From Paracyclopina nana (lineage: Eukaryota > Arthropoda > Copepoda > Cyclopoida > Cyclopettidae), in NCBI GenBank assembly GCA_019096065.1, contig JAGUCH010000002.1, positions 7,824,501 to 7,888,500 of the forward strand: a stretch of 64,000 nt of DNA, read 5' to 3'. How positions within the stretch are numbered: the first letter of the stretch is position 1; each line of letters begins with the position of its first letter. The position numbers and the translations under genes were made by a program. Below, piece by piece: positions 1 through 64,000 of this stretch. Below the pieces are notes generated by a model. It did no database searches and was not told the DNA's origin. It saw nothing but the letters and a program-made list of their open reading frames with translations.

Positions 1-230
1 CACAATGTTCACAGTGAACACACTGGTCACAGATAACACACCGATCACTTTGTTCACTTCGTTCACTCTTATCACAATGTTCACAGTGAACACACTGGTC
101 ACAGGTAACACACTGATCACTTTGTTCACTCTGATCACACTGGTTACACATGAACACACTGATCACTTTGTTCACTCTGATCACACTGTTCACAGTGAAG
201 ACACCGGTCACAGAAAAAACACATACTTGA
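1..230. repeat. degenerate tandem array of G(G/A/T)TCAC / GTGAACA units
   Basis: A run of units such as TGTTCACAGTGAACA, GGTCACAG, GATCACTTTG and CACTGATCAC repeats every 10-20 bp from the window edge to about 220. The dyad TGTTCACAGTGAACA occurs at about 5-19 and again near 72-86. A 95-codon open frame crosses the array but is just the repeat read through, so I do not treat it as coding. The array probably continues left of the window and lies in or near an intron of the Patched-related gene. Confidence 0.75.
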
Positions 231-283
231 TCTATACAAGTAGGCTATGTGCTTATTCAATGAATTTGTCTAAGTTTTGGTTG

Positions 284-657
284 CATTTGTAGGCTGGCTC
301 TGCAGACTTTGCCTGAAGCTGTGGATCCCAAAAGATTCTAGCCAAAGGATCAACACCGACTGGCTGTGGGACAATTACCCACCTGAGCTAAGGTTCTCGT
401 CAGTCATATTTGTGGCTGACAACGTGCTGGAGCCTGACGTGATCAGAGCAATGTACTCACTGCACAAGGGCATTTGTAGGCTGGCTCTGCAGACTTTGCC
501 TGAAGCTGTGGATCCCAAAAGATTCTAGCCAAAGGATCAACACCGACTGGCTGTGGGACAATTACCCACCTGAGCTAAGGTTCTCGTCAGTCATATTTGT
601 GGCTGACAACGTGCTGGAGCCTGACGTGATCAGAGCAATGTACTCACTGCACAAGGG
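284..657 (+). repeat. exact 187 bp tandem duplication of an exon segment
   Basis: Bases 284-470 recur at 471-657; the two copies look identical by eye. Each copy carries the end of an intron (CATTTGTAG acceptor at 291-292 and 478-479) and the start of a Patched-related exon. The period is 187, not a multiple of three. Reading from the first acceptor through both copies therefore shifts frame and stops at 528, whereas starting at the second acceptor keeps the long frame open. The second acceptor has lost its pyrimidine-rich tract because exon sequence now lies upstream. It could be a real recent duplication or an assembly collapse error. Confidence 0.85.
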
Positions 658-3360
658 CATTGACGCAATTGTCACTGAGAAAGGGTTCAGATGGAAAGAT
701 TTGTGCATGAAAGCCCCCATCGTGAAGCCGCCAGATCTTACCACCATCTTCAACTTTGGTCGTCGAAGGCGAAAACGCCAAGATGACTTTGACTTTGATG
801 GCTTCAATGATGACGACTTTTTTGATGAGGCAGAGTCCGACATCTTTTCCAACGAGACCACAGAAGTCGATGATGCCAGCGCCTCGGGAGAGTATTTCAA
901 CGTGGCCTTCTATCCACAACCTTATTGTGATATAGTTGAAAAGCTGGAATATGCATGTCTAGAGACCAGCATTGTTGAGCTTTGGGCCAACGACGGAAAG
1001 TACGATGAGGCCACCGATGCAGCTATGGAGAGCTTGACCCTAGAAGATGTGCTTAGTGTGATAAATGGGAGGAACAAGTCCGGAGTCTTCCTCTTGGAAA
1101 AAGACTTCACCAGCCTCCTCTCTAAAATCACGAGGGACGAAAGTGGTCGGATCATCAAAGCAGAGGCTGCCACCATGAGGTGGTTCGGCAAGATGAACGC
1201 AACAGATGCGAGGGAAAATCCAGTGCCTGGTCGAGGCGAACCGATCGACATAGCAACTTTTGATTTCGAGGCTGAAATGCTCAACGTGATGCTGAACACG
1301 AGCGCCTATCCGGAAGGCTTGGAGTCATTTCCAAACGTGAAGCGAAGCTTTGGTGACATTGCAGGCTCCACCATTTTGGGCGATGTCAGCATGATGGTGA
1401 TTGGGTACATGCTAGTGTTCTTCTATGTCATGATAATGCTTGGCAGGATGAATAGCATTGAACAGAGATCATTCCTCTCAACAGTAGGAATAGTATCCAT
1501 CATCATGGGCATCGTGGTCTCTTATGGATGTTGCTCCGCGGTCAACCTTTTTTTCGGTCCGATGCATTCTGTGTTACCGTAAGTGCTAAATGGAACCGAT
1601 GCATATCTCCCAAGTATAACTGACTTATTTCTAATTTCAATTCCAGGTTCTTGTTGCTGGGTATTGGAATTGATGATATGTTCGTGATAGTTCAGTGTTG
1701 GGATACTCTTGAGGCTCAACGCAAGAACAAGCCTAGGAATCCGCAGCAGAGCGAGCTCAGCTTACCCGATCGTATAGGAGAGACTCTTTCTCAAGCCGGA
1801 GTGGCAATAACCATTACGTCAGTCACAGATATCATAGCCTTTGGGGTAGGTGGGACCACAGTGCTGCCAGCCTTGATGTCATTTTGCTTGTACGCATCTG
1901 TGGGCATTGTGGCCACATTTTTCTTTCAATGCACCTTTTTCGTGGCCTGGTTCTCGCTGGACATCAAACGAGTAGAAGCCAACAGAAATGCGTGCATCCC
2001 CTGCTACAAACATGGCGAGGAGTGGAAACCCAATAATTTTAGCAAGAGAAATTTCATCTCAAGCGGCTTCAAAGGTTTCTCCAAATTCATCACAAAGACA
2101 CCAGTCAAAATTCTAGTCATGATTGTTACAATGACCCTAACCGGCTTCGGCATTTGGGGGAACATTTTGCTGGAGCAAAAGTTTGACCCCACTTGGTTTC
2201 TGCCTCCAGAAACCTATCTAGCCAGGTGGTTTGTGGCCAACAGCAAATACTTCCCTTTTAGTGGTGATCGCGTTACCATTTGGTGTTCAGACGTGGACTA
2301 CTTCAATCAGTTTGACAAGTTAAACGAGCTGTCGAAGAAGCTGACTAACCAAACTGACATCATTGATAAGGTCGACTCTTGGACAGTTGATTTTGAGCGC
2401 TACATGCGAGAACATTTCCCGAAGGAAGACATATTAGAAATGCGAGGAGACAAGTTCAATAGAAGGCTGACCCAATATTTCTTCAGTCCCAAGGGAGGCC
2501 GATACCGCGGTCAATTTACGTTTCAAGAGGATCTGAAGTGCGGCCAGCCCGCAAAGAAGATGGTCCTCAGCAGCATTTACTTCGAGCATAAAATATTCAG
2601 CGGACCCTCCGAGCACGTTCCTGCCATGAATAGAGTGAAACTATTGATAAAAGAGGCCAATTTAACCGGACACGTGTTCCCCCTTTCCATGGGCTATGCG
2701 TCATGGGAGACGGATGAGATCATCGCCGTTGAATTGTACCGGAACATAGCCCTGGCCATGGTGTGCATCTTCATCACCACGGTTATACTCCTAGCAAACT
2801 TTACTGCATCCATTCTAGTCCTGCTTTGTGTTATCTTGTCTCTCATTGACGTAGGAGGCTTCATGCATTTTTGGGTAAGCAGCTCCATACTATATACATA
2901 TAGCATGATAGTAGTAAAGATGTATACATCCTTCTTTTTCCAGGGTCTCACAATTGATACAGTGAGTTGCAATAATCTCATCATAGCAATTGGACTTTGT
3001 GTTGACTACAGCGCCCACATAGCTCACCGATTTTTGCTTGAAACCGGAGAGTCAAGGAACAAACGAGTCCAGACTACTATGTATAATATTGGACCTGCTG
3101 TTCTAAATGGAGGCATCACCACTACGCTCGCCTTCATTCTGCTCGCAGGATCGAGGTCGCATGTCTTTGGGACCTTTTTCAAAATCTTCTTCTTAGTTGT
3201 CAGCTTTGGCCTCTTCCATGGCCTTGTCACTTTGCCAGTTTTGCTGAGCATCTGCGGCCCAGAATCGCACTCAGAACAGAATAGCGAGGAAAACAGCGAA
3301 TCTCAAGCGAACTCTGCTAATAACAAAAAAAAATATGAAATCCATACAGGAAATCTGTAA
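293..3360 (+). CDS. Patched-domain-containing (PTCHD-like) membrane protein, 3' part
   Basis: Multi-pass membrane protein of the Patched/Dispatched/NPC1 (RND) superfamily; PTCHD members are thought to act in sterol or lipid transport or signalling. Visible exons: 293 or 480 to 1578, 1647-2874 and 2944-3360, giving about 914 residues from 480. Support: an N-terminal extracellular block (LWIPKDSS... NVLEPDVIRAMYSLHKGI); a sterol-sensing-domain region with several hydrophobic segments from about 1380, including GIGIDDMFV near 1660; and the second RND repeat with GLCVDYSAHIAH near 2995-3030. Intron 1579-1646 (68 bp) joins LP to FLLLGIGIDD. Intron 2875-2943 (69 bp, GTAAGC...TTTTTCCAG) has no in-frame stop and is easily mistaken for coding; removing it restores the family motif MHFW-GLTIDT. 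The polar tail is rich in S, E and N. Upstream exons lie outside the window or beyond the array. Poly(A) signal AATAAA is at 3531-3536. Confidence 0.88.
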
Positions 3361-3530
3361 AACCAAGACTATATTTAATGTATGTATACACATCAAAGTT
3401 ATAACCAAATATCACCTTTTTAAGACTGGTGCTGATCCTACTTTACTTGTCAAAATCACACCCTTACGTAGAAAACGAAAAATTCGTAAGCGTAAAAAAT
3501 GGGCACAATGATTGCCATAAAATAAAGCCG

Positions 3531-3536
3531 TCAATC
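3531..3536 (+). terminator. poly(A) signal of the PTCHD-like gene
   Basis: AATAAA, 170 bp after the stop codon at 3360, in AT-rich sequence. It is the first canonical hexamer downstream on the plus strand. Confidence 0.55.
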
Positions 3537-4266
3537 ATTCACAACTAATGTCATGAAAATGTGAGCACGCAGGGCGCCTGCACATAGATGTCGCGAGAAA
3601 TCATACAGAATCGCAAAAAAAGCATTTTTTGACTGGACGGGTTACAAAACTTCTTTGACGTCACTGCTTTTACACACAAAAAAACATTGCATTGAGCTTG
3701 ATTCACAGTTTAGTCAATGAGAAAACATTAACCGTATTTATAGTATTTTTAATGTGGAATTTTAAAGGCATTAATTAATTTTCTTGAATCAACTGTGTCT
3801 CCCAAGCGATTATAATAGTGAGAAATAATTCTGATTTCGAACCAGACTATTAGAGTACATCTTTCAAAAGCGTAATTTGAGGGGAAAACATGCATCCATG
3901 AGTCAAACTAAGAACGTACTCGGGACTCCAGATTTCCAGAGGCTTGAAGGCAATTGCTTTTTGGAGAGCTTGCAAGTCAAGTTTCGGTAGCAAAAAGAAA
4001 ATCACGCTCCTAGCTGATGCTACAAATTTTCCACTTCCATTATTTCGGCAGTCCTGCTATATTAAGTACAATTCTGAATCAATGAAGGGCTGGTCAGTGC
4101 ACCAATACATTTTTCTTGATAAAGAGCCATGGTAAAGACACGTTACGAAAATTAAGCTGTTAAGTAACGCTGAATCAGCGCGCCCCATGAGAAAAAGACG
4201 AGCACCAGTCGCTTTTCGGCGCTCTTGAGAGATAGTCAAAGGGATCAAAGATCACGAGAGGTCAAA
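3537..4266. other. intergenic region before LRRC58
   Basis: AT-rich sequence with no gene I can support. A 63-codon open frame at 3944-4135 has no recognisable content. The LRRC58 promoter should lie in the last few hundred bases; I see no clear TATA box. Confidence 0.5.
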
Positions 4267-5583
4267 ATGGCGACGAATTTTCAACTGTTAAGCAACTCGA
4301 GTATGAGCAGCGATGAAGACGAATCAGAAAGTAGCCGCAAGCTCGACTTCTCCTACCACGAACTTGATGACTCATCCCTTGCTATAAATATGACCGATAT
4401 CTTTAACGATCCAATCAGGTAAATAAAAAATTATGCTAAAATTAAAACATCTAACAATTATATTTTTTTGTACGACAGTCGCATTAGAGTGGAAAAATTG
4501 CTGCTCTACAACAATATCTTGGAAGGAATCCCTTATTCGATTTGCGAACTCACTAATCTCACTTTGTTAGACGTATCTAACAACTTGATCAGGACAGTGC
4601 CACAGACCATCACCAACCTTGTTAATCTTGTATATTTGTACTTGAGAAATAACGAGATCGGTGATGACGATATGCCAAAAGATCTAACCAAATTGACAAG
4701 GTTAAGGGATCTGAACTTGTCAGGAAATCGGTTGAGGAAAATACCTGCCTCCCTCTTCCATCTAACTGGTAATTTTCAAATGACATTCTTTTTTATTTAT
4801 TGACTCAAAAGCAACAATAAGCTTTAGTAACTAAGTGGCTAATACCAATATAATCCATTAGGCTTGAGGAATCTTTTCATTGGTGGTAACCAACTTCAAG
4901 AAGTCCCCTCAGAAATACAATTTCTACGGAAATTGAAAATTCTTTACCTAGGAGGCAATCAATTGTCAGACTTGCCTCCTGAGATTTGCAAATTACAAAA
5001 TCTGAACGCATTGATTTTGGCAGAAAACAGGCTTAAAACTTTGCCGGACTGCATTTGTGCCTTAAAAAATCTGAGATGCTTACAACTTCATCAGGTTTGT
5101 TGCTATCATACGTTTTAGCTGCAGCGAGTGTAAATCCTGTTTTATCTCTCACAGAATGAGTTGACAACCCTGCCAAGTGGCTTGATATTCTTAAACAGCC
5201 TGAATGAACTCTCATTACGAGGAAACCCGCTAGTTGTGCGATTCGTAAGAGAGATGGCTTTCCAACCCGCATCGCTACTAGAACTATCAGCTAGAGTGAT
5301 AAAGGTTTATGGAGTTCCCTATGATGAATCTTGCGTACCTAAAAGCTTATTAGACTACTTACACGAGGCCCGGAGTTGCGTTAATCCTAGATGTCGAGGC
5401 GTCTACTTTGACAACCGGGTTGAGCACATCAAATTCGTTGACTTTTGCGGCATGTATCGCATACCATTGATGCAATACCTTTGCTCGTACCGATGCAGAG
5501 TCGGAGCACCAGGCGTGGCGGGACCACAAGACACTTGCCAAGATGAAGAATCTAGCAAGCTTAGGCGAGTGCTCCTTGGCTAA
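4267..5583 (+). CDS. LRRC58: leucine-rich repeat protein LRRC58
   Basis: Leucine-rich-repeat protein; in vertebrates LRRC58 is a substrate-receptor-type LRR protein, but nothing in the sequence proves a biochemical role. Four exons: 4267-4418, 4479-4768, 4862-5094 and 5155-5583. All junctions are GT-AG and phases add up to 367 residues, close to the vertebrate length. The start MATNFQLL is chosen because it follows a good context and opens an acidic N-terminus (SSDEDESESS). About eight LRRs follow (LLLYNNILEGIP, LLDVSNNLIRTVP, LILAENRLKTLP, LQLHQNELTTLP, LSLRGNPL). The C-terminal signature NPRCRGVYFD...IKFVDFCGMYRIPLMQYLC is diagnostic of LRRC58. It converges on NUP160 with only 37 bp between stop codons. 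I see no AATAAA between them, so its 3' UTR probably runs into NUP160. Confidence 0.93.
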
Positions 5584-5611
5584 AGATATTCTTTGCTGAG
5601 GTCGAAGATAC

Positions 5612-5617
5612 TTTATT
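5612..5617 (-). terminator. poly(A) signal of NUP160
   Basis: TTTATT on the plus strand (AATAAA on minus) starts four bases beyond the NUP160 stop at 5621-5623. Cleavage 10-30 nt further would fall at or just inside the end of LRRC58. Confidence 0.6.
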
Positions 5618-5620
5618 CGG

Positions 5621-8600
5621 TTAAGAAATTCTACGGACAGTAATCATATCCTCTGAGACACTTTTTGCTGTGTTGAGATACCTGTCAATTGTTGCATTCA
5701 CGTTCACGTAATGCTAAAGAAGAAATAGTATGTAAAATTACAGCTTTAACTGAAGAAAAAAAACTCACTTTTTTGTACACCGGGTCATCAGCGTGTTCTT
5801 TAAGCTCAAGCAGGAGCTGATCAAACAGGTTGAACGGTAGCCAAACAGGAGATGATGTGGCATGTAGGGCATTTTGAAGCCCAAAATACTCCTTTCCGTT
5901 TCCAAGAGCTGCCTCTATGTACTCAATAGCCAACAAGCTGGCCAAGAGGAGGTAGCCATGAGAAAGATAAATATGAAGTAGCTCGGCGGCATTGGACTTC
6001 TTGTACGTAGTCACGAGCCAAGTTGGTAGAGAAGCTCCCAAAGACAACAGCCTAATCGTAACTGCTTTCTTAATGCCAGTTTGCTTTGGCTCCTCAAGGG
6101 TCTCAACAAGCTCCTTTAGTAGATTCCAAGCCGCCTCGACCGAGGTAGCTGCAGTGTTACTGCTGAAATTGTTCTCAGCCAGCCAGTCCCAAGCAGCATC
6201 TTGGTCATTGGGTCGAGCTTTGGATAGATACACGCACCTAGAAGTCAGGCCTTCCACTATGGGACGACAGTCCAGCCTATAGGGTCTCGCAATTTTGACA
6301 GCTTCCATGAACAGGTTGGATGAGACGAGCAAAGCCAAGGCGTCATTAGCAGACAACCCAGGTCCAGAAATAGCAGATCCGTGGTCCTTCTTCCTTTTTG
6401 AAGAGCTGTTGGCCAACCTCAATCTAGCTGATACCAAATGGAATTCTTTTTCAATGTCTTTCGCTTCTAGGACTTCCATCCTGGATTTAATGGCAGTAGG
6501 AGGCAGCACTTCCCCATCGTGCGAATGCTTGGGACTCACTCCAGGTGGTAGCCTGGATCCTGGATGAGAGTCCATAACTTTGAGAACTGGCTTTACAATC
6601 CAAGCATAATCCGGGTTGACCAGCCTCAAAACATTTAAGCATGCAAGGTAGCATTTCATCTGTTGCTTCAGTCCATTAAGGCTATGAGTTTCAGTTCCAA
6701 GCCTCATGGCACATTCGTACATTACATGGGCGGCTACAAGGAAAAATTCGAATTAAAAATGAAGTATGAGAACGAGAAAACTTTATACCTTTGCGGTAAT
6801 TTTCCTTGGAGACGTGGAAGGAATAAAGGAAATCGTAATAGTTGTTGACACTCAAATCAACTGATCGTGCCCTTGACTCAATGATGAGTTCTAGATCCTC
6901 GAACATGTCGATATAAGGGTAGGAGGCAAGCCTTTTCAATTGCTTACGCTCGAATAAGGTTACTACAAACTGCCTTAAAGAATCCTTGCGTCTCGATTGG
7001 TCCGGATTGGAAACCATTGCATCATAAGCCTTGTCGTAATGGCCAAGACGCAGATGGTAGGAGAATAGGGAGTAGCAAAGTGTCGTCTTGTCAGGGTCGT
7101 TTTCATCGCTGATAGCAATGGCAGACTTGGCCAACTCGATGACATGATCATAGTATCCAAATTGCTCAAACAAATTCATCACTTTCAGAAAGTACATGAC
7201 GGTCAGCCTATCAGGGCTGCTATCTTGCAAAGCCTCTGTCTCTTCTGCATTGAATAAGTGGTTGGTCAAAAAAGTGTCCACGCCAATGCCACCTGCTGCT
7301 TGAACCATCCAGTCACAGGCTTTTTCCGGCTCTCCCATGTTCAGGAGAGCAGAACCCAGGAGAAATTGCCTGGAATGACAATTCCAGTCACACCATGTGC
7401 TCAACAGACGAACGTACTCCTGAATTTGCATATGCTGGCAAGCAGATAGGAGAAACTCTTGGAATGAGGGCACGGCACACCTTGGCCAGAGCAGCTGGGC
7501 ACAAACATTGACCAAAGGCATCAAAACTGTATGCCATGAAGATGTTCCGTGGTCAGTGTCGCTACTCGTCAGAAGCAACCTTGCTTTTGAGCCAGGCCCA
7601 ACGAGGAAAAGCTCAGAAAGCGTCAACGGCCTGGAGTAACTTCTTGCTATTTCCGCTGCTAGTTGAGCTCCACTGGTTTTGCCCGAGATTTTGAGAACTG
7701 CCATCTGTCTAAGGCCTTGCTCGCTGTGAATAATGGTGTCTGTTAGTTATAACTAGTCTGTACGGAATACAGTAATGCCATATACTTACAGTGAATCTGT
7801 TGGGGGAGCGGTGGAGCTTGTCTCTGTAATCCAAGAGAGTACAAAGTAGCAATGGGCCATGACAACTGATCTTGGCAAGAAAGTTGAGTGAATGATTTCA
7901 GCTGAATTTGAGGGAGATTCATCTGCAAAACCACACTCCAAAATGATCAGTTGGAGAGCAATCAAGTTTCTTGTCAGAGCAAAGCGAGAGTACACCACCT
8001 GCTTTAACGACTCTGAAATGACGCTCCGACCAGTGCAAGAGGCAAACAAGCTCTGCCTCGAGTCTTCATCATCAAATGGCATAGTTGGGTCAAACTCGGA
8101 GTGGGAAACAATTCCACGATCAAGCTCCAGGCAATAGAGCAATACTTCCAAGGCCTTTGTCACATCTCCGATTTGCTGCAATCTAGAACCTAGCTCTTGA
8201 GAAAATGACAGCGTTGAGTAGTCCTGATCATCAGAGTTGTCTGTCAAAACCTCATGGATGATCTTCTTGGCAACTTGGTCAGGGCTATTCAACCGGAATA
8301 AGGCTTGGCTGAATTCATCAACCGCGTCTAGAGGAATGCGCTCACTGACAAGGGCTACGGCCTTCATCAAGCTGACCACGTCTTGAGCGAGCAAGGCGTC
8401 CTTGCACAAAATCGGAGTATCTTGGAAAAGCTCGGCTCCATTTATATTTGCACCTCCGTGAAGGACAAGGTGCTCGAGAGTGTCCACAGGCCGAACAAAA
8501 CTTATCGAGCTTTTCTTGATGACCACTGCCAGGCCGGTTGAACCACTCACTACCAGTCCCATAGGCGTAAGGCCAGTTTCATGATACTGAACAGCGCAAG

Positions 8601-10330
8601 AATAGAATCTAGCCCAAGCAGCGTGTGAGATAGCGATGTGTTCTTCGTCGCTGATTTCGTATTCAGTAATTTGACTTTGGATTTCCACCTCCACGGCATT
8701 GCAAATTTCTTCTTTCAGCTTCGCAACGGTCACATCCTCGTCGGTGATTGAAAATGACATCTCCACTGATCTCCGATAAATGTTGACAGTTTTGGAAAGT
8801 GTCTGGATAGAAAAACGCCCTGGGTAGAAAAGTTGTTTCAGGTAAACTTGCCGCGGGTCAAATTGACTCATTGAAGCAAACTCCGGATCCAAGCTGTTCT
8901 CCAGGATGACATCATTCCAGCCGGCCTTCTCTCCTTTGGCGCTGCCAAAATTGGCATACCTCAAAATTGGAACCCCGTCAGGATTGGTCCATAAGGCCAT
9001 TATTCTGCCATGAGGAGTCACAGAGAAGTCAATGAGGTCGTATTCAGGGGCATATACGGTAGCCAAATGCCGCAGACCAAACTGGCCATCAACTCGAACT
9101 GGTCTTAAAATGCAAAACTGGGAGTGTTCAGCAAAGCATAAGAAAGCTGCCAATGCAAATCCCTCCTGATTATTGTCACTTGTGATTTTTCTTAGCATGT
9201 GATTTTGGGCACCTAACTGCAAAGGTGCCCTTCCTTGCATTTGCTGGCTAGAAACCACGTCTGCAATCATGACGCAATCATTGGATGAAGTTAGCCACAT
9301 ACGAACTTTGTGGTCCTTGCACAAAGCAAACACATAAGCCTCATTCTGTATGGGATGAATGACCATGCTCATGACTGCTTCGCTTCCATCGGCAGCAGAT
9401 CGGCTAGAGCTAAGCATTCCTCCAAGATTGTCCCAAAGTCGTCCCAAATAGGACGAAGTCTTCAAAGTGTGCACAGTAACAATTCCTCTCATGTTTCCCA
9501 ATTTCACCAAAGTGATTCCTAATGGGTTAGCCAATGCGAAAATAGCTTCATCATCAGAGTCCAGCCATGAAGCAGATGTATTGGGAAGAGGAGCTGGAAA
9601 AAAAATTGCTGTTGGAAAAATCCTTGTTTTCACTAGGTCACTTTAACTTACTGACTCCCATCCCAGGAACAACATGAAAGTTCTCTTTTGGCGTTGCGCT
9701 TGATGCCTCAGCGAAAATGGACGGAATTCCATCTTCAGAATCCTGATAGACTTGAAAATCCTGCTTGTGCAATCGACATGGATGGGGAAAGACCAATTTG
9801 TGAACAGAGCTCACGGTTGCGACAAGAATGACGATATGATGAAAAGTTTCATGAATCGAAATTCCTGATAGTACGGGTGTGTCCTGGAATCGAAAACGAA
9901 CTCGATTTCCAGACAAATTCCAATCAAGGGAGGCTTCGTAGAGCTCAAGAACATCATGACTGGTTCGCCAAATGATGAATCGGTTTCTTGTTTGAAGCTT
10001 GGACTGGTCATAGTACACGAACCCGCCTGAGGAGTCTGGAAGCTTCACATCTTGAAGAGTGCTCTGAGCTCCACCTTAACGAAAATAGATAGTTAGTTTG
10101 AAGTGTAACAGCAAAGAATGGCACAAATCCTCACCGGTGTTGATGGTGAAGTCACGACATTTCTCAGAGACTGTTTGGTTAGGAATGACTTCTCGCATTC
10201 CCACAGCAGACATTTCAGCCATGGCTTCTAGTCTTAGTCTAGGCAATACACGCTTCAATTTGTAGCTGACTGAATGGCTCAATTTTCGGCGTTTCGCAAA
10301 TAAAGTTTCCGCTCGAAAACAAACTAGCAT
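5621..10330 (-). CDS. NUP160: nuclear pore complex protein Nup160
   Basis: Scaffold subunit of the Nup107-160 (Y) complex of the nuclear pore. Six exons on the minus strand: 10330-10135, 10074-9652, 9593-7790, 7723-6789, 6733-5769 and 5713-5621. Introns are 55-66 bp with GT-AG ends, and total coding length is 4416 nt, giving 1471 residues (human about 1436). Family anchors: GGFVYYDQSKLQTRNRFIIW with LELYEASLDWNL in the N-terminal beta-propeller, VFALCKDHKVRMW, VDEFSQALFRLN, then the alpha-helical region with YEFLYSF-like (YYDFLYSFHVSKENYRK) and DYAWIVKP. The exon 2/3 junction is taken at 9594-9651, which gives PGMGV-TPLPNTSASWLDS; a nearer acceptor would leave a 19 bp intron. The exact start is uncertain: internal Met codons before NQTVSEKCRDFTINTG are possible. 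Confidence 0.93.
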
Positions 10331-11014
10331 CGATAATGCCTCGAGCTCGCACTTTTGGGAGAGAAAGAGCTGTTTAGAGGGATTCCTCCGCGAAAATAAA
10401 AATGCAGCAAATGCAATTAAAATATAGAAGTATAATATAAAATTATCCTTTATAAGAATTTTATTTCAGCTTTGTTGTGTATATTTGACGCATAAATTAC
10501 AAAAATGCCTTAATTTTTGTTGGCTTCAGCTTCACTTTTACGAATTCAAATTACTGAGCGGCGAGTGCTCAAAAATTGAAAAAAGAGGGGGACTCAGATG
10601 CTCAGTTGAATAACTTGAATTCTCGAAACTAGAGCTCTGTATTTTGATGAGTAGATCGTTCTAAAAAAAAACTCAGTTCCGAAAAACAGCCTGAAGGTGG
10701 CTGGCCGGCCTACGGTAGCACGATATCTGCCCATTTTTGTTCCACCGTTTATTATATTACGTTACTCTATTTTTTATTTGGTATTTGGTAATTGTACCAA
10801 GGAACCATGAGCCCCTCAAAATTTCGTTCCGATAGGAGCTGCAGTTTGAGCTGTACCTAAGTAAATTTTTTCCAACAAATGTTCCGCTGTTGTTAAGAAC
10901 AAGATACTTTCATCAAAATGATCAAATCTCAGTGCTCTACTCAAAACTATCGAATTTACTCAATTTAGCAGTCAGCTCATACAAGGTACAGTGTAACTCG
11001 TAAGTACATTATAT
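10331..11014. other. intergenic region upstream of NUP160
   Basis: AT-rich sequence without a supportable gene. The NUP160 promoter should be near 10340-10420. I saw no repeat or RNA gene here. Confidence 0.45.
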
Positions 11015-11448
11015 CAGAGACTTATATAACAAGAGAAGTGCTACTGGGCGAGGCTTATGGGGGTGCGTTTGCAGATCTGCTGCACGCTTCAAAAGAGACT
11101 ACAATGGAATAATGGTCGCGGCTGCCTGAATTTGGGCCGGGGCAGACTTTTGGTTGCTAATAACTCCTAAATGAGTCCACTTAGCCAAAATAGTCCTATT
11201 TTACGAGCTGTTCAATTTTGCTTGGGCTATCTTTTGTCTTTTATAAATATTTCCCCAACTATTAGGAATTAAAAGTTGTAAAACAGAGGTGCCAGTTGGC
11301 GTTTTCCTTTCTGGATCAATACAGCCCGCTGACTATTTTATTAGAACAGCTGACCCAAACGTTTTCAAAATCACTTGTAGCACTTGGCGTGCGCTCGCGT
11401 GCAGTGAGAATGCAAGAAGTAGCACTTCTCTTTCTATATAAGTCTCTG
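11015..11448 (+). mobile_element. MITE copy 1 (434 bp, ~30 bp terminal inverted repeats)
   Basis: Begins CAGAGACTTATATAACAAG and ends with the inverse of that sequence (TATATAAGTCTCTG at 11435-11448). The terminal repeats extend about 30 bp to GAAGTGCTAC/GTAGCACTTC. It has no transposase, so it is a non-autonomous DNA element. The superfamily is not assigned, and I could not identify a clean target duplication because its right end abuts copy 2. Confidence 0.75.
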
Positions 11449-11877
11449 CATTATATAGAACGAGAAGTGCTACTTCTTGCATTCTCACTGCACGCGAGCG
11501 CGCGCCAAGTGCTACAAGTGATTTTGAGAACGTTTGGGTCAGCTGTTCTAATAAAATAGTCAGCAGGCTGTTTTGATCCAGAAAGGAAAATGCCAACTGG
11601 TACCTCTGTTTTACAACTTTTAATTCCTAATACTTGGATAAATATTTATAAAAGACAAAAGATAGCCGTAGCAAAATTAAACAGCTCGTAAAATAGAACT
11701 ATTTTGACTAAGTGGACTCATTTCAGAGTTATTAGCAACCAAAAGTCTGCTCCAGCCCAAATTCAGGCAGCCGCCACCAAAATTCCATTGTAGTATCTTT
11801 TGGGGCGTGCAGCAGATCTGCAAACGCACCCCCTTAATCCTCGCCCAGTAGCACTTCTCTTGTTATATAAGTCTCTG
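11449..11877 (-). mobile_element. MITE copy 2, inverted and directly abutting copy 1
   Basis: The reverse complement of this segment matches 11015-11448 at roughly 93-95% by eye. Its inner end has lost five bases (CA-TTATATAG instead of CAGAGACTTATATAG). Its outer end reads GTTATATAAGTCTCTG at 11862-11877. Together the two copies make an 860 bp near-perfect palindrome. Open frames of 87 codons on both strands are mirror images of repeat sequence, not genes. Confidence 0.75.
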
Positions 11878-11889
11878 GTCCAATTACCA

Positions 11890-13510
11890 TTTTTTGGCAC
11901 TCATGGGACCTTTCCATGTGCTTGTACAAAAAATAAAACTCAAAAACGGTTTTTCATGGTACAAAAAAAGGCTGCGTCCCTTTTGCCCTTAGCCGTTTGC
12001 CCTTGGCCATTTGCCCTTGGTACTTTTGCCCATTGAACTTTTGCCCATGGAGACTTTTGCCCTTGAAACTTTTGCCCACTTTTGCCCTTGGGGACTTTTG
12101 CCCCTGGGGACTTTTGCCCTTGGGGACTTTTACCCTTGGGAATTTTTGCCCTTGGTCCTTTGGGTTTTGGGAACAATTGCCTTTGGGGACAATTGCCCTT
12201 GGGGACAATTGCCCTTGGGGACCTTTGCCCTTGTCGGACTTTTTAGAAGTTCCGATTGTTTGCTTTTAACCTACAGTTAGAGAATAATGAAAGTTAAAGC
12301 TGAATTTTGTCTGGTGTGCATGTACTAGGCTCTTTGATAAACTGATATGCATAGTAAAAGCTACCAATAGAAAGTCCTCATGGGCAAAAGTCCCCACAAC
12401 CAAAAGTCTCACAGCCAATAGTCCCAAAATGTCTCAAGGGCAAATATCCTACAGGCAAAAGTTACCAGGGGCAAAAGTCTCATGGGCAAAAGACTCCACG
12501 GGCAAACGGCCAAGGGCAAATAGACCAAGGGCAAACGGCCAAGGGCGAAAGTCCTGAGACCACAAAAAAATGGCTCTGCTGGTAAAAGGCACTTTTTGTG
12601 AAAGGCACCTACATAAATTGGCACTGCAACAGTTGGCACTATTGTTAAATGGCATTACAATAAATGGCACTGCAATAAAAGGCACTGCCACAACTAATAG
12701 CAAGCAAGACAAATGAGCTTTATCAGGTACTCAAAATTCCGCAAGGTGGTGACACAGTATTTTTGGGGGGCAAATAGCTTGCTGAGGTGTTCGCAAAGTT
12801 TGCAAGATTTGGTAAGTGACCAACATCACATGATTTTTAGCACAAAAAAAGGGCATTTTCCGTTTCTTGAGCGTCAGTTTGCTATAATAGTTTCATTTGG
12901 CAAAATGTCCGATGTTAACATTCCTGATCATAACTTTGTCTATGACAACAAAATCACAAAATGTGGAAAATGTACTGGTGCCATAAAGTATTTTTTTTTC
13001 ACTGATATAGCAACCCTACACTACCCAACCAAGGTTTTTGAATCAACACTAAGGCCTCTCAGCAAATCAAGTATTGTTTCTAGCCAATTTAATTGACATC
13101 TTTCATATGTTGACCAATCTACTTAATGTCCTTTCAGCCAAGTGTATCAGAAAACACAGATTCTTTTAATCCAAAACGATCAAATAAATGAGATGGGTGG
13201 CTTATACTAGGGGTGCCAATATTATATAGTGCCTTTTATTAAAGCGCTAATATTGTATGGTGCCTTTTACAGTAGTGCCAATTTATGTAGGTGCCTTTCC
13301 CAAAAAGTGCTTTTTACCAGTATACCCCAAAAAATTGGTCTTCGGCAAGTAGCAAGAGAAGTAAACAAATCAGTAAACATCCAGTATGCAAAAAACCAAG
13401 TAATCAAAAAACGTAAATAAACAATGAAAACGGTCTTGCAAAAACGGTTTTGTGTGGTACATTTTTGTGTACCTCATAACCAAAAGTGAGCACATGGAAA
13501 GGACCATGTA
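11890..13510. mobile_element. non-autonomous element with inverted arms and internal short-unit arrays
   Basis: The left end near 11910 (GACCTTTCCATGTGCT) recurs inverted at about 13485-13505. Inside are an array of (CTTTTGCCCTTGGGGA)n at about 11985-12235, the same motif in reverse orientation at about 12376-12550 (GGGCAAAAGTC), and a GGCAC-rich block at 12575-12690. The GGCAC block has a good inverted copy at about 13205-13325 (shared ATAAATTGGCACT and GAAAGGCACC). A 127-codon open frame at 12713-13096 lies between these arms and has no recognisable domain. The pattern suggests a DNA transposon derivative or nested foldback elements. Confidence 0.5.
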
Positions 13511-16500
13511 CTGTTTGTATTGTTTGTACTGACTTATTCCCAATATGCTTGATATGTCCGTAGTGCGATGGCATTACAATTCCGGAATCTTCGCATCTTG
13601 CCATGATGTCATTTTCCTATTTCTTACAACGCAAGGAGTACTTGAGAAGGTACGTTCGTTTCGTCATTTTTTAGGTACTAGATATCATTAGGCTTTTCGC
13701 GTTTTCTATTTTAGATTAAGAAAAAATAAACAATTTCCTTGGTACGCAACTAGTTTACATCAGGGCAATATTTCCCTGGTTTAGATCTAAAAATGCCAAA
13801 GAAAGTTGAAGGCACACTTGTACTTCGTGGCGTGATTTCTTCACCTTTCTGTACATCGTTCTGCTTCCAAATACATTTGCCTTCCAGCCATTCGATATCC
13901 CATTTTCTAAATTTCTCACGTACTCGGGGTAAAGAGACTACAGCACGATGATCCGCCTTTTTGTGCAGAAAATCCCATACTTTCGGCTATTTTCACAAGA
14001 ACATATCCACCTGTAAGAGAAGTGTTGCATACCAAATTATTTATGAGTTGCGTTTTTCCTTGAAGGAGCTAGGGACTATTTTTGAGAATACTTCTATGTC
14101 TTCTATCAGGTAGCACCACAATCCCATTAGTCGTTCTTTTGCTTAGTTGAAAATTAGTTGCCAAACATACCTTCGAATTTTCTGAGCTCAAGCTTATGTG
14201 GGCATGGTTCAGAACATTTTTATTTTTAGATTTCTTTTACTGATTACCTTCTTTTTGCTAATTGGCCAGTTCAAAGACGTCATCCAACCTTCATTGCAGC
14301 TTTTCGAAATTGCAAGCTTGATTGCTAATGGCTACGAATTTACAGTTGATTAGCTCGCGTTAAGCATCTCTTCGAGGAAAATAGACCCTCGAGCATTTTT
14401 AAAAGTTTTTATGTGTACCACCAACATAATAATTTTATGTGTTCAACTGAGGCACTTTGGATCATTGCTTTTTTGATAAGCAACATGATGGCTATTTTGA
14501 ATAGAATCTAGCTACAACGATTGGCGTTCTCGAAATTCCTTTGCTCAGTTGGAAGTCGGGAGGAGGCTATATTCACTAAAAATTGTCCCTGTTATAATGA
14601 TGCTGCGAAGCATTAGTTGAAGCATGTGATGATGTAAAATACCTACTGGGAAGATCCTTTTAAAACGATATAGCTCCCTATTTTATCTTACAGATTTTTC
14701 AGAGCTTGTTAGCTTATGATCATCATATGCTGCAACTTCGTATATGGTTCTTATGTCACATGCGCATGGAAGCAAATGCAGTTAGTTGCCTTTCTTTTTT
14801 GAAAGCCTTTTCCCTTTTCCATTAATATGTAGGTTAGTGACCTGGATTTGCGCGCCGCGCTTGTTTCTATTTAGAAGGTTACATTTGCATGCTCGTTTTT
14901 CGCACTGCCAAGTCATCGCATTTTTCCCAAAATCTCTTTCATGTTGCATGTCAATAGAAGTGGATTCGAGCAATCTCACTTTCGAGACGTCTCATGAAAG
15001 GGACTTCCACGCTTTGCTATTTTTTTACTTGTTAATCATGCCCTCTATGATTCATACCCTCATTAATGGCAAATATCAAGACCGAGTCACCCCTCGGTAG
15101 CTACAATCCTAATCCATAAATGTCAAGAAACTGGCCAAAATTAAGGCGCTGTGTCGATACCTAGCATAATTACCGTTGGTGTAGCGAAACTGTAGCAAGC
15201 TTTGTATTACATCCGCTCCCCCTTTTAAACCTTTGAAGAAATATTGGGCCAGTGGATGCACAAATGATAGAAATCTGTCAAGAGTTGGCTGCTCTCCGAT
15301 CAAGATCGATCTCTTGACCTGAATGAAAGAAAACCAGCCCACCAGCTTATCCCATACAACACAAACTCATATCCTATAATGCATCTCTAGATAAAACTCT
15401 TCCGGGTCCTTTCATTCTGTTTGCTTTATAGTAATAAGCCTAAATGTCCATTTCTTTGTGTTTATTTACGCCAGTATAGGCTGCAGCTCGCGGCAAAGAG
15501 CCATCGAGGAAACTGCCTTGCATTTTTTATGTTTTTGGCCTCCACCATTCAATTAGGCTGCGCGTTTGTCAATTCTACTGTAAATGGAAAATGAAGCCAT
15601 TTTTCTTCGATAGTGAAGGGCTGCAATAAAAGGTGAAACTTTCATTTCCAGGCCTCTTTACGAGACGAGGGCGCACACAATAAGTCTATCCCTTCAGGGC
15701 TAGGTACTCAAGCTCATTTTACTCAAGGCTCTCTGTACGGGTGCGTTCAGTCATTTATTTGGTGGCCTGCTACGGCAATCGCTGCAAGCCGAGAAATACC
15801 GCAACAAATAGAAAAACGTATGAATAGTGAATGTGGTCATTGTCACACGAATTTCTGATTTCCTGCAATGCAAGCAAACAATAAGGAGGATTCGCTCTTA
15901 CGTAGTGTACGTGCATCTGAGGGGCCCAAGACACATTCTTAGGCTCTGCGCCATTGTGATCGTTTATCATGGGCCGTAAGTAGAGCTGTCATTAAGGCAT
16001 ACACGACAATTGCCATCTCATATATCAGCTTATAATCAGAGTAATGACAGGCGCTCTGCTCTCCCACCCCATCCACGCCACGCATGGGATGAAATGATTG
16101 ACAGTCCATCTCTCCCCACAGAAAAGTGCACGCATCGAATGTTGGCGATGATGACAAAAGTGCATTTAGGCTCTTTTCAAGGGATCGCTTAATATCTGTC
16201 ATTGTTATTCGCGGCGGATGACCTTGTCCATTACATGGTATATTGGTCCTATATGGCATATAGGTTGAGATGCTGATGACAGAGACTTTGACTCATTGCC
16301 AACGTTCGTTTGCTACATGTGGTCAGCCGCCCACCATCCAACAAAAACAGTGCTGCCAAATGACAATGCTTACCCAAATCAAGCAACTACACAGAAGTTA
16401 CATTCGTGTACCTACGGACACGGTCAATTGCGGCGCCGAATGCCGCTTCACATTGGAGGTCGGCGACCAACCTCGATCGCTCTGTTTGCTGAGCTGCAGA

Positions 16501-19500
16501 AGCTCTCAAAGCAGCTTTCTTGGGCTCTCAATTCGCCGCCAGTTGTTGGTGCATTTGGACTCGACGTAAATAACTGGAAATTACTACAGTGATCCACCAA
16601 GCCGCATTTTCTCCCATTGGGTAAGGCTGTTTGTGCTTCAACCTAGTAGTTAATGACAGCGAAATCTGATCAAAGAAAGCAGGATGTCCTGTTAGGAAAC
16701 CTTTCATATTCAAATGAGGCCTTTGCGCCGCAAGGAAACTTTTTTTAAAATGTAGAGGAAAGGCCCTTTTAATCCACTTGAAACGTCATAAAAAAGCACC
16801 GCGTGCATTCATGCAAAAATTCTCGGGACAGTTTCTAAGAATTAATTTCGCGTCGTTTGGCTCCTTTTGCCTCGAATTGATTTCTGCCTCGTTTTTATGC
16901 AACACGCAAGGCAAGTTTTTAAATGGCAATGCTTGAAAGGCTTTTCTTGTTTTATCCTAATATGCCGCGTCGCAAGCGCTTTTTTCTAGTTAAGGGCATG
17001 TGGTGGCAACCCTTCAAGACTCTTCATTAGCATAGCCAAGTGATCCATCACTTATCCAAACACAAGGTTAATTGGATAGCTTGCGTTTTAGATTTTCGTT
17101 TTGGGAAAGTCTCATGACTTTCAGCGCTTCGATGGTCATTGACTTTTTGGGCATTTTGAAGGGCTCCTCACCTCCATCAGACGAATCGAGCTGATAAATG
17201 CGTGTGGGAAGTAATTTAATGCTTTGTTTCCTCCTCCTTTTGATTCTCCCATTGTAGTCTACTATGGCATAAAGTTGCCTCAGGGGCCAAACTTTTCTTA
17301 ATTTTTCTCTTGTTGAGCCGGATTGTTTAAAGCAGGCTGTAAAGGGTCTTGCCGTGACGGCAAAAGTTTCATGACAACAATAATAGGACAGCTAAAGTGC
17401 TCATCCTTTTTTCAAGAAAAAGCATATGCAACGCTACTTGAGTTATTGTTATAGGTTGCCTGAATACTTAGTAGCTACCAAATACAAGTCTGAGAGGGTT
17501 TCTAAGATAATGGAGAGCATGGCAATATTTTTTCTATGTTGGAAACAACCTACAGCGCTTGATCCCCCTTTTTAACTTGACAGTTGTGTGGTTGTTGTGT
17601 GCGAAACTTTTGCGGTGGTACGTCCCATGAAATGTGCTTTGGCATGTAGAAAGCAAAAAATGTCCAATATATTGACAGACGTTGCACAACTTTAATCTTT
17701 GCACACTAAGCAGACAGAAGAATCAGCATTTTCCCTTGACCTTTCTCTCTCTCTCTTTATGTGGATTGAATTCAGAAAATAGTGTTGGGGCGATGTAGAG
17801 AGTTGAGGTAGCATAAGACCATAATTTCTTTTGGGTTAGAGTTATCTCGTTTTTACGCCAACATAACCCCGCACAAACATTTTAACCCTCCCTTCTTTCA
17901 CGAGGAATACTTTTAAAAACTTTTCCTTCCCTCCTGAGAAAAGAGCAAATTATTGCCTACACAATACGAAGGCGGGCATTGTGTGAGCATTTTTTATTCG
18001 CCATGTATATTTGCTCATTTTATCCAAGAGCTGGATAGATCAGGTTGCTCGAGTCACATTCCTACACGCGAGTAGTGCTGCCAAAGCATCCACTATCGGT
18101 ATGTAGGACAAAAAGGCTGAAAAGTATCGCATTACGACGGGAATGTCATATTTAAAACTCAAATGGCTGGCAGCAGCCGTTAAAGAGCTTGACAGCGGGG
18201 GGAAAAATTAAGAACTTGACATGGCTACGATATCTCTGTTTATGAGTATGCTAAAATTAGTTCTATATGCCAAAGAATCCGCGCGTCTGGTAATGTGCAG
18301 AGTAGGTCCATTAGACTTGATGGCGAACACGGAAATAAAACCGTTGGCATCTTGCGCTCCAGAAACATCGTAATGTGAGAAAGTATTTGGCAGAAAAAAT
18401 TGTATGCACTCAATCTCACGCATCAGTTCGCGCTCATGTAAGGTGCTGCTTTGATGGTGTAATAGCTAGCTATTCATTGTACCTTTTTTGTAAGATTGGC
18501 GTTGCTGCAGTAACAATTATGTTGCATCTTGAATTCGAGTTATGCCACGAATGCGATTTCAGGCCTGATAGCTTTGGAATGATCTTCCAAAGAGACTGGA
18601 TCTTCCTCGTGATTTAGCCAGCTTTCCTTCCAACCGTTTTGATGAATAGGCCATGGATCGCGTGTAGTATTTATGCACCCTTGCGATGGTTATGAAACGA
18701 GGGCGTATTTAAATACGGTGTTTTAATAAGCATTCGCTATAATTGCTAGCTCTTTTTCACAGTCATTGAACACTCTAATCACGAGGAGACCCTTATTTTT
18801 TCTGCTGAGCTGTGAAGCGTGAAAGGAAATTTTCTTCGAAGTCTTGCCGTAAATGTAAAGCCAATATTTATTAGCTTTTTATTCGGGAAAGGACAAAAAA
18901 AATACATATCGGATCCCGTATTGTAAACAAATCCTAAAGGTGCCAATCACCACGGCGGACTGAAGGGCCTATTTTACTGCATGATACTTTGTTCGCATTT
19001 AGAAAGCCAAGGCTGCAACAGAATAGCGCAGTGGCTATTGCCTGGCTTACCGTTCGCTGCAAAAGTGAAGGCAATTAGTGCACCCACTCGTTGCCCCTTT
19101 TGTGTAATTACCGCGACCGCAAGCTAACGTAGTAATTAGCCAATCGTAAATGATATGTTTGAACCAGCATAATATTTCTCCCCCGGCCCCGAGGAGTTGG
19201 TTGCGAGAATGCAACAATGTGCCGGATTTATACGGGATTTCCCCCCTTCTTCCAGAGTAATCCTCTGCTCTTGAGTGACATGGGGCTTACATTGCAGCCA
19301 AACCGAAAGCATTCACGATTGGACAACTGCTGCTTCAGTTGAAGAGCATTACTCTTAATATCATTTGATATGAGGTTGGCCCCTCTAAAGTACTGAAAAA
19401 TCCCTTGGGTGCGCGTGCCGCGCTTGGCTAAACAAATACGGATACCAGAAGAGGGGTTGTCTGCATACGGATTAATGTCGAGAATTCTGGGCATGCAAGG

Positions 19501-20405
19501 GGAGAAGACGAAAAAGAACTGTTTTTACTATATGCAGTTGCATATTCAATGCCTAAGAGCCCAGTTTTTAATTATGTTGACATAGCTGCGTAGGAATGAT
19601 AGTAGTAGAGTAGTATGTGTATTGAATTAGAAGTTGGGAGCATATTTCCCGGGGATAAACTGCTGGTTCGTGACGATGGAAGCCATCCATGATGGCTGCT
19701 GCTGCTAGTCTTACTGCCAACCCATCGGCTATTTTAGCCAACACTCTATATAGCTTTTCAAAAACTTTTTATGGCCAGCATCCGCAAAGTACTATCTGCA
19801 AAATGAGGCCTTAGATCCTGCCAATTGCCAAAGAAATTGGCTGCAATCGAAGCCCAGCGAAGAAAAGGAACATTAAAATAACACAACCATTAGTTGCAGC
19901 AAGCCAAGCTTTTACGTCCCGAGGAAATTCCATAAATAAAGCTTCATTTTTTATGTTATTACGTAGTGCGCTACAAAGTCGCGGAGGAATATCTAGAACC
20001 CAAGTGGGTCCGCGCGCCGCTTAGCGATCACGTGAGCGCAACAATTTTAAATCGTCCGTCAACACTGAGCAGTGTAAACAAACCCTTGGGCCTTGGCAAA
20101 ATTTCAAATTGGTAGCTGTTCGTTCCCAGGAAAGGCGAAATTGCCCTCGGGAAGTATTTCGCACCATTCACTGCAACCGTATGAATGGGCGCCATAGATC
20201 TCCATTGGGCTCCTGCTCTCGAGACAGCCCGAGTCGATGCGAATAATTCCGGCCTTCGACCGCTTCTGGCAATAGCGTGCTCCGAGTTTCAATTATCAAC
20301 GCAAATCCATTTGTTTTTCTAGGTCGACTATGCATAGGAAATGACGAGCAACAGGATATGCCACCAGAACCAGCTCCGCCGAAGCTAATCAGGATCAGCA
20401 TAAAT
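13511..20405. other. long non-coding region 5' of the dpr gene
   Basis: About 6.9 kb with only short, feature-free open frames on either strand. A (TC)n run sits near 17745. Upstream non-coding exons and regulatory DNA of the dpr gene may be here, but I see nothing that proves them. No tRNA or rRNA gene was recognised. Confidence 0.5.
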
Positions 20406-23400
20406 ATGCTCAACACGATGCAGTTGCAAGCCGTCATCGTTGTAGTCCTCACATTGGCTCTTAAAGGTTGGTCTGTTGCGTGACTTCCTCTCATTATGCC
20501 CTCGTAACTAAAAGGTCTTGCGATCAGTAAAAGCGAGTGTGCATGATTGAATTTCCCAAGTCTGCTCATGTCGTGCCTCGTTGTTCCAGCACAACTTTCA
20601 ACCTCTTTGTCTTTGGCAACCCTTGTGGCGGCGGCGCCGTGGCACAAAAACGATAATAACCAACTTTTCGGTTTGTCTGGTTTTCCGCCGAGCTATTGAA
20701 AAGTTTTATCATTCTTGGCCAGTAGCCGAGTTTCGGCTAATGGCCCATAAGAATGGTGCTTTCTAGGCCCGATTCAGTTAGCCTACACCCTCGCAAATCC
20801 TGTCATTCATCATTTTCTCCTTCTTCTCATGCAGATCCGACATCGTGTACAGGAAATGGAATCTACTCGAGCTTTCGCAATCGTAACTTTTGGCTAGAAT
20901 ATTCGACCCCACCGACCACAAAGTTCCCGGATTATGACGACTATTACTACAATTTGCCCGGATCAGTGACTCCGGCTGCTGCTACAACGACTCCAGAACC
21001 ACGGCCCCATTTCGTTGATTCTTCTTCCAACCACACTTTGGTACAATCTCCTCATGGATCCACGACATTCTTGCACTGCAGAGTGCACGAGCTCAGGGAT
21101 TTTCAGGTAAATAATGGAAAGTTACGAGGTAATTTTGGAAAGCCTGTCATGACCGATTTTCCACCTAAATTATGCAAAGACGCGTGTATAGTCTTCGAGC
21201 GTACGCTTAGCTTCTTTCGTATAAAGCTTGCACTTTACGCGTTAGGTGTTCTAAAAGTATTTTTCCAAGAACTAGTCTATTCTGAGCGGTAGGCTCTATG
21301 ATAGCGCCCTTAATACTGATTATATATAAATTGCAGCTTAAGTGCCCCTAATATCCTGTGTTGGATTTTCAGTTAATCTTTTTCACATGTTGCCTTTTTT
21401 GCTGGTTCGTTGCCTTTTCCGCAGTATAGCCTCCTTTCATAGAAATACTGGAGCAGTTTGCCCTATTTTCGATAGAGATGTTGTTTTTGTTAACGTCCAA
21501 AAGCAAGGGCTCTTCTGCTATGTAGTTTTCGAATTTGCATAAAAGTTGCCCAGCGCTTTTATGAGTCACGACATCCAGACCATCGCACTTGTCTAGCGAA
21601 ACACTTTGGCAACTCTTTTAATCTCCGAAAATGACCATAAGGTTTCCGTTTATGGAATTGGCTTATCTTTTTGTTTCCTCTCGTGCTTTTGCGCATTTTC
21701 CAATATCACAAGATCATCAGCTAAGAATGTGCTTACACATCACGAAACTGTCTTCCCGTAAGGCTCACAAAACTCTGGTTTGCCAACTTTTATCTCCTTG
21801 ACAGCAATGGTAGTAAGTTCCCCATCATCATCATGATGCCCCTAGTGCATTTTCTAAGCGCACACACAAACTTTTTTCATTTTTATTGCAACTCTGACAA
21901 TCGCAGCATTGAATGAGCTCAAAACTGTTTTGGTAGATTGTGCAGTGCAGGATTATTGGTTAGAACGCCTTCTGGCAATTTTCCATGAGAGTGACTGTCA
22001 AGGAGCATAATTGAAAAGGCATCCCCTACAAAAAGTTGGGGAGGGTGCATTAGGCAGGTTTTTACTAGCAAATGAGCTAGGGCGAGAGCAAGAAGGCGAG
22101 CTCTTTTTTCTCAATTACTCAGGATCCTGTTAAATTAACTAGATTGGGATGTGACAGCAAAAACTGGGAAAAGACACCCTGATGTCATAAGATGCAGTCG
22201 TGGAACTACCATTTATGCTCGGGAAACCTACAAAAGGATGTTATTATTCATTGAGAAGCCCTCCTTTGTAAGCTGTGTCTTGATCTATCCTGGCCAGGCA
22301 ACTAGGCTTTTTTGCTTACGCAACTAAAGCCTGTTGTTGAAATTTCACATTGCCATAAATAACATCCCCTTACTTTCTTCTTTATGGCCTATTGTAAAAG
22401 GGCTCTTTTGAGACTAGCCGTTTGTCAGCACTGCAACTCTGTTATCTACCTACCAGAGATGAAATGGCACTGATAGGGGATTGTCGTGCTAAAAGGCTCA
22501 TTAGACCAGAGCTGCTTTCACCCTTTGCCAAAACCTGCTTGTTCTTAATTTGCATATTGAAGCTATTAAGCCATCTTCCTATGTTGCTAAAAATGGCACC
22601 AACAACATTTTAGCCTTTTTGCATTACATTTTGTGCTTAGATTATTATTGCTGCTAGTGCCCATGAAGATTCTTGATGGTAGTGAAATGATTGCCTTATT
22701 CTGCGTTGCTGAATAGACAATAATGTAGTGATGAACTTGACTAGACAAATCTGCACTACTAAGGCAGATTCTGCGTCCTACGTGAAAGCCTACATATTCA
22801 TTTTAGCTAAACCCAAACAAAGTAGTATAAGTTGACATTTTCAAAAGTCGAATCACTTCCTGATGTTGTGAAAAAGCAAAGTTTTCCAGTTTTGATCTAC
22901 TTCAAAAAACTTCTTAGCTTCTGTTTGCTTCTGGCAAACCTCTAGTTTTTGGCCTTTCTAAAGTTTTTCCACGTTGCAGCTCCAGCGTTTTGACAATTTT
23001 TGCTAGATTCATTGTCACCCCAGTGCAATTTTGCCGCGATCACGCGATTTTATTTTTGACAGATAATGATAAAGTCGGATCTTTCTCTATCTGTCATCAT
23101 CCTTATCGGAGGATGAAATTGATCTCTTTGCTTTCCAAAATGGAAATGCATTTCATCCGTAAAGGATAAAGCTAAAAAGTGTGCTTTACAACAGTGCTTG
23201 GGCTGTTGGATACAAAGCCAGTGTACCACACGTGCGCCAAATTGTCGATTCCACCATTTTTCTTTCACTTCTTTTGTGGCTTAGCCATCCTTGGCTTTCC
23301 CCGTAAATGTAACTAACCAATACAGAAGTGAAAATGTAGTAAGCATGTGAGAACTTTGAAGATCAATCATCTTTCGGGGTGGAAGGAGCGTTGGCTTGAC

Positions 23401-26400
23401 GGAAGCAACTTCAGTGGAGCACGTAATTTCCTAATACTGGAAATTCGTTTCTGACCCACTGGAGATTGCTAATTGCATTTTCCACTAAGTTTGCTCAAGC
23501 CGGTTCCCTGCTGAGTGGCTTACTTTTCCGTGATGGAGTCATCATGTCATGGAACGTTTTGCAACAATGTAGTCTCAAATCAGCTCAATTGAGTGAACTT
23601 TATGGCTAGGCCGCCTTGGCTGAAAGGGGAAGAGAGAACATGTCATAAACAGTGCTTTCAGGCTTCACTCTTCTGTTCATGAGAAGGACGAGTGCTCGTT
23701 GTTTCTCCAAGTGCAAAAATGATTTTTCCATCTTTCTGTGGGCTCGCGCGCGTGTTTCTTTTGAGAGCTTATGCTTCGCCTTCACACTGCAGCCGATCCA
23801 TAAAAATTGAGCGAACGGGAAATCGAAGAGGGTCCCAGAAAGTTTGGCAGTCCGGGCAAGATGGTCCAATTTTGGATCGGCAGTCAAGTAAAATCAATAT
23901 GACCTTTTGCAGGTGTCCTGGTTCCGCAAAGAGGATGGGTTCCTTCACGTGCTGACAGTCGGCAGAGACACTTTCAGTGCCGATGACAGATACTCCGCAG
24001 CCTTCCGAAGGCCAAATGATTGGAGGTTGAAGATAAAGCCAACAAGCTCGCGCGACAATGGCACCTATTTATGCCAACTTTCCACTCATCCGCCCACCAT
24101 TCTTGTGACTCATTTGCAAGTCATTGGTAAGTTGTCTCTTTATGCCCCGACGGAGATGCCATCAGCTTTACGAGATTGCAAAACTTTCTCATCACCGTGG
24201 AAGGTCTTGATGAAGAGCTATTGTTCTACAACTCCTCAGAGCGAGCAAAAAACTTCGTCTCAAAACTATCGACCTTACAAGCTACTTCGCCACCTCGTGT
24301 GACAGCTTGAATCGAGATTTTCACTCAAACTCTACTGTGGCTCTGCCATGAAGGCTAGTTTTGCACAGCCGCCCCTTTTTACGAGTGGCTTGCAGAGTTT
24401 ACTTTTCTTGACGTAATAATTACTCTTCAGACGTCGTCGTGGTTAGTGCAAACCATGGTGAGGTGCATTCGAGTTTCCGGTTCTTCCGTTCACCTTACAG
24501 CTTTTAAAAGGCATAGCTACAACGGCTAGCTTAAGCTTCAATGGCTTATTGATATATGCAGCTAATTATCGGCTTTTTCTTTCCTGTGCCTTGTGTCATG
24601 TTGTGTAACTTCCTAAGCATACTGGCGATTATTGACCATTTATGGACATATCGAGACGCATACTTATTGGGAGCTTTTCCCCGATTTTCCTTTTTTAGCA
24701 CCAAAGTAACGTTAGGTATTATGCACGATAGTAGTTTGGTACCAGCCAGTTAAACAATACCTTTTACAAAGCCAATATTTGTTAGTATATATATAAGCGT
24801 GGCTTTCTGTCCATATTTAATGGCACGTTTTTCCTGATACTACTGCGCTTCTCCAAATTCCAAATGCCACGAGAGCTAATTTTGGCACTTGCAGATCGAT
24901 GCACTTTTTTTATTACTTTTCTTTTTGAGATGGTTAAACTTTCACTAGCTCTGAATTTATTAGTTGTGGAAAGTTCACAAGTGCTTGAAATGAAATCTCC
25001 CCCTTTTTGCATTCCAGTTCCAAGGGTTTTTCTAGTCGACGAAGATCGGAGGGAAATTGGCGAAAAGCACTACAAGCCTGGTTCGACGATTGAACTGCAT
25101 TGCATAGTGACTGATTATTTACCAGAGTTCCGTGAACTTTTCTGGACCCATGGAGATGAGATTCTGTCGCAAAGCTCGGAGCGTGGCGGAGTTAGGTAAT
25201 TTTACTCTTACAAATGTCAATTTCACCGATTCAGAGCTGCAGCGCCTGCTACGCAAGCCTCTTTCATGTTCAGATGGGGCCTCTTGCGAATCTTGAAAGA
25301 CTTTTTTGCCCGAAGCAATGATGCATTGCTCTGCGTGAGTGCAATATCAGGGGGCTGTCTGTATTTTAAAACTTTTAGAGCTGTTTCGGATTATGGTCCC
25401 TGTCAAATTGGTTCTTGAGTAGACGAAAAAACGGACATAGAGAAAGTTTCTCTGCAGAGGCCTGACTTAGAAAGCATAAGCATTTTTGGCAAAAGGAAAC
25501 TTTTCGCTGCATGCCTGCGGGATCAAGTCATGACGAGAATGAGCCGGAGTGGTTTCGCTAGACCACTTGTCATAGCGTTTGATTGAGAGCGTAAGAAATA
25601 GCTCCGCTGAAGTGGAAAAAACGCCTCAAAAAAAAGAGGGTCCAACTTCTTTGGTCCAGCCGCATAAAGTGGAGCACTTTTTGCTCAGTGCGTTTGAAAA
25701 TTGCTGATACTGCGCTTTCAGCTGCACTTACCATTGCTGTGTATCGAAAAGTCAGTGTTATTGAAAAGAGAACTTATCAAAAAGCAGATACCTGAGATGC
25801 TAAGCTTGGTTATTATATAATGCAACCCTATTGGAGCAAAAGAATATGCTAATTGTGTCACTCCTGGCAACTATCAAGAGCTGTCGCTGTCCTTGCCCCG
25901 CGTCAGCTACTCAAGTTCTGACAAGGCAAAGCAGTATTAAAAGTAACATGGCAATCACATTATTTTGCTATTTGCCAAAACGGCGGGGAAAGCTATTCAT
26001 CAGAGGAGGAAGCGAACGCTTGTCAAGCCTCATCACCAATATCTGTTCAGTGGGGCCTTAAGTGAGAATATGACTGTGTTGGCTGCTTCATAAGCCCTTC
26101 TTCCGCTTAGCTTACCAACCTCTAGAAGCGAGGTCATGATGACAATAAAAAAGTACGCGCAAAGTCTATTAGGCTGATTGATGTCCTTTTGCTCCAGTGA
26201 ACTGCTCCTTCTCCAACAAACTACATAGTATCCATGTTTCCGCCTTTGTCATCCAAGAAAGCAAATCTTCAAAGCCGAATGTATCGCAAATCCCAAGTAG
26301 TGAAACTGAAAATCAGCATTTTATGCGCAGTGCATGAACATTTTCCCTTTTTTAACCAGGCCTCCATTACAATGTGCCTGTCTAGAACAGCGCAATTTAC

Positions 26401-29400
26401 TTATACAAATGACTGTATATACTGAGAGCTCAGTAGAAGCGATTAGCGGAAGAGAGAAAATATTTCTACGTTTCCTCTTCTATTTCTTTTCACAACAGGT
26501 TATTTCTCTACCGGTAACCGAAAATCCCTGGTTATGTTTCAATTTCCAAAAAGTTCTCACTTTATTTCCCCACCAAGACTAGCATATAATTCGAAATAAT
26601 AGATCCCTACCGCCGCGCCTTGGCAAAAGTTAGACCCCAAGAAAAATCCCTGAGAAGTCGGGAAAAATTTGAGAACCGAGCAACTATTTTTCATCCGAGC
26701 GCAGCAAGGAGATAATAATAAATGTTCAACGTTCTCCATTTTCTCTTCCGGTTACCGAAAATCCCTGGTTAGGTTTCAATTTCCAAATAGTTCTCAGTTT
26801 ATTTCTCTACCAAGTGTAAATGTAAACAAATACATTGGGGAAAAAATTAACCAGGGGAATTTTTTTCCCGGGAAAAAAATCACCAGGCGAATTTTTTTCC
26901 CACACAATTCAGTCTTGAGCAGCCACAATGTGCAGGAGACGCTGCCGGGTGCGGGAGACGCTGCCAGGTGCGGGAGACGCTGCCGGATGCGAGAGACGGT
27001 GCCGGGTGCGGGAGACGCTGCCGGGTGCGGGAGACGCTGCCGGGTGCGGGAGACGCTGCCGGGTGCGGGAGATGCTGCCGGGGGCGGGAGACTTTGTTGG
27101 GTGCAGGAGACGCTGCCGGATGCGGGAGACATTGCCGGGTGCGGGAGACGCTGCCGGGGGCGGGAGACTCTATTGGGTGCAGGAGACAATGCCAGGTGAG
27201 GGAGACCTTGCACATTTTTCATTTCCTCGCTGCGCTCGGATGAAAAATAGCTGCAAAGACACAGTGAGTCATTGAGGCCGCTCAAAACTACTAATTGAGG
27301 CTGTTTGAGACCCCAATTTGAGACCACTCAAGACTGCAATTTCGACTTTTCAAGACGCACATTGAGGCTGGCTACTCAAAACTACAAATTGAAGCTGCTT
27401 AAGACTACAAATTGAGGCCGCCCAAGACTACAAATTGAGGCCACTCAAGACAGCAGTATGAGTCTGTTCAAGGTGCAAGTTGAGCCTGCTCAAGACTGCA
27501 CATAGAGGCCGCTCAAGGCTACGAATTGAGGCTGCTCAAGACTACAAAATGAGGCTTCTCAAGACTACAAATTGAAACCTCTGCTGCACAGGCAGCCTCA
27601 AATGCATATCCCCTATCTTGACATCAAGCTACCAAAAAGCTCTGGGAAGTAAATTCACCTGGGGATTTTTTTTCTTGGGAAATAAAATCACCTGGTCATT
27701 ATTTTTCCCAGGACTGTTGTTTACATTTCGTCTTTCCCTTTCATATGCTAGCCTTGGTAGAGAAATAAACCAAGAACTATTTGGAAAATAAAACCTAACC
27801 AGGGATTTTCGGTTAACGGTAGCGAAAAGTGAATCTATTGCTAACAGCCACTCTACGAGTTCAGCTTGGGGCCGAGCAGCGTTTTTAAAAGGCACCTTTG
27901 CCGGCGGCTGTACTATAGCCACCTTGAATTTACTAACTTACAAACTTAACACAATTTGATGCTTAATCAAAAATTCACACCTTAGCGTGAGTTTGCCAAT
28001 TATAATTTAGTATTACACAACCTCTGGATAATCAATAAAATGCAAACTCGATCCAACTTTTGAGCTCATACCTTTGTCACAAATTGGGCAAATAAAATTC
28101 TCAATTTGGCTGCTGATGTATTTATTTTGCAACTTCTTAAAGGTTCATTGAAAAGGTACTTCAAAATAATCTATAGCAATTTTTTAAATGAAAGTATTGT
28201 AAAAATAATAATTTGTAATAATATCATTTTAATGAAACTTCATTAGCCTATTCAACGATCAGATTAGCTTTCATTTTTGGCTATATTTGGATGATACTTT
28301 AATTAGTACTTTTTTTGTTAACTAATAAGCTGGTATGCCCAAAACTTCTTAAGAAAATAAGCAGCAGCACATCAACTTTCCTTAAAGACATATTTTTTAT
28401 ACCTTAATCTGTCATTTTTACATGAACAATACATAAGTGCAATAATTAAAACCAGAAAATACAAATTCTCCAATTCTGCCGTTTTTATCATCTCAGTTTG
28501 TTGAGAAACTATTTTTGAAACCCATTGACAAGTGTGAATTCACACTTAGGGGTCAACTGATGTCAAGTTTGCATTCTATCAATTGATTGACACCACCAAA
28601 CTGAGTTTGTACTTTATTAATTTTAAAATACAAACTTTCACAAAGGTTTGAATTCGCACCTCAAGGTCAATTGGGGTCAAGTTTGTATATTTGTAGATTT
28701 TCAAGGTAGGTAGATAGCGCCACCCGATTTTTTTAGTATCAGCTGACGCTTGTCATAACACAATTTCTCTCCTTTCCTTGTGGCGTTTTTCGTACAATTT
28801 TCCGAAGGAGTTTGGGGCGTACATGAACAAGACATAAGTGCTGTAAGAAGCTAGAGCTTTTACTCAGGGAGCTCGCGGAGCTCGCGCTGCATGCAGGTCA
28901 GTGATTGAACAATGGATCAATCAAAGTGGTAGCTATTCTTGGAATTTCAACTAACTTGGGATTTTCGTTTATTGGTAGAGAAAAATGAATCCCTACCGGC
29001 CGCAGTAAAAGTTAGAACCCGCGAAAAATCTGATCAGTCGGATTTGAGAACCTCGCAGTTATCATTTCCTGGGTTGGGAACTATTATTTGGGGGGCCCCC
29101 AAAAAAGGTGAAGCTAGCTAGCTGCGAGAAAATTCGGTGTCAAACAATATATGGTTAAGCACGCCTCTCACCCTTTCTTGCTTGTGCTTGGAATCAAAAT
29201 TTATATTCACGACCATTACTGCCAGGTCGAAGAATGGGTACCTTATGGCACTGCACTTAGGATTTTTCAAGAATATCCTCGGTGTAAGAAGTTGTTGAAT
29301 TATTAAATGAGTCGATCAACTTTTTAGACGAGCCGATTAATCGGGAGGGAGAGTATGCTAGCAAACAAACCGTACCAAGTTTGAGCCACACTAGGGCTCA

Positions 29401-32400
29401 GGTTGTTGCAGGTGATCGCTGCGCGGGCTCGATGGAAGCGCACTCCCTTGGGACGTCATCAGCTCAGCTCAGGATTGCTGCTGCTTTGCCTCCATTTTGC
29501 AATTCAGTTACTGTTACACCTCATACCATTGAACATATTCGATATTGATAATATAACATTGTATTTTATTCTTGAACTCTCATTGCATTTTAATCATATG
29601 TATATAAGCTGCGGTGCAGCTAGCAATTTATAATCATGCATGGATGCGTTGCACCCCCTCTTTTAGCAGGAACTTCCAGTTGGACTAGAGTTTCTCGTAG
29701 CGTTGCTATCCGCATATAGAAACATCTGGCGCCCAACGTGGGGCCTCTCTCGGAGCCTGAATAAGTAGGACAAGTATCCAGCCAAGTTATACCTTGAAAT
29801 CCCTATGCCTAAAAAACCGTCGAAGAAGTTCGCTCCCCCAAAAGCGGACGTTCCACTCCCCACGAGACAGAGTAAACGGCAGAGGAAAGAGTCACCTTGG
29901 CAGACGAGCCCAGTAAATCTGGAACAATCACCCTACACAAAGGCCAAGAAGAAGAAGGTTCCCAGCAGAGGTACTGACGCTCCCACGATTCTAGCGGAGC
30001 TTCTGAGGAACAAAGACATGTCCAAAGAAGAAAAGGAGGACTCGCAACCATTCACTTCCAGAAGCAAAATTCAACGGACACCCCCGGGAGACACGAGCGC
30101 GTGGCAAGACCTGAGCGGCATAGAACTCTTGGGTGAAACTCCAGGGGTAAGATCAGCTAGATCCTACGCGACAGGGGTAAATCCACAAGCTCAAAGGCAA
30201 CTCCCGCCCTCCGAATATCAGTTGCAGAAGCAACAGCTCGAGGCTGGCGGACAACCCTCCAGTTCGGCAATAACCTCTCATATTGCGGCCCATTCGGACA
30301 CACCTTTCTCAAGTTCGGCACAATTACCAGGAATGAATCTAGGTCAATCCTATGACAAACGGGACCCGTCCAATAACGCGGGTGTTACGGGGCTTGCGAC
30401 GCAGGCACAAGGGAATCCCAGTGCTCAGGTGAGCGAGGTAATAGACAGCACCCAGAATGCCACTACCACCACGGCAGCAGAGGACAACACTGTCATACAC
30501 GGGCCACAAACCTCGAAACAAAACCCAGAGACAAGTAGCACAAACACTACTGCACCTGTGTACGGAGTCCAGGACGATGCTACGGACCCGAGGAGGCTGA
30601 TAGAGAAGAATCAAGTCCCAAAAGCAGTAGGTGATAAGGGCTCAGTGGCGGGAAAAGGGGAGGGCAAAGGCAAGGGTCCCATGACACAAGATCAAAGGGC
30701 AGCATTGGCTGATGTTGAACGGCTTGGCATCTATTTCGTGGAGTTGTTTGAGGAAGCAGGAAATCACGTGGCCCTCATCAAACGGGACTTCAAGTCCAGG
30801 AGATATCTTCCAAATGAGTATCTTGAAGAAAAGAAAAATGGTCTGGGTTTATATTTGGAGCATTTTGAAGAAGTAATGGATGAATACATGCTAGCCTGCG
30901 GCGCAGGAAAAACTGCACCCACAACCGAACTAAGGCGAACATACGACAAATGCTACAATTCCTGCCTTCTAACATATAACAAGATCTCTAGAATATTAAA
31001 GGACAATAACCTACTGGCCCCGAAAACCAAGCCGACACCAGGCCCTCACACTCCACATAACACGCCTCAACTAAGCCTCTCGCAACTCCCTAGCAGCGAT
31101 ACGTATAGTCCTGAGTGGAATACCCCTACAAGGGAGACGATCGGCGGCACATTTCCGCATTCCTTTGCGTCGCAAAACCATTCAACAAGTTACGCACCAG
31201 TACACAACCCTAGCGTCCCGCCCCCAGGTTACGCTGCAAAAAGTAACGATCCTGCTCCCAAAACGGAATATCAAAAGAGGCTGGCGGAGCTAGACCAGCA
31301 ACAGTATTACCAACTGAGGATACAGGAAAATAATCTCCTACGCGAAACTCAACCGGGTAGGGAGAATCCCATGCTACCCAGAGATTGGAGGACGGCTTAC
31401 CTCAACAGGGTCCTGGAGGTCCCCACTATAAAGCCGCAGGATAACTACCTCCAACACTCCTTGGCACCAACACATAATAGGACAGCGCAACCTCCGCCAC
31501 AGAGTCAGGCTAAAAGCTGGAGAAACGAAGGCAGTTCCGCCAAGCAGGTGACTTTCAGCAACTATCAAGCCTTGAGAGATCCACTGTCACCCAGAGAGGG
31601 ACTACAGGAGCATCAAAAACAGGCCTGGCAAGAAATCGTGGAAGCTTACCATGATTCTGTACGACAGCTGGTAGCTCAAACCGATTCGATGAAGGTATCT
31701 ATCTCCTCGCTCGACGATAACCAGAAAATTAAAGAAGTACAACAGAAAACCTTGGTGGCGATGGGAAGATATCAAGCCAGAAGAGAAGCGTTGCTCTCCC
31801 TGGTCACATTAGATAAAATTCCCAAGGAGGACGCGAATGCGTACATGGATGCTAAGGACGTCTACCACAGCCTCAACGAACTCCTGAAGCACAGACAAAA
31901 GGAGGTTCCCTCGCAACCCCTATCCATACTAAAGAGGGACAACACTCTCTCCAAGTCAGCTGTGTCCCCTGCATCGCAGGCGCAACATCCGGGCGGTGAC
32001 AACTTTTGGAAGGACGTGGGAGACGCACCTCCGGGTCCCGGAGTCAAGCCGAACATAAAAATGGAACCCATCGCACTAGTCAAATTTGATGGCTGGGATG
32101 ACAGTCAATACTTCACTTTCAGGGAAAACTTTAGAACGTTCGTCCATGAGAATCCTACTGTCTCCTTCCAAGAAAAATGGGCACGGCTTTGTAGCCTAAC
32201 AATGGGAGGGCCAGCGCATTATGCGGTTGCCAACAAGCAAGCCTCGTACGACACCTACATAGCTGCCCTAGAAGAGCTAGATGCGCATTACGGAAACGAA
32301 GAGAGGCACCTTAGCTATCTACTAGCTCAGCTAAAATCTCTACCTCCAATGAACAAAAGATCCTATGAAAGCTTAATGACTAGTCAGAGCGAAGTCCGGA

Positions 32401-35400
32401 ACGTTTTCCTACAAATAACCTACATGCATGGTCAACAGGCACTAAAAAATGGCCAGTTTGACACGTTTGTATTCTCTTGTTTAAATGTGGAACCTGCGAC
32501 GCAGGAACACATGGATTCATGGTTAGTCAATCGAGGGCTCATCAGTTTCACTTTTCAACACTTCGATAGCTACGTGAAGGCAGTCCTCGGGTTGCATCGC
32601 AACAAAATGGCGACGAAGGGGCAATTTGGGAAGGAAAAAGCTAAGCCTAGACTTAAGCTAATGAACACATTATTACCTGAGGCGGCCGTGATGCACGTAG
32701 TCCAGGAAGAAAGTGAAGATCTTCTTACGCCCGACGACAGCTACGAGGACGAGCTCATAGACCTCAGCGACGAAGTACACTTGCTGCAGGTCATGCCAGA
32801 CAAAAAGGGTACTTATGCCTCGTGTCCACAGTGCAGAGGTACCCACACCCTGCCACAGTGCCCCGCTTTCCTGGCAATGACAGACCAAAATAGGATGACG
32901 AAACTGCATAGAATTAAAGCTTGCTTCCGTTGCTTGCTGGGAATTCACAATTTTGCGGATTGTGACAGAAAAACACTCTGCCAAACCTGCAACGCAGAAG
33001 ATCATCATACTCTCATTCACGCTGTATGGAAAAAGAAAGCCACATCGCAACCACAACGGCCGCAAAGGAAGTTCAATCAACCTATTATGCAAACACAAAA
33101 CACTGCTAACTCGGAGCAAAACACAGCAGTTAAACTGAAAGAAGTCACAAACTCCCTTGCACACATACAAGCGCAGTTAGATACTCTCCACCTGCAAGAG
33201 AATGATAATGATGAGCAAATAAATCTTACCGTATTGGCCCCAGCACCGCCATCAAAAAAGGGGGAAAAGAAAAAGAAGAGGGGCAAGCCGCTCGGCAACC
33301 CGGATTGGCGACACATACCGACGGTCTGCTTCAACGTAGTCCCAGTGTACATAAGCAATCCTGAAAAACCAAAAAGTAAGCTGCTAGTTAATGTGTTTGT
33401 TGATAGCGGTGCACAGAACTCTTACATAAGGGAGTCTGTCGCAAACAAGCTAGGTTTGGAAGGTCCCAGAGACGATCAATTGCTGCGAATGCTCACTACG
33501 ACGAGGTGGATCCCGAGCAAAATCGTCAATATGAAGCTCACCACAGCAAAAGGAGAGGAGTTCGAATTTGTAGCTCACACAACGCCTGAAATTCCAGATA
33601 CGATTAAAATGCCACCGATTGACTCGCTAAAGCAAAGATTTCAGGATCTCACCAAACTACACTTTCCAGACTATGCAACTAACCGCGTCGCGGATGTCAT
33701 TTTAGGCATAGATCAGTTTGAGCTCATGAAAGTAGTCAAAGTTGTGCACGATAAGGTGGGAGAGCCCTACGTAGTAGACATCAGATTAGGCCGGGTGGTT
33801 ACTTACTCAAATCAGGTTTTTGGAAGAAAAGAGCCGGTGGCCATGATGCATGCGGCAGTAATACCAAACGAGGCCTATCAAGTAGAGTCAAACAACCCGC
33901 CCCCATGCGACGCATGTGGTGGACACAATGGACCTCCTCCTGAAATTATTAAAGCCATATGGGAGCCAGACCGCGTGGATACCCTACCCTTAAACGAGTG
34001 CAAACGCATGAGCATAAATGAGCAAAAGGCCCTGGATATCTTAAACAAAACCATCACCAGACTAAAAACCAAGGAATTGCAGATGGATCTCATGTGGAGA
34101 GATCATGAACCGGCATTCAGATCGAACAGGTTAAAAGTCATGAAAGACACGTCGGCACTGGAAAAACGATTGCTACTATGGCAGCCAGACACGTACCATA
34201 AGACCCAGAAGGAGATAGAAGAATGGCTGGATCTAGGGTTCATCAGGTTGCTAGACCCAGACCTCGAAGATCTTGATGACGGGAGATACCTGGACTGGTT
34301 ATTAGTAATACGCCTAGATAAGCCTTCCATGCCAATAAGACTCGTTTTTGACGGAGCTAGGAAACATGATGGGAAAAGCCTTAACGATGCCCTGCTACCT
34401 GGCCCAAAGTTACAGAGCGATGTGCATAATGTCTTGTTGAGAGCTAGATCGGCCCCAATATTGGTAGTGGCGGATATCAGCAAGATGTTCTTGAGATTCA
34501 AGGTGGATCCCGCGTCGCGGAAATACCAGAGGTTCATCTGGCAAGGCCAGCACTACGAGGCCTCCTCAGTGGTCTTCGGGACTGCCTCAGCCCCCTGCAT
34601 GGCCTCATTTGCCATAAAACATCACATCGCTAGCTATCAAGTGTCGCACCCTTTGGGCTACAAAGCGCTCAATGAAGCACTCTATGTTGACGATTTGGTG
34701 GCAGGTTTCGAGACAGAAGCTCAAGCAAAGCAGGCCATTCAAGAAATCAGGGAAATTGGAGCAGAGGCAGGGCTCACCTTCCGGAAATGGGGCAGCTCTC
34801 ACGCCGAGGTGCTGGAAAGTGTACCAAAAGAGCTCAGAGTGGAGGGCGTGGCCATAGAACCTTCAGAGGGCCACGTTACCAAAGCTTTAGGTTTGTACAT
34901 CGACACGGTGGCAGATCAAATAGTATACCCCGCTATTCCGGATTCCAATCAAGGGAAGCCAACTACCTTAAGAAGTATGACCAAATACGTGCCTACCCAA
35001 TATGACCCACTAGGACTGATTGATCCGGTCACGTTGCGCGGCGCGCTGCTCCTACAAAGAGTACATATGGCGCGACGCACCATCCCAATTGACTGGGACA
35101 CTGCACTGGATTACATCGACGATGAAGGCGTACAAGCCATTGTAGAGGATTTTAGTCGGTACGTGAGCGACAATCAGAAGATGGAGCTTCTAAGATTCCC
35201 CAGAACCACCCGAACTCGGTATGCCACCTCTGTGCAGTTGCACGTGTTTGTAGACGCTTCAGAAGTGGCGATGGCAGCAGTGGCCTACATGAGGGTGACT
35301 TACCCAAATGACGAGGTTGAGACCACCATTCTGGGATCCAGAAAACAAATAAAACCCTTGAAGGAGGTAAGGGCCATATCCCTAATGGAGCTCAACGCAG

Positions 35401-38400
35401 CAGTGCTGGGAGCCACTTATGCTAGCCACCTAGTAAAAGAACTAGACAGAGTGGACAAGGTCGTATTTTGGACTGATTCTACATGTGTACTCACCTGGAT
35501 AAGTAAACCGGCCTGCAATTGGACACAATACGTGGGTCGCCGGGTAACCAAGATTTGCGAAGCAATGGGGGAATGGCCGTGGAGAAAAGTACACACCAAG
35601 TGCAATCCAGCAGATTATGGCACTAGAGGATGCACGCCCCAGGAACTAGCTGGTAGTACGCTGTGGATCAGAGGACCAGATTACCTGAAAAAGACAGAAG
35701 AGCATTGGCCAATTACAAAAATAAAGCCCACCGACGACGAACTGGCAGCGGTGGTGTCACAGAACGCTGAGAAGTTAAAACCCATGAAAATACTTAAAGC
35801 AAAGGCCACAACCAATCTACACATGTTGGTGATCCCTCCACATTTGCAACCTACCCCACACATCTTACATAGGTGGAAAATGTACCGCAAATTCGACAAT
35901 ATAGACTTCTCCCGCTACTCCAGGTATCAACACTTACTGCGCACATGGACTTGGGCAAGGAGATTTATACAAAGAGGGGTCATACGATTCCGAGGCCCTC
36001 TGTTCGCTGAAGAAATTAAAAGAGCCGAAATACAGTTGGCCACAATGGAACAACAAAAGTACTTAGGCCAAGAGCTTGATTACTTTCTCAGGAATAAGTC
36101 TTGGCCTCCCAGGTCCAAACTAGCGTCGCTAGATCCTATAATAGGTTATTACGGGGAAATTAGAACCAAGGGACGTCTAGCAAACTCCCAAGTGCAGTGG
36201 GTGGGCAGGCAGCAACTTGTCCTGATAGGACCTATGGCGAAAGCCTTTCTGAACAAAATTCACTCCACAGTGGGGTGTGGCTACGGGGTAACTCGTTATT
36301 TGTGCGACGCACAAATAACTCACCATGTCATCGGTGCACGGAAACTAATGAAGACCATCTTGCGAAGATGTGGCATTTGCCAAAGAAGGACTGCAGAAGC
36401 AGTACCTCCGCACATGGGCCTACTCCCGTCGAATGCAATACCCCTCACTGACCTGCTGCCATTCAAATATGTCAGCACAGACTTCTGTGGCCCCTTCAAA
36501 GTGACTTTCTTGCGAAGCACTTATGATATGTATGTAGCCATCTTTATATGTCGACACACAAAAGCCATACACGTGGAAGAAGTGTACGACCTATCAACTG
36601 AAGAGCTGAAAAGAGCTATGGATAGGTTCATAGCCAGGAGAGGCACGCCTTACCTATTAAGAAGTGATGGAGGCTCAAATTACATCGGACTTCGAAATGA
36701 GATAGCCGCCAATCCACGGTATCACGAGCTTGTACAAAAACTGCAAACAGTAGATTGGGACTATTTGAGACAGTTCTCGAGTGAGGTTGGAGTTCTACAC
36801 TGGACCCTGTCGCCCCCTCACACCCCTCACGCAAATGGGTTAGTGGAGGCCGCTGTAAAGATTTTCAAGAAAACATTTTACAAGCATTTCCTACATTCCA
36901 CTCCCATCGAGATCTTTAAGACGTTAATAGTGAAAGCCGAAGGTTTCGTAAACGGCAGGCCACTCGGAGAGATCGACAACGTTATAATTACCCCGAATCA
37001 TTTTCTCACGCGAGGACCACCGGGAGATCTCACACCTGTCATCGACCCATCCACCATCACAACCAGAGATAGGGTCCTACAAGAGACCAATGCTTGCCTC
37101 CAGGCCATGTGGGAATACTGGACAAAACACATCGTGCACCAAATGAACAAGTTGAGGACATGGAAGAACCATCGCCCGCAAATCCAACAAGGAGACGTTG
37201 ACATAGTACTAGACAAGGAGCTCTTCAAGAAAAGATTTCAGTGGCCCGTAGCTCGAGTGCATCGCACCTACGAGGACGCGGATGGCACTGCCAGACGGGC
37301 ATATGTAAGGATGATGGTACCTTATAGCGAACTACCTGTCTTCTATGAAAAGTCCACAGAAGTCCTCATTCCTTTACGCTGTGCAGAACCAGACGATACT
37401 CCTCAAGCTCTGAAGCAAGTGGCAAACGCCAGGCTCACTGGAAATCCTCCAGCAGAGCCACCCATGGATGCTGCGTCGCAGGACGATATCGAATCATTGG
37501 CCAGGAGAATCGAAGTCAATCGCCTCGCCGAGGTTTTAAGCCGCCTCCCACCTCTTCAACCTAAACACGACCCGGGGCCGGCACAGCTGAAAAGAGAAAC
37601 AAAAAGGCCGTCGAGGCTTATTGAAGAGCTTTAACTCACCCACGTTTTCATAATTGTTTTAAAACGAGACGAATACATTCCCAACGAACGACTACCAAAA
37701 TTTGTTGGTAAACAAACTAAATCAGGTTGCGTGACTATTCCCGCAAAGTCAACTTGCGACAGGAAACACAACAAACCCAGCTCAACCTTCCGGCGAACCA
37801 GTTTAATTAAACAGTTCACAGCAACAACAACTCGTGGCGATCAATAAAAATGGGTAAGAAAAAATCTAGAACAGAGGGTTTCAGCGTCGCTGCCCAGGTA
37901 TCTAGTCCACCTAATGAACCACCTCCAACGGTGGAACAAGATGAAGATATGGTAGATGTCACCAACAATGAAACATTCGATTCTGATCCGGCCCCGGCGA
38001 AGTCTCCTAAGAAATCAAAAAAGAGAAAGCGATCCTCGCCTGCACCGTCCAGCTCATCATCAACAACGGACGAAAATGAATCGCAGCCACAAGACCTGGA
38101 ATCTGATAGTGGCAGCGACGCTGAAGGGGGGGAAAAAGGAAAATTAATTGCGGCATCTATGTTAATTACAATACCCAGGGGGCAAGACGACGACCTGATT
38201 TACGAGCCATCGGCGTATTTTGAAGACCGCACAACCCCCACGCGTCGCGTGAATAATAATCCGCCATCAACTGTATTCGATTTTTCAGGAGCGAAACCTC
38301 TAAATCCCGAGCAATTGGAAGCCAAGGCCCTCATGGCCAACCTACTCGACCTGAAGGAGGTCGTTTTCGAAGATCATCTGATGAACCTGGATGGCAAGCA

Positions 38401-41400
38401 AATAATCGAGCTGTACTCGGACCCAACAAAGGGTATTCTGGCAGACTCCGCGGCGTACGGCCCTCAAATGACGGGAGACCCGAGGACGAGGGAGGAGAAA
38501 GCCCAATGCTGCGCCGCTGCTTTAAGGGCAGATTCGTTGAGGATGGCAGCGTTGGCGTCTGGATGTCTCCCCTCGGACACGCTGGCCATGTGGCACCCGA
38601 ACCTGAGGCCCGAGTACTTAAAGTACCAGATGTCGGTGGAGGAGGAGGGCGACCTGGGGTTCAGGGCCCTGGACACGGAGGCCATGGCCGCCGCCGCTCA
38701 AGCCTCACAGAAGTATGTAGTCTTCCTGGATTGCTTGGGCCGCAAACTCATGATGGATGCCGCCACCCCGGGGCCTGCGTCGCAGGTGCTCCACTCCGCG
38801 CCCTCTGCCATAGAGCAGATAATGGCCTTTTTAGGCCACTCGGATCGAATGCCGATTGGATCCTTGGAATGGGTTCGCAACTTCTGGTCGGCCATCTCAC
38901 GCAACCCCTCTCTGCTAGCCGCAACCTGTCCTCCAAGCGGACCTCAGCCCCTCGTCCAGGACCAAGGACCTTCGCTGCCCACCTACCAGGTCAGGCCACC
39001 CGCACCCACAACGGCTCCGCCCTCAGAGGCCGACGGCTACACCTGCCCCTACCTGGAATCGTGCATCACCGGCAAAGCTGCGACGCAGGCCTGCACATCG
39101 AAGACTTGCATCTTCCGCAGCCTCACAGTGAAGACCGGAGATGTTTTGCACGTGACAGCCGAAAGATGGGCTTATTACCCACTGGAAAGGGTCAAGGACT
39201 GGGCAAAGATGGAAACGGGACCCTATGACAACCGTAGGCGAGGCTTTCGAACGTTTGTCTTCTATGGAAAAAACCAAGAGTGGGCCGACACCAAAGAGCA
39301 GCTCCAGGATCTTGGATTCTTTGACTCCATCCGGGGAGCTGGCGTCGCCACATTGGGCACGCTGAACTGGACCAGGGAAGCCCTAAAAAGAAGAAATCTC
39401 CTGAATTCTAGGGGGGAACAACCCAAATCTTGCATGGCTGGCTATGTTCTCGGGGCGGCGAATGGAGTGGTGCTGGTGGACCAGTGTTTGTATTCAGGTA
39501 CCACGGCTGGATTTTTGGGGCACGAGATCCCGGAGGAAGTCGTGGCCATCCTCGAGTCTGAGACCACGTTTAAAGTGCAGTCTGGCATTCACGAAGAAGG
39601 TCGGTTCGAGGAAATGGGCGTAGGCTTAAAGAGCTATGTGGATGCCTCTCTCTTGGCTCTTACGCAGTTCCCGCAGCCAGGTGTGGAGCCAGGAAGAATG
39701 CAATGCAGCCCCACCTATGTGGCCACCCGCCTTGAATCGCCCTCCATCCCAATCATCGTGCACAAGGACAAGAGGGAAAAGAAGCACGCCATGGAAGGAG
39801 CTTCCGTGGTCAACAGGGCTTTCCACATCAACTTTACGGAGGCTGATTTCTCCTTGCCTTTCGACGAGTGGGAAGACAACATGAAGCTGCACACCTTCTG
39901 CACCATGTCATTGCCCTTTGCCTTGATGTGGACTGCCGCGTCGCGGGCCATGGACTTGGAGCTGTGCTCCCCCAAGGCTGACGCCCTGAGATACCTCAGG
40001 CTGTTGCTCTCTCGCCTAGTCAACATGCCAGGAGTGAACGGCATAGGCAAGACTTCCCTGCAACGCAGGCCCTGGAATCTCGTAGACATTCATGAGAAGG
40101 CCGAAGGCAGGGGAGGAGTCCCTTTGAGGGCCGAATGGGTCATGATGGACAGCTGCGCTGCCAACAGCGTCAAGCACCCTCTGCCTGCCAAGAAGCTTTT
40201 CCTCCAGGGCCTGAAGCTCTCGTATGACGCCTGCAACCTGGACAAAGACCTCGTTACCTTCTTGAGGGATTTTACGGGTGGGAGGCCTCTCACGTGGGGA
40301 ATGCTGCTGGACTACCACTTCCAGTTAGGCGCCCTCTCACCTCATGTGTGTGACCGCTGTGGCAGCCCCGATCACCTGGACAAAGATTGTAAGGAAGAAA
40401 ACTTGTTATGCCTCTACCCTTTGTGCCGGGCTACCTCCCACCTTCTCTTTGTGTGCCATCGTTTGTGGATCCGCTGTGAGAAATGCCAAATGTATGGGCA
40501 CATGGCTATTCATCACACAGATGAAGATTTCATCAGGGTCTATGAGAATTTCAGATTCTGCGCCTTATTCAATCGAAGGACGCTCTCCTTGCACGATTGC
40601 TCCATCTACATTTGCGAGTTTGAAGAGGAAGGCCTCGTCCTGAGCCTCCGTGATGAAGAGCAACTCAGAAAGGTGGAGATTCCTTTCACGATGTAAATGT
40701 TGTCGTAATAAATGTTACCTTAGCCGCGTCGCGGACTAACCGACCCTTAGAAGATTCTCTTCGCGTCGCGTTGAACTTTAGAAGTGCTTTCTTTGCCCCC
40801 ATTTCACTCCGTGTCGCACTTCTAGGGGGGAAGATGTTGCAGGTGATCGCTGCGCGGGCTCGATGGAAGCGCACTCCCTTGGGACGTCATCAGCTCAGCT
40901 CAGGATTGCTGCTGCTTTGCCTCCATTTTGCAATTCAGTTACTGTTACACCTCATACCATTGAACATATTCGATATTGATAATATAACATTGTATTTTAT
41001 TCTTGAACTCTCATTGCATTTTAATCATATGTATATAAGCTGCGGTGCAGCTAGCAATTTATAATCATGCATGGATGCGTTGCACCCCCTCTTTTAGCAG
41101 GAACTTCCAGTTGGACTAGAGTTTCTCGTAGCGTTGCTATCCGCATATAGAAACACAGGTGTTGTGGGTATCAGTGGTTACCCAGGAAGACTTGATTGCA
41201 ATAGCGTGAGAGGAAAATGTTTTAGGGAAGAGAAATCATTCTTTTTTTCTTCGTTGCTGCCACAACCAACGCCAAGTTGATGAGAAAGACGTTTTGAATT
41301 CCTCCCCTGTCTTAAGCAGACAATGGGACTGGAAAGACAGGAGAAAACTATTTCCCAATTAATGGGCGAGGAACGTCGGAGTTGTTCCTAAAAACTATCC

Positions 41401-44400
41401 CAGACCCGCCTTCATTACCCTCCATTTCAGCAAGATCGCTGAGCAGGGCCAAAAATGATAAATCCGACGTATTGGTTGCGGAGAGTTGGCGTACTAAAAT
41501 ATTGGCTGTCACTCGAAGAGCAGCTGACAGATAGAGCATTTTCTTGGACTGAAGGCTCTTTAATTAGCCTCGCTCGGTTGACTCCTCAAACTGGATATAG
41601 GGGGCAACCAGCGCACTGCAGTAGCGAAAATCGAGCATCCAGGTATTTGCACAGCCAATTTTCAGCTGCTTGCATTATGTTGCCACGGCCTTAAGCCTTT
41701 AGGGCGATCCCATATTCGAATTTTTAGTCAAGTTACCTTGCTAAAACAGCAACCTTACTTGATCAGTTAAGTTCTGCTTGTTCTAGCCAAGTTCGGTTCG
41801 TTTTAGCTATGTTCAGTTGACCGCTGAGCTGACTCGCCAAAGCATTTACATCAGCAGCAGGTGAGCAAAATTAGCTTTTCTCAATTGAGCAAGCTTCATT
41901 TTTTGTAAAAAAGTTCAGTTCGGCAACTGAACTTATAGCTTAGCAATCAAGCTAGTACTACATAAAATTAAGCTAAGTTAAGTACTACCTACATAAATAT
42001 ATGGGAACGGAACTGAACTAAACTTAACTTTTTACCTAACTTAACTTCACTAACAGGTCAATATGGGAACGCCCTTTTCCCAGAAAAACCGGCTGTTTAT
42101 CCCCTCAATTAAATGTGGGTTGGCTGTATTTGCTGTGCGCAGCGACAGCATCTACACAGATTGTGATGAAAATCTGCCAGATGAACAGTGACATTGAAGT
42201 TGCTCCTTCCCCCGAAAAAAGAGGCATCTAGAGTGTAGGAAAAGGAGTCGAGCTGACAAATGACCCTCGTAGTTCGTAATCGTTTCCACACACCGAAAGA
42301 GCCATCAAAGCTGAAGCTGTTGGCTTAGAGTAGTCATTCTTGAAGATGGCAATATATAGTATTTGCTCTTTACTTCGCTCCATCGTCGATGAGAAGAAGA
42401 CCTAAAAGAGAGCCTGGGATGTGTCATCTTATCAGTGAGAAACTGTGACAGACGTCATCTGATTTGGCTCATAAATGTGGGCTTTTTGTTCCAAGTCATG
42501 TCTAGGTTAGCTGGTTCTTTTGCTGTTGTTGATGTTTTATTAATATCGAAGAAGGGCTCTGTTGCAATTTCGCATATGACTACACGGGAAGTGCCTTGGA
42601 CATCTGAGACTCTATATGGCTGGAATTTCCAATGCAGTCAAATGGCTGAGCAGGCAAGAAATGCGAAGAATTTTTAATGCAGCTTCAGCTGGTAGGATCC
42701 TTTGCAGCTACAGTTGCGTGACGGGCCCGGTAAATTCCCGATAATTTGACCACAACCAACGCGAGAGTGACAATCATAGTATGTCGGTAACATGCGTTTT
42801 CCTGCTGAATCCACCTAATAAAGAGAGGCCTTCAATTTGTCCCTCTTCTGGTCTCTTATAGAGCAACTACAATTTTTCTTGGCTTTTTGCGAGCTAGATT
42901 TCCTAATAGCATTTTTCCCGCAATTCTCAGTAAGCGCAAGCGTCCGCTGATCCTAGTTGCTTTGGATTAAGGCCTACTTTATAGTATAGTATAGTAGAAG
43001 ACAATCTATATAGGAGGAAAGTGGCAATTTTTCACTACTCCTGCAGCAGCCCCTCTGAGGCGAATGAATGCCTGATAAAAATTCAGTGTTAAACTGCATC
43101 CCATTGATTGGGATATAAATGCGTCAGCATCGAAAATTAGAAAGCGAAATTCGAAGTTGCGGCAAGACCCGAGATGACTACGAGACACAGTGGTCCAAGG
43201 GGATCCTGGTGATGAATAGGCCCAAGAGCAACTTTTAGATAGCTGCATTATAGCCACTGCTGTAAACGCGAAGCACTGTTTTCACTTTATTAAAGTCCTT
43301 TCACGCGAGAGCATTGACAAGGCAATATCCGGTTTTTTGTGGCAAAAATCCCTCCGCGACGCGACGATGAGAGAATTTTGGGCGTTCCAGTTGAAAGTGG
43401 TTTTCATCTGTGAAATAACTGCAATTCTCTCAAATAACACGGCCTCTATATACCTCGGGGGGATTTCACAAGCCTGATTACATCTTTTAAAGAACGTCTT
43501 GTTGGGTCCCGTGAGATTTTAGCGCGCAGCAAAAAAATTATAGCACGGAATCCTGTGTCATGGCAGAGGAGAAAGCTGAAGCAGCAGCAGCTTTGTAAAA
43601 AAGCCAATTTCTGCAGCGAAAAGTTGGGTCAGCTAAAACGGCTCGCGTGTACGTCTGACCTCTCTGAAGGCCAATGGTGGCTATATAGGTCCGAAGGGAG
43701 CCGGGAAAGTTAATCATCTATTGCGAAAAAGAACGCGCAGTGCTTCTTATCAGTTAGTCTGACGACGAAGGGAAACAAGGCCTAGTATGTATAGAGGTAA
43801 AAGCAATGAATACGGCCCTAGGGGCTCGTATGAGACTAGGCCTCAAGGCTAAACATCATAAGGCTAAACGAATGTTTGCTTCCATTTTCAGCGTGAAAAC
43901 CACAGTGCACAACACAACCGTTGACAGCCACCTTTATTTGGCCTCTGCCTCTTCAGCTGACTCGGGGATCTACTCCTGCAATGTGGGGGACATGGCCTCG
44001 GCGAGACTTTCACTTCACATCCTCAATGGTGAGCAAAACTGCTAATGAAAATGGTTCATTTTGTTCCTCAGCACTAGTTAGCAGGTATATGCGCTAGCCT
44101 CCCGCTGCTGCCTTTTCACTGCAGTACTTGTTCCTCCCCTTTCATTTGACAAATTTGAACTATTAGCCTGCTGTTTTTAATGGGAGCTCCCATTTGTCAC
44201 TGTTTGCTTTTTTCCGGGGTTTATTTTTCATTCACTTAATTTTGCCTCGCTAATGCTATACTGCCTCTACGGACAACTCTGTTCATTCCACTACTATAGG
44301 AAGATAATGCACAGAGCTTGAGCTGTTTGATAAGAATGTGTGGCCCAATAGCCAGCAGCATTCTTCTTGTACCTCAAGATGGTCTTTTTTCCCTGAGAAA

Positions 44401-45883
44401 CTTCCTTTACTATCCTTTTTGCGAAAATTACATTCGGCTCTAATTGCTACATTGCATCGAAGCATATTCGCGTGGTGCTCGGCAATTCGTTACAGTTTAC
44501 AATATACCCTTCAACGAACGTCATCACAGGGAGAAAAATACAACAATACCCACTTGTCAACTTAATCGTGTTGTTGCATTTTAGTAGTCGAGCCATTTGT
44601 GAAATGAAATAGTTCTAAGCCTTGCTTTGGTGCATACTACTTTGTGGTACGATTGTAGTAGTTTCGTTTTGCTAAAAATTTCTGACAGCGACAAAATACG
44701 GTAGGTTTTTTTGCATGACTAATAGAGAAAGCAGAGTACGCCTCCAATCACATTTGGATGGGCACTTTTTAGTTGGAGATCGAAGCACACTTTCCTTTTG
44801 GACGTCGGCCTTGGACAAAAAAGTGTTCCACTTGGAATGACAGGGCTTGTGTGCGACATTTTTTAAAGGCCTATTAAGGCTCATGATTTTAGCAAGACTA
44901 TGCAGTTGTCAGGCAATGCCCAGAGAGCCAAATAAAAAAGGCGGCAGCTTTCCTATGGTCTTACCTGCTGCTACTGCTAACTTCTATGACATTCGCAATA
45001 TAAAGTTAAAAAAGTGGTGCATCTCCAGGCCGGGACGATAAAGAGCTTGCGAAAAATAGAATTTTTTCAGCGGCAAGTTTGTTTGAGGAGCAACTGGCAG
45101 CTTGTAGGCTGACCATCAACCTGAAATACAGGCCCCTTGTGGGTGAAAAGTTTGCTCGGAGAGGATCAAACTTGATAGATACATTTCGTTTACGGTCGTT
45201 CTCGGTCGTAGAAATAGGGTACTAGGCCTGCCCATTTCCCCTTTGTCAATGACCTCCTCCTGCTATAATTTTCTGCGGTTTTATTGACTTCTTTGTCTCT
45301 CCTAGGTTAGATAGCAGTGGCACTTGTTGTAAATCATTCAGCTTGGGTCTTCGAAGCGAAACGCACACTCACATGCTATTTGTTGTGGCTGCACTCAACA
45401 TCGTTTGCAGCAGTTGATTATTGCCCAACTCGAGTGGATCCCTAATTAATTTTTGACCTCATTGAAGTACCTACCGCCCACCAATTAGGGGGTATAAAAC
45501 ATGAATTTCGGTTTAATGGAAAAGAGGAACTTTCTTCAAAGGCAATCAAGCTCTCAAAACAACGCTTGGCTGTCCTTGTAGCAGAACTATTATAGCTGCA
45601 ATAATTGTAGTACATAGAGCGGCAACTGGGCAGGGTCCATAATTGTGTTGCTCGCATGCTATATCGTTTGGTGCTCGAGATTCTTGCGCGTTCCATAAAC
45701 AGTAAATATTTCCTTATCAGATGGTAAAACAAATCTTGTCCCAATATTACAGGGGAAGAACCAGCGGCCATCCAGAGCAGTTCGGCCGCAAACCGACGCG
45801 TAAGACGGGCTTCGGAAGGATGCTTTGTGATTGCTGCGCTTCAAATCTGGTGGATGGGGTTGCTTCAGAGGTCGACCTCGTAA
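20406..45883 (+). CDS. Dpr-family (defective proboscis extension response) Ig receptor
   Basis: Neuronal cell-surface protein with two Ig domains; Dpr proteins bind DIP receptors in synaptic partner matching (family knowledge). Six coding exons: 20406-20466, 20835-21106, 23913-24126, 25018-25195, 43892-44028 and 45753-45883. All boundaries are GT-AG and phases agree; the sum is 993 nt, 330 residues. Exon 1 gives a signal peptide (MQLQAVIVVVLTLALKG). Exon 2 has a Tyr/Asp-rich linker, an N-glycosylation site (NHT) and the start of Ig1 (FLHCRV). Exon 3 gives VSWFRK, LTVGRDTFS and GTYLCQ. Exon 4 starts Ig2 (IELHCIV, LFWTHG), and exon 5 ends it (DSGIYSC, HILNG). Exon 6 encodes EEPAAIQ and a hydrophobic tail (CFVIAALQIWWMGLLQ), resembling a GPI or membrane-anchor signal. 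Intron 4 is 18.7 kb and holds the retrotransposon. The paralogue number cannot be assigned. Confidence 0.9.
21107..23912 (+). other. dpr intron 2
   Basis: 2.8 kb between GTAAAT at 21107 and the acceptor TTTTGCAG ending at 23912. It is AT-rich and I see no gene, tRNA or clear transposon in it. Confidence 0.7.
26490..26735 (+). repeat. copy of an intronic repeat family (GGTAACCGAAAATCCCTGGTT)
   Basis: Shares GGTAACCGAAAATCCCTGG, TTTCAATTTCCAAA and TTTGAGAAC with the segment at 26750-26900, with the inverted segment at 27640-27850, and, diverged, with 28950-29080. Part of it (CTATTTTTCATCCGAGCGCA, about 26688-26712) recurs inverted near 27225-27251. It has no coding content. Confidence 0.6.
26930..27212. 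repeat. 18 bp GC-rich minisatellite, ~16 units
   Basis: The unit is GTGCGGGAGACGCTGCCG with a few variants (GATGCTGCCG, GACTTTGTTG, GACATTGCCG). Because 18 is divisible by three and the unit lacks stops, several frames on both strands stay open (for example RETLPGAGDAAGC repeats). These are not real genes. The array is far more GC-rich than its surroundings. Confidence 0.85.
27262..27595. repeat. ~20-24 bp minisatellite (TTGAGGCCGCTCAAGACTAC)
   Basis: Irregular units such as ATTGAGGCCGCTCAAGACTA and AATTGAAGCTGCTTAAGACT follow directly after the 18 bp array. The unit itself has a short dyad (TTGAG...CTCAA). It has no coding content. Confidence 0.75.
29399..29403. repeat. target-site duplication, left copy (CAGGT)
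   Basis: CAGGT immediately precedes the 5' LTR and is repeated at 41156-41160, directly after the 3' LTR. Five base pairs is the usual duplication size for BEL/Pao integration. Confidence 0.9.
29404..29724 (+). repeat. 5' LTR (321 bp)
   Basis: Starts TGTTGCAGG and ends AGAAACA, so it has the usual TG...CA termini. It matches 40835-41155 base for base as far as I could compare. A TATATAAG box at 29601-29608 is the likely promoter. Just after it sits a dyad, AGCTGCGGTGCAGCT (29607-29621), and near the end another, TAGCGTTGCTA (29698-29708). I found no canonical AATAAA. Confidence 0.95.
29601..29608 (+). promoter_or_regulatory. LTR TATA box
   Basis: TATATAAG about 116 bp before the LTR end. 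It would start transcription near 29630, which fits an R region within the LTR. The same box occurs in the 3' LTR at 41032-41039 and could drive transcription rightwards into dpr intron 4. Confidence 0.5.
29727..29744 (+). other. primer-binding site, complementary to tRNA-Lys(CUU)
   Basis: TGGCGCCCAACGTGGGGC begins two bases after the 5' LTR. It is the complement of the 3' end of tRNA-Lys with anticodon CUU as I know it from animal tRNAs (…CCCCACGTTGGGCGCCA). Confidence 0.85.
29805..37634 (+). CDS. BEL/Pao Gag-Pol polyprotein (2609 residues)
   Basis: A single open frame without frameshift. Residues 1 to ~750 are low-complexity, rich in Q, S, T, P and K. About 755-930 is a DUF1759-type Gag domain (VKFDGWDDSQYFTFRENF). 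About 1007-1070 holds Cys/His zinc-knuckle-like motifs (CPQCRGTHTLPQC, CFRCLLGIHNFADC). The aspartic protease has VDSGAQNSYI with D1200. The RT has DISKMFLRFKVD and YVDD (Y1627). RNase H has VFVDAS (D1817), LMELNAA and WTDST. Integrase has an HHCC-like region (HSTVGCGYG... CGICQRR) and catalytic D2226, D2288 and E2348 in TDFCGPF, RSDGGSNY and GLVEAAV. The C-terminus is DUF5641-like (QQGDVDIVLDKE). All catalytic residues I can check are present, so the protein looks functional. The start lies 80 bp after the LTR. Confidence 0.95.
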   Translation: MPKKPSKKFAPPKADVPLPTRQSKRQRKESPWQTSPVNLEQSPYTKAKKKKVPSRGTDAPTILAELLRNKDMSKEEKEDSQPFTSRSKIQRTPPGDTSAWQDLSGIELLGETPGVRSARSYATGVNPQAQRQLPPSEYQLQKQQLEAGGQPSSSAITSHIAAHSDTPFSSSAQLPGMNLGQSYDKRDPSNNAGVTGLATQAQGNPSAQVSEVIDSTQNATTTTAAEDNTVIHGPQTSKQNPETSSTNTTAPVYGVQDDATDPRRLIEKNQVPKAVGDKGSVAGKGEGKGKGPMTQDQRAALADVERLGIYFVELFEEAGNHVALIKRDFKSRRYLPNEYLEEKKNGLGLYLEHFEEVMDEYMLACGAGKTAPTTELRRTYDKCYNSCLLTYNKISRILKDNNLLAPKTKPTPGPHTPHNTPQLSLSQLPSSDTYSPEWNTPTRETIGGTFPHSFASQNHSTSYAPVHNPSVPPPGYAAKSNDPAPKTEYQKRLAELDQQQYYQLRIQENNLLRETQPGRENPMLPRDWRTAYLNRVLEVPTIKPQDNYLQHSLAPTHNRTAQPPPQSQAKSWRNEGSSAKQVTFSNYQALRDPLSPREGLQEHQKQAWQEIVEAYHDSVRQLVAQTDSMKVSISSLDDNQKIKEVQQKTLVAMGRYQARREALLSLVTLDKIPKEDANAYMDAKDVYHSLNELLKHRQKEVPSQPLSILKRDNTLSKSAVSPASQAQHPGGDNFWKDVGDAPPGPGVKPNIKMEPIALVKFDGWDDSQYFTFRENFRTFVHENPTVSFQEKWARLCSLTMGGPAHYAVANKQASYDTYIAALEELDAHYGNEERHLSYLLAQLKSLPPMNKRSYESLMTSQSEVRNVFLQITYMHGQQALKNGQFDTFVFSCLNVEPATQEHMDSWLVNRGLISFTFQHFDSYVKAVLGLHRNKMATKGQFGKEKAKPRLKLMNTLLPEAAVMHVVQEESEDLLTPDDSYEDELIDLSDEVHLLQVMPDKKGTYASCPQCRGTHTLPQCPAFLAMTDQNRMTKLHRIKACFRCLLGIHNFADCDRKTLCQTCNAEDHHTLIHAVWKKKATSQPQRPQRKFNQPIMQTQNTANSEQNTAVKLKEVTNSLAHIQAQLDTLHLQENDNDEQINLTVLAPAPPSKKGEKKKKRGKPLGNPDWRHIPTVCFNVVPVYISNPEKPKSKLLVNVFVDSGAQNSYIRESVANKLGLEGPRDDQLLRMLTTTRWIPSKIVNMKLTTAKGEEFEFVAHTTPEIPDTIKMPPIDSLKQRFQDLTKLHFPDYATNRVADVILGIDQFELMKVVKVVHDKVGEPYVVDIRLGRVVTYSNQVFGRKEPVAMMHAAVIPNEAYQVESNNPPPCDACGGHNGPPPEIIKAIWEPDRVDTLPLNECKRMSINEQKALDILNKTITRLKTKELQMDLMWRDHEPAFRSNRLKVMKDTSALEKRLLLWQPDTYHKTQKEIEEWLDLGFIRLLDPDLEDLDDGRYLDWLLVIRLDKPSMPIRLVFDGARKHDGKSLNDALLPGPKLQSDVHNVLLRARSAPILVVADISKMFLRFKVDPASRKYQRFIWQGQHYEASSVVFGTASAPCMASFAIKHHIASYQVSHPLGYKALNEALYVDDLVAGFETEAQAKQAIQEIREIGAEAGLTFRKWGSSHAEVLESVPKELRVEGVAIEPSEGHVTKALGLYIDTVADQIVYPAIPDSNQGKPTTLRSMTKYVPTQYDPLGLIDPVTLRGALLLQRVHMARRTIPIDWDTALDYIDDEGVQAIVEDFSRYVSDNQKMELLRFPRTTRTRYATSVQLHVFVDASEVAMAAVAYMRVTYPNDEVETTILGSRKQIKPLKEVRAISLMELNAAVLGATYASHLVKELDRVDKVVFWTDSTCVLTWISKPACNWTQYVGRRVTKICEAMGEWPWRKVHTKCNPADYGTRGCTPQELAGSTLWIRGPDYLKKTEEHWPITKIKPTDDELAAVVSQNAEKLKPMKILKAKATTNLHMLVIPPHLQPTPHILHRWKMYRKFDNIDFSRYSRYQHLLRTWTWARRFIQRGVIRFRGPLFAEEIKRAEIQLATMEQQKYLGQELDYFLRNKSWPPRSKLASLDPIIGYYGEIRTKGRLANSQVQWVGRQQLVLIGPMAKAFLNKIHSTVGCGYGVTRYLCDAQITHHVIGARKLMKTILRRCGICQRRTAEAVPPHMGLLPSNAIPLTDLLPFKYVSTDFCGPFKVTFLRSTYDMYVAIFICRHTKAIHVEEVYDLSTEELKRAMDRFIARRGTPYLLRSDGGSNYIGLRNEIAANPRYHELVQKLQTVDWDYLRQFSSEVGVLHWTLSPPHTPHANGLVEAAVKIFKKTFYKHFLHSTPIEIFKTLIVKAEGFVNGRPLGEIDNVIITPNHFLTRGPPGDLTPVIDPSTITTRDRVLQETNACLQAMWEYWTKHIVHQMNKLRTWKNHRPQIQQGDVDIVLDKELFKKRFQWPVARVHRTYEDADGTARRAYVRMMVPYSELPVFYEKSTEVLIPLRCAEPDDTPQALKQVANARLTGNPPAEPPMDAASQDDIESLARRIEVNRLAEVLSRLPPLQPKHDPGPAQLKRETKRPSRLIEEL
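37635..37849 (+). other. inter-ORF spacer of the retrotransposon
   Basis: 215 bp between the Gag-Pol stop and the ORF2 start. It has stops in the Gag-Pol frame, so ORF2 needs its own translation route: a spliced or subgenomic RNA, reinitiation or an internal entry. The sequence just past the ORF2 ATG (GGTAAGAAA) resembles a splice donor, which may be chance. Confidence 0.6.
37850..40696 (+). CDS. retrotransposon ORF2: 948-residue protein with C-terminal zinc knuckles, function unknown
   Basis: This lies where some BEL/Pao elements carry an env-like gene, but I see no signal peptide, transmembrane helix or fusion-like segment. The N-terminus is charged and disordered, with a strong nuclear-localisation-type cluster (KSPKKSKKRKRSS, about residue 47-60) and an acidic/serine tract. 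A central part (about 530-615) has a VVLVDQCLYSG ... TFKVQSGIHEEGRF ... SYVDASLLALTQF pattern faintly like DEDD 3'-5' exonucleases; key acidic positions are not convincing. The C-terminus has a perfect CX2CX4HX4C knuckle (C834, C837, H842, C847), a variant CX4CX4HX4C (C854, C859, H864, C869) and a third CX2CX4HX4H (C876, C879, H884, H888 or H889). A nucleic-acid-binding accessory protein is the best guess. The frame is intact. Confidence 0.85.
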   Translation: MGKKKSRTEGFSVAAQVSSPPNEPPPTVEQDEDMVDVTNNETFDSDPAPAKSPKKSKKRKRSSPAPSSSSSTTDENESQPQDLESDSGSDAEGGEKGKLIAASMLITIPRGQDDDLIYEPSAYFEDRTTPTRRVNNNPPSTVFDFSGAKPLNPEQLEAKALMANLLDLKEVVFEDHLMNLDGKQIIELYSDPTKGILADSAAYGPQMTGDPRTREEKAQCCAAALRADSLRMAALASGCLPSDTLAMWHPNLRPEYLKYQMSVEEEGDLGFRALDTEAMAAAAQASQKYVVFLDCLGRKLMMDAATPGPASQVLHSAPSAIEQIMAFLGHSDRMPIGSLEWVRNFWSAISRNPSLLAATCPPSGPQPLVQDQGPSLPTYQVRPPAPTTAPPSEADGYTCPYLESCITGKAATQACTSKTCIFRSLTVKTGDVLHVTAERWAYYPLERVKDWAKMETGPYDNRRRGFRTFVFYGKNQEWADTKEQLQDLGFFDSIRGAGVATLGTLNWTREALKRRNLLNSRGEQPKSCMAGYVLGAANGVVLVDQCLYSGTTAGFLGHEIPEEVVAILESETTFKVQSGIHEEGRFEEMGVGLKSYVDASLLALTQFPQPGVEPGRMQCSPTYVATRLESPSIPIIVHKDKREKKHAMEGASVVNRAFHINFTEADFSLPFDEWEDNMKLHTFCTMSLPFALMWTAASRAMDLELCSPKADALRYLRLLLSRLVNMPGVNGIGKTSLQRRPWNLVDIHEKAEGRGGVPLRAEWVMMDSCAANSVKHPLPAKKLFLQGLKLSYDACNLDKDLVTFLRDFTGGRPLTWGMLLDYHFQLGALSPHVCDRCGSPDHLDKDCKEENLLCLYPLCRATSHLLFVCHRLWIRCEKCQMYGHMAIHHTDEDFIRVYENFRFCALFNRRTLSLHDCSIYICEFEEEGLVLSLRDEEQLRKVEIPFTM
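40697..40834 (+). other. retrotransposon 3' untranslated region and polypurine tract
   Basis: 138 bp between ORF2 and the 3' LTR. It contains palindromes CCGCGTCGCGG (40724-40734) and CGCGTCGCG (40762-40770), outside any coding frame. It ends in the purine run AGGGGGGAAGA (40824-40834), which abuts the LTR and would prime plus-strand DNA synthesis. Confidence 0.85.
40835..41155 (+). repeat. 3' LTR (321 bp)
   Basis: It has the same length as the 5' LTR and no difference that I can find by eye over 321 bp. It is followed directly by the CAGGT duplication at 41156-41160. Confidence 0.95.
41156..41160. repeat. target-site duplication, right copy (CAGGT)
   Basis: Matches 29399-29403, marking the right edge of the retrotransposon. 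Confidence 0.9.
41701..42075. mobile_element. 375 bp MITE in dpr intron 4
   Basis: The ends are inverted repeats: AGGGCGATCCCATATT at 41701-41716 and AATATGGGAACGCCCT at 42060-42075 (15 of 16 positions complementary). The interior is made of imperfect AAGTTAAGTT / GTTCAGTT units on both strands. TT flanks both ends, but the target duplication is not certain. There is no coding capacity. Confidence 0.6.
44029..45752 (+). other. dpr intron 5
   Basis: 1.7 kb from GTGAGC at 44029 to the acceptor AATATTACAG ending at 45752. I see no gene or clear repeat in it. Confidence 0.7.
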
Positions 45884-48325
45884 TTCCATGGCAAAAGATT
45901 CTACTCGCGTGGAAAGAAAGCCGAGTCCCAAGGGAGACGCGAGAGGTATCTTTGTCATGGTGTGGCCAGAGAGATTCATCAGGAATTGCTGCAACGAACT
46001 GTTAATAAGTGTTACCACACGACTCCTGACTGCAGAACAAACGTGGCATGAACGCTTTTGCAAGTGCGTGCAACTCAACTAAATGTGTTTAATTCTAGCT
46101 GCTACAAATCTTGGCATTAATTTCAACCTCCTTGGTGCCGAGATTGACCTAATTTGCTGAGGAGCCAAGTTTGCTCCAAATCTGCAGATAATCCTGCAAT
46201 GCTTATGTTACTGCAAAACTTGGTCAACTTGCTCCTGCGGGATTGTTGTGTACTATCAATCCTTTTTTAATTGTAAAGGGTTGTCAAGGGTGCCAAATCG
46301 GAATTTTTGAGTATTGCCCCGTAAATCGAAGAATAGTAAATAAACCAGGCTTATATAGCTCACTCGGCTTTCATTTGCTGAAGTTGGGATAAAAGTAGCA
46401 TTTAAGTCCCTTGCTTTTGACCCAATTTTCACGGACATCATTCATAGCCGAATTGATTAACTATATCGCCTTGCTCATGCAGAAATGGAAAAAAGTGGAT
46501 ACCCGTATTCAAGTTGAGCGTGGCACCGTGCAGCGTTTTTATTGGCAAAGCTTTTTTTGTCTCATATTTAAAATCAACGCTTTCAAAACAAATCAGCTTT
46601 CTAATTGTTTATTAGATAAAAGTTGAAATTGAATGTTTGATAAAGCTGAAGGTATTTATGATAAAGTACACTTCCTTACCAAATTGATATTTATAGTATG
46701 CTTTCAAATTGACTTAAAGTCGATCTGATTATATTTGCATCAGGTATAGCGTTCACCATATGAGGATTTTCGTGTTACCACTGAGTTTGGGGCGTAAATG
46801 AACAGGGCATTTGTACGTGATCCTCTTGATGAAAACCTATGAACAGTTCGACCTTGACCAAGCTTGCTTGCCTTTCATCTAACTTCATCATATTTATTCT
46901 TGGTGCAGTATGAGCAACAAACACCATTCATTCTTTGATCAATCTCCAAATAGAAAAAGTTGGCTTGGGAACCAAATTAACGTCCTTCTGTTCTTGGTCG
47001 TTTGATAAAAAAAGTTGAAGCCGCAGTCTGTGGCAATTTTTTTAAACACCAGGCAAACTTCTCGCTGGCCTAGTATCATCTTGTTGTAGTATAGTCAGTC
47101 CTTAAATGAGACTTTGCAACATCTGCTCTGTACGTCGTTGGTAGCCTTGCATGAATACAAAGCAAGAATTGCGAGACGCCAAAAAAGGGGTCTGTAGAAG
47201 GAGCCCTAAAAAGATCCCAATTTTCAAACTTTTCCAGGCCTAGAGCTCTCTTTTGAGCCATTTAGGCTGGCATTGCGTCGATCAAACGTTTTAGCTGCAT
47301 AATTCTACGTGTGGATAAGCATGGGGGAGAAGTGGTGCTGCAAAAAATCTGCGGGAACGGAGCGAGACATTCAAAACCGATGGTACACAATTCCATACAA
47401 ATAAATGTGCCAACACTTTCCGGAGGAGGAAAGAGAAAGCTTTGCAACGACAGCAACCACTTCTGCTCCCTTCTCGCGTTGATATGAGCAGCCGCGTCCG
47501 GATTGAGCCAAATGAGGAAAAATTGCCTTTTGAGAAGACTTTTTCAGACTACGGCATCTGCCGGAGAATTTGATGCAACAATTTCCGCCCGAGAAGAAGA
47601 GGTCCGCCATGCAGCAGCAGCCGAGGACAAAAAACTCATCTCACATTACAATGCGACATCAAGTCGCCTTGTTGCTTACCATTCTTGAAGCTGGCAATTC
47701 CACGGCTCCAACATCCAACATCATGGAGGAGAATATCGAAGGGTTCTTTTGATTTACGTTTTTCCGATAGAATAGATCTTCCTCGTTATTCTAGCTTATT
47801 AAAAGATACGAGGCCGAATGAATATTCCGACGTTGACTTCAAAGGAGCTCTATCTAGAATAACACCAGGTCGGTATCCCATAGGGAATCTTTTTGCAGAA
47901 TTTTCACGGGTTGGTACTCTTTCCAGTTGGCACATTCTTGAGTAGCAAAGGCTTTTTTCCACATTTCGTCAGGAGCGTACTTTGCCCCAAACTAATGGTT
48001 TGCTAGCTCGTCAAAGTTGATGATGGGCCCAAGTAGACCATAACAAGAGTTCTTAATCAGTTGCTCTTCTTTCCAAATGCTCTTTCCTAATTGCAAGCAG
48101 ACGCATATCGATTAAAAAAGGCGAGCAAATTGAAGCTGTACAGCTCGTTCACCTTGGCTCAGGATTGCCTTGCGTGGAAACCAAAGTTGAAGCCACTTTT
48201 CTTCTAGCTCCACCACTTGTGTATAAGGAGTGAAGTCTTTCTTCTTTGAACTTTTTCTCGCCCAAAGTTAGAAGAAAAATCGAATGAAATAAAGTTGGGT
48301 AGCTCTACTACCACGTTATAGTATA
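45884..48325. other. intergenic region 3' of dpr
   Basis: Includes the dpr 3' UTR, whose end I cannot place. There are short open frames only. A candidate tail exon near 47544 was tested and rejected on phase. Confidence 0.5.
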
Positions 48326-48712
48326 CAGTCTGACCGTTCAAAATTGGACGGTACCGGAATCTTAACTTTTTGTCACATATTCAAGAAATACAGGACTTTT
48401 AAATGATAGCGTTGGAAAGATTGAGTCTTTTTCCATCTTTTTTGTAAAAGTAGAAAAAATCAATTCAAAGAGGAAAAAACCTGGAAATTTCAATTTACCC
48501 AAGGCAACCCAGAAAATTGTCACGAAAAAACTGGTGAGTCATTTATTTTTGATGTCACGGGAATTCACTATAATATTTTTCATTTTGTCAGAAAACAAAA
48601 AAGATGTCTAAAGGTTCAAGCTTTCCAACGATACCCATTAAGCCACAAAATTCATGAATTCATAACACAAACTTTTGATTCCCGTACCGTCCAATTTTGA
48701 ACGGTCAGACGG
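48326..48712. mobile_element. Tc1/mariner-like MITE (387 bp)
   Basis: Begins CAGTCTGACCGTTCAAAATT and ends with its inverse (CAATTTTGAACGGTCAGACGG). It is flanked by TA at 48324-48325 and 48713-48714, as expected for TA target duplication. Similarity between the two halves continues inwards (GGAATC, then GTTGGAAAG near 48410 and the inverse CTTTCCAAC near 48628), so the ends are about 150 bp long with mismatches. It contains no transposase. Confidence 0.75.
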
Positions 48713-48714
48713 TA

Positions 48715-49905
48715 TAGGCTAGAATTGCTACGTACGCTTCTTGTGCGTTCGAGCCTATTTTCCTGAGCTATATAGTATGTTATGAGCTAAGTAGTCGAGG
48801 AAAAGGTTTTCATTAAGGGTAAAACATTCTCGGTTGTATGTCATCACCGAGATCCCCTTTCGAATGTGGGATACTGGCAAAAAAGCATCACTTTGATGTC
48901 TATTCATTCATATACACCACGTACGTGCATTGCTTGCGGCCTTTAAGGCGAGTCATCGAGGAGGAAAAGAGGTTCTCGTAAGAGCACAATTATAATATCT
49001 TGCGCTTCCTCAAAGATGGGCCCATTTCTCTTTTCCAAACGGGATTTTTTCCATGGCTCACGATCGTGGCGCGGCAGCAGCCATGACATTTCACTATTTC
49101 AAGCTTGATGCTATCTGTGCCTTTGTCGAGCATGGCAAGCAATTCTTATCCACGTCGTGTGGAAAATGCTCATTTTCGAAGAAAAGTGCAACGCAATTTT
49201 CCAATTCGGAATAAATTTCCTTTGATGATGTGCCTCGCCGTGAAAAAGTTTAGCTTTTGGTCGTGGTTAATGTTATGGGACTTTTGGTGGAATCGCCTTT
49301 TGCCCGCCCAATGTATCTTCGAGTTGAGGCGGAAAGGAAATCCTTCTCTCGAGCTACTATTAGGAAAATGTAGAGCTTTAAATTGGTGGGCTGCAGTAGA
49401 AATTATTTATTCCCAGCCTGCTGCTCCATCAGCATATCCTGGCGCCATCATCAAATACGCCAAGGTATCCAATAATATGAGCGACCCTGATCATGTGACC
49501 CAAACTGGATGCTGGTAAAATAATTAGCATGCATCCAAAAGATGTTCCTCGGAATACAGCATGTATTTACCTGGTAAAGGAGCGGGAAAGTCACGCATCT
49601 GCGATGCGGCATGCATAAGGACACAAAGGATATAAAGACATATTGTGTACCGAGATAAATTATCCGAGCCACATTTTCTCGAGGAAAGAGCGCACACATA
49701 CAAGCTAAACTTTAATTTAGATAGGCATGCCCCATTTTCGAGCTGGCTTGGCCATGGAACTTTGGCACCATGGTCATGTAGCGGAAAAACTCGTTTTCAC
49801 ACTAAGGTCAACATGTGTACTCAAGGTCGGTCGCTACAGAAGCAGTGGAACTTTTTATTCGCATCTCTGTATGGTCATACTCTATATATAAATATGAAAT
49901 GGGCA
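48715..49905. other. intergenic region before the chitin-binding gene
   Basis: A 137-codon open frame at 49105-49518 has no signal peptide or domain I recognise and no codon signature of a gene. Nothing else is supportable. Confidence 0.4.
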
Positions 49906-49906
49906 T

Positions 49907-50731
49907 TTATTCTTGATCGGCGGCGAAATTGGCGGAGGGGCAAGAGCAATCGGCGTTGCAGCTTCCGGGGCATTTGGAGTCCTCTCCGCAGTCGTACCAG
50001 CAACCGCATTCGGGCACATCCACGGGGTCCTTGCAGGTCAGGGAGACGGAGTCAAAGACTTGGCCTTTGGAGCAGCCAAACTTGTTGGGCTCCTTGCCGA
50101 AGAAGCAGGTGAAGAAGAACTGGCAGTCAGTGGGGTGGGGGAAGACGGGATGGGCCTGGAGGAGTCCTTGGGGTCCGATGGTCTCCTTGCCGGGGCAGGT
50201 GAAGCCCTCGATGGTCTTGAGGCCGCCTGTGTTGCCATCGTCATCCCTGGGGCAGATTTTGCCCTCGGGAGAAAGCTCTTCCTCGCGCACGCAAGAGCCG
50301 ATGGAGATGTCGAAGACCAAGGAGGAGACGCAGGGCATCTCGTGCGCCACGCCCTTGTCGCACAGGTAGAACCTTTTGCACTCTTTTGGGTCCTCGTGGT
50401 CGAAAATGCCGTTGGCCCTCGGGCACCTGGGGTCGATGCCAGCTTGAGGCTCTTGGACGAATTCGCGCTTACCGCATTCAATGCCATGGGGGAGCTTGCA
50501 CCTCTCGTGGTTCCTTTGGCTGTCATCGAAGAGGAGCCCGTCCTCGCAAAGCTCGGGTTTGGCTACGTTGTCCTCGCAAACGTAGTAGAGATCGCATTGC
50601 TCAGGGTCCGGAAAAAGACCGTTGGGCTCGGGGCATTTGAAGTTGAAGTTGGAGCCTGCGAACTCGAAATCCTGGTCCTGGGCCTTCGCCAGGGCCAGGC
50701 TGGAGCCAAGTAATAATAGGGTTTTCAACAT
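49907..50731 (-). CDS. obstructor/CPAP3-type chitin-binding protein
   Basis: Secreted cuticle protein of 274 residues, single exon. A signal peptide (MLKTLLLLGSSLALAKAQ) is followed by three CBM14/peritrophin-A domains, each with six Cys: residues ~33-86 (CPEPNGLFPDPEQCDLYYVC), ~102-160 (CPRANGIFDHEDPKECKRFY) and ~178-242 (CPGKETIG... TDCQFFFTC). Three such domains after a signal peptide is the CPAP3/obstructor architecture; these proteins bind chitin in cuticle and tracheal matrix. The tail is unusual: a short Cys-rich extension (GCWYDCGEDSKCPGSCNADC) of about 30 residues. The stop TAA is itself part of an AATAAA (49906-49911 on plus), a possible overlapping poly(A) signal. Codon use is markedly C/G-ending, which also keeps the antisense strand open. 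The obstructor subclass is not assigned. Confidence 0.92.
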   Translation of the reverse strand: MLKTLLLLGSSLALAKAQDQDFEFAGSNFNFKCPEPNGLFPDPEQCDLYYVCEDNVAKPELCEDGLLFDDSQRNHERCKLPHGIECGKREFVQEPQAGIDPRCPRANGIFDHEDPKECKRFYLCDKGVAHEMPCVSSLVFDISIGSCVREEELSPEGKICPRDDDGNTGGLKTIEGFTCPGKETIGPQGLLQAHPVFPHPTDCQFFFTCFFGKEPNKFGCSKGQVFDSVSLTCKDPVDVPECGCWYDCGEDSKCPGSCNADCSCPSANFAADQE

Positions 50732-51448
50732 GTCTGCTGTGTTCGTGCCTACCAGTTATACTGAACTGAAATGTGAAACTTTTCGGGCGCAAGGTAATAT
50801 TGAACGCTGCAGCCGCGACCCTGAGATCCCAGAAACCTGCCCTATAGCCGTTCGTACACCTGAGAGCTGGTAAGAAAAAATCCACCCAATTTCCAGGCGA
50901 GCAAGGCTATTGAGAAATTGCACTCCATTGGCCACCTCATGCAGACATTGACGGCGACCGACGACGTCGCGGCGACGCAAACAGCAGTGATTTTGTGCGA
51001 ACTAGCTCGCGTCTGGGATTTAATATCTGGGCTTATTTGCCACAAGGTTAATGACTTGTTCTCCTGCCACGACGCAGCACCGCTAGGCTAACCAACGTCA
51101 TAATAACCCAAGAACTTTGTCAGTGCACTGCAAAAATGCGCGACTTGTTACTGCGAATGGGCCAATGTTTGCCATAGATGCACTTTCTGATGCGCAATCA
51201 CACTCATTTGGAATGAAGCTTCCCCGAGTTGCTGCCGTACACGGACATGCCAACGCTTTGCAACCCATTTAAAGCTCAACGCACACATGAAGTCCATGTA
51301 TAAGCCTGTGATCCACAAAAAAGCTAGGTAGAAACTGCCAAAGTGAAACTTATGACCACATCCTATGAAGCAATCACGTACGCGCAATAAACAGCGCCAG
51401 CAGCTCAAAATGTGTGAGCATAAGGTTGTTTAATGAAACGCGTTCGGC
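50732..51448. other. intergenic region between the chitin-binding gene and UBXN11
   Basis: 717 bp. It should hold the promoter of the minus-strand chitin-binding gene on its left side and the 3' end of UBXN11 on its right. An ATTAAA for UBXN11 is present (51429-51434 as TTTAAT). No further gene is seen. Confidence 0.5.
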
Positions 51449-53788
51449 TCATATTGCTGTGTTCCTGACCAAATGGAGGACTCCGTTTGGCACGAGGCCC
51501 AAATCCCCGAGGCTTTTGGAATCATCGCTCAAAATCCTGCGGGGAAAGCCTGTGTACAATTTGAAATCCTCCACAGCTTTTCCATTATTTGCGGCAGTGC
51601 TGGTGCTGTGGTCCCTGTTGAGCTTTATATACTCGCTCCGCAAAACGTTGCCCATAAGTCCCCGGACGGTCTTGATGGTGTCGTAAGCCACCAGTTCCAG
51701 GAGAAAAGGCGCGTCTCCTATGCCGTGAACCTTGAGGTAGCATTTCTCCGTTGCGTTCGTTGAGCTGCATTTATGCACTTCTCTGGAAGAACTTCGAGTC
51801 AAGGCTCGTTTGACCTTATTTTGCAAATTGGCAGCCTTGCTGAGGTCCGCCACCGACTTGGACTTTTTCGGAGACACGCTCAGGAGGGGTGGCAGTGTGG
51901 AGGAGGAGCCTTTGGCCGAATTGGGCCTCTCAAAGTCGGCCAAGCGGTGACCAACGCCTTGGAAGGCCATCTGCCCTGGTCCGAGCCGCGGCGACCTTCG
52001 CCTCTTAGACGTTGTCCTCTGATCGCTGACCATAAAAGTGACACCATTGGGAAAAGTGCCCTGAAAAAAGGGACCAAAATGAGGTCAATTTTCACTGACT
52101 GGCCACACACATGTAACACCGCCTCACACACGAGCTCAAAGGAGGACTACTGAGTCGCATTAAAATTCGCTATCTCCTATCTTCGATGCCTAGTCCAATG
52201 CATTTTTCGGAAGTCTGAGAAGTTTCATGGCTTTTTTACAGCTTAGGATGCAGCCCAAAAAAGCCTGATTCATTTACCGCATTCTTATTGCACGTATGAA
52301 GTATCAATGTAAAAGCACAAAAAATATATCTTAGCATAGCTAATAATCAAAACCGAAAAGGGGAGCTGGTTTTTTGTCGAAATCTCTAGCCAACAACAAA
52401 TAGATGCGACTTCTATAGCATTTGAAAGCTGCTAAAATACCTCAGGTTGAAGTGATTATTAGTAGAATTGTTGGCTTAACTTTTGGGAAAGCATCAATTT
52501 GCACATAAACTTCCTGAAATATAGTACTATTTGCATATTTTTGCGGCTAAACCAGTTCGTAATTCAAACACGACATCAGAAAGAAGATTTTAAGATGAAA
52601 AATTCTACATGCAAAAATCACCCTAGCAAAGATTGCGACATGCAGGTATTTAGGACACACACCAATAACCTTCTATGTAGCATATAATGGCCATTATATT
52701 ATATACTGATGCGGCAAAGAAAACAAGAAGGCAACTTTGCAGGTACCCACTTCGTAACTCTACAGAGTGGTTTGGCGAAAAGCATAATTCATGATACACA
52801 AAATAATGTAGCAAGCCATCTGCTACAGTGGCAAACTTGCGCCTTAACGAAAAAAAATCTAGCCGTTTTTGTGCATCAGACTGTAGGTGATAGCTATTAC
52901 TTGAAGTTCTGAAGGGAAGAAACCATCAGAAAGGTCTTTCATGAAGGCCTTTGTGGCCTTCTCTGAATAACTTCTGAAACGGCCTTGGTCCAGCTGAAAA
53001 CCGTCAGCAAAAAAAGACAAGTGCATCACATCCTTCGGATTGAACTTGGCCCCGTTGTCCACAAACTCGACGGTCCTTTCATTTTCGGCCACCAGCTTGT
53101 TCAGCTCGGCGACGTTACGCAAGATGACATCTAAATCCCAATTACTCACGTCAACGGGCTTTGTGGACTCCGAGGAGGCTGTCACACCTAGAATGGCTGA
53201 TTCATATAGGTTGACCTTTTCAAAAAGGCAGCTAATGAGGTTGTCTTTCCGCGAGCACCCATAACAACAGTCCGGCGCTTGATAGCTCTTGCTCGACGAC
53301 CTCAATTCCAGACGCTTTTGTAAGATGCTTATCTCGAGCTCACGATCAGATAGCCTTTCAGTGGCGTTTTCCAGCCTCTCTGTTTTGGCCCGAAGCTCAA
53401 CCTCCAAGGCGGCAACTTTATTGGCCAAAACGTCCACGTTGTTGATGGTCAGCACGCTGGGAGTTGAGGCTGCGCTGGATCCAGATTCGGATGAGCCGCT
53501 GTCATAGCTGGACTTGCGACTGCGGCCCCCAATTTTCCAATGGTGGCTAACATTGGGCGATCTCTCCCTCTGAGGTGGCATGAGGTTGGCTTGCGTCTGA
53601 GGCCGGGATAACTTTTTGGAGATTTGCATCGACTGGAGGGATGGGGCGCTTGATGTGTGCGGCAGCAAGTTGGCCTTGGCCTTTCGGGCCTCCAACATCT
53701 TGGAGGTGAACATTGGGTCTTTGATGGGCTGGCCATTTGGCATTGCGATCCAGACTGAAGTGGTGCCGTCGGCTTTCCAAAAGTTCAT
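51449..53788 (-). CDS. UBXN11: UBX domain-containing protein 11 (SEP and UBX domains)
   Basis: Two exons on the minus strand, 53788-52901 and 52060-51449, phase 0, 499 residues. The start MNFWKADG is chosen because a TATATATA box lies about 55 bp upstream; an upstream in-frame Met gives an odd extension. Order: a Ser-rich disordered region; a coiled coil with heptad-like leucines (VDVLANKVAALEVELRAK...); and a SEP domain spanning the intron (DGFQLDQGRFRSYSEKATKA ... DGFFPSELQ joined to GTFPNGVTF). A basic, Ser-rich linker and a C-terminal UBX fold (CYLKVHGIGDAPFLLELV ... FKLYTGFPRRIL ... LGLVPNGVLHLVRN) follow. SEP plus UBX proteins are p97/VCP adaptors. UBXN11 (Socius) was described as a Rnd-GTPase partner affecting actin fibres. 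The 840 bp intron is long for this window. Confidence 0.88.
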
Positions 53789-53842
53789 TGTAATGAAGAT
53801 CGCGTGTGCACGAGACCGCTTGATCGATATACTACTATGTAG

Positions 53843-53850
53843 GTATATAT
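53843..53850 (-). promoter_or_regulatory. TATA box of UBXN11
   Basis: TATATATA on either strand, about 55 bp upstream of the chosen ATG. It would place the start of transcription about 25 bp before translation. Confidence 0.4.
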
Positions 53851-54786
53851 ACGAGGATCCAGCCAGCTTTGGTTTTATCATTATTTCTGCCAGGTTTTTT
53901 GCTCGGCTAGTCAAATGGGCAGGCGACATCAAAGCACTCGATCAAAAGTGTGTCAGGACCTTCCACGTGATTTATGGCAAAAAGAAGAGCATGAACCTTT
54001 TTCAGAAATGCACCCATTCTCATCCTGGCATGTTAGCCTATGACGTGCCGCTGTATCATCATCATCGCGTATACCTAGCAGCAGAGTGTTTAACACCAAC
54101 TATGGCCAAGGTCAAATGCCACCATTTTTCGTGAACAAAGAAATTGTCCATGCAGTTACCTCAGTCAAGCGATCAATCGTTCTGCTCAAGCCTTCCCTCA
54201 TGGTACAAAATACGGCAGAAGCACGCGAGACCTCTTTAAAAAGGCCTATGCTACATTGAACAAGCAGCACTTTGGCATTGCATAAGTGTTGTTTTGTTCC
54301 AGGCCTCCCTCAATCACGATATCAATTTTCAAGGACAAAAAACAAGACCGATTTCCACGGTTCAAACGCGAATTTCTAAGTGACGCAAGAATTTGTGCAG
54401 CGTTTAAAAGGACATTTCAGGGGAAACTAGAGGGCATAGCTGAAATGCCTTCGATTACAAGTAGCTGTTGAGCTAGTAAACACGCTTGTGTTTGAGCAAT
54501 CTTTTTATTGCTTTTCACAGGCCTCGTTAAAAGTTCCATTGTTTGCGATCAAGTGAGCATTTAAGGCGACGTGGGAAAGAGAGCGACACATTTCGCGCAG
54601 GATGCCTTTAATCACATAATCAATCTGTTCGCGACCCTTAGATGGAATAGCAGGTAAGGCGAGGAGGTAGAGTAGGCACACATTTTATTGCTGCCACACA
54701 TGACGATGAAGAAGCAGCAACATCTTCAGCCAGTTGCGAGCTGACCCTCCAGCAGACTGGGTGGCGTGACTCCAAAATAACTCAAC
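53851..54786. other. intergenic region between divergent UBXN11 and the Cys-rich secreted gene
   Basis: About 0.9 kb shared upstream DNA of two divergent genes. I see no gene or repeat in it. Confidence 0.5.
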
Positions 54787-55241
54787 ATGACAAAGTTTGG
54801 CTTGCTCATGCTAATTCTGGCTTCGGCCTTCACCAAGGCCCAGGCCAGGGAGAAAAGCGTCATTGAATATTTGGGAACCATATACATCATGCCTGATGGC
54901 TGCCCGACCCCCAGTTGCAATGAGAGCGAGCCCGAATGCGCAAGAACAAAGAGGTGACTATCAACCAAATTCTAATTTGCATTAATGACAGTCGACTTTT
55001 TCTGCTTACAAGTGCTTTGCGCAATCTTTATGCTCACTGTGTCCAGTCCGAGGAGGGTCAACATTTGGGATGTATCACAGACAAATTGGGAAACGGCAAC
55101 TACCTGACGGTTCCTGTTTACGCAACAATATGTTCCGCCATGTGCTATGAATCAAAAAGCAACATGGAGAGAGTGAAGAAGTGTCCCCATCCTGGATACC
55201 GTAAACATAACCCAGCTCTCAGCAAGCTATTCAGGAGATAA
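54787..55241 (+). CDS. small secreted Cys-rich protein, unknown function
   Basis: Two exons, 54787-54953 and 54992-55241, giving 138 residues. Exon 1 encodes a clear signal peptide (MTKFGLLMLILASAFTKAQA) and CPTPSCNESEPEC. Exon 2 adds Cys residues in AHCVQ, GCITD, TICSAMC and KKCPHP, then a basic tail (RKHNPALSKLFRR). The intron is only 38 bp (GTGACT...TGACAG); both phases fit (phase 2) and reading through it hits stops. An AATAAA follows at 55284-55289. I do not recognise the family. The Cys spacing is loosely like single-domain VWC proteins, but I would not assign it. An extracellular signalling, cuticle or immune role are all possible. Confidence 0.7.
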
Positions 55242-55283
55242 GAGTAATGCCTTTGCTGCACACAAAAATCAGACGGGCATTCG

Positions 55284-55289
55284 AATAAA
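55284..55289 (+). terminator. poly(A) signal of the Cys-rich secreted gene
   Basis: AATAAA, 43 bp after the stop codon. Confidence 0.6.
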
Positions 55290-56516
55290 TACTCCAATTA
55301 TAAAATCCCAAATCTCTAAAGTGCCGTCATTTGTTAAAAAGGCTTGCTGTGCAGCTTTGCGTGTCATCCGTTGAACGACGACTTAGGCCATTGGAATTCA
55401 GCAGATATCTTAGTATATCGCACTTGGCAGTACATGCAACTAGGACTCGATTCTCAATTCAGAGTAGAATAGCAATTTAGTATACAATCAACGGCTTACA
55501 AAATATAAAAAAATCCATAGCAATCTGATAGCTTTAGAAGTGCAAGGTTTTAAGGCAAGTATGATCAATACAGCGCATGAAACCGTGGACAAATGCAAAC
55601 ATCTACATACTTTTAACTTCTACACAGCGAACAGTACGTAAACTCTGTGTCGTTAGTTAAATTCTGATGAACTTACTCCTCGGCAGGCTCTTCTAAGTAT
55701 AGCATCATTGGGTGGCTGGTTTCCATTTTGAAAGTCCTCTCGCAGCAATTTAACAACCCCGTTTTACGTTCCGTCTCTTGATTTAAACTTATGCCTAAAC
55801 TGATTTGTTATTTCGAGAAGTGAAAACCAATACTTAGTCCCATCAATACAGTTTTCGAGCTCACCAGCACAATAAAAAGTCCTTACACTAATTGAGAGAT
55901 TTTCACCAATTTGGAAAACTGCCTTCTGATTGAACATAACACATTTTAAAAACGTATATATTAATTATAAGTGGGACATTTTTCGAAAAGTCGCCTAATA
56001 GATCTAATTGCTCTACTACGCAGAAATCAACTTATTTGGAAGAATCGCCATATTAATGCAAAAGCGTAGAAATACTAACCTGTCGCTGAATCCGCAAGGC
56101 CAAGGACTCATCGCGATCGTTACTTTGTTTATGTGTTAAAAAACATTAAGCTGACTTTCCGGTCCGGTGATCTGACTCAGTCTATGCTTTAATTTTTTCG
56201 TTAAACTGCTATTGGACAGCTAATCAACGTTAAAAAATAAATGCAGTGCTAGTGTGAAATGGATCCAAACGCGAATTTCGATTCGCAAAGTGAGCCGTAG
56301 AACCTCTCGTTTAATGATGTTAATTTTGGATAGGGTCTAGACTTGGTCAGTCTATGACATTCCGAGTGAGGTTGCGTGAGTGACGCGTTGGCAGCTAAGA
56401 GTTTGACGTGACGTCAAGGCCCTCAGACGCCAAAGTTAGCCAGACGCTAGCTCTTACTCTCAAGACATCACCAGTTTCTACCACCACCCTCCTCGAAGCC
56501 CCAGCATCTGTCCACC
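55290..56516. other. intergenic region upstream of TRAM1
   Basis: 1.2 kb of AT-rich sequence without a supportable gene. The TRAM1 promoter should lie in the last few hundred bases, where base composition becomes more even. I see no TATA box. Confidence 0.5.
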
Positions 56517-57677
56517 ATGACTGTGAAGAGGAGGAGCACAAAGAACCCACCCGTGTTTACCCATGAGTTCGTCATCCAGAACCACGCTGACATCGTGGCT
56601 TGCGTGGCCATGGTATTCGTCGCCGGCCTTATGTTCCAGACGTTCTCCCCGCTGGCCTCACTCTTCATTGCTCTTCACCACAATGTGACGGTGCCAGTGG
56701 AGTTTGCGCCTGGCCAAGTCCACGATGTGGTGCAGTACACTGCTGGGATCAAGGATTTGCCGGCGATTTTCTTTTACCTCCTAATCGTCATCGTTATGCA
56801 CCAGATTATCCAAGAGTACTCCCTCGATCGTGTCAACAGGAAGCTCCACTTGTCCAAGATCAAGCATGCCAAATTCAATGAGAGCGGACAGCTCCTGAGC
56901 TTCTACATCATCAGCCTCCTATGGGCTGGAGACATTATCATGCGCGAGAACCTGTTCAGCGTGCGCCAACTTTGGGAGGGCTACCCGCACAACCACATGA
57001 CGTTCATGTTCAAGTTCTTCTATATCGTGCAGATCGCCTACTGGATCCACATCTACCCCGAGCTGTACTTCCAGAAGGTCAAGCGTGAAGACATGATGGC
57101 CAAGGTCCAATACGCCACCCTTTACTTGCTCTTCATCGGATCTGCCTACGTTTTCTCCTTCACTCGGATTGCCCTCTGCTTGCTCGTCCTCCAGTACGCC
57201 GTCGAGGCCGTTTTCCACGCATCAAGGCTCCTGTCCTATGCTGATAAGGTTGAGATTGCCCGACCTCTCTACCGCATCCATGACATCCTTTTCGTTCTTG
57301 CCCGTCTCGGATCCATCGCTTTGGCAGTTTTGGCCTTCTGGCACGGACTCGCCAAACTACCCGAAAAGGATCAAGTCATTGATTGGAAGGCCGGCATCTT
57401 TAACACCTTCCTTTTCCGGATCACATCCCTCGTTTCAGTCTGCGCCCTACAGGCTTGGCTGATGATGAACTTCATCACTTTTCAATTGAGGAAGAGGCGC
57501 GAGGATGCTGCCAACAATTCGGCTAATGCTCCATCAAACAAAACGAAGAGAACCCAGCAAGAAAAGGCCAAGGCTCGCAAGGAACGACCCAAGAAGGAGA
57601 CCAAGGATGACGAGGACGAAAATGAGCTGCCAGAAGTTGATCAAAACACCAAGCAGTCCCTCCGTCAGCGAAAGTAA
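56517..57677 (+). CDS. TRAM1: translocating chain-associated membrane protein TRAM1
   Basis: ER multi-pass protein that contacts nascent chains at the Sec61 translocon. 386 residues, single exon, close to the vertebrate length of about 374. Support: the N-terminus MTVKRRSTKNPPVFTHEFVI with the conserved N-terminal TRAM block; about eight hydrophobic segments; a TRAM/LAG1/CLN8 domain (KLHLSKIKHAKFNESGQL, WAGDIIMRENL, FFYIVQIAYWIHIYPELYFQ); and a long lysine- and glutamate-rich cytosolic tail (QQEKAKARKERPKKE). Start context CACC-ATG is strong. The lack of introns in a gene usually split in animals may reflect intron loss or a retrocopy; the frame and tail are intact. It converges on WDR46. Poly(A) hexamer AATAAA is at 58166-58171. 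Confidence 0.95.
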   Translation: MTVKRRSTKNPPVFTHEFVIQNHADIVACVAMVFVAGLMFQTFSPLASLFIALHHNVTVPVEFAPGQVHDVVQYTAGIKDLPAIFFYLLIVIVMHQIIQEYSLDRVNRKLHLSKIKHAKFNESGQLLSFYIISLLWAGDIIMRENLFSVRQLWEGYPHNHMTFMFKFFYIVQIAYWIHIYPELYFQKVKREDMMAKVQYATLYLLFIGSAYVFSFTRIALCLLVLQYAVEAVFHASRLLSYADKVEIARPLYRIHDILFVLARLGSIALAVLAFWHGLAKLPEKDQVIDWKAGIFNTFLFRITSLVSVCALQAWLMMNFITFQLRKRREDAANNSANAPSNKTKRTQQEKAKARKERPKKETKDDEDENELPEVDQNTKQSLRQRK

Positions 57678-58204
57678 TTATTATGTAACACGACGTGTGG
57701 TGGTGGGGAATGTTAAAAATTATGCTTCACTACTGTGCGTACCGAGATTTTTGCTTGCATTTTTGTCACGCCCCGGCTAATCAACGAACCCCCATATCTG
57801 AAATGCCAACATCACTACTATAGAAACTTCCATGTATCAGCCATATTTTATGGCGGTTCCAATTGTACATAAGCGATATGCAAAATGGGCACACATCCAT
57901 GCATCACCTTCTCCTCTCCCATCTATGACTAAGAGGTCTGTCGGCCTACTATTGTTGTTACAAAAGCATGACAGAGGAAGCACAAGATGTTATTATTTTC
58001 CCTATTATAGTGAATCCATCTCAAAACAACGCCACGCGCAAAATATCATCCATAATTGAAAGCTATTGTTATTGAGTTGATACAACTACTACAGCATTCA
58101 TCGAAATAGAATGAATGAATGAGTTTGAAAGGCTGTTGATGTCTTGAACCTTTATTAAGTGTGAAAATAAACTTGATGTTTTTTAATCAGAGCCTACTCT
58201 TCCT
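57678..58204. other. shared 3' region of TRAM1 and WDR46
   Basis: 527 bp between convergent stop codons. AATAAA for TRAM1 is at 58166-58171 (plus) and AATAAA for WDR46 at 58151-58156 (TTTATT on plus). The hexamers are so placed that the two mature 3' ends should overlap. Confidence 0.65.
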
Positions 58205-60144
58205 TTATAGCCTTTCCAACAATCCTTTAGGCTTCTTTGGCGCTCGTACCGACCCATCGCCGTTTGAGGCTTCCTTTTTGGCGATCGCGTTCTGTTTGAG
58301 TTGTTGCTGAAAAAAGTAGATGAATCAGATAGATAGAGGCCTTACAAAAAAAGATAATGAAACTTACCCATTTTTTCTCTTCTTGTACTGTTCTCTTAAT
58401 GTGGAACCGCTTCACCGTTCCGCTACGCCCACGAGATTTGTTCCTGGGTTCGAAGTCAACCTTCTCCGGCTTCAAGTGTAGTTTGGCCTCCTTTTCCTCT
58501 AGTGACTCTTTCAACTTGTCCAAATTGACTTCGGCAAGATCTCGAGGATTAAGCGTAATGAGTTCTGAAGGAATTTTCTCCAAGAGAGCTTTAACTTCCG
58601 CTTCGCGTCTCTGCTTCTTATTTTGGAAGGGATTAGCCTCAAGAGCGTCATAGTTCGGCTCTCCACATCCGGGAACGAGGATGCTTGAAAATCCAGAGGC
58701 ATGGCCTATGCCCATAACATCCTCAAAAGGCACAAAATGGATGTCGCGAATCGATTTCCACACGCGATGCCTTAAGTACGGATAATCCACTGCCTTCGTG
58801 CAAGCATCTTTGTAAAGCTGAAATGAATAATTCATTGCTCATAACTCTTATTTAAGCTTCATATGATTGCAACTAGCTCTAAGTTACATAATTATTCCAT
58901 TCACAAGGCCTACTAACCTGCACTTCGTTGTCCATAGAAACGGCAATTACACGTCGGTCACTGAATTGAATTTGGGATGGAATTGCCGGTAATTTGTAAT
59001 CAAGGGAGCATTTGAACATCCTTGCATCCCAAATTTTCAGGCTTCGATCCATTGCGGACGTTGCCATATAGGTACCGGATCTGTCAACAGCAATGGCCGT
59101 GAGAGGCTGCTTGTGAGCCCACATCCTAACAACAGGCTCTCGAGTGTTGGGGGTCCACATGCTCACCACTCCCTTGCTATGCCCAAGACAGATCACAGCA
59201 TTATTTGGGTTCTGACACATTATGGGCAACCTCCCATGATTCGCGTTGAATTGAGACACCATTTTACCCACGCTTATGTCGAGCCAGCTAAGAAAACCAT
59301 ATTCACTCTGAAAACGAAATGCAAGAAAAAAAATTAGCAAGAGGATGCATGGTAATTTCAATCAACTCACCGAAGTTGCAAGAAGGAAGTGGTAGGGTAA
59401 AAACTCCATTTTGAGGACACTATCCAATTGCTTCAAACAATGGAGCTCAATACCTTGGTTGTCATAAATATAAGTCCATTTTTTCTGGGCAACCGCAAAC
59501 ATATTTTCGGTGTGAAGCCATTTCACATCATGAACAGATTCTTGCACATTGATTTCGCATTTCGGTCGCTTTTCCTGCCAATCAATGGCAGCCACATGGC
59601 CTTGCTTTCCGCCCAACAGAAGGTACCGACCATTTCTGGTATAGTCTATGGTATACGGGCCAAACTGAGGGAGATTTAGGTCGAAGCCTTTATCAGCTGA
59701 TTCAGCATCAATGCTCTTTTTGATTTGGGTTTGGGTAACCTTTCCAGTAAATTCGTCGTCAGAGTCAGGCTCAAGAAAGCCAGCTTCATCCTGCAGCAAA
59801 ATTTCAGTCCTCGCGGCAATTTCGTGAGCACTCTGCCGATCACGCTCCCTTTTGGCGGCCAACTTTTGGGCATATTTCGACTTGAGGCGTTTGACGTTGA
59901 CGCCATCGCTGTACTTATGCTTGTCTAAAAGTTCTGGGTTAATTGGCGCCTTGCCTGGAAATTTGTCACGTCCTTTCTTCCTCTTCTTCGCATACATTTC
60001 ACCTTCCCCATTACGGTTTCTCTTGAGTGTCTTCTGTTTCTCTTTCATGACACGCCCTCGGTCCTTAATGGCTTTGTCCTTGTCCTCGTTGGTGATGGTG
60101 AACACCTCCCCACCATGGTCGTCTTCGTTGAAATATCTGCTCAT
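58205..60144 (-). CDS. WDR46: WD repeat protein WDR46 / BING4 (Utp7), SSU processome
   Basis: Nucleolar WD40 protein of the small-subunit processome, needed for 18S rRNA maturation (family knowledge). Four exons on the minus strand: 60144-59371, 59307-58918, 58817-58368 and 58306-58205, all phase 0, 571 residues. The start MSRYFNEDD is preferred over a Met nine codons upstream. The basic N-terminal half (KEKQKTLKRNRNG, YAKKRKKGRDKFPG) precedes WD repeats with FGPYTIDYTRNGRYLLLGG, VVSMWTPN, SLKIWDARM. The BING4 C-terminal motif (FVPFEDVMGIGHASGFSSIL, VPGCGEPNYDALEANPFQ) settles the identity. The tail is Lys-rich. Introns are 61-99 bp. Confidence 0.95.
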
Positions 60145-63100
60145 TTTGGCAATTGAAAATGATTGGCACACGTGTAAAGTGCAACAGCTTATTTTTGTTT
60201 TGGAATTTGTTTATGGAGCACTGAGTGGAGAGCAGCGTCGAAAAAGACCAATCTATAGTTAAAGAGCAAGATATGTTTGAAATCATATGGATCACCCCCC
60301 CGATGGCTAATGTTACCGATGAAAAGAAAGATGCTTATCCTTGACTCCAGTTTTCAATGATTTTGTGAGAGATATTTTTCATTTTTCATAAATGAGCTAC
60401 TGCATCTGCCTTAATTATTGTAGGCGCTTTTTCTGCTAAGCAAGCGAAAATCAACAAAAGTTGAAAATGCTGCGAAATCGTTAGTGACAAACGGCAAAGA
60501 TATATTTTGAGTAAAAAAATGAAAAAAATTGATGAGTGGCAACATTTTTTGTTACGGCGCGTCGTACTCTTTACAAAGTTTTTGTCGGTTTGAAGAAGAA
60601 AGGACTTTGGAGTAGTGGACTTGCATGCGAGCGCTCGTTCAGCGGTCCCTCGTCGACGTCGTTCACGTTGCTGGTGCACAGGACAGTTGAAGCTGCAAAG
60701 CAAAAGCTGCAGCACTCACCCAGACCCAGTGCCCATGAACTCCTAAGCTGCTGTTGGCTACTTGGGCGATGGTGTAAGCATTCTAAAAGTCACAATGACC
60801 AAGATGGCTAAGTGAATAGAAGACAAGCCGACTTCCAAGAGCTTTGTTCGCCATTTTTCAGGGGAAGGCTGCAAAAGCGGCCACTTCTGCACCACATCAT
60901 CGTGTCGTCATCGTTTTCTGGTGAGTTCTTTCCCCCTATTCTCAAAAAATTCAGCTCTCGTTTACGAAACGATTAGCTTTCCTTTGCCCCGTTTCTTGTG
61001 CCGTAGGATAGAGCTTGCAACGTTGATTCATGTTTACTTCCGACGTAGCATACGTAGCATGTCAGTTTGCCCAGTTCCTAGATGTTGTTGCTGGCTCAGG
61101 TTTCGGTGACATGGGGAAATTCCCCATCCGTCTGTGAGGTATGCAATTGATTTCGAAGGACTTTCCAATTGGGTTTGCTGCAAGAGCGTATATATTCAAG
61201 TTGCTGCATATACGATGTACTTATAGTGTACAAATCGTGCGTAGCTAAGCGCAAAATTACTCCCACTTTTCGTCAGACTGTCAGCTTTCGCTAAGGTATC
61301 TGCTTAGAATTTGTTAGTTAATCGATCTGTCTGAACTTTCTGTTTATGCAAGTGTCAATCAATACGTGAACCTTCCTTTAGCTTTGCAAGGAAGGCAATA
61401 AGCACGCCAAAAGCCACTTTATAGCCCATCGTTGGACACCTTGCTTCCCGGCCTATAAAAAATAGTTAACTGTTCTTTGGCCAAAGGTTGATGCGGCGCA
61501 TCCATTAAAATAGGGCGTGTAGCTAGCGCTATTTCTCATTTTGCCAGCGAAAAATAGGTCGAATTCGTTATCATTAGACGACTCGCTCGTCTTAATATCG
61601 TCGTGCCTTGCCGTAGGAGGCTCTTGCCGTTGGTGCTGCCAAAAATGCTAATTGACTATAAGAAGAATGCCATTGAAGCTAAACTTGTAGCAACTGATGG
61701 AGATGAAAACTGGCAGAACCCAAGGTCCTTTAAGAGGATCACATAGACTTTCTTTTTGAGCATGCCGCAGGGACTTGGGCCATTACTTCCTTCCTTGCTT
61801 TTATAAGAAATAGTCGTGCCATCATCTTTTGCAGGCGTCATAAATGGTTGGGCATGGTAGAAAACTACGCAGTGAATAATCGTTCCCAATTTTATGGGCA
61901 TTTAGACTGCTTTGTGCTAAATATGCCAATCGGAAATGTGACCTTGTTATCTATCCATTATATGGTGGTCCCACTCAAATGTAAACACATGACCAACTCG
62001 AACTCGTGACCTTCGCATCATAGGAACCCAAAAAATGAGTGACTTCTCCAACAGAATACTTATAAAATGCACTTTCTCTGCGATGAGATTTCCTTTGGCT
62101 AGTCCATGACACTCCAGATGCTGGCCTGTTCCTTTGAAATCTCGTGTAGCGTCAGTCAGGTGTGATTCCCATGCTTTACCTTTTTCCCGTGGCAATCACA
62201 CAGTTGCTACTATTCAACTGGAAAAGTCATCATTCTCTACCTGGGATTTCCTCTTATCCCGACGAAAAACAGATTTAGGATCCTTGCTTCAATTCGCTAT
62301 TTTTTCGCAAATCTTTGTGATTGCTAGCAGGAACAATTAAGGCTTCATTTGCGTTCCAAGTTGCGTCATAGATCCTCGTGCAATCTTTTGTTTCGGCCAG
62401 CAAAGATTCAGCGAACACAAAGTAATTTGTTGGCTGCATTGGAAGCGTAACCAGCGTAAAAAAGGAATGATTGAAGACCTCTGAAGGGGAAACGTTCGCA
62501 TAGCGAGTCGAGTTTTCAATGCACGCATTTTGTCGCTCCTCAGAATCGATCACTTCTGAGCTACAGAAATTCCCTCAACTTCTAAAGTAGTTGAATGCAG
62601 CTGGCGTTCAATTAAAGGGTCTTTAAAATTTCCAATTTATGATCTCGATCGATTGACAGCAGCGAACTAGATTTACTATTGTAAATAATGTTGTAAAGAG
62701 AGAAGTTTTCATCATGTCTTCTCCCTCTTGTGAGTTCAGTAGTTTGTCTGAATCCTTTGTGCAGTGCTCGGGTGGCAACTAGTAATTTTTTGGCGTGGGT
62801 CTCTTACAAAACTTTTCGGCTCAGCTTCGTTGTCTCTGCTTTAGCATGCAACAATATTGGCTAGAGGAGCTCTTGGAAGCTGTCAGAGTGCATGCGTCCT
62901 TAAATTTTAATGCCCGGAAGACTGCTTGCGTCTTCATTACAACAGAATATTTGCGGTAACGCTAGCTATGTTTTTATTAGATGCTATGTATCTTCTTAAG
63001 CAGTTGCAATGATGAACTGAACTGGCGCGGTAGCAATTGTAGGAAGTAAAAATTCTTGCATATTATCTGGTGCATGCGTCGAAGTACTTTAAGTAGAGCC

Positions 63101-63774
63101 TTGCTCTGTCGAGCTTCGTAAGTAATTTGTCGGTTCAAACTGGATTCCACAAATTTTTCTCGCCGGAATTCTTTGAAAATGCAGTCGTGAGAACTGCGTG
63201 GGCCGAAAGGCTTTCGATTTGACTGGTGCATTCTACAAAAAGTAAAAAGTAGCTGACTCGATCACATAGGTAATTGAATGAATATGAATGTTGCAGGAGT
63301 GAAACAAAGTGGCCTTGGCAGTAGCTGATTTGTAGTGGCCTTTTATTTGGCCAAGCAGCTGTACTTTCCTTTGCAATAATCATTGTGTGACCAAGTGCAC
63401 GAGTTTCTGGAAGCTATAGGTAGTTATTGGTTTTCTTTTCTCGGTCTATTTTAGTAGGCTGTATATACTTACCCGCACGTGTTGAATGGCTCGCTGCTTT
63501 CCTTTTGACAGATGATTATGCGAGTTCTGCATTGCCCGTGACAGCAGCAGCAGCAGGCCTTGATTTGTGAATTTCGAGGCCATCAGGCTTTTACTGGTGA
63601 TTTATATTCGTTAGCAAACTGACAGTTGTTGGTTTCCCTTCCAGATTGCTCAAAAATAATGACCAGGGATTCCAGCAAGCGCAGCAGCAGAAAAGCAACA
63701 AAAACTTTTCCACCGCCTCCAACCAATAAATAAGGCCCAAGGCTTGCTGCCTTACTCTGGACAACACCCTCGCC
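60145..63774. other. region between WDR46 and the EEIG1-like gene
   Basis: 3.6 kb. A more GC-rich patch near 60590-60720, divergent from WDR46, could hold a promoter or a 5' untranslated exon of the EEIG1-like gene. The rest is AT-rich with short open frames only and no repeat I can define. Confidence 0.4.
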
Positions 63775-63920
63775 ATGGCTTTCATGATGAAGAAGAAGCG
63801 CTACAAGTTCCAGGTTGACCTGTGCCTGGACGAGCTAGCGGAGGTGTCCTACAGCAAGGCCATCCTATTTGCCAAAGTGAGGCAACTTGATGGGGGAGCT
63901 TTCACCGACGTCTCCAAAAG
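63775..63920 (+). CDS. EEIG1/FAM102-type protein, first coding exon (runs off the window)
   Basis: 146 nt ending in the donor AAAAG-GTATGA at 63921, phase 2. The protein begins MAFMMKKKRYKFQVDLCLDE and continues with AILFAKVRQLDGGAFTD, matching the N-terminal C2-like (NT-C2) domain start of EEIG1/FAM102 proteins (MAF-KKK-FQV...L..L..V...LF.KVR.LDGG.F). In vertebrates EEIG1 acts in RANK signalling of osteoclasts; in arthropods the role is unclear, though NT-C2 domains suggest membrane-linked function. The remaining exons are to the right, outside the window. Confidence 0.85.
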
Positions 63921-64000
63921 GTATGATGAAAATTCCTTTTTGCCTAATGCAGATTCATCGCCGCGCAACATTACTTTTTTATGAGGCTCAGCAGCTTGGC

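What the first reader, a model, noticed from the sequence alone, without database searches (positions are those of the whole stretch)
29404..41155. Highly iterated variable-arm palindromes centred on GCGTCGC/GCGACGC in a BEL/Pao element
I count at least 19 copies of the 7-mer GCGWCGC in 11,752 bp, with cores starting at 30396, 31167, 32496, 33685, 33907, 34512, 35072, 36123, 36304, 37473, 37884, 38115, 38242, 38777, 39080, 39342, 39938, 40726 and 40763. Equal base use predicts about 1.4. I see three in the other 52 kb of the window. In 18 of 19 the next base on each side is complementary, and in 16 of those 18 the base beyond is too, although the arm bases differ (CCTGC/GCAGG, CATGC/GCATG, CTAGC/GCTAG, TGGC/GCCA, CAGC/GCTG). 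Such compensation is what selection for a palindrome or hairpin leaves. Copies occur in all three codon frames (for example PASQ, CDA, TRRV) and in the 3' untranslated part, so a protein repeat does not explain them. This resembles the HIP1 idea of cyanobacteria, here confined to one retroelement. It could be a binding site for a dimeric protein such as ORF2, a set of RNA triloop hairpins for Gag or packaging, or a replication, recombination or silencing signal.
Basis: seen in the sequence. Interest (0 to 1): 0.88.

Follow-up and report, generated by a model that had tools for sequence, protein, structure and literature searches.

The report
Family-specific RNA hairpins stud retrotransposon genomes
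A retrotransposon in what is probably a copepod genome carries about two dozen copies of a tiny hairpin along its RNA, and related retrotransposon families in the same genome carry the same kind of hairpin with a different loop, as if each family tags its own genome for a protein to recognise.

Summary
Codon use does not explain it: 15 paired 11-mers in the two ORFs against 0.17 expected. Complementarity is strong for two pairs beyond the core, then fades, so the unit is an 11-nt hairpin: four-pair stem NNGC/GCNN with a GNC triloop. It is not confined to this element. Relatives have it, partly at other places. Other BEL/Pao clades of the same genome carry the same architecture with another loop: AWU in one, CAN in another. 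Each loop is 47-75 times over a codon null in its own clade; swapped loops count 0-7, and 8 distant BEL/Pao elements 0. CAN loops complete the stem on the sense strand far more often than their reverse complements, which means RNA, not a double-stranded DNA site. Best reading: dispersed RNA recognition (packaging-type) signals read by an element-encoded zinc-knuckle protein, Gag or the orphan ORF2. Hairpins, selection and clade-specific loops are shown; reader and packaging are inferred. For the window's own GNC clade the strand could not be decided.

The parts
29404..29724 (+). 5' LTR, 321 bp
   Evidence: identical to 3' LTR over 321 of 321 bases; 5-bp target duplication CAGGT at 29399-29403 and 41156-41160 (flanks read)
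40835..41155 (+). 3' LTR, 321 bp
29805..37634 (+). ORF1, Gag-Pol, 2609 aa (DUF1759, RVT_1, Peptidase_A17, DUF5641; zinc-knuckle-like motifs at about aa 1007-1072)
37850..40696 (+). ORF2, 948 aa, orphan protein with zinc-knuckle-like motifs near the C-terminus (aa 834-889); candidate hairpin reader
30394..30404 (+). hairpin, loop GAC (second arm pair is U-G)
31165..31175 (+). hairpin, loop GTC
32494..32504 (+). hairpin, loop GAC
33683..33693 (+). hairpin, loop GTC, in all 4 aligned elements
33905..33915 (+). hairpin, loop GAC, in all 4 aligned elements
34510..34520 (+). hairpin, loop GTC, in all 4 aligned elements
35070..35080 (+). hairpin-like, loop GAC, first arm pair C-A then pairs resume; core in 3 of 4 aligned elements
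36121..36131 (+). hairpin, loop GTC (GAC in relative B)
36302..36312 (+). hairpin, loop GAC, arms extend to 9 pairs beyond the core; in all 4 aligned elements
37471..37481 (+). hairpin, loop GTC
37882..37892 (+). hairpin, loop GTC
38113..38123 (+). hairpin, loop GAC
38240..38250 (+). hairpin, loop GTC
38775..38785 (+). hairpin, loop GTC (GGC in relative D)
39078..39088 (+). hairpin, loop GAC
39340..39350 (+). hairpin, loop GTC
39936..39946 (+). hairpin, loop GTC (GAC, GAC, GGC in relatives A, B, D; one arm pair mismatched in A)
40724..40734 (+). hairpin, loop GTC, 3' UTR (GCC in relative D)
40761..40771 (+). hairpin-like, loop GTC, one arm pair, 3' UTR
30896..30906 (+). further GNC-loop hairpin, loop GGC
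35036..35046 (+). further GNC-loop hairpin, loop GGC
31969..31979 (+). near-consensus hairpin, loop ATC
32592..32602 (+). near-consensus hairpin, loop ATC
32987..32997 (+). near-consensus hairpin, loop AAC
37257..37267 (+). near-consensus hairpin, loop ATC
40058..40068 (+). near-consensus hairpin, loop AAC
29609..29619 (+). LTR hairpin, loop GGT, just after a TATATAAG; may be chance
29698..29708 (+). LTR hairpin, loop GTT (loop GAC in relatives A and D; outer pair T-A becomes C-G in D; arms not paired in B)
41040..41050 (+). 3' LTR copy of the GGT hairpin
41129..41139 (+). 3' LTR copy of the GTT hairpin

Best explanation
The genomic RNA of this BEL/Pao element is studded with about 20-25 copies of an 11-nt stem-loop: two free but complementary pairs, two fixed G-C/C-G pairs, and a GNC triloop. 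Related BEL/Pao clades of this genome each keep mainly one loop type (GNC, AWU or CAN; probably GNRA-like loops elsewhere) and scatter it along the element, where sites apparently come and go by point substitution. I propose that the hairpins are redundant recognition sites for an element-encoded zinc-knuckle protein (Gag nucleocapsid, or the conserved ORF2 protein) that coats and packages its own RNA, and that the loop gives each family specificity. Shown: the hairpins, their selection beyond codon use, clade specificity, and sense-strand preference in the CAN clade.
For: Codon null: 50 observed / 0.78 expected (GNC clade, 7 elements), 52 / 0.70 (AWU, 6), 54 / 1.15 (CAN, 6); swapped loops 0, 0, 0, 0, 2 and 7; 8 distant BEL/Pao elements 0 for each loop. 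Pairing by position: 82, 78, 36, 23 of 89 (GNC), 71, 63, 29, 27 of 75 (AWU), 30, 29, 17, 15 of 33 (CAN): a stem of fixed length. Strand: CAN 133 of 458 against reverse-complement NTG 28 of 354 in 19 loci, p 1e-14; 55 of 146 against 11 of 104 in 5 diverged elements, p 1e-6. G-U against A-C wobbles in CAN hairpins 32:15, in other loops 188:225, p 0.003. Loop label follows the RT tree: 6 changes, least possible 5, shuffled mean 26. That loops switch between clades in one host argues for a reader encoded by the element. ORF2 with its knuckle residues is conserved across clades (6 of 6 aligned; profile matches in two more families). A distant family has GNAAN pentaloops, 12 of 31 against 24 of 444 for other loops.
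Against: The strand cannot be decided for the GNC clade itself: A:T at the centre is 46:43, and wobbles are 23 GU: 39 AC against a background of 392:504, which does not favour RNA. Local folding is weak support: median stem probability 0.27 against 0.04 (69 other such stems of the element) and 0.05 (241 outside it), but the share above 0.5 is 6 of 23 against 0.17 and 0.23, no real difference. Paired change at one aligned site: one case (LTR, 29703, relative D), while relative B has unpaired arms there, and one-sided changes occur at 38245 and 39941. Among reverse-complement loops CTG is 14 of 101, with 9 raw counts from L037 and L063. Tested one by one, the strand difference is significant in 1 of 5 elements, and the wobble test on the five together is p 0.075. 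Inside the CAN clade 3 of 15 loci (L038, L062, L064) are not marked; L020 of the AWU clade is also marked for CAH. ORF2 is not homologous to the Gag pieces by profile comparison, and ORF2 was read in only some families. No binding or packaging data exist.
Confidence: 0.55

Rival explanations
1. The same RNA hairpins, but their main role is not packaging: the element's RNA-binding protein coats the transcript to control translation, nuclear export, splicing or small-RNA attack.
For: Sites lie in both ORFs, the 3' UTR and the LTRs and are spaced somewhat more evenly than chance (CV 0.64, random 0.94, p 0.02); ORF2 is an orphan protein with zinc-knuckle residues conserved between clades.
Against: None specific; sequence data cannot separate it from packaging.
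Confidence: 0.25
2. Each palindrome is a self-complementary site that pairs with the same site of a second RNA copy (genome dimerisation at many points), as Ty1 PAL sequences do at one place.
For: GNC and AWU sites are near-perfect palindromes; Ty1 forms PAL1/PAL2 intermolecular duplexes (PMC9503155, passages seen).
Against: CAA, CAT and CAC loops and GNAAN pentaloops are not self-complementary yet are iterated in a similar way; pairing fades after two arm pairs.
Confidence: 0.08
3. A dsDNA site for a dimeric or methylation-type DNA-binding factor, in the manner of HIP1.
For: GNC and AWU cores are strand-symmetric.
Against: The outer two positions take all four pair types but stay complementary; the sister clade's loops prefer one strand; the 7-mer is not enriched genome-wide.
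Confidence: 0.05
4. A host RNA-binding protein is the reader and the elements have adapted to it.
For: Short stem-loops with defined loops are typical host RBP targets (recalled).
Against: In one host the loop differs by clade, GNC, AWU or CAN, and swapped loops are absent or few; one host protein would be expected to impose one loop.
Confidence: 0.05
5. By-product of codon or amino-acid bias, or of reverse-transcriptase template switching that makes inverted repeats.
For: None found.
Against: 47 to 75-fold over the codon null, zero for four of six swapped loops; a fixed core with fixed arm length is not expected from template switching.
Confidence: 0.02

Closest known systems
Dispersed packaging signals of ssRNA viruses (MS2, picornaviruses and hepatitis B virus in the review; multiple-site assembly model)
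   Same: Many short stem-loops scattered over one genome that share a recognition motif while sequences vary around it (review PMC6281560, passages seen).
   Different: Here it is a retrotransposon; the motif is visible from sequence alone at about 50-fold or more over the codon null; the loop switches between clades in one host; no coat-protein binding is shown.
Retroviral and Ty1 packaging signals
   Same: RNA structures read by Gag or its zinc-knuckle domain (recalled; start of the MMTV abstract PMC8096270 seen).
   Different: Those lie mainly in one 5' region (recalled); here one small hairpin is repeated along the element.
BEL/Pao elements, Belpaoviridae, genus Semotivirus
   Same: LTRs, DUF1759, RT, Pao peptidase, zinc-knuckle motifs.
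   Different: 11.75 kb against the 4-10 kb of the ICTV profile (PMC8742986, whole text); that profile names gag, pol and an env-like gene, and no second ORF with zinc knuckles.
HIP1 of cyanobacteria (recalled)
   Same: Highly iterated GC-rich palindrome.
   Different: HIP1 is a fixed 8-mer across bacterial genomes; here arms vary with compensation and the motif belongs to retroelement clades.
GNRA-like pentaloops such as lambda boxB (recalled)
   Same: The L059/L069 family has iterated GNAAN pentaloops on the sense strand.
   Different: boxB is not scattered over a genome and is read by an N peptide (recalled).

Membership tests
BEL/Pao retrotransposon (Belpaoviridae) | LTRs with target-site duplication | tested here: met
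   321-bp LTRs, identical, CAGGT duplication
BEL/Pao retrotransposon (Belpaoviridae) | Pao-type Pol: RT and Peptidase_A17, DUF1759 | tested here: met
   RVT_1 4e-12, Peptidase_A17 1.6e-20, DUF1759 8e-10, DUF5641 7e-12
BEL/Pao retrotransposon (Belpaoviridae) | integrase core domain | tested here: inconclusive
   rve was not listed for the pieces searched, which were cut at arbitrary points
BEL/Pao retrotransposon (Belpaoviridae) | tRNA primer-binding site | not tested
   TGGCGCCCAACGTGGGGC lies two bases after the 5' LTR; no tRNA was matched
BEL/Pao retrotransposon (Belpaoviridae) | genome 4-10 kb | tested here: not met
   11,752 bp; a size range in the profile, not an exclusion
Dispersed packaging signals | many stem-loops with a shared loop motif over the genome | tested here: met
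Dispersed packaging signals | act as single-stranded RNA | tested here: inconclusive
   supported for the CAN clade; undecided for the GNC clade of this window
Dispersed packaging signals | bound by the capsid or nucleocapsid protein | not testable with these tools
   needs binding assay or CLIP
Dispersed packaging signals | needed for packaging or assembly | not testable with these tools
   experiment
HIP1 | fixed palindromic dsDNA word enriched genome-wide | tested here: not met
   3273 copies in 92 Mb, control 4055; arms variable
Known Rfam RNA family | match at gathering score | tested here: not met
   0 matches in the window

The most novel reading that the evidence does not exclude
A hairpin identity code: related retrotransposon families in one germline each mark their whole RNA with many copies of one small stem-loop whose loop is private to the family and co-evolves with an element-encoded zinc-knuckle reader, so that each packages itself and not its neighbours; loop type has switched several times (GNC, AWU, CAN, GNRA-like) while the triloop clades kept the same stem length.
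Probability: 0.4. Interest if true: 0.92.

Novelty: new variant of a known kind. Interest (0 to 1): 0.86.

Why it matters
Dispersed packaging signals have been hard to show because their motifs are faint (recalled). Here sequence alone gives a clear motif, a clear length and natural swaps of the loop between sister clades in one host, which makes the idea directly testable with short RNAs and single protein domains. It would also suggest how coexisting selfish elements keep their RNAs apart, and would give the unexplained ORF2 of these BEL/Pao elements a candidate role.

Tried and rejected
Codon and amino-acid bias: rejected by an analytic expectation rather than shuffles. G-U/A-C wobble test on GNC and AWU clades: no signal. 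Viral-contig scans for relatives: none. ORF2 homologues in 5.8 billion proteins: none among the 7991 candidates scored. ORF2 structure: mean pLDDT 37, not used. ORF2 against Gag pieces by hhalign: no match beyond the knuckle pattern. Host identity by COX1: no match in the assembly; the TRAM1-like gene points to a copepod. Heptaloop NNCNANN in distant families: suggestive, picked from the same data, not claimed. GNRA and GNAAN loops were found by scanning thousands of loop features, so their p-values are optimistic. Pair counts pool related elements with identical contexts removed, so orthologous sites still count more than once; others (window alone; five elements) are the checks. The RT pieces of L022 to L026 are identical. 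Of six close relatives, three were fetched nearly whole; the other three only around RT. Literature: ten searches were answered, of which 38, 46, 58, 63, 79, 91 and 92 were on this question; I saw listings and starts of abstracts, and no listed title reports iterated hairpins in BEL/Pao or other LTR elements. In the BEL/Pao survey PMC3118150 the terms 'hairpin', 'packaging' and 'palindrom' do not occur in the main text. Most subscription papers are not held.
Full report
OBSERVATION. Eighteen of 19 have a complementary first arm pair and 16 of 19 have two or more. Dinucleotides predict 0.77 copies. An exact expectation given the encoded protein and the element's codon use is 2.02 for the 7-mer (17 observed) and 0.17 for the 11-mer with both arm pairs (15 observed) in ORF1 plus ORF2. 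The genome as a whole is not enriched (3273 in 92 Mb; reversed pattern 4055). Palindromes with a one-base centre and arms of five or more number 36 in the 11.75-kb element and 78 in the other 52 kb; with a three-base centre 29 and 78.

THE ELEMENT. It is a fresh insertion: two 321-bp LTRs, 100% identical, with target duplication CAGGT. ORF1 (2609 aa) has DUF1759, RVT_1, Peptidase_A17 and DUF5641, and zinc-knuckle-like motifs at about aa 1007-1072: a BEL/Pao Gag-Pol. ORF2 (948 aa) has no Pfam domain over its cut-off (zf-CCHC is just below) and no relative among 7991 scored proteins, but is homologous to ORF2 of other BEL/Pao clades here, with knuckle residues at aa 834-889 invariant in 6 of 6 aligned proteins (further families by profile). 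The host genome, 92 Mb in 10 contigs, holds at least 138 BEL/Pao RT matches, 3 of them with a stop inside the match. The window's TRAM1-like gene matches unnamed metagenome proteins at up to 84%; its best named matches, 72 and 68%, bear locus prefixes that I recall as Tigriopus, so the host is probably a copepod (inferred).

WHAT THE UNIT IS. In the window the outer two positions pair in 18 and 17 of 19 sites (shuffle means 6.5 and 7.1) and use all four Watson-Crick types; the third is 9 of 19 (shuffle 6.2). Over 89 unique sites of the clade the values are 82, 78, 36 and 23. The centre base is free: GTC 38 of 43, GAC 37 of 46, GGC 14 of 19 and GCC 10 of 13 GC-loop-GC sites have both outer pairs, with ATC 6 of 7, AAC 6 of 7, GAT 4 of 6 and GTT 3 of 8, against 7.5% for other closing stems. 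The unit is therefore a four-pair stem with a GNC triloop, 11 nt. Within the window there are 18 GNC sites with all four pairs, 10 in ORF1, 7 in ORF2 and 1 in the 3' UTR, plus five with ATC or AAC loops and hairpins with GGT and GTT loops in each LTR.

RELATIVES. Three relatives, 75-76% identical over a 1-kb RT piece, carry 21, 19 and 16 cores in the fetched stretches, which include some flank; LTR copies count twice in two of them. Aligned in two halves, 41 columns hold a core in at least one of four elements (the LTR site counts twice, and one column falls where the window piece ends); sites at 33688, 33910, 34515 and 36307 are in all four, many in only one. The centre base swaps between T, A, G and C at the same site. 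The LTR site has arms TA..TA in the window and relative A, CA..TG in relative D, but TA..AT, unpaired, in relative B. One-sided arm changes also occur (38245, 39941). So sites appear to turn over quickly by substitution; the evidence for compensation is mostly between sites, not within one site.

OTHER CLADES HAVE OTHER LOOPS. In the next clade the iterated core is GCAWTGC (106 of 127 with two more pairs, near-identical copies counted), in a third GCCWGGC (39 of 44), read on the sense strand as GCCAGGC in 32 of 33 unique sites, with CAA and CAT loops besides. Under the codon null, in ORF sequence around RT: GNC clade 50 observed / 0.78 expected; AWU 52 / 0.70; CAN 54 / 1.15. Controls: GNC clade with AWT 0 / 0.21 and with CAN 0 / 0.46; AWU clade with GNC 0 / 0.18 and with CAN 7 / 0.48; CAN clade with GNC 0 / 0.26 and with AWT 2 / 0.27; eight distant BEL/Pao elements 0 for all three. 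The 7 and the 2 are above expectation and show that separation is not absolute. By element (marked at p < 0.01): GNC in 7 of 7 loci of the window's clade, AWU in 12 of 12, CAG or CAH in 12 of 15 of the CAN clade (L038, L062 and L064 not), GNC with other closing pairs in L065 and L067, none of the three classes in 10 of 10 distant loci; L020 of the AWU clade is also marked for CAH. On the RT tree the six labels (L038 counted as CAN) need six changes, least five, shuffled mean 26; near-copies inflate such clustering.

STRAND. In 19 CAN-set loci, loops CAN complete the stem in 133 of 458 cases, their reverse complements NTG in 28 of 354 (p 1e-14; CTG alone 14 of 101); in five diverged elements 55 of 146 against 11 of 104 (p 1e-6), though singly only 1 of the 5 is significant. 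G-U outnumbers A-C among single wobbles in CAN hairpins, 32:15 against 188:225 in other loops (p 0.003), but only 11:6 against 50:67 in the five-element set (p 0.075). So in that clade the signal is single-stranded and sense, most simply RNA. In the GNC and AWU clades the loops are self-complementary and strand cannot be told; I carry the conclusion over by homology of architecture.

FURTHER FAMILIES. A scan over loop lengths found sense-strand GNAAN pentaloops in L059/L069 (12 of 31 against 24 of 444; antisense 0 of 3) and weaker GNRA tetraloops in L062 (8 of 24 against 20 of 241) and L064 (4 of 18 against 14 of 237). L053 with its downstream part L068 has TTAA-centred palindromes (13 of 20 and 21 of 25 with two or more further pairs; L054 5 of 12; window outside the element 16 of 123 and 5 of 103). 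These were found by search and need independent data.

FOLDING. In 123-nt contexts the 23 GNC or near-GNC stems have median pairing probability 0.27 against 0.04 for 69 other four-pair triloop stems of the element and 0.05 for 241 outside it; but 6 of 23 exceed 0.5, a share (0.26) hardly higher than outside (0.23). The stems are short and would need a protein or a favourable context. Spacing of these sites plus the 5' LTR site is somewhat more even than random (CV 0.64 against 0.94, p 0.02).

MECHANISM. Many redundant copies over the whole RNA, a loop kept nearly uniform within an element but different between clades in one host, and conserved zinc-knuckle proteins encoded by the elements together point to a reader that belongs to the element, and to coating or packaging of its own RNA. 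The step from hairpin to reader and from reader to packaging is inference. Dispersed packaging signals of ssRNA viruses (PMC6281560, passages) are the closest described idea; membership in that class is not shown because binding and packaging are untested.

Noticed in passing
L053 and L068 (G000:C9:4348000-4356000), L054: Another BEL/Pao family has TTAA-centred palindromes with variable complementary arms: 13 of 20, 21 of 25 and 5 of 12 TTAA sites.
   Followed up: partly
L059 and L069 (G000:C1:14146000-14153500): Iterated sense-strand GNAAN pentaloop hairpins, 12 of 31 such loops with four-pair stems.
   Followed up: partly
L062, L064: Weak excess of GNRA tetraloop hairpins where relatives have CAN triloops.
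   Followed up: partly
L054, L056, L058, L060, L061, L064: Possible excess of seven-base loops NNCNANN on the sense strand; picked from the same data.
   Followed up: partly
window 37850-40696; L049, L051, L068, L069: A large ORF2 (948-1392 aa; frames open at the locus end at 979 and 1062 aa in L068 and L069) is conserved downstream of Gag-Pol in several BEL/Pao clades; the window's copy found no relative among the proteins scored.
   Followed up: partly
L050: In the AWU-clade copy read downstream, the ORF2 region shows two frames of 400 and 717 aa; left as found.
   Followed up: no
whole genome: At least 138 RT and 150 Pao-peptidase matches of BEL/Pao elements in 92 Mb, nearly all without stops inside the match.
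   Followed up: no
G000:C1:997359-997686: Short-period array containing GCGACGC, mostly at multiples of 19 bases.
   Followed up: no
window 1651-3357, 5688-9633, 49910-50731, 56517-57674: Host genes: Patched-type SSD protein, Nup160 exons, peritrophin-type chitin-binding protein, TRAM1-like protein.
   Followed up: partly
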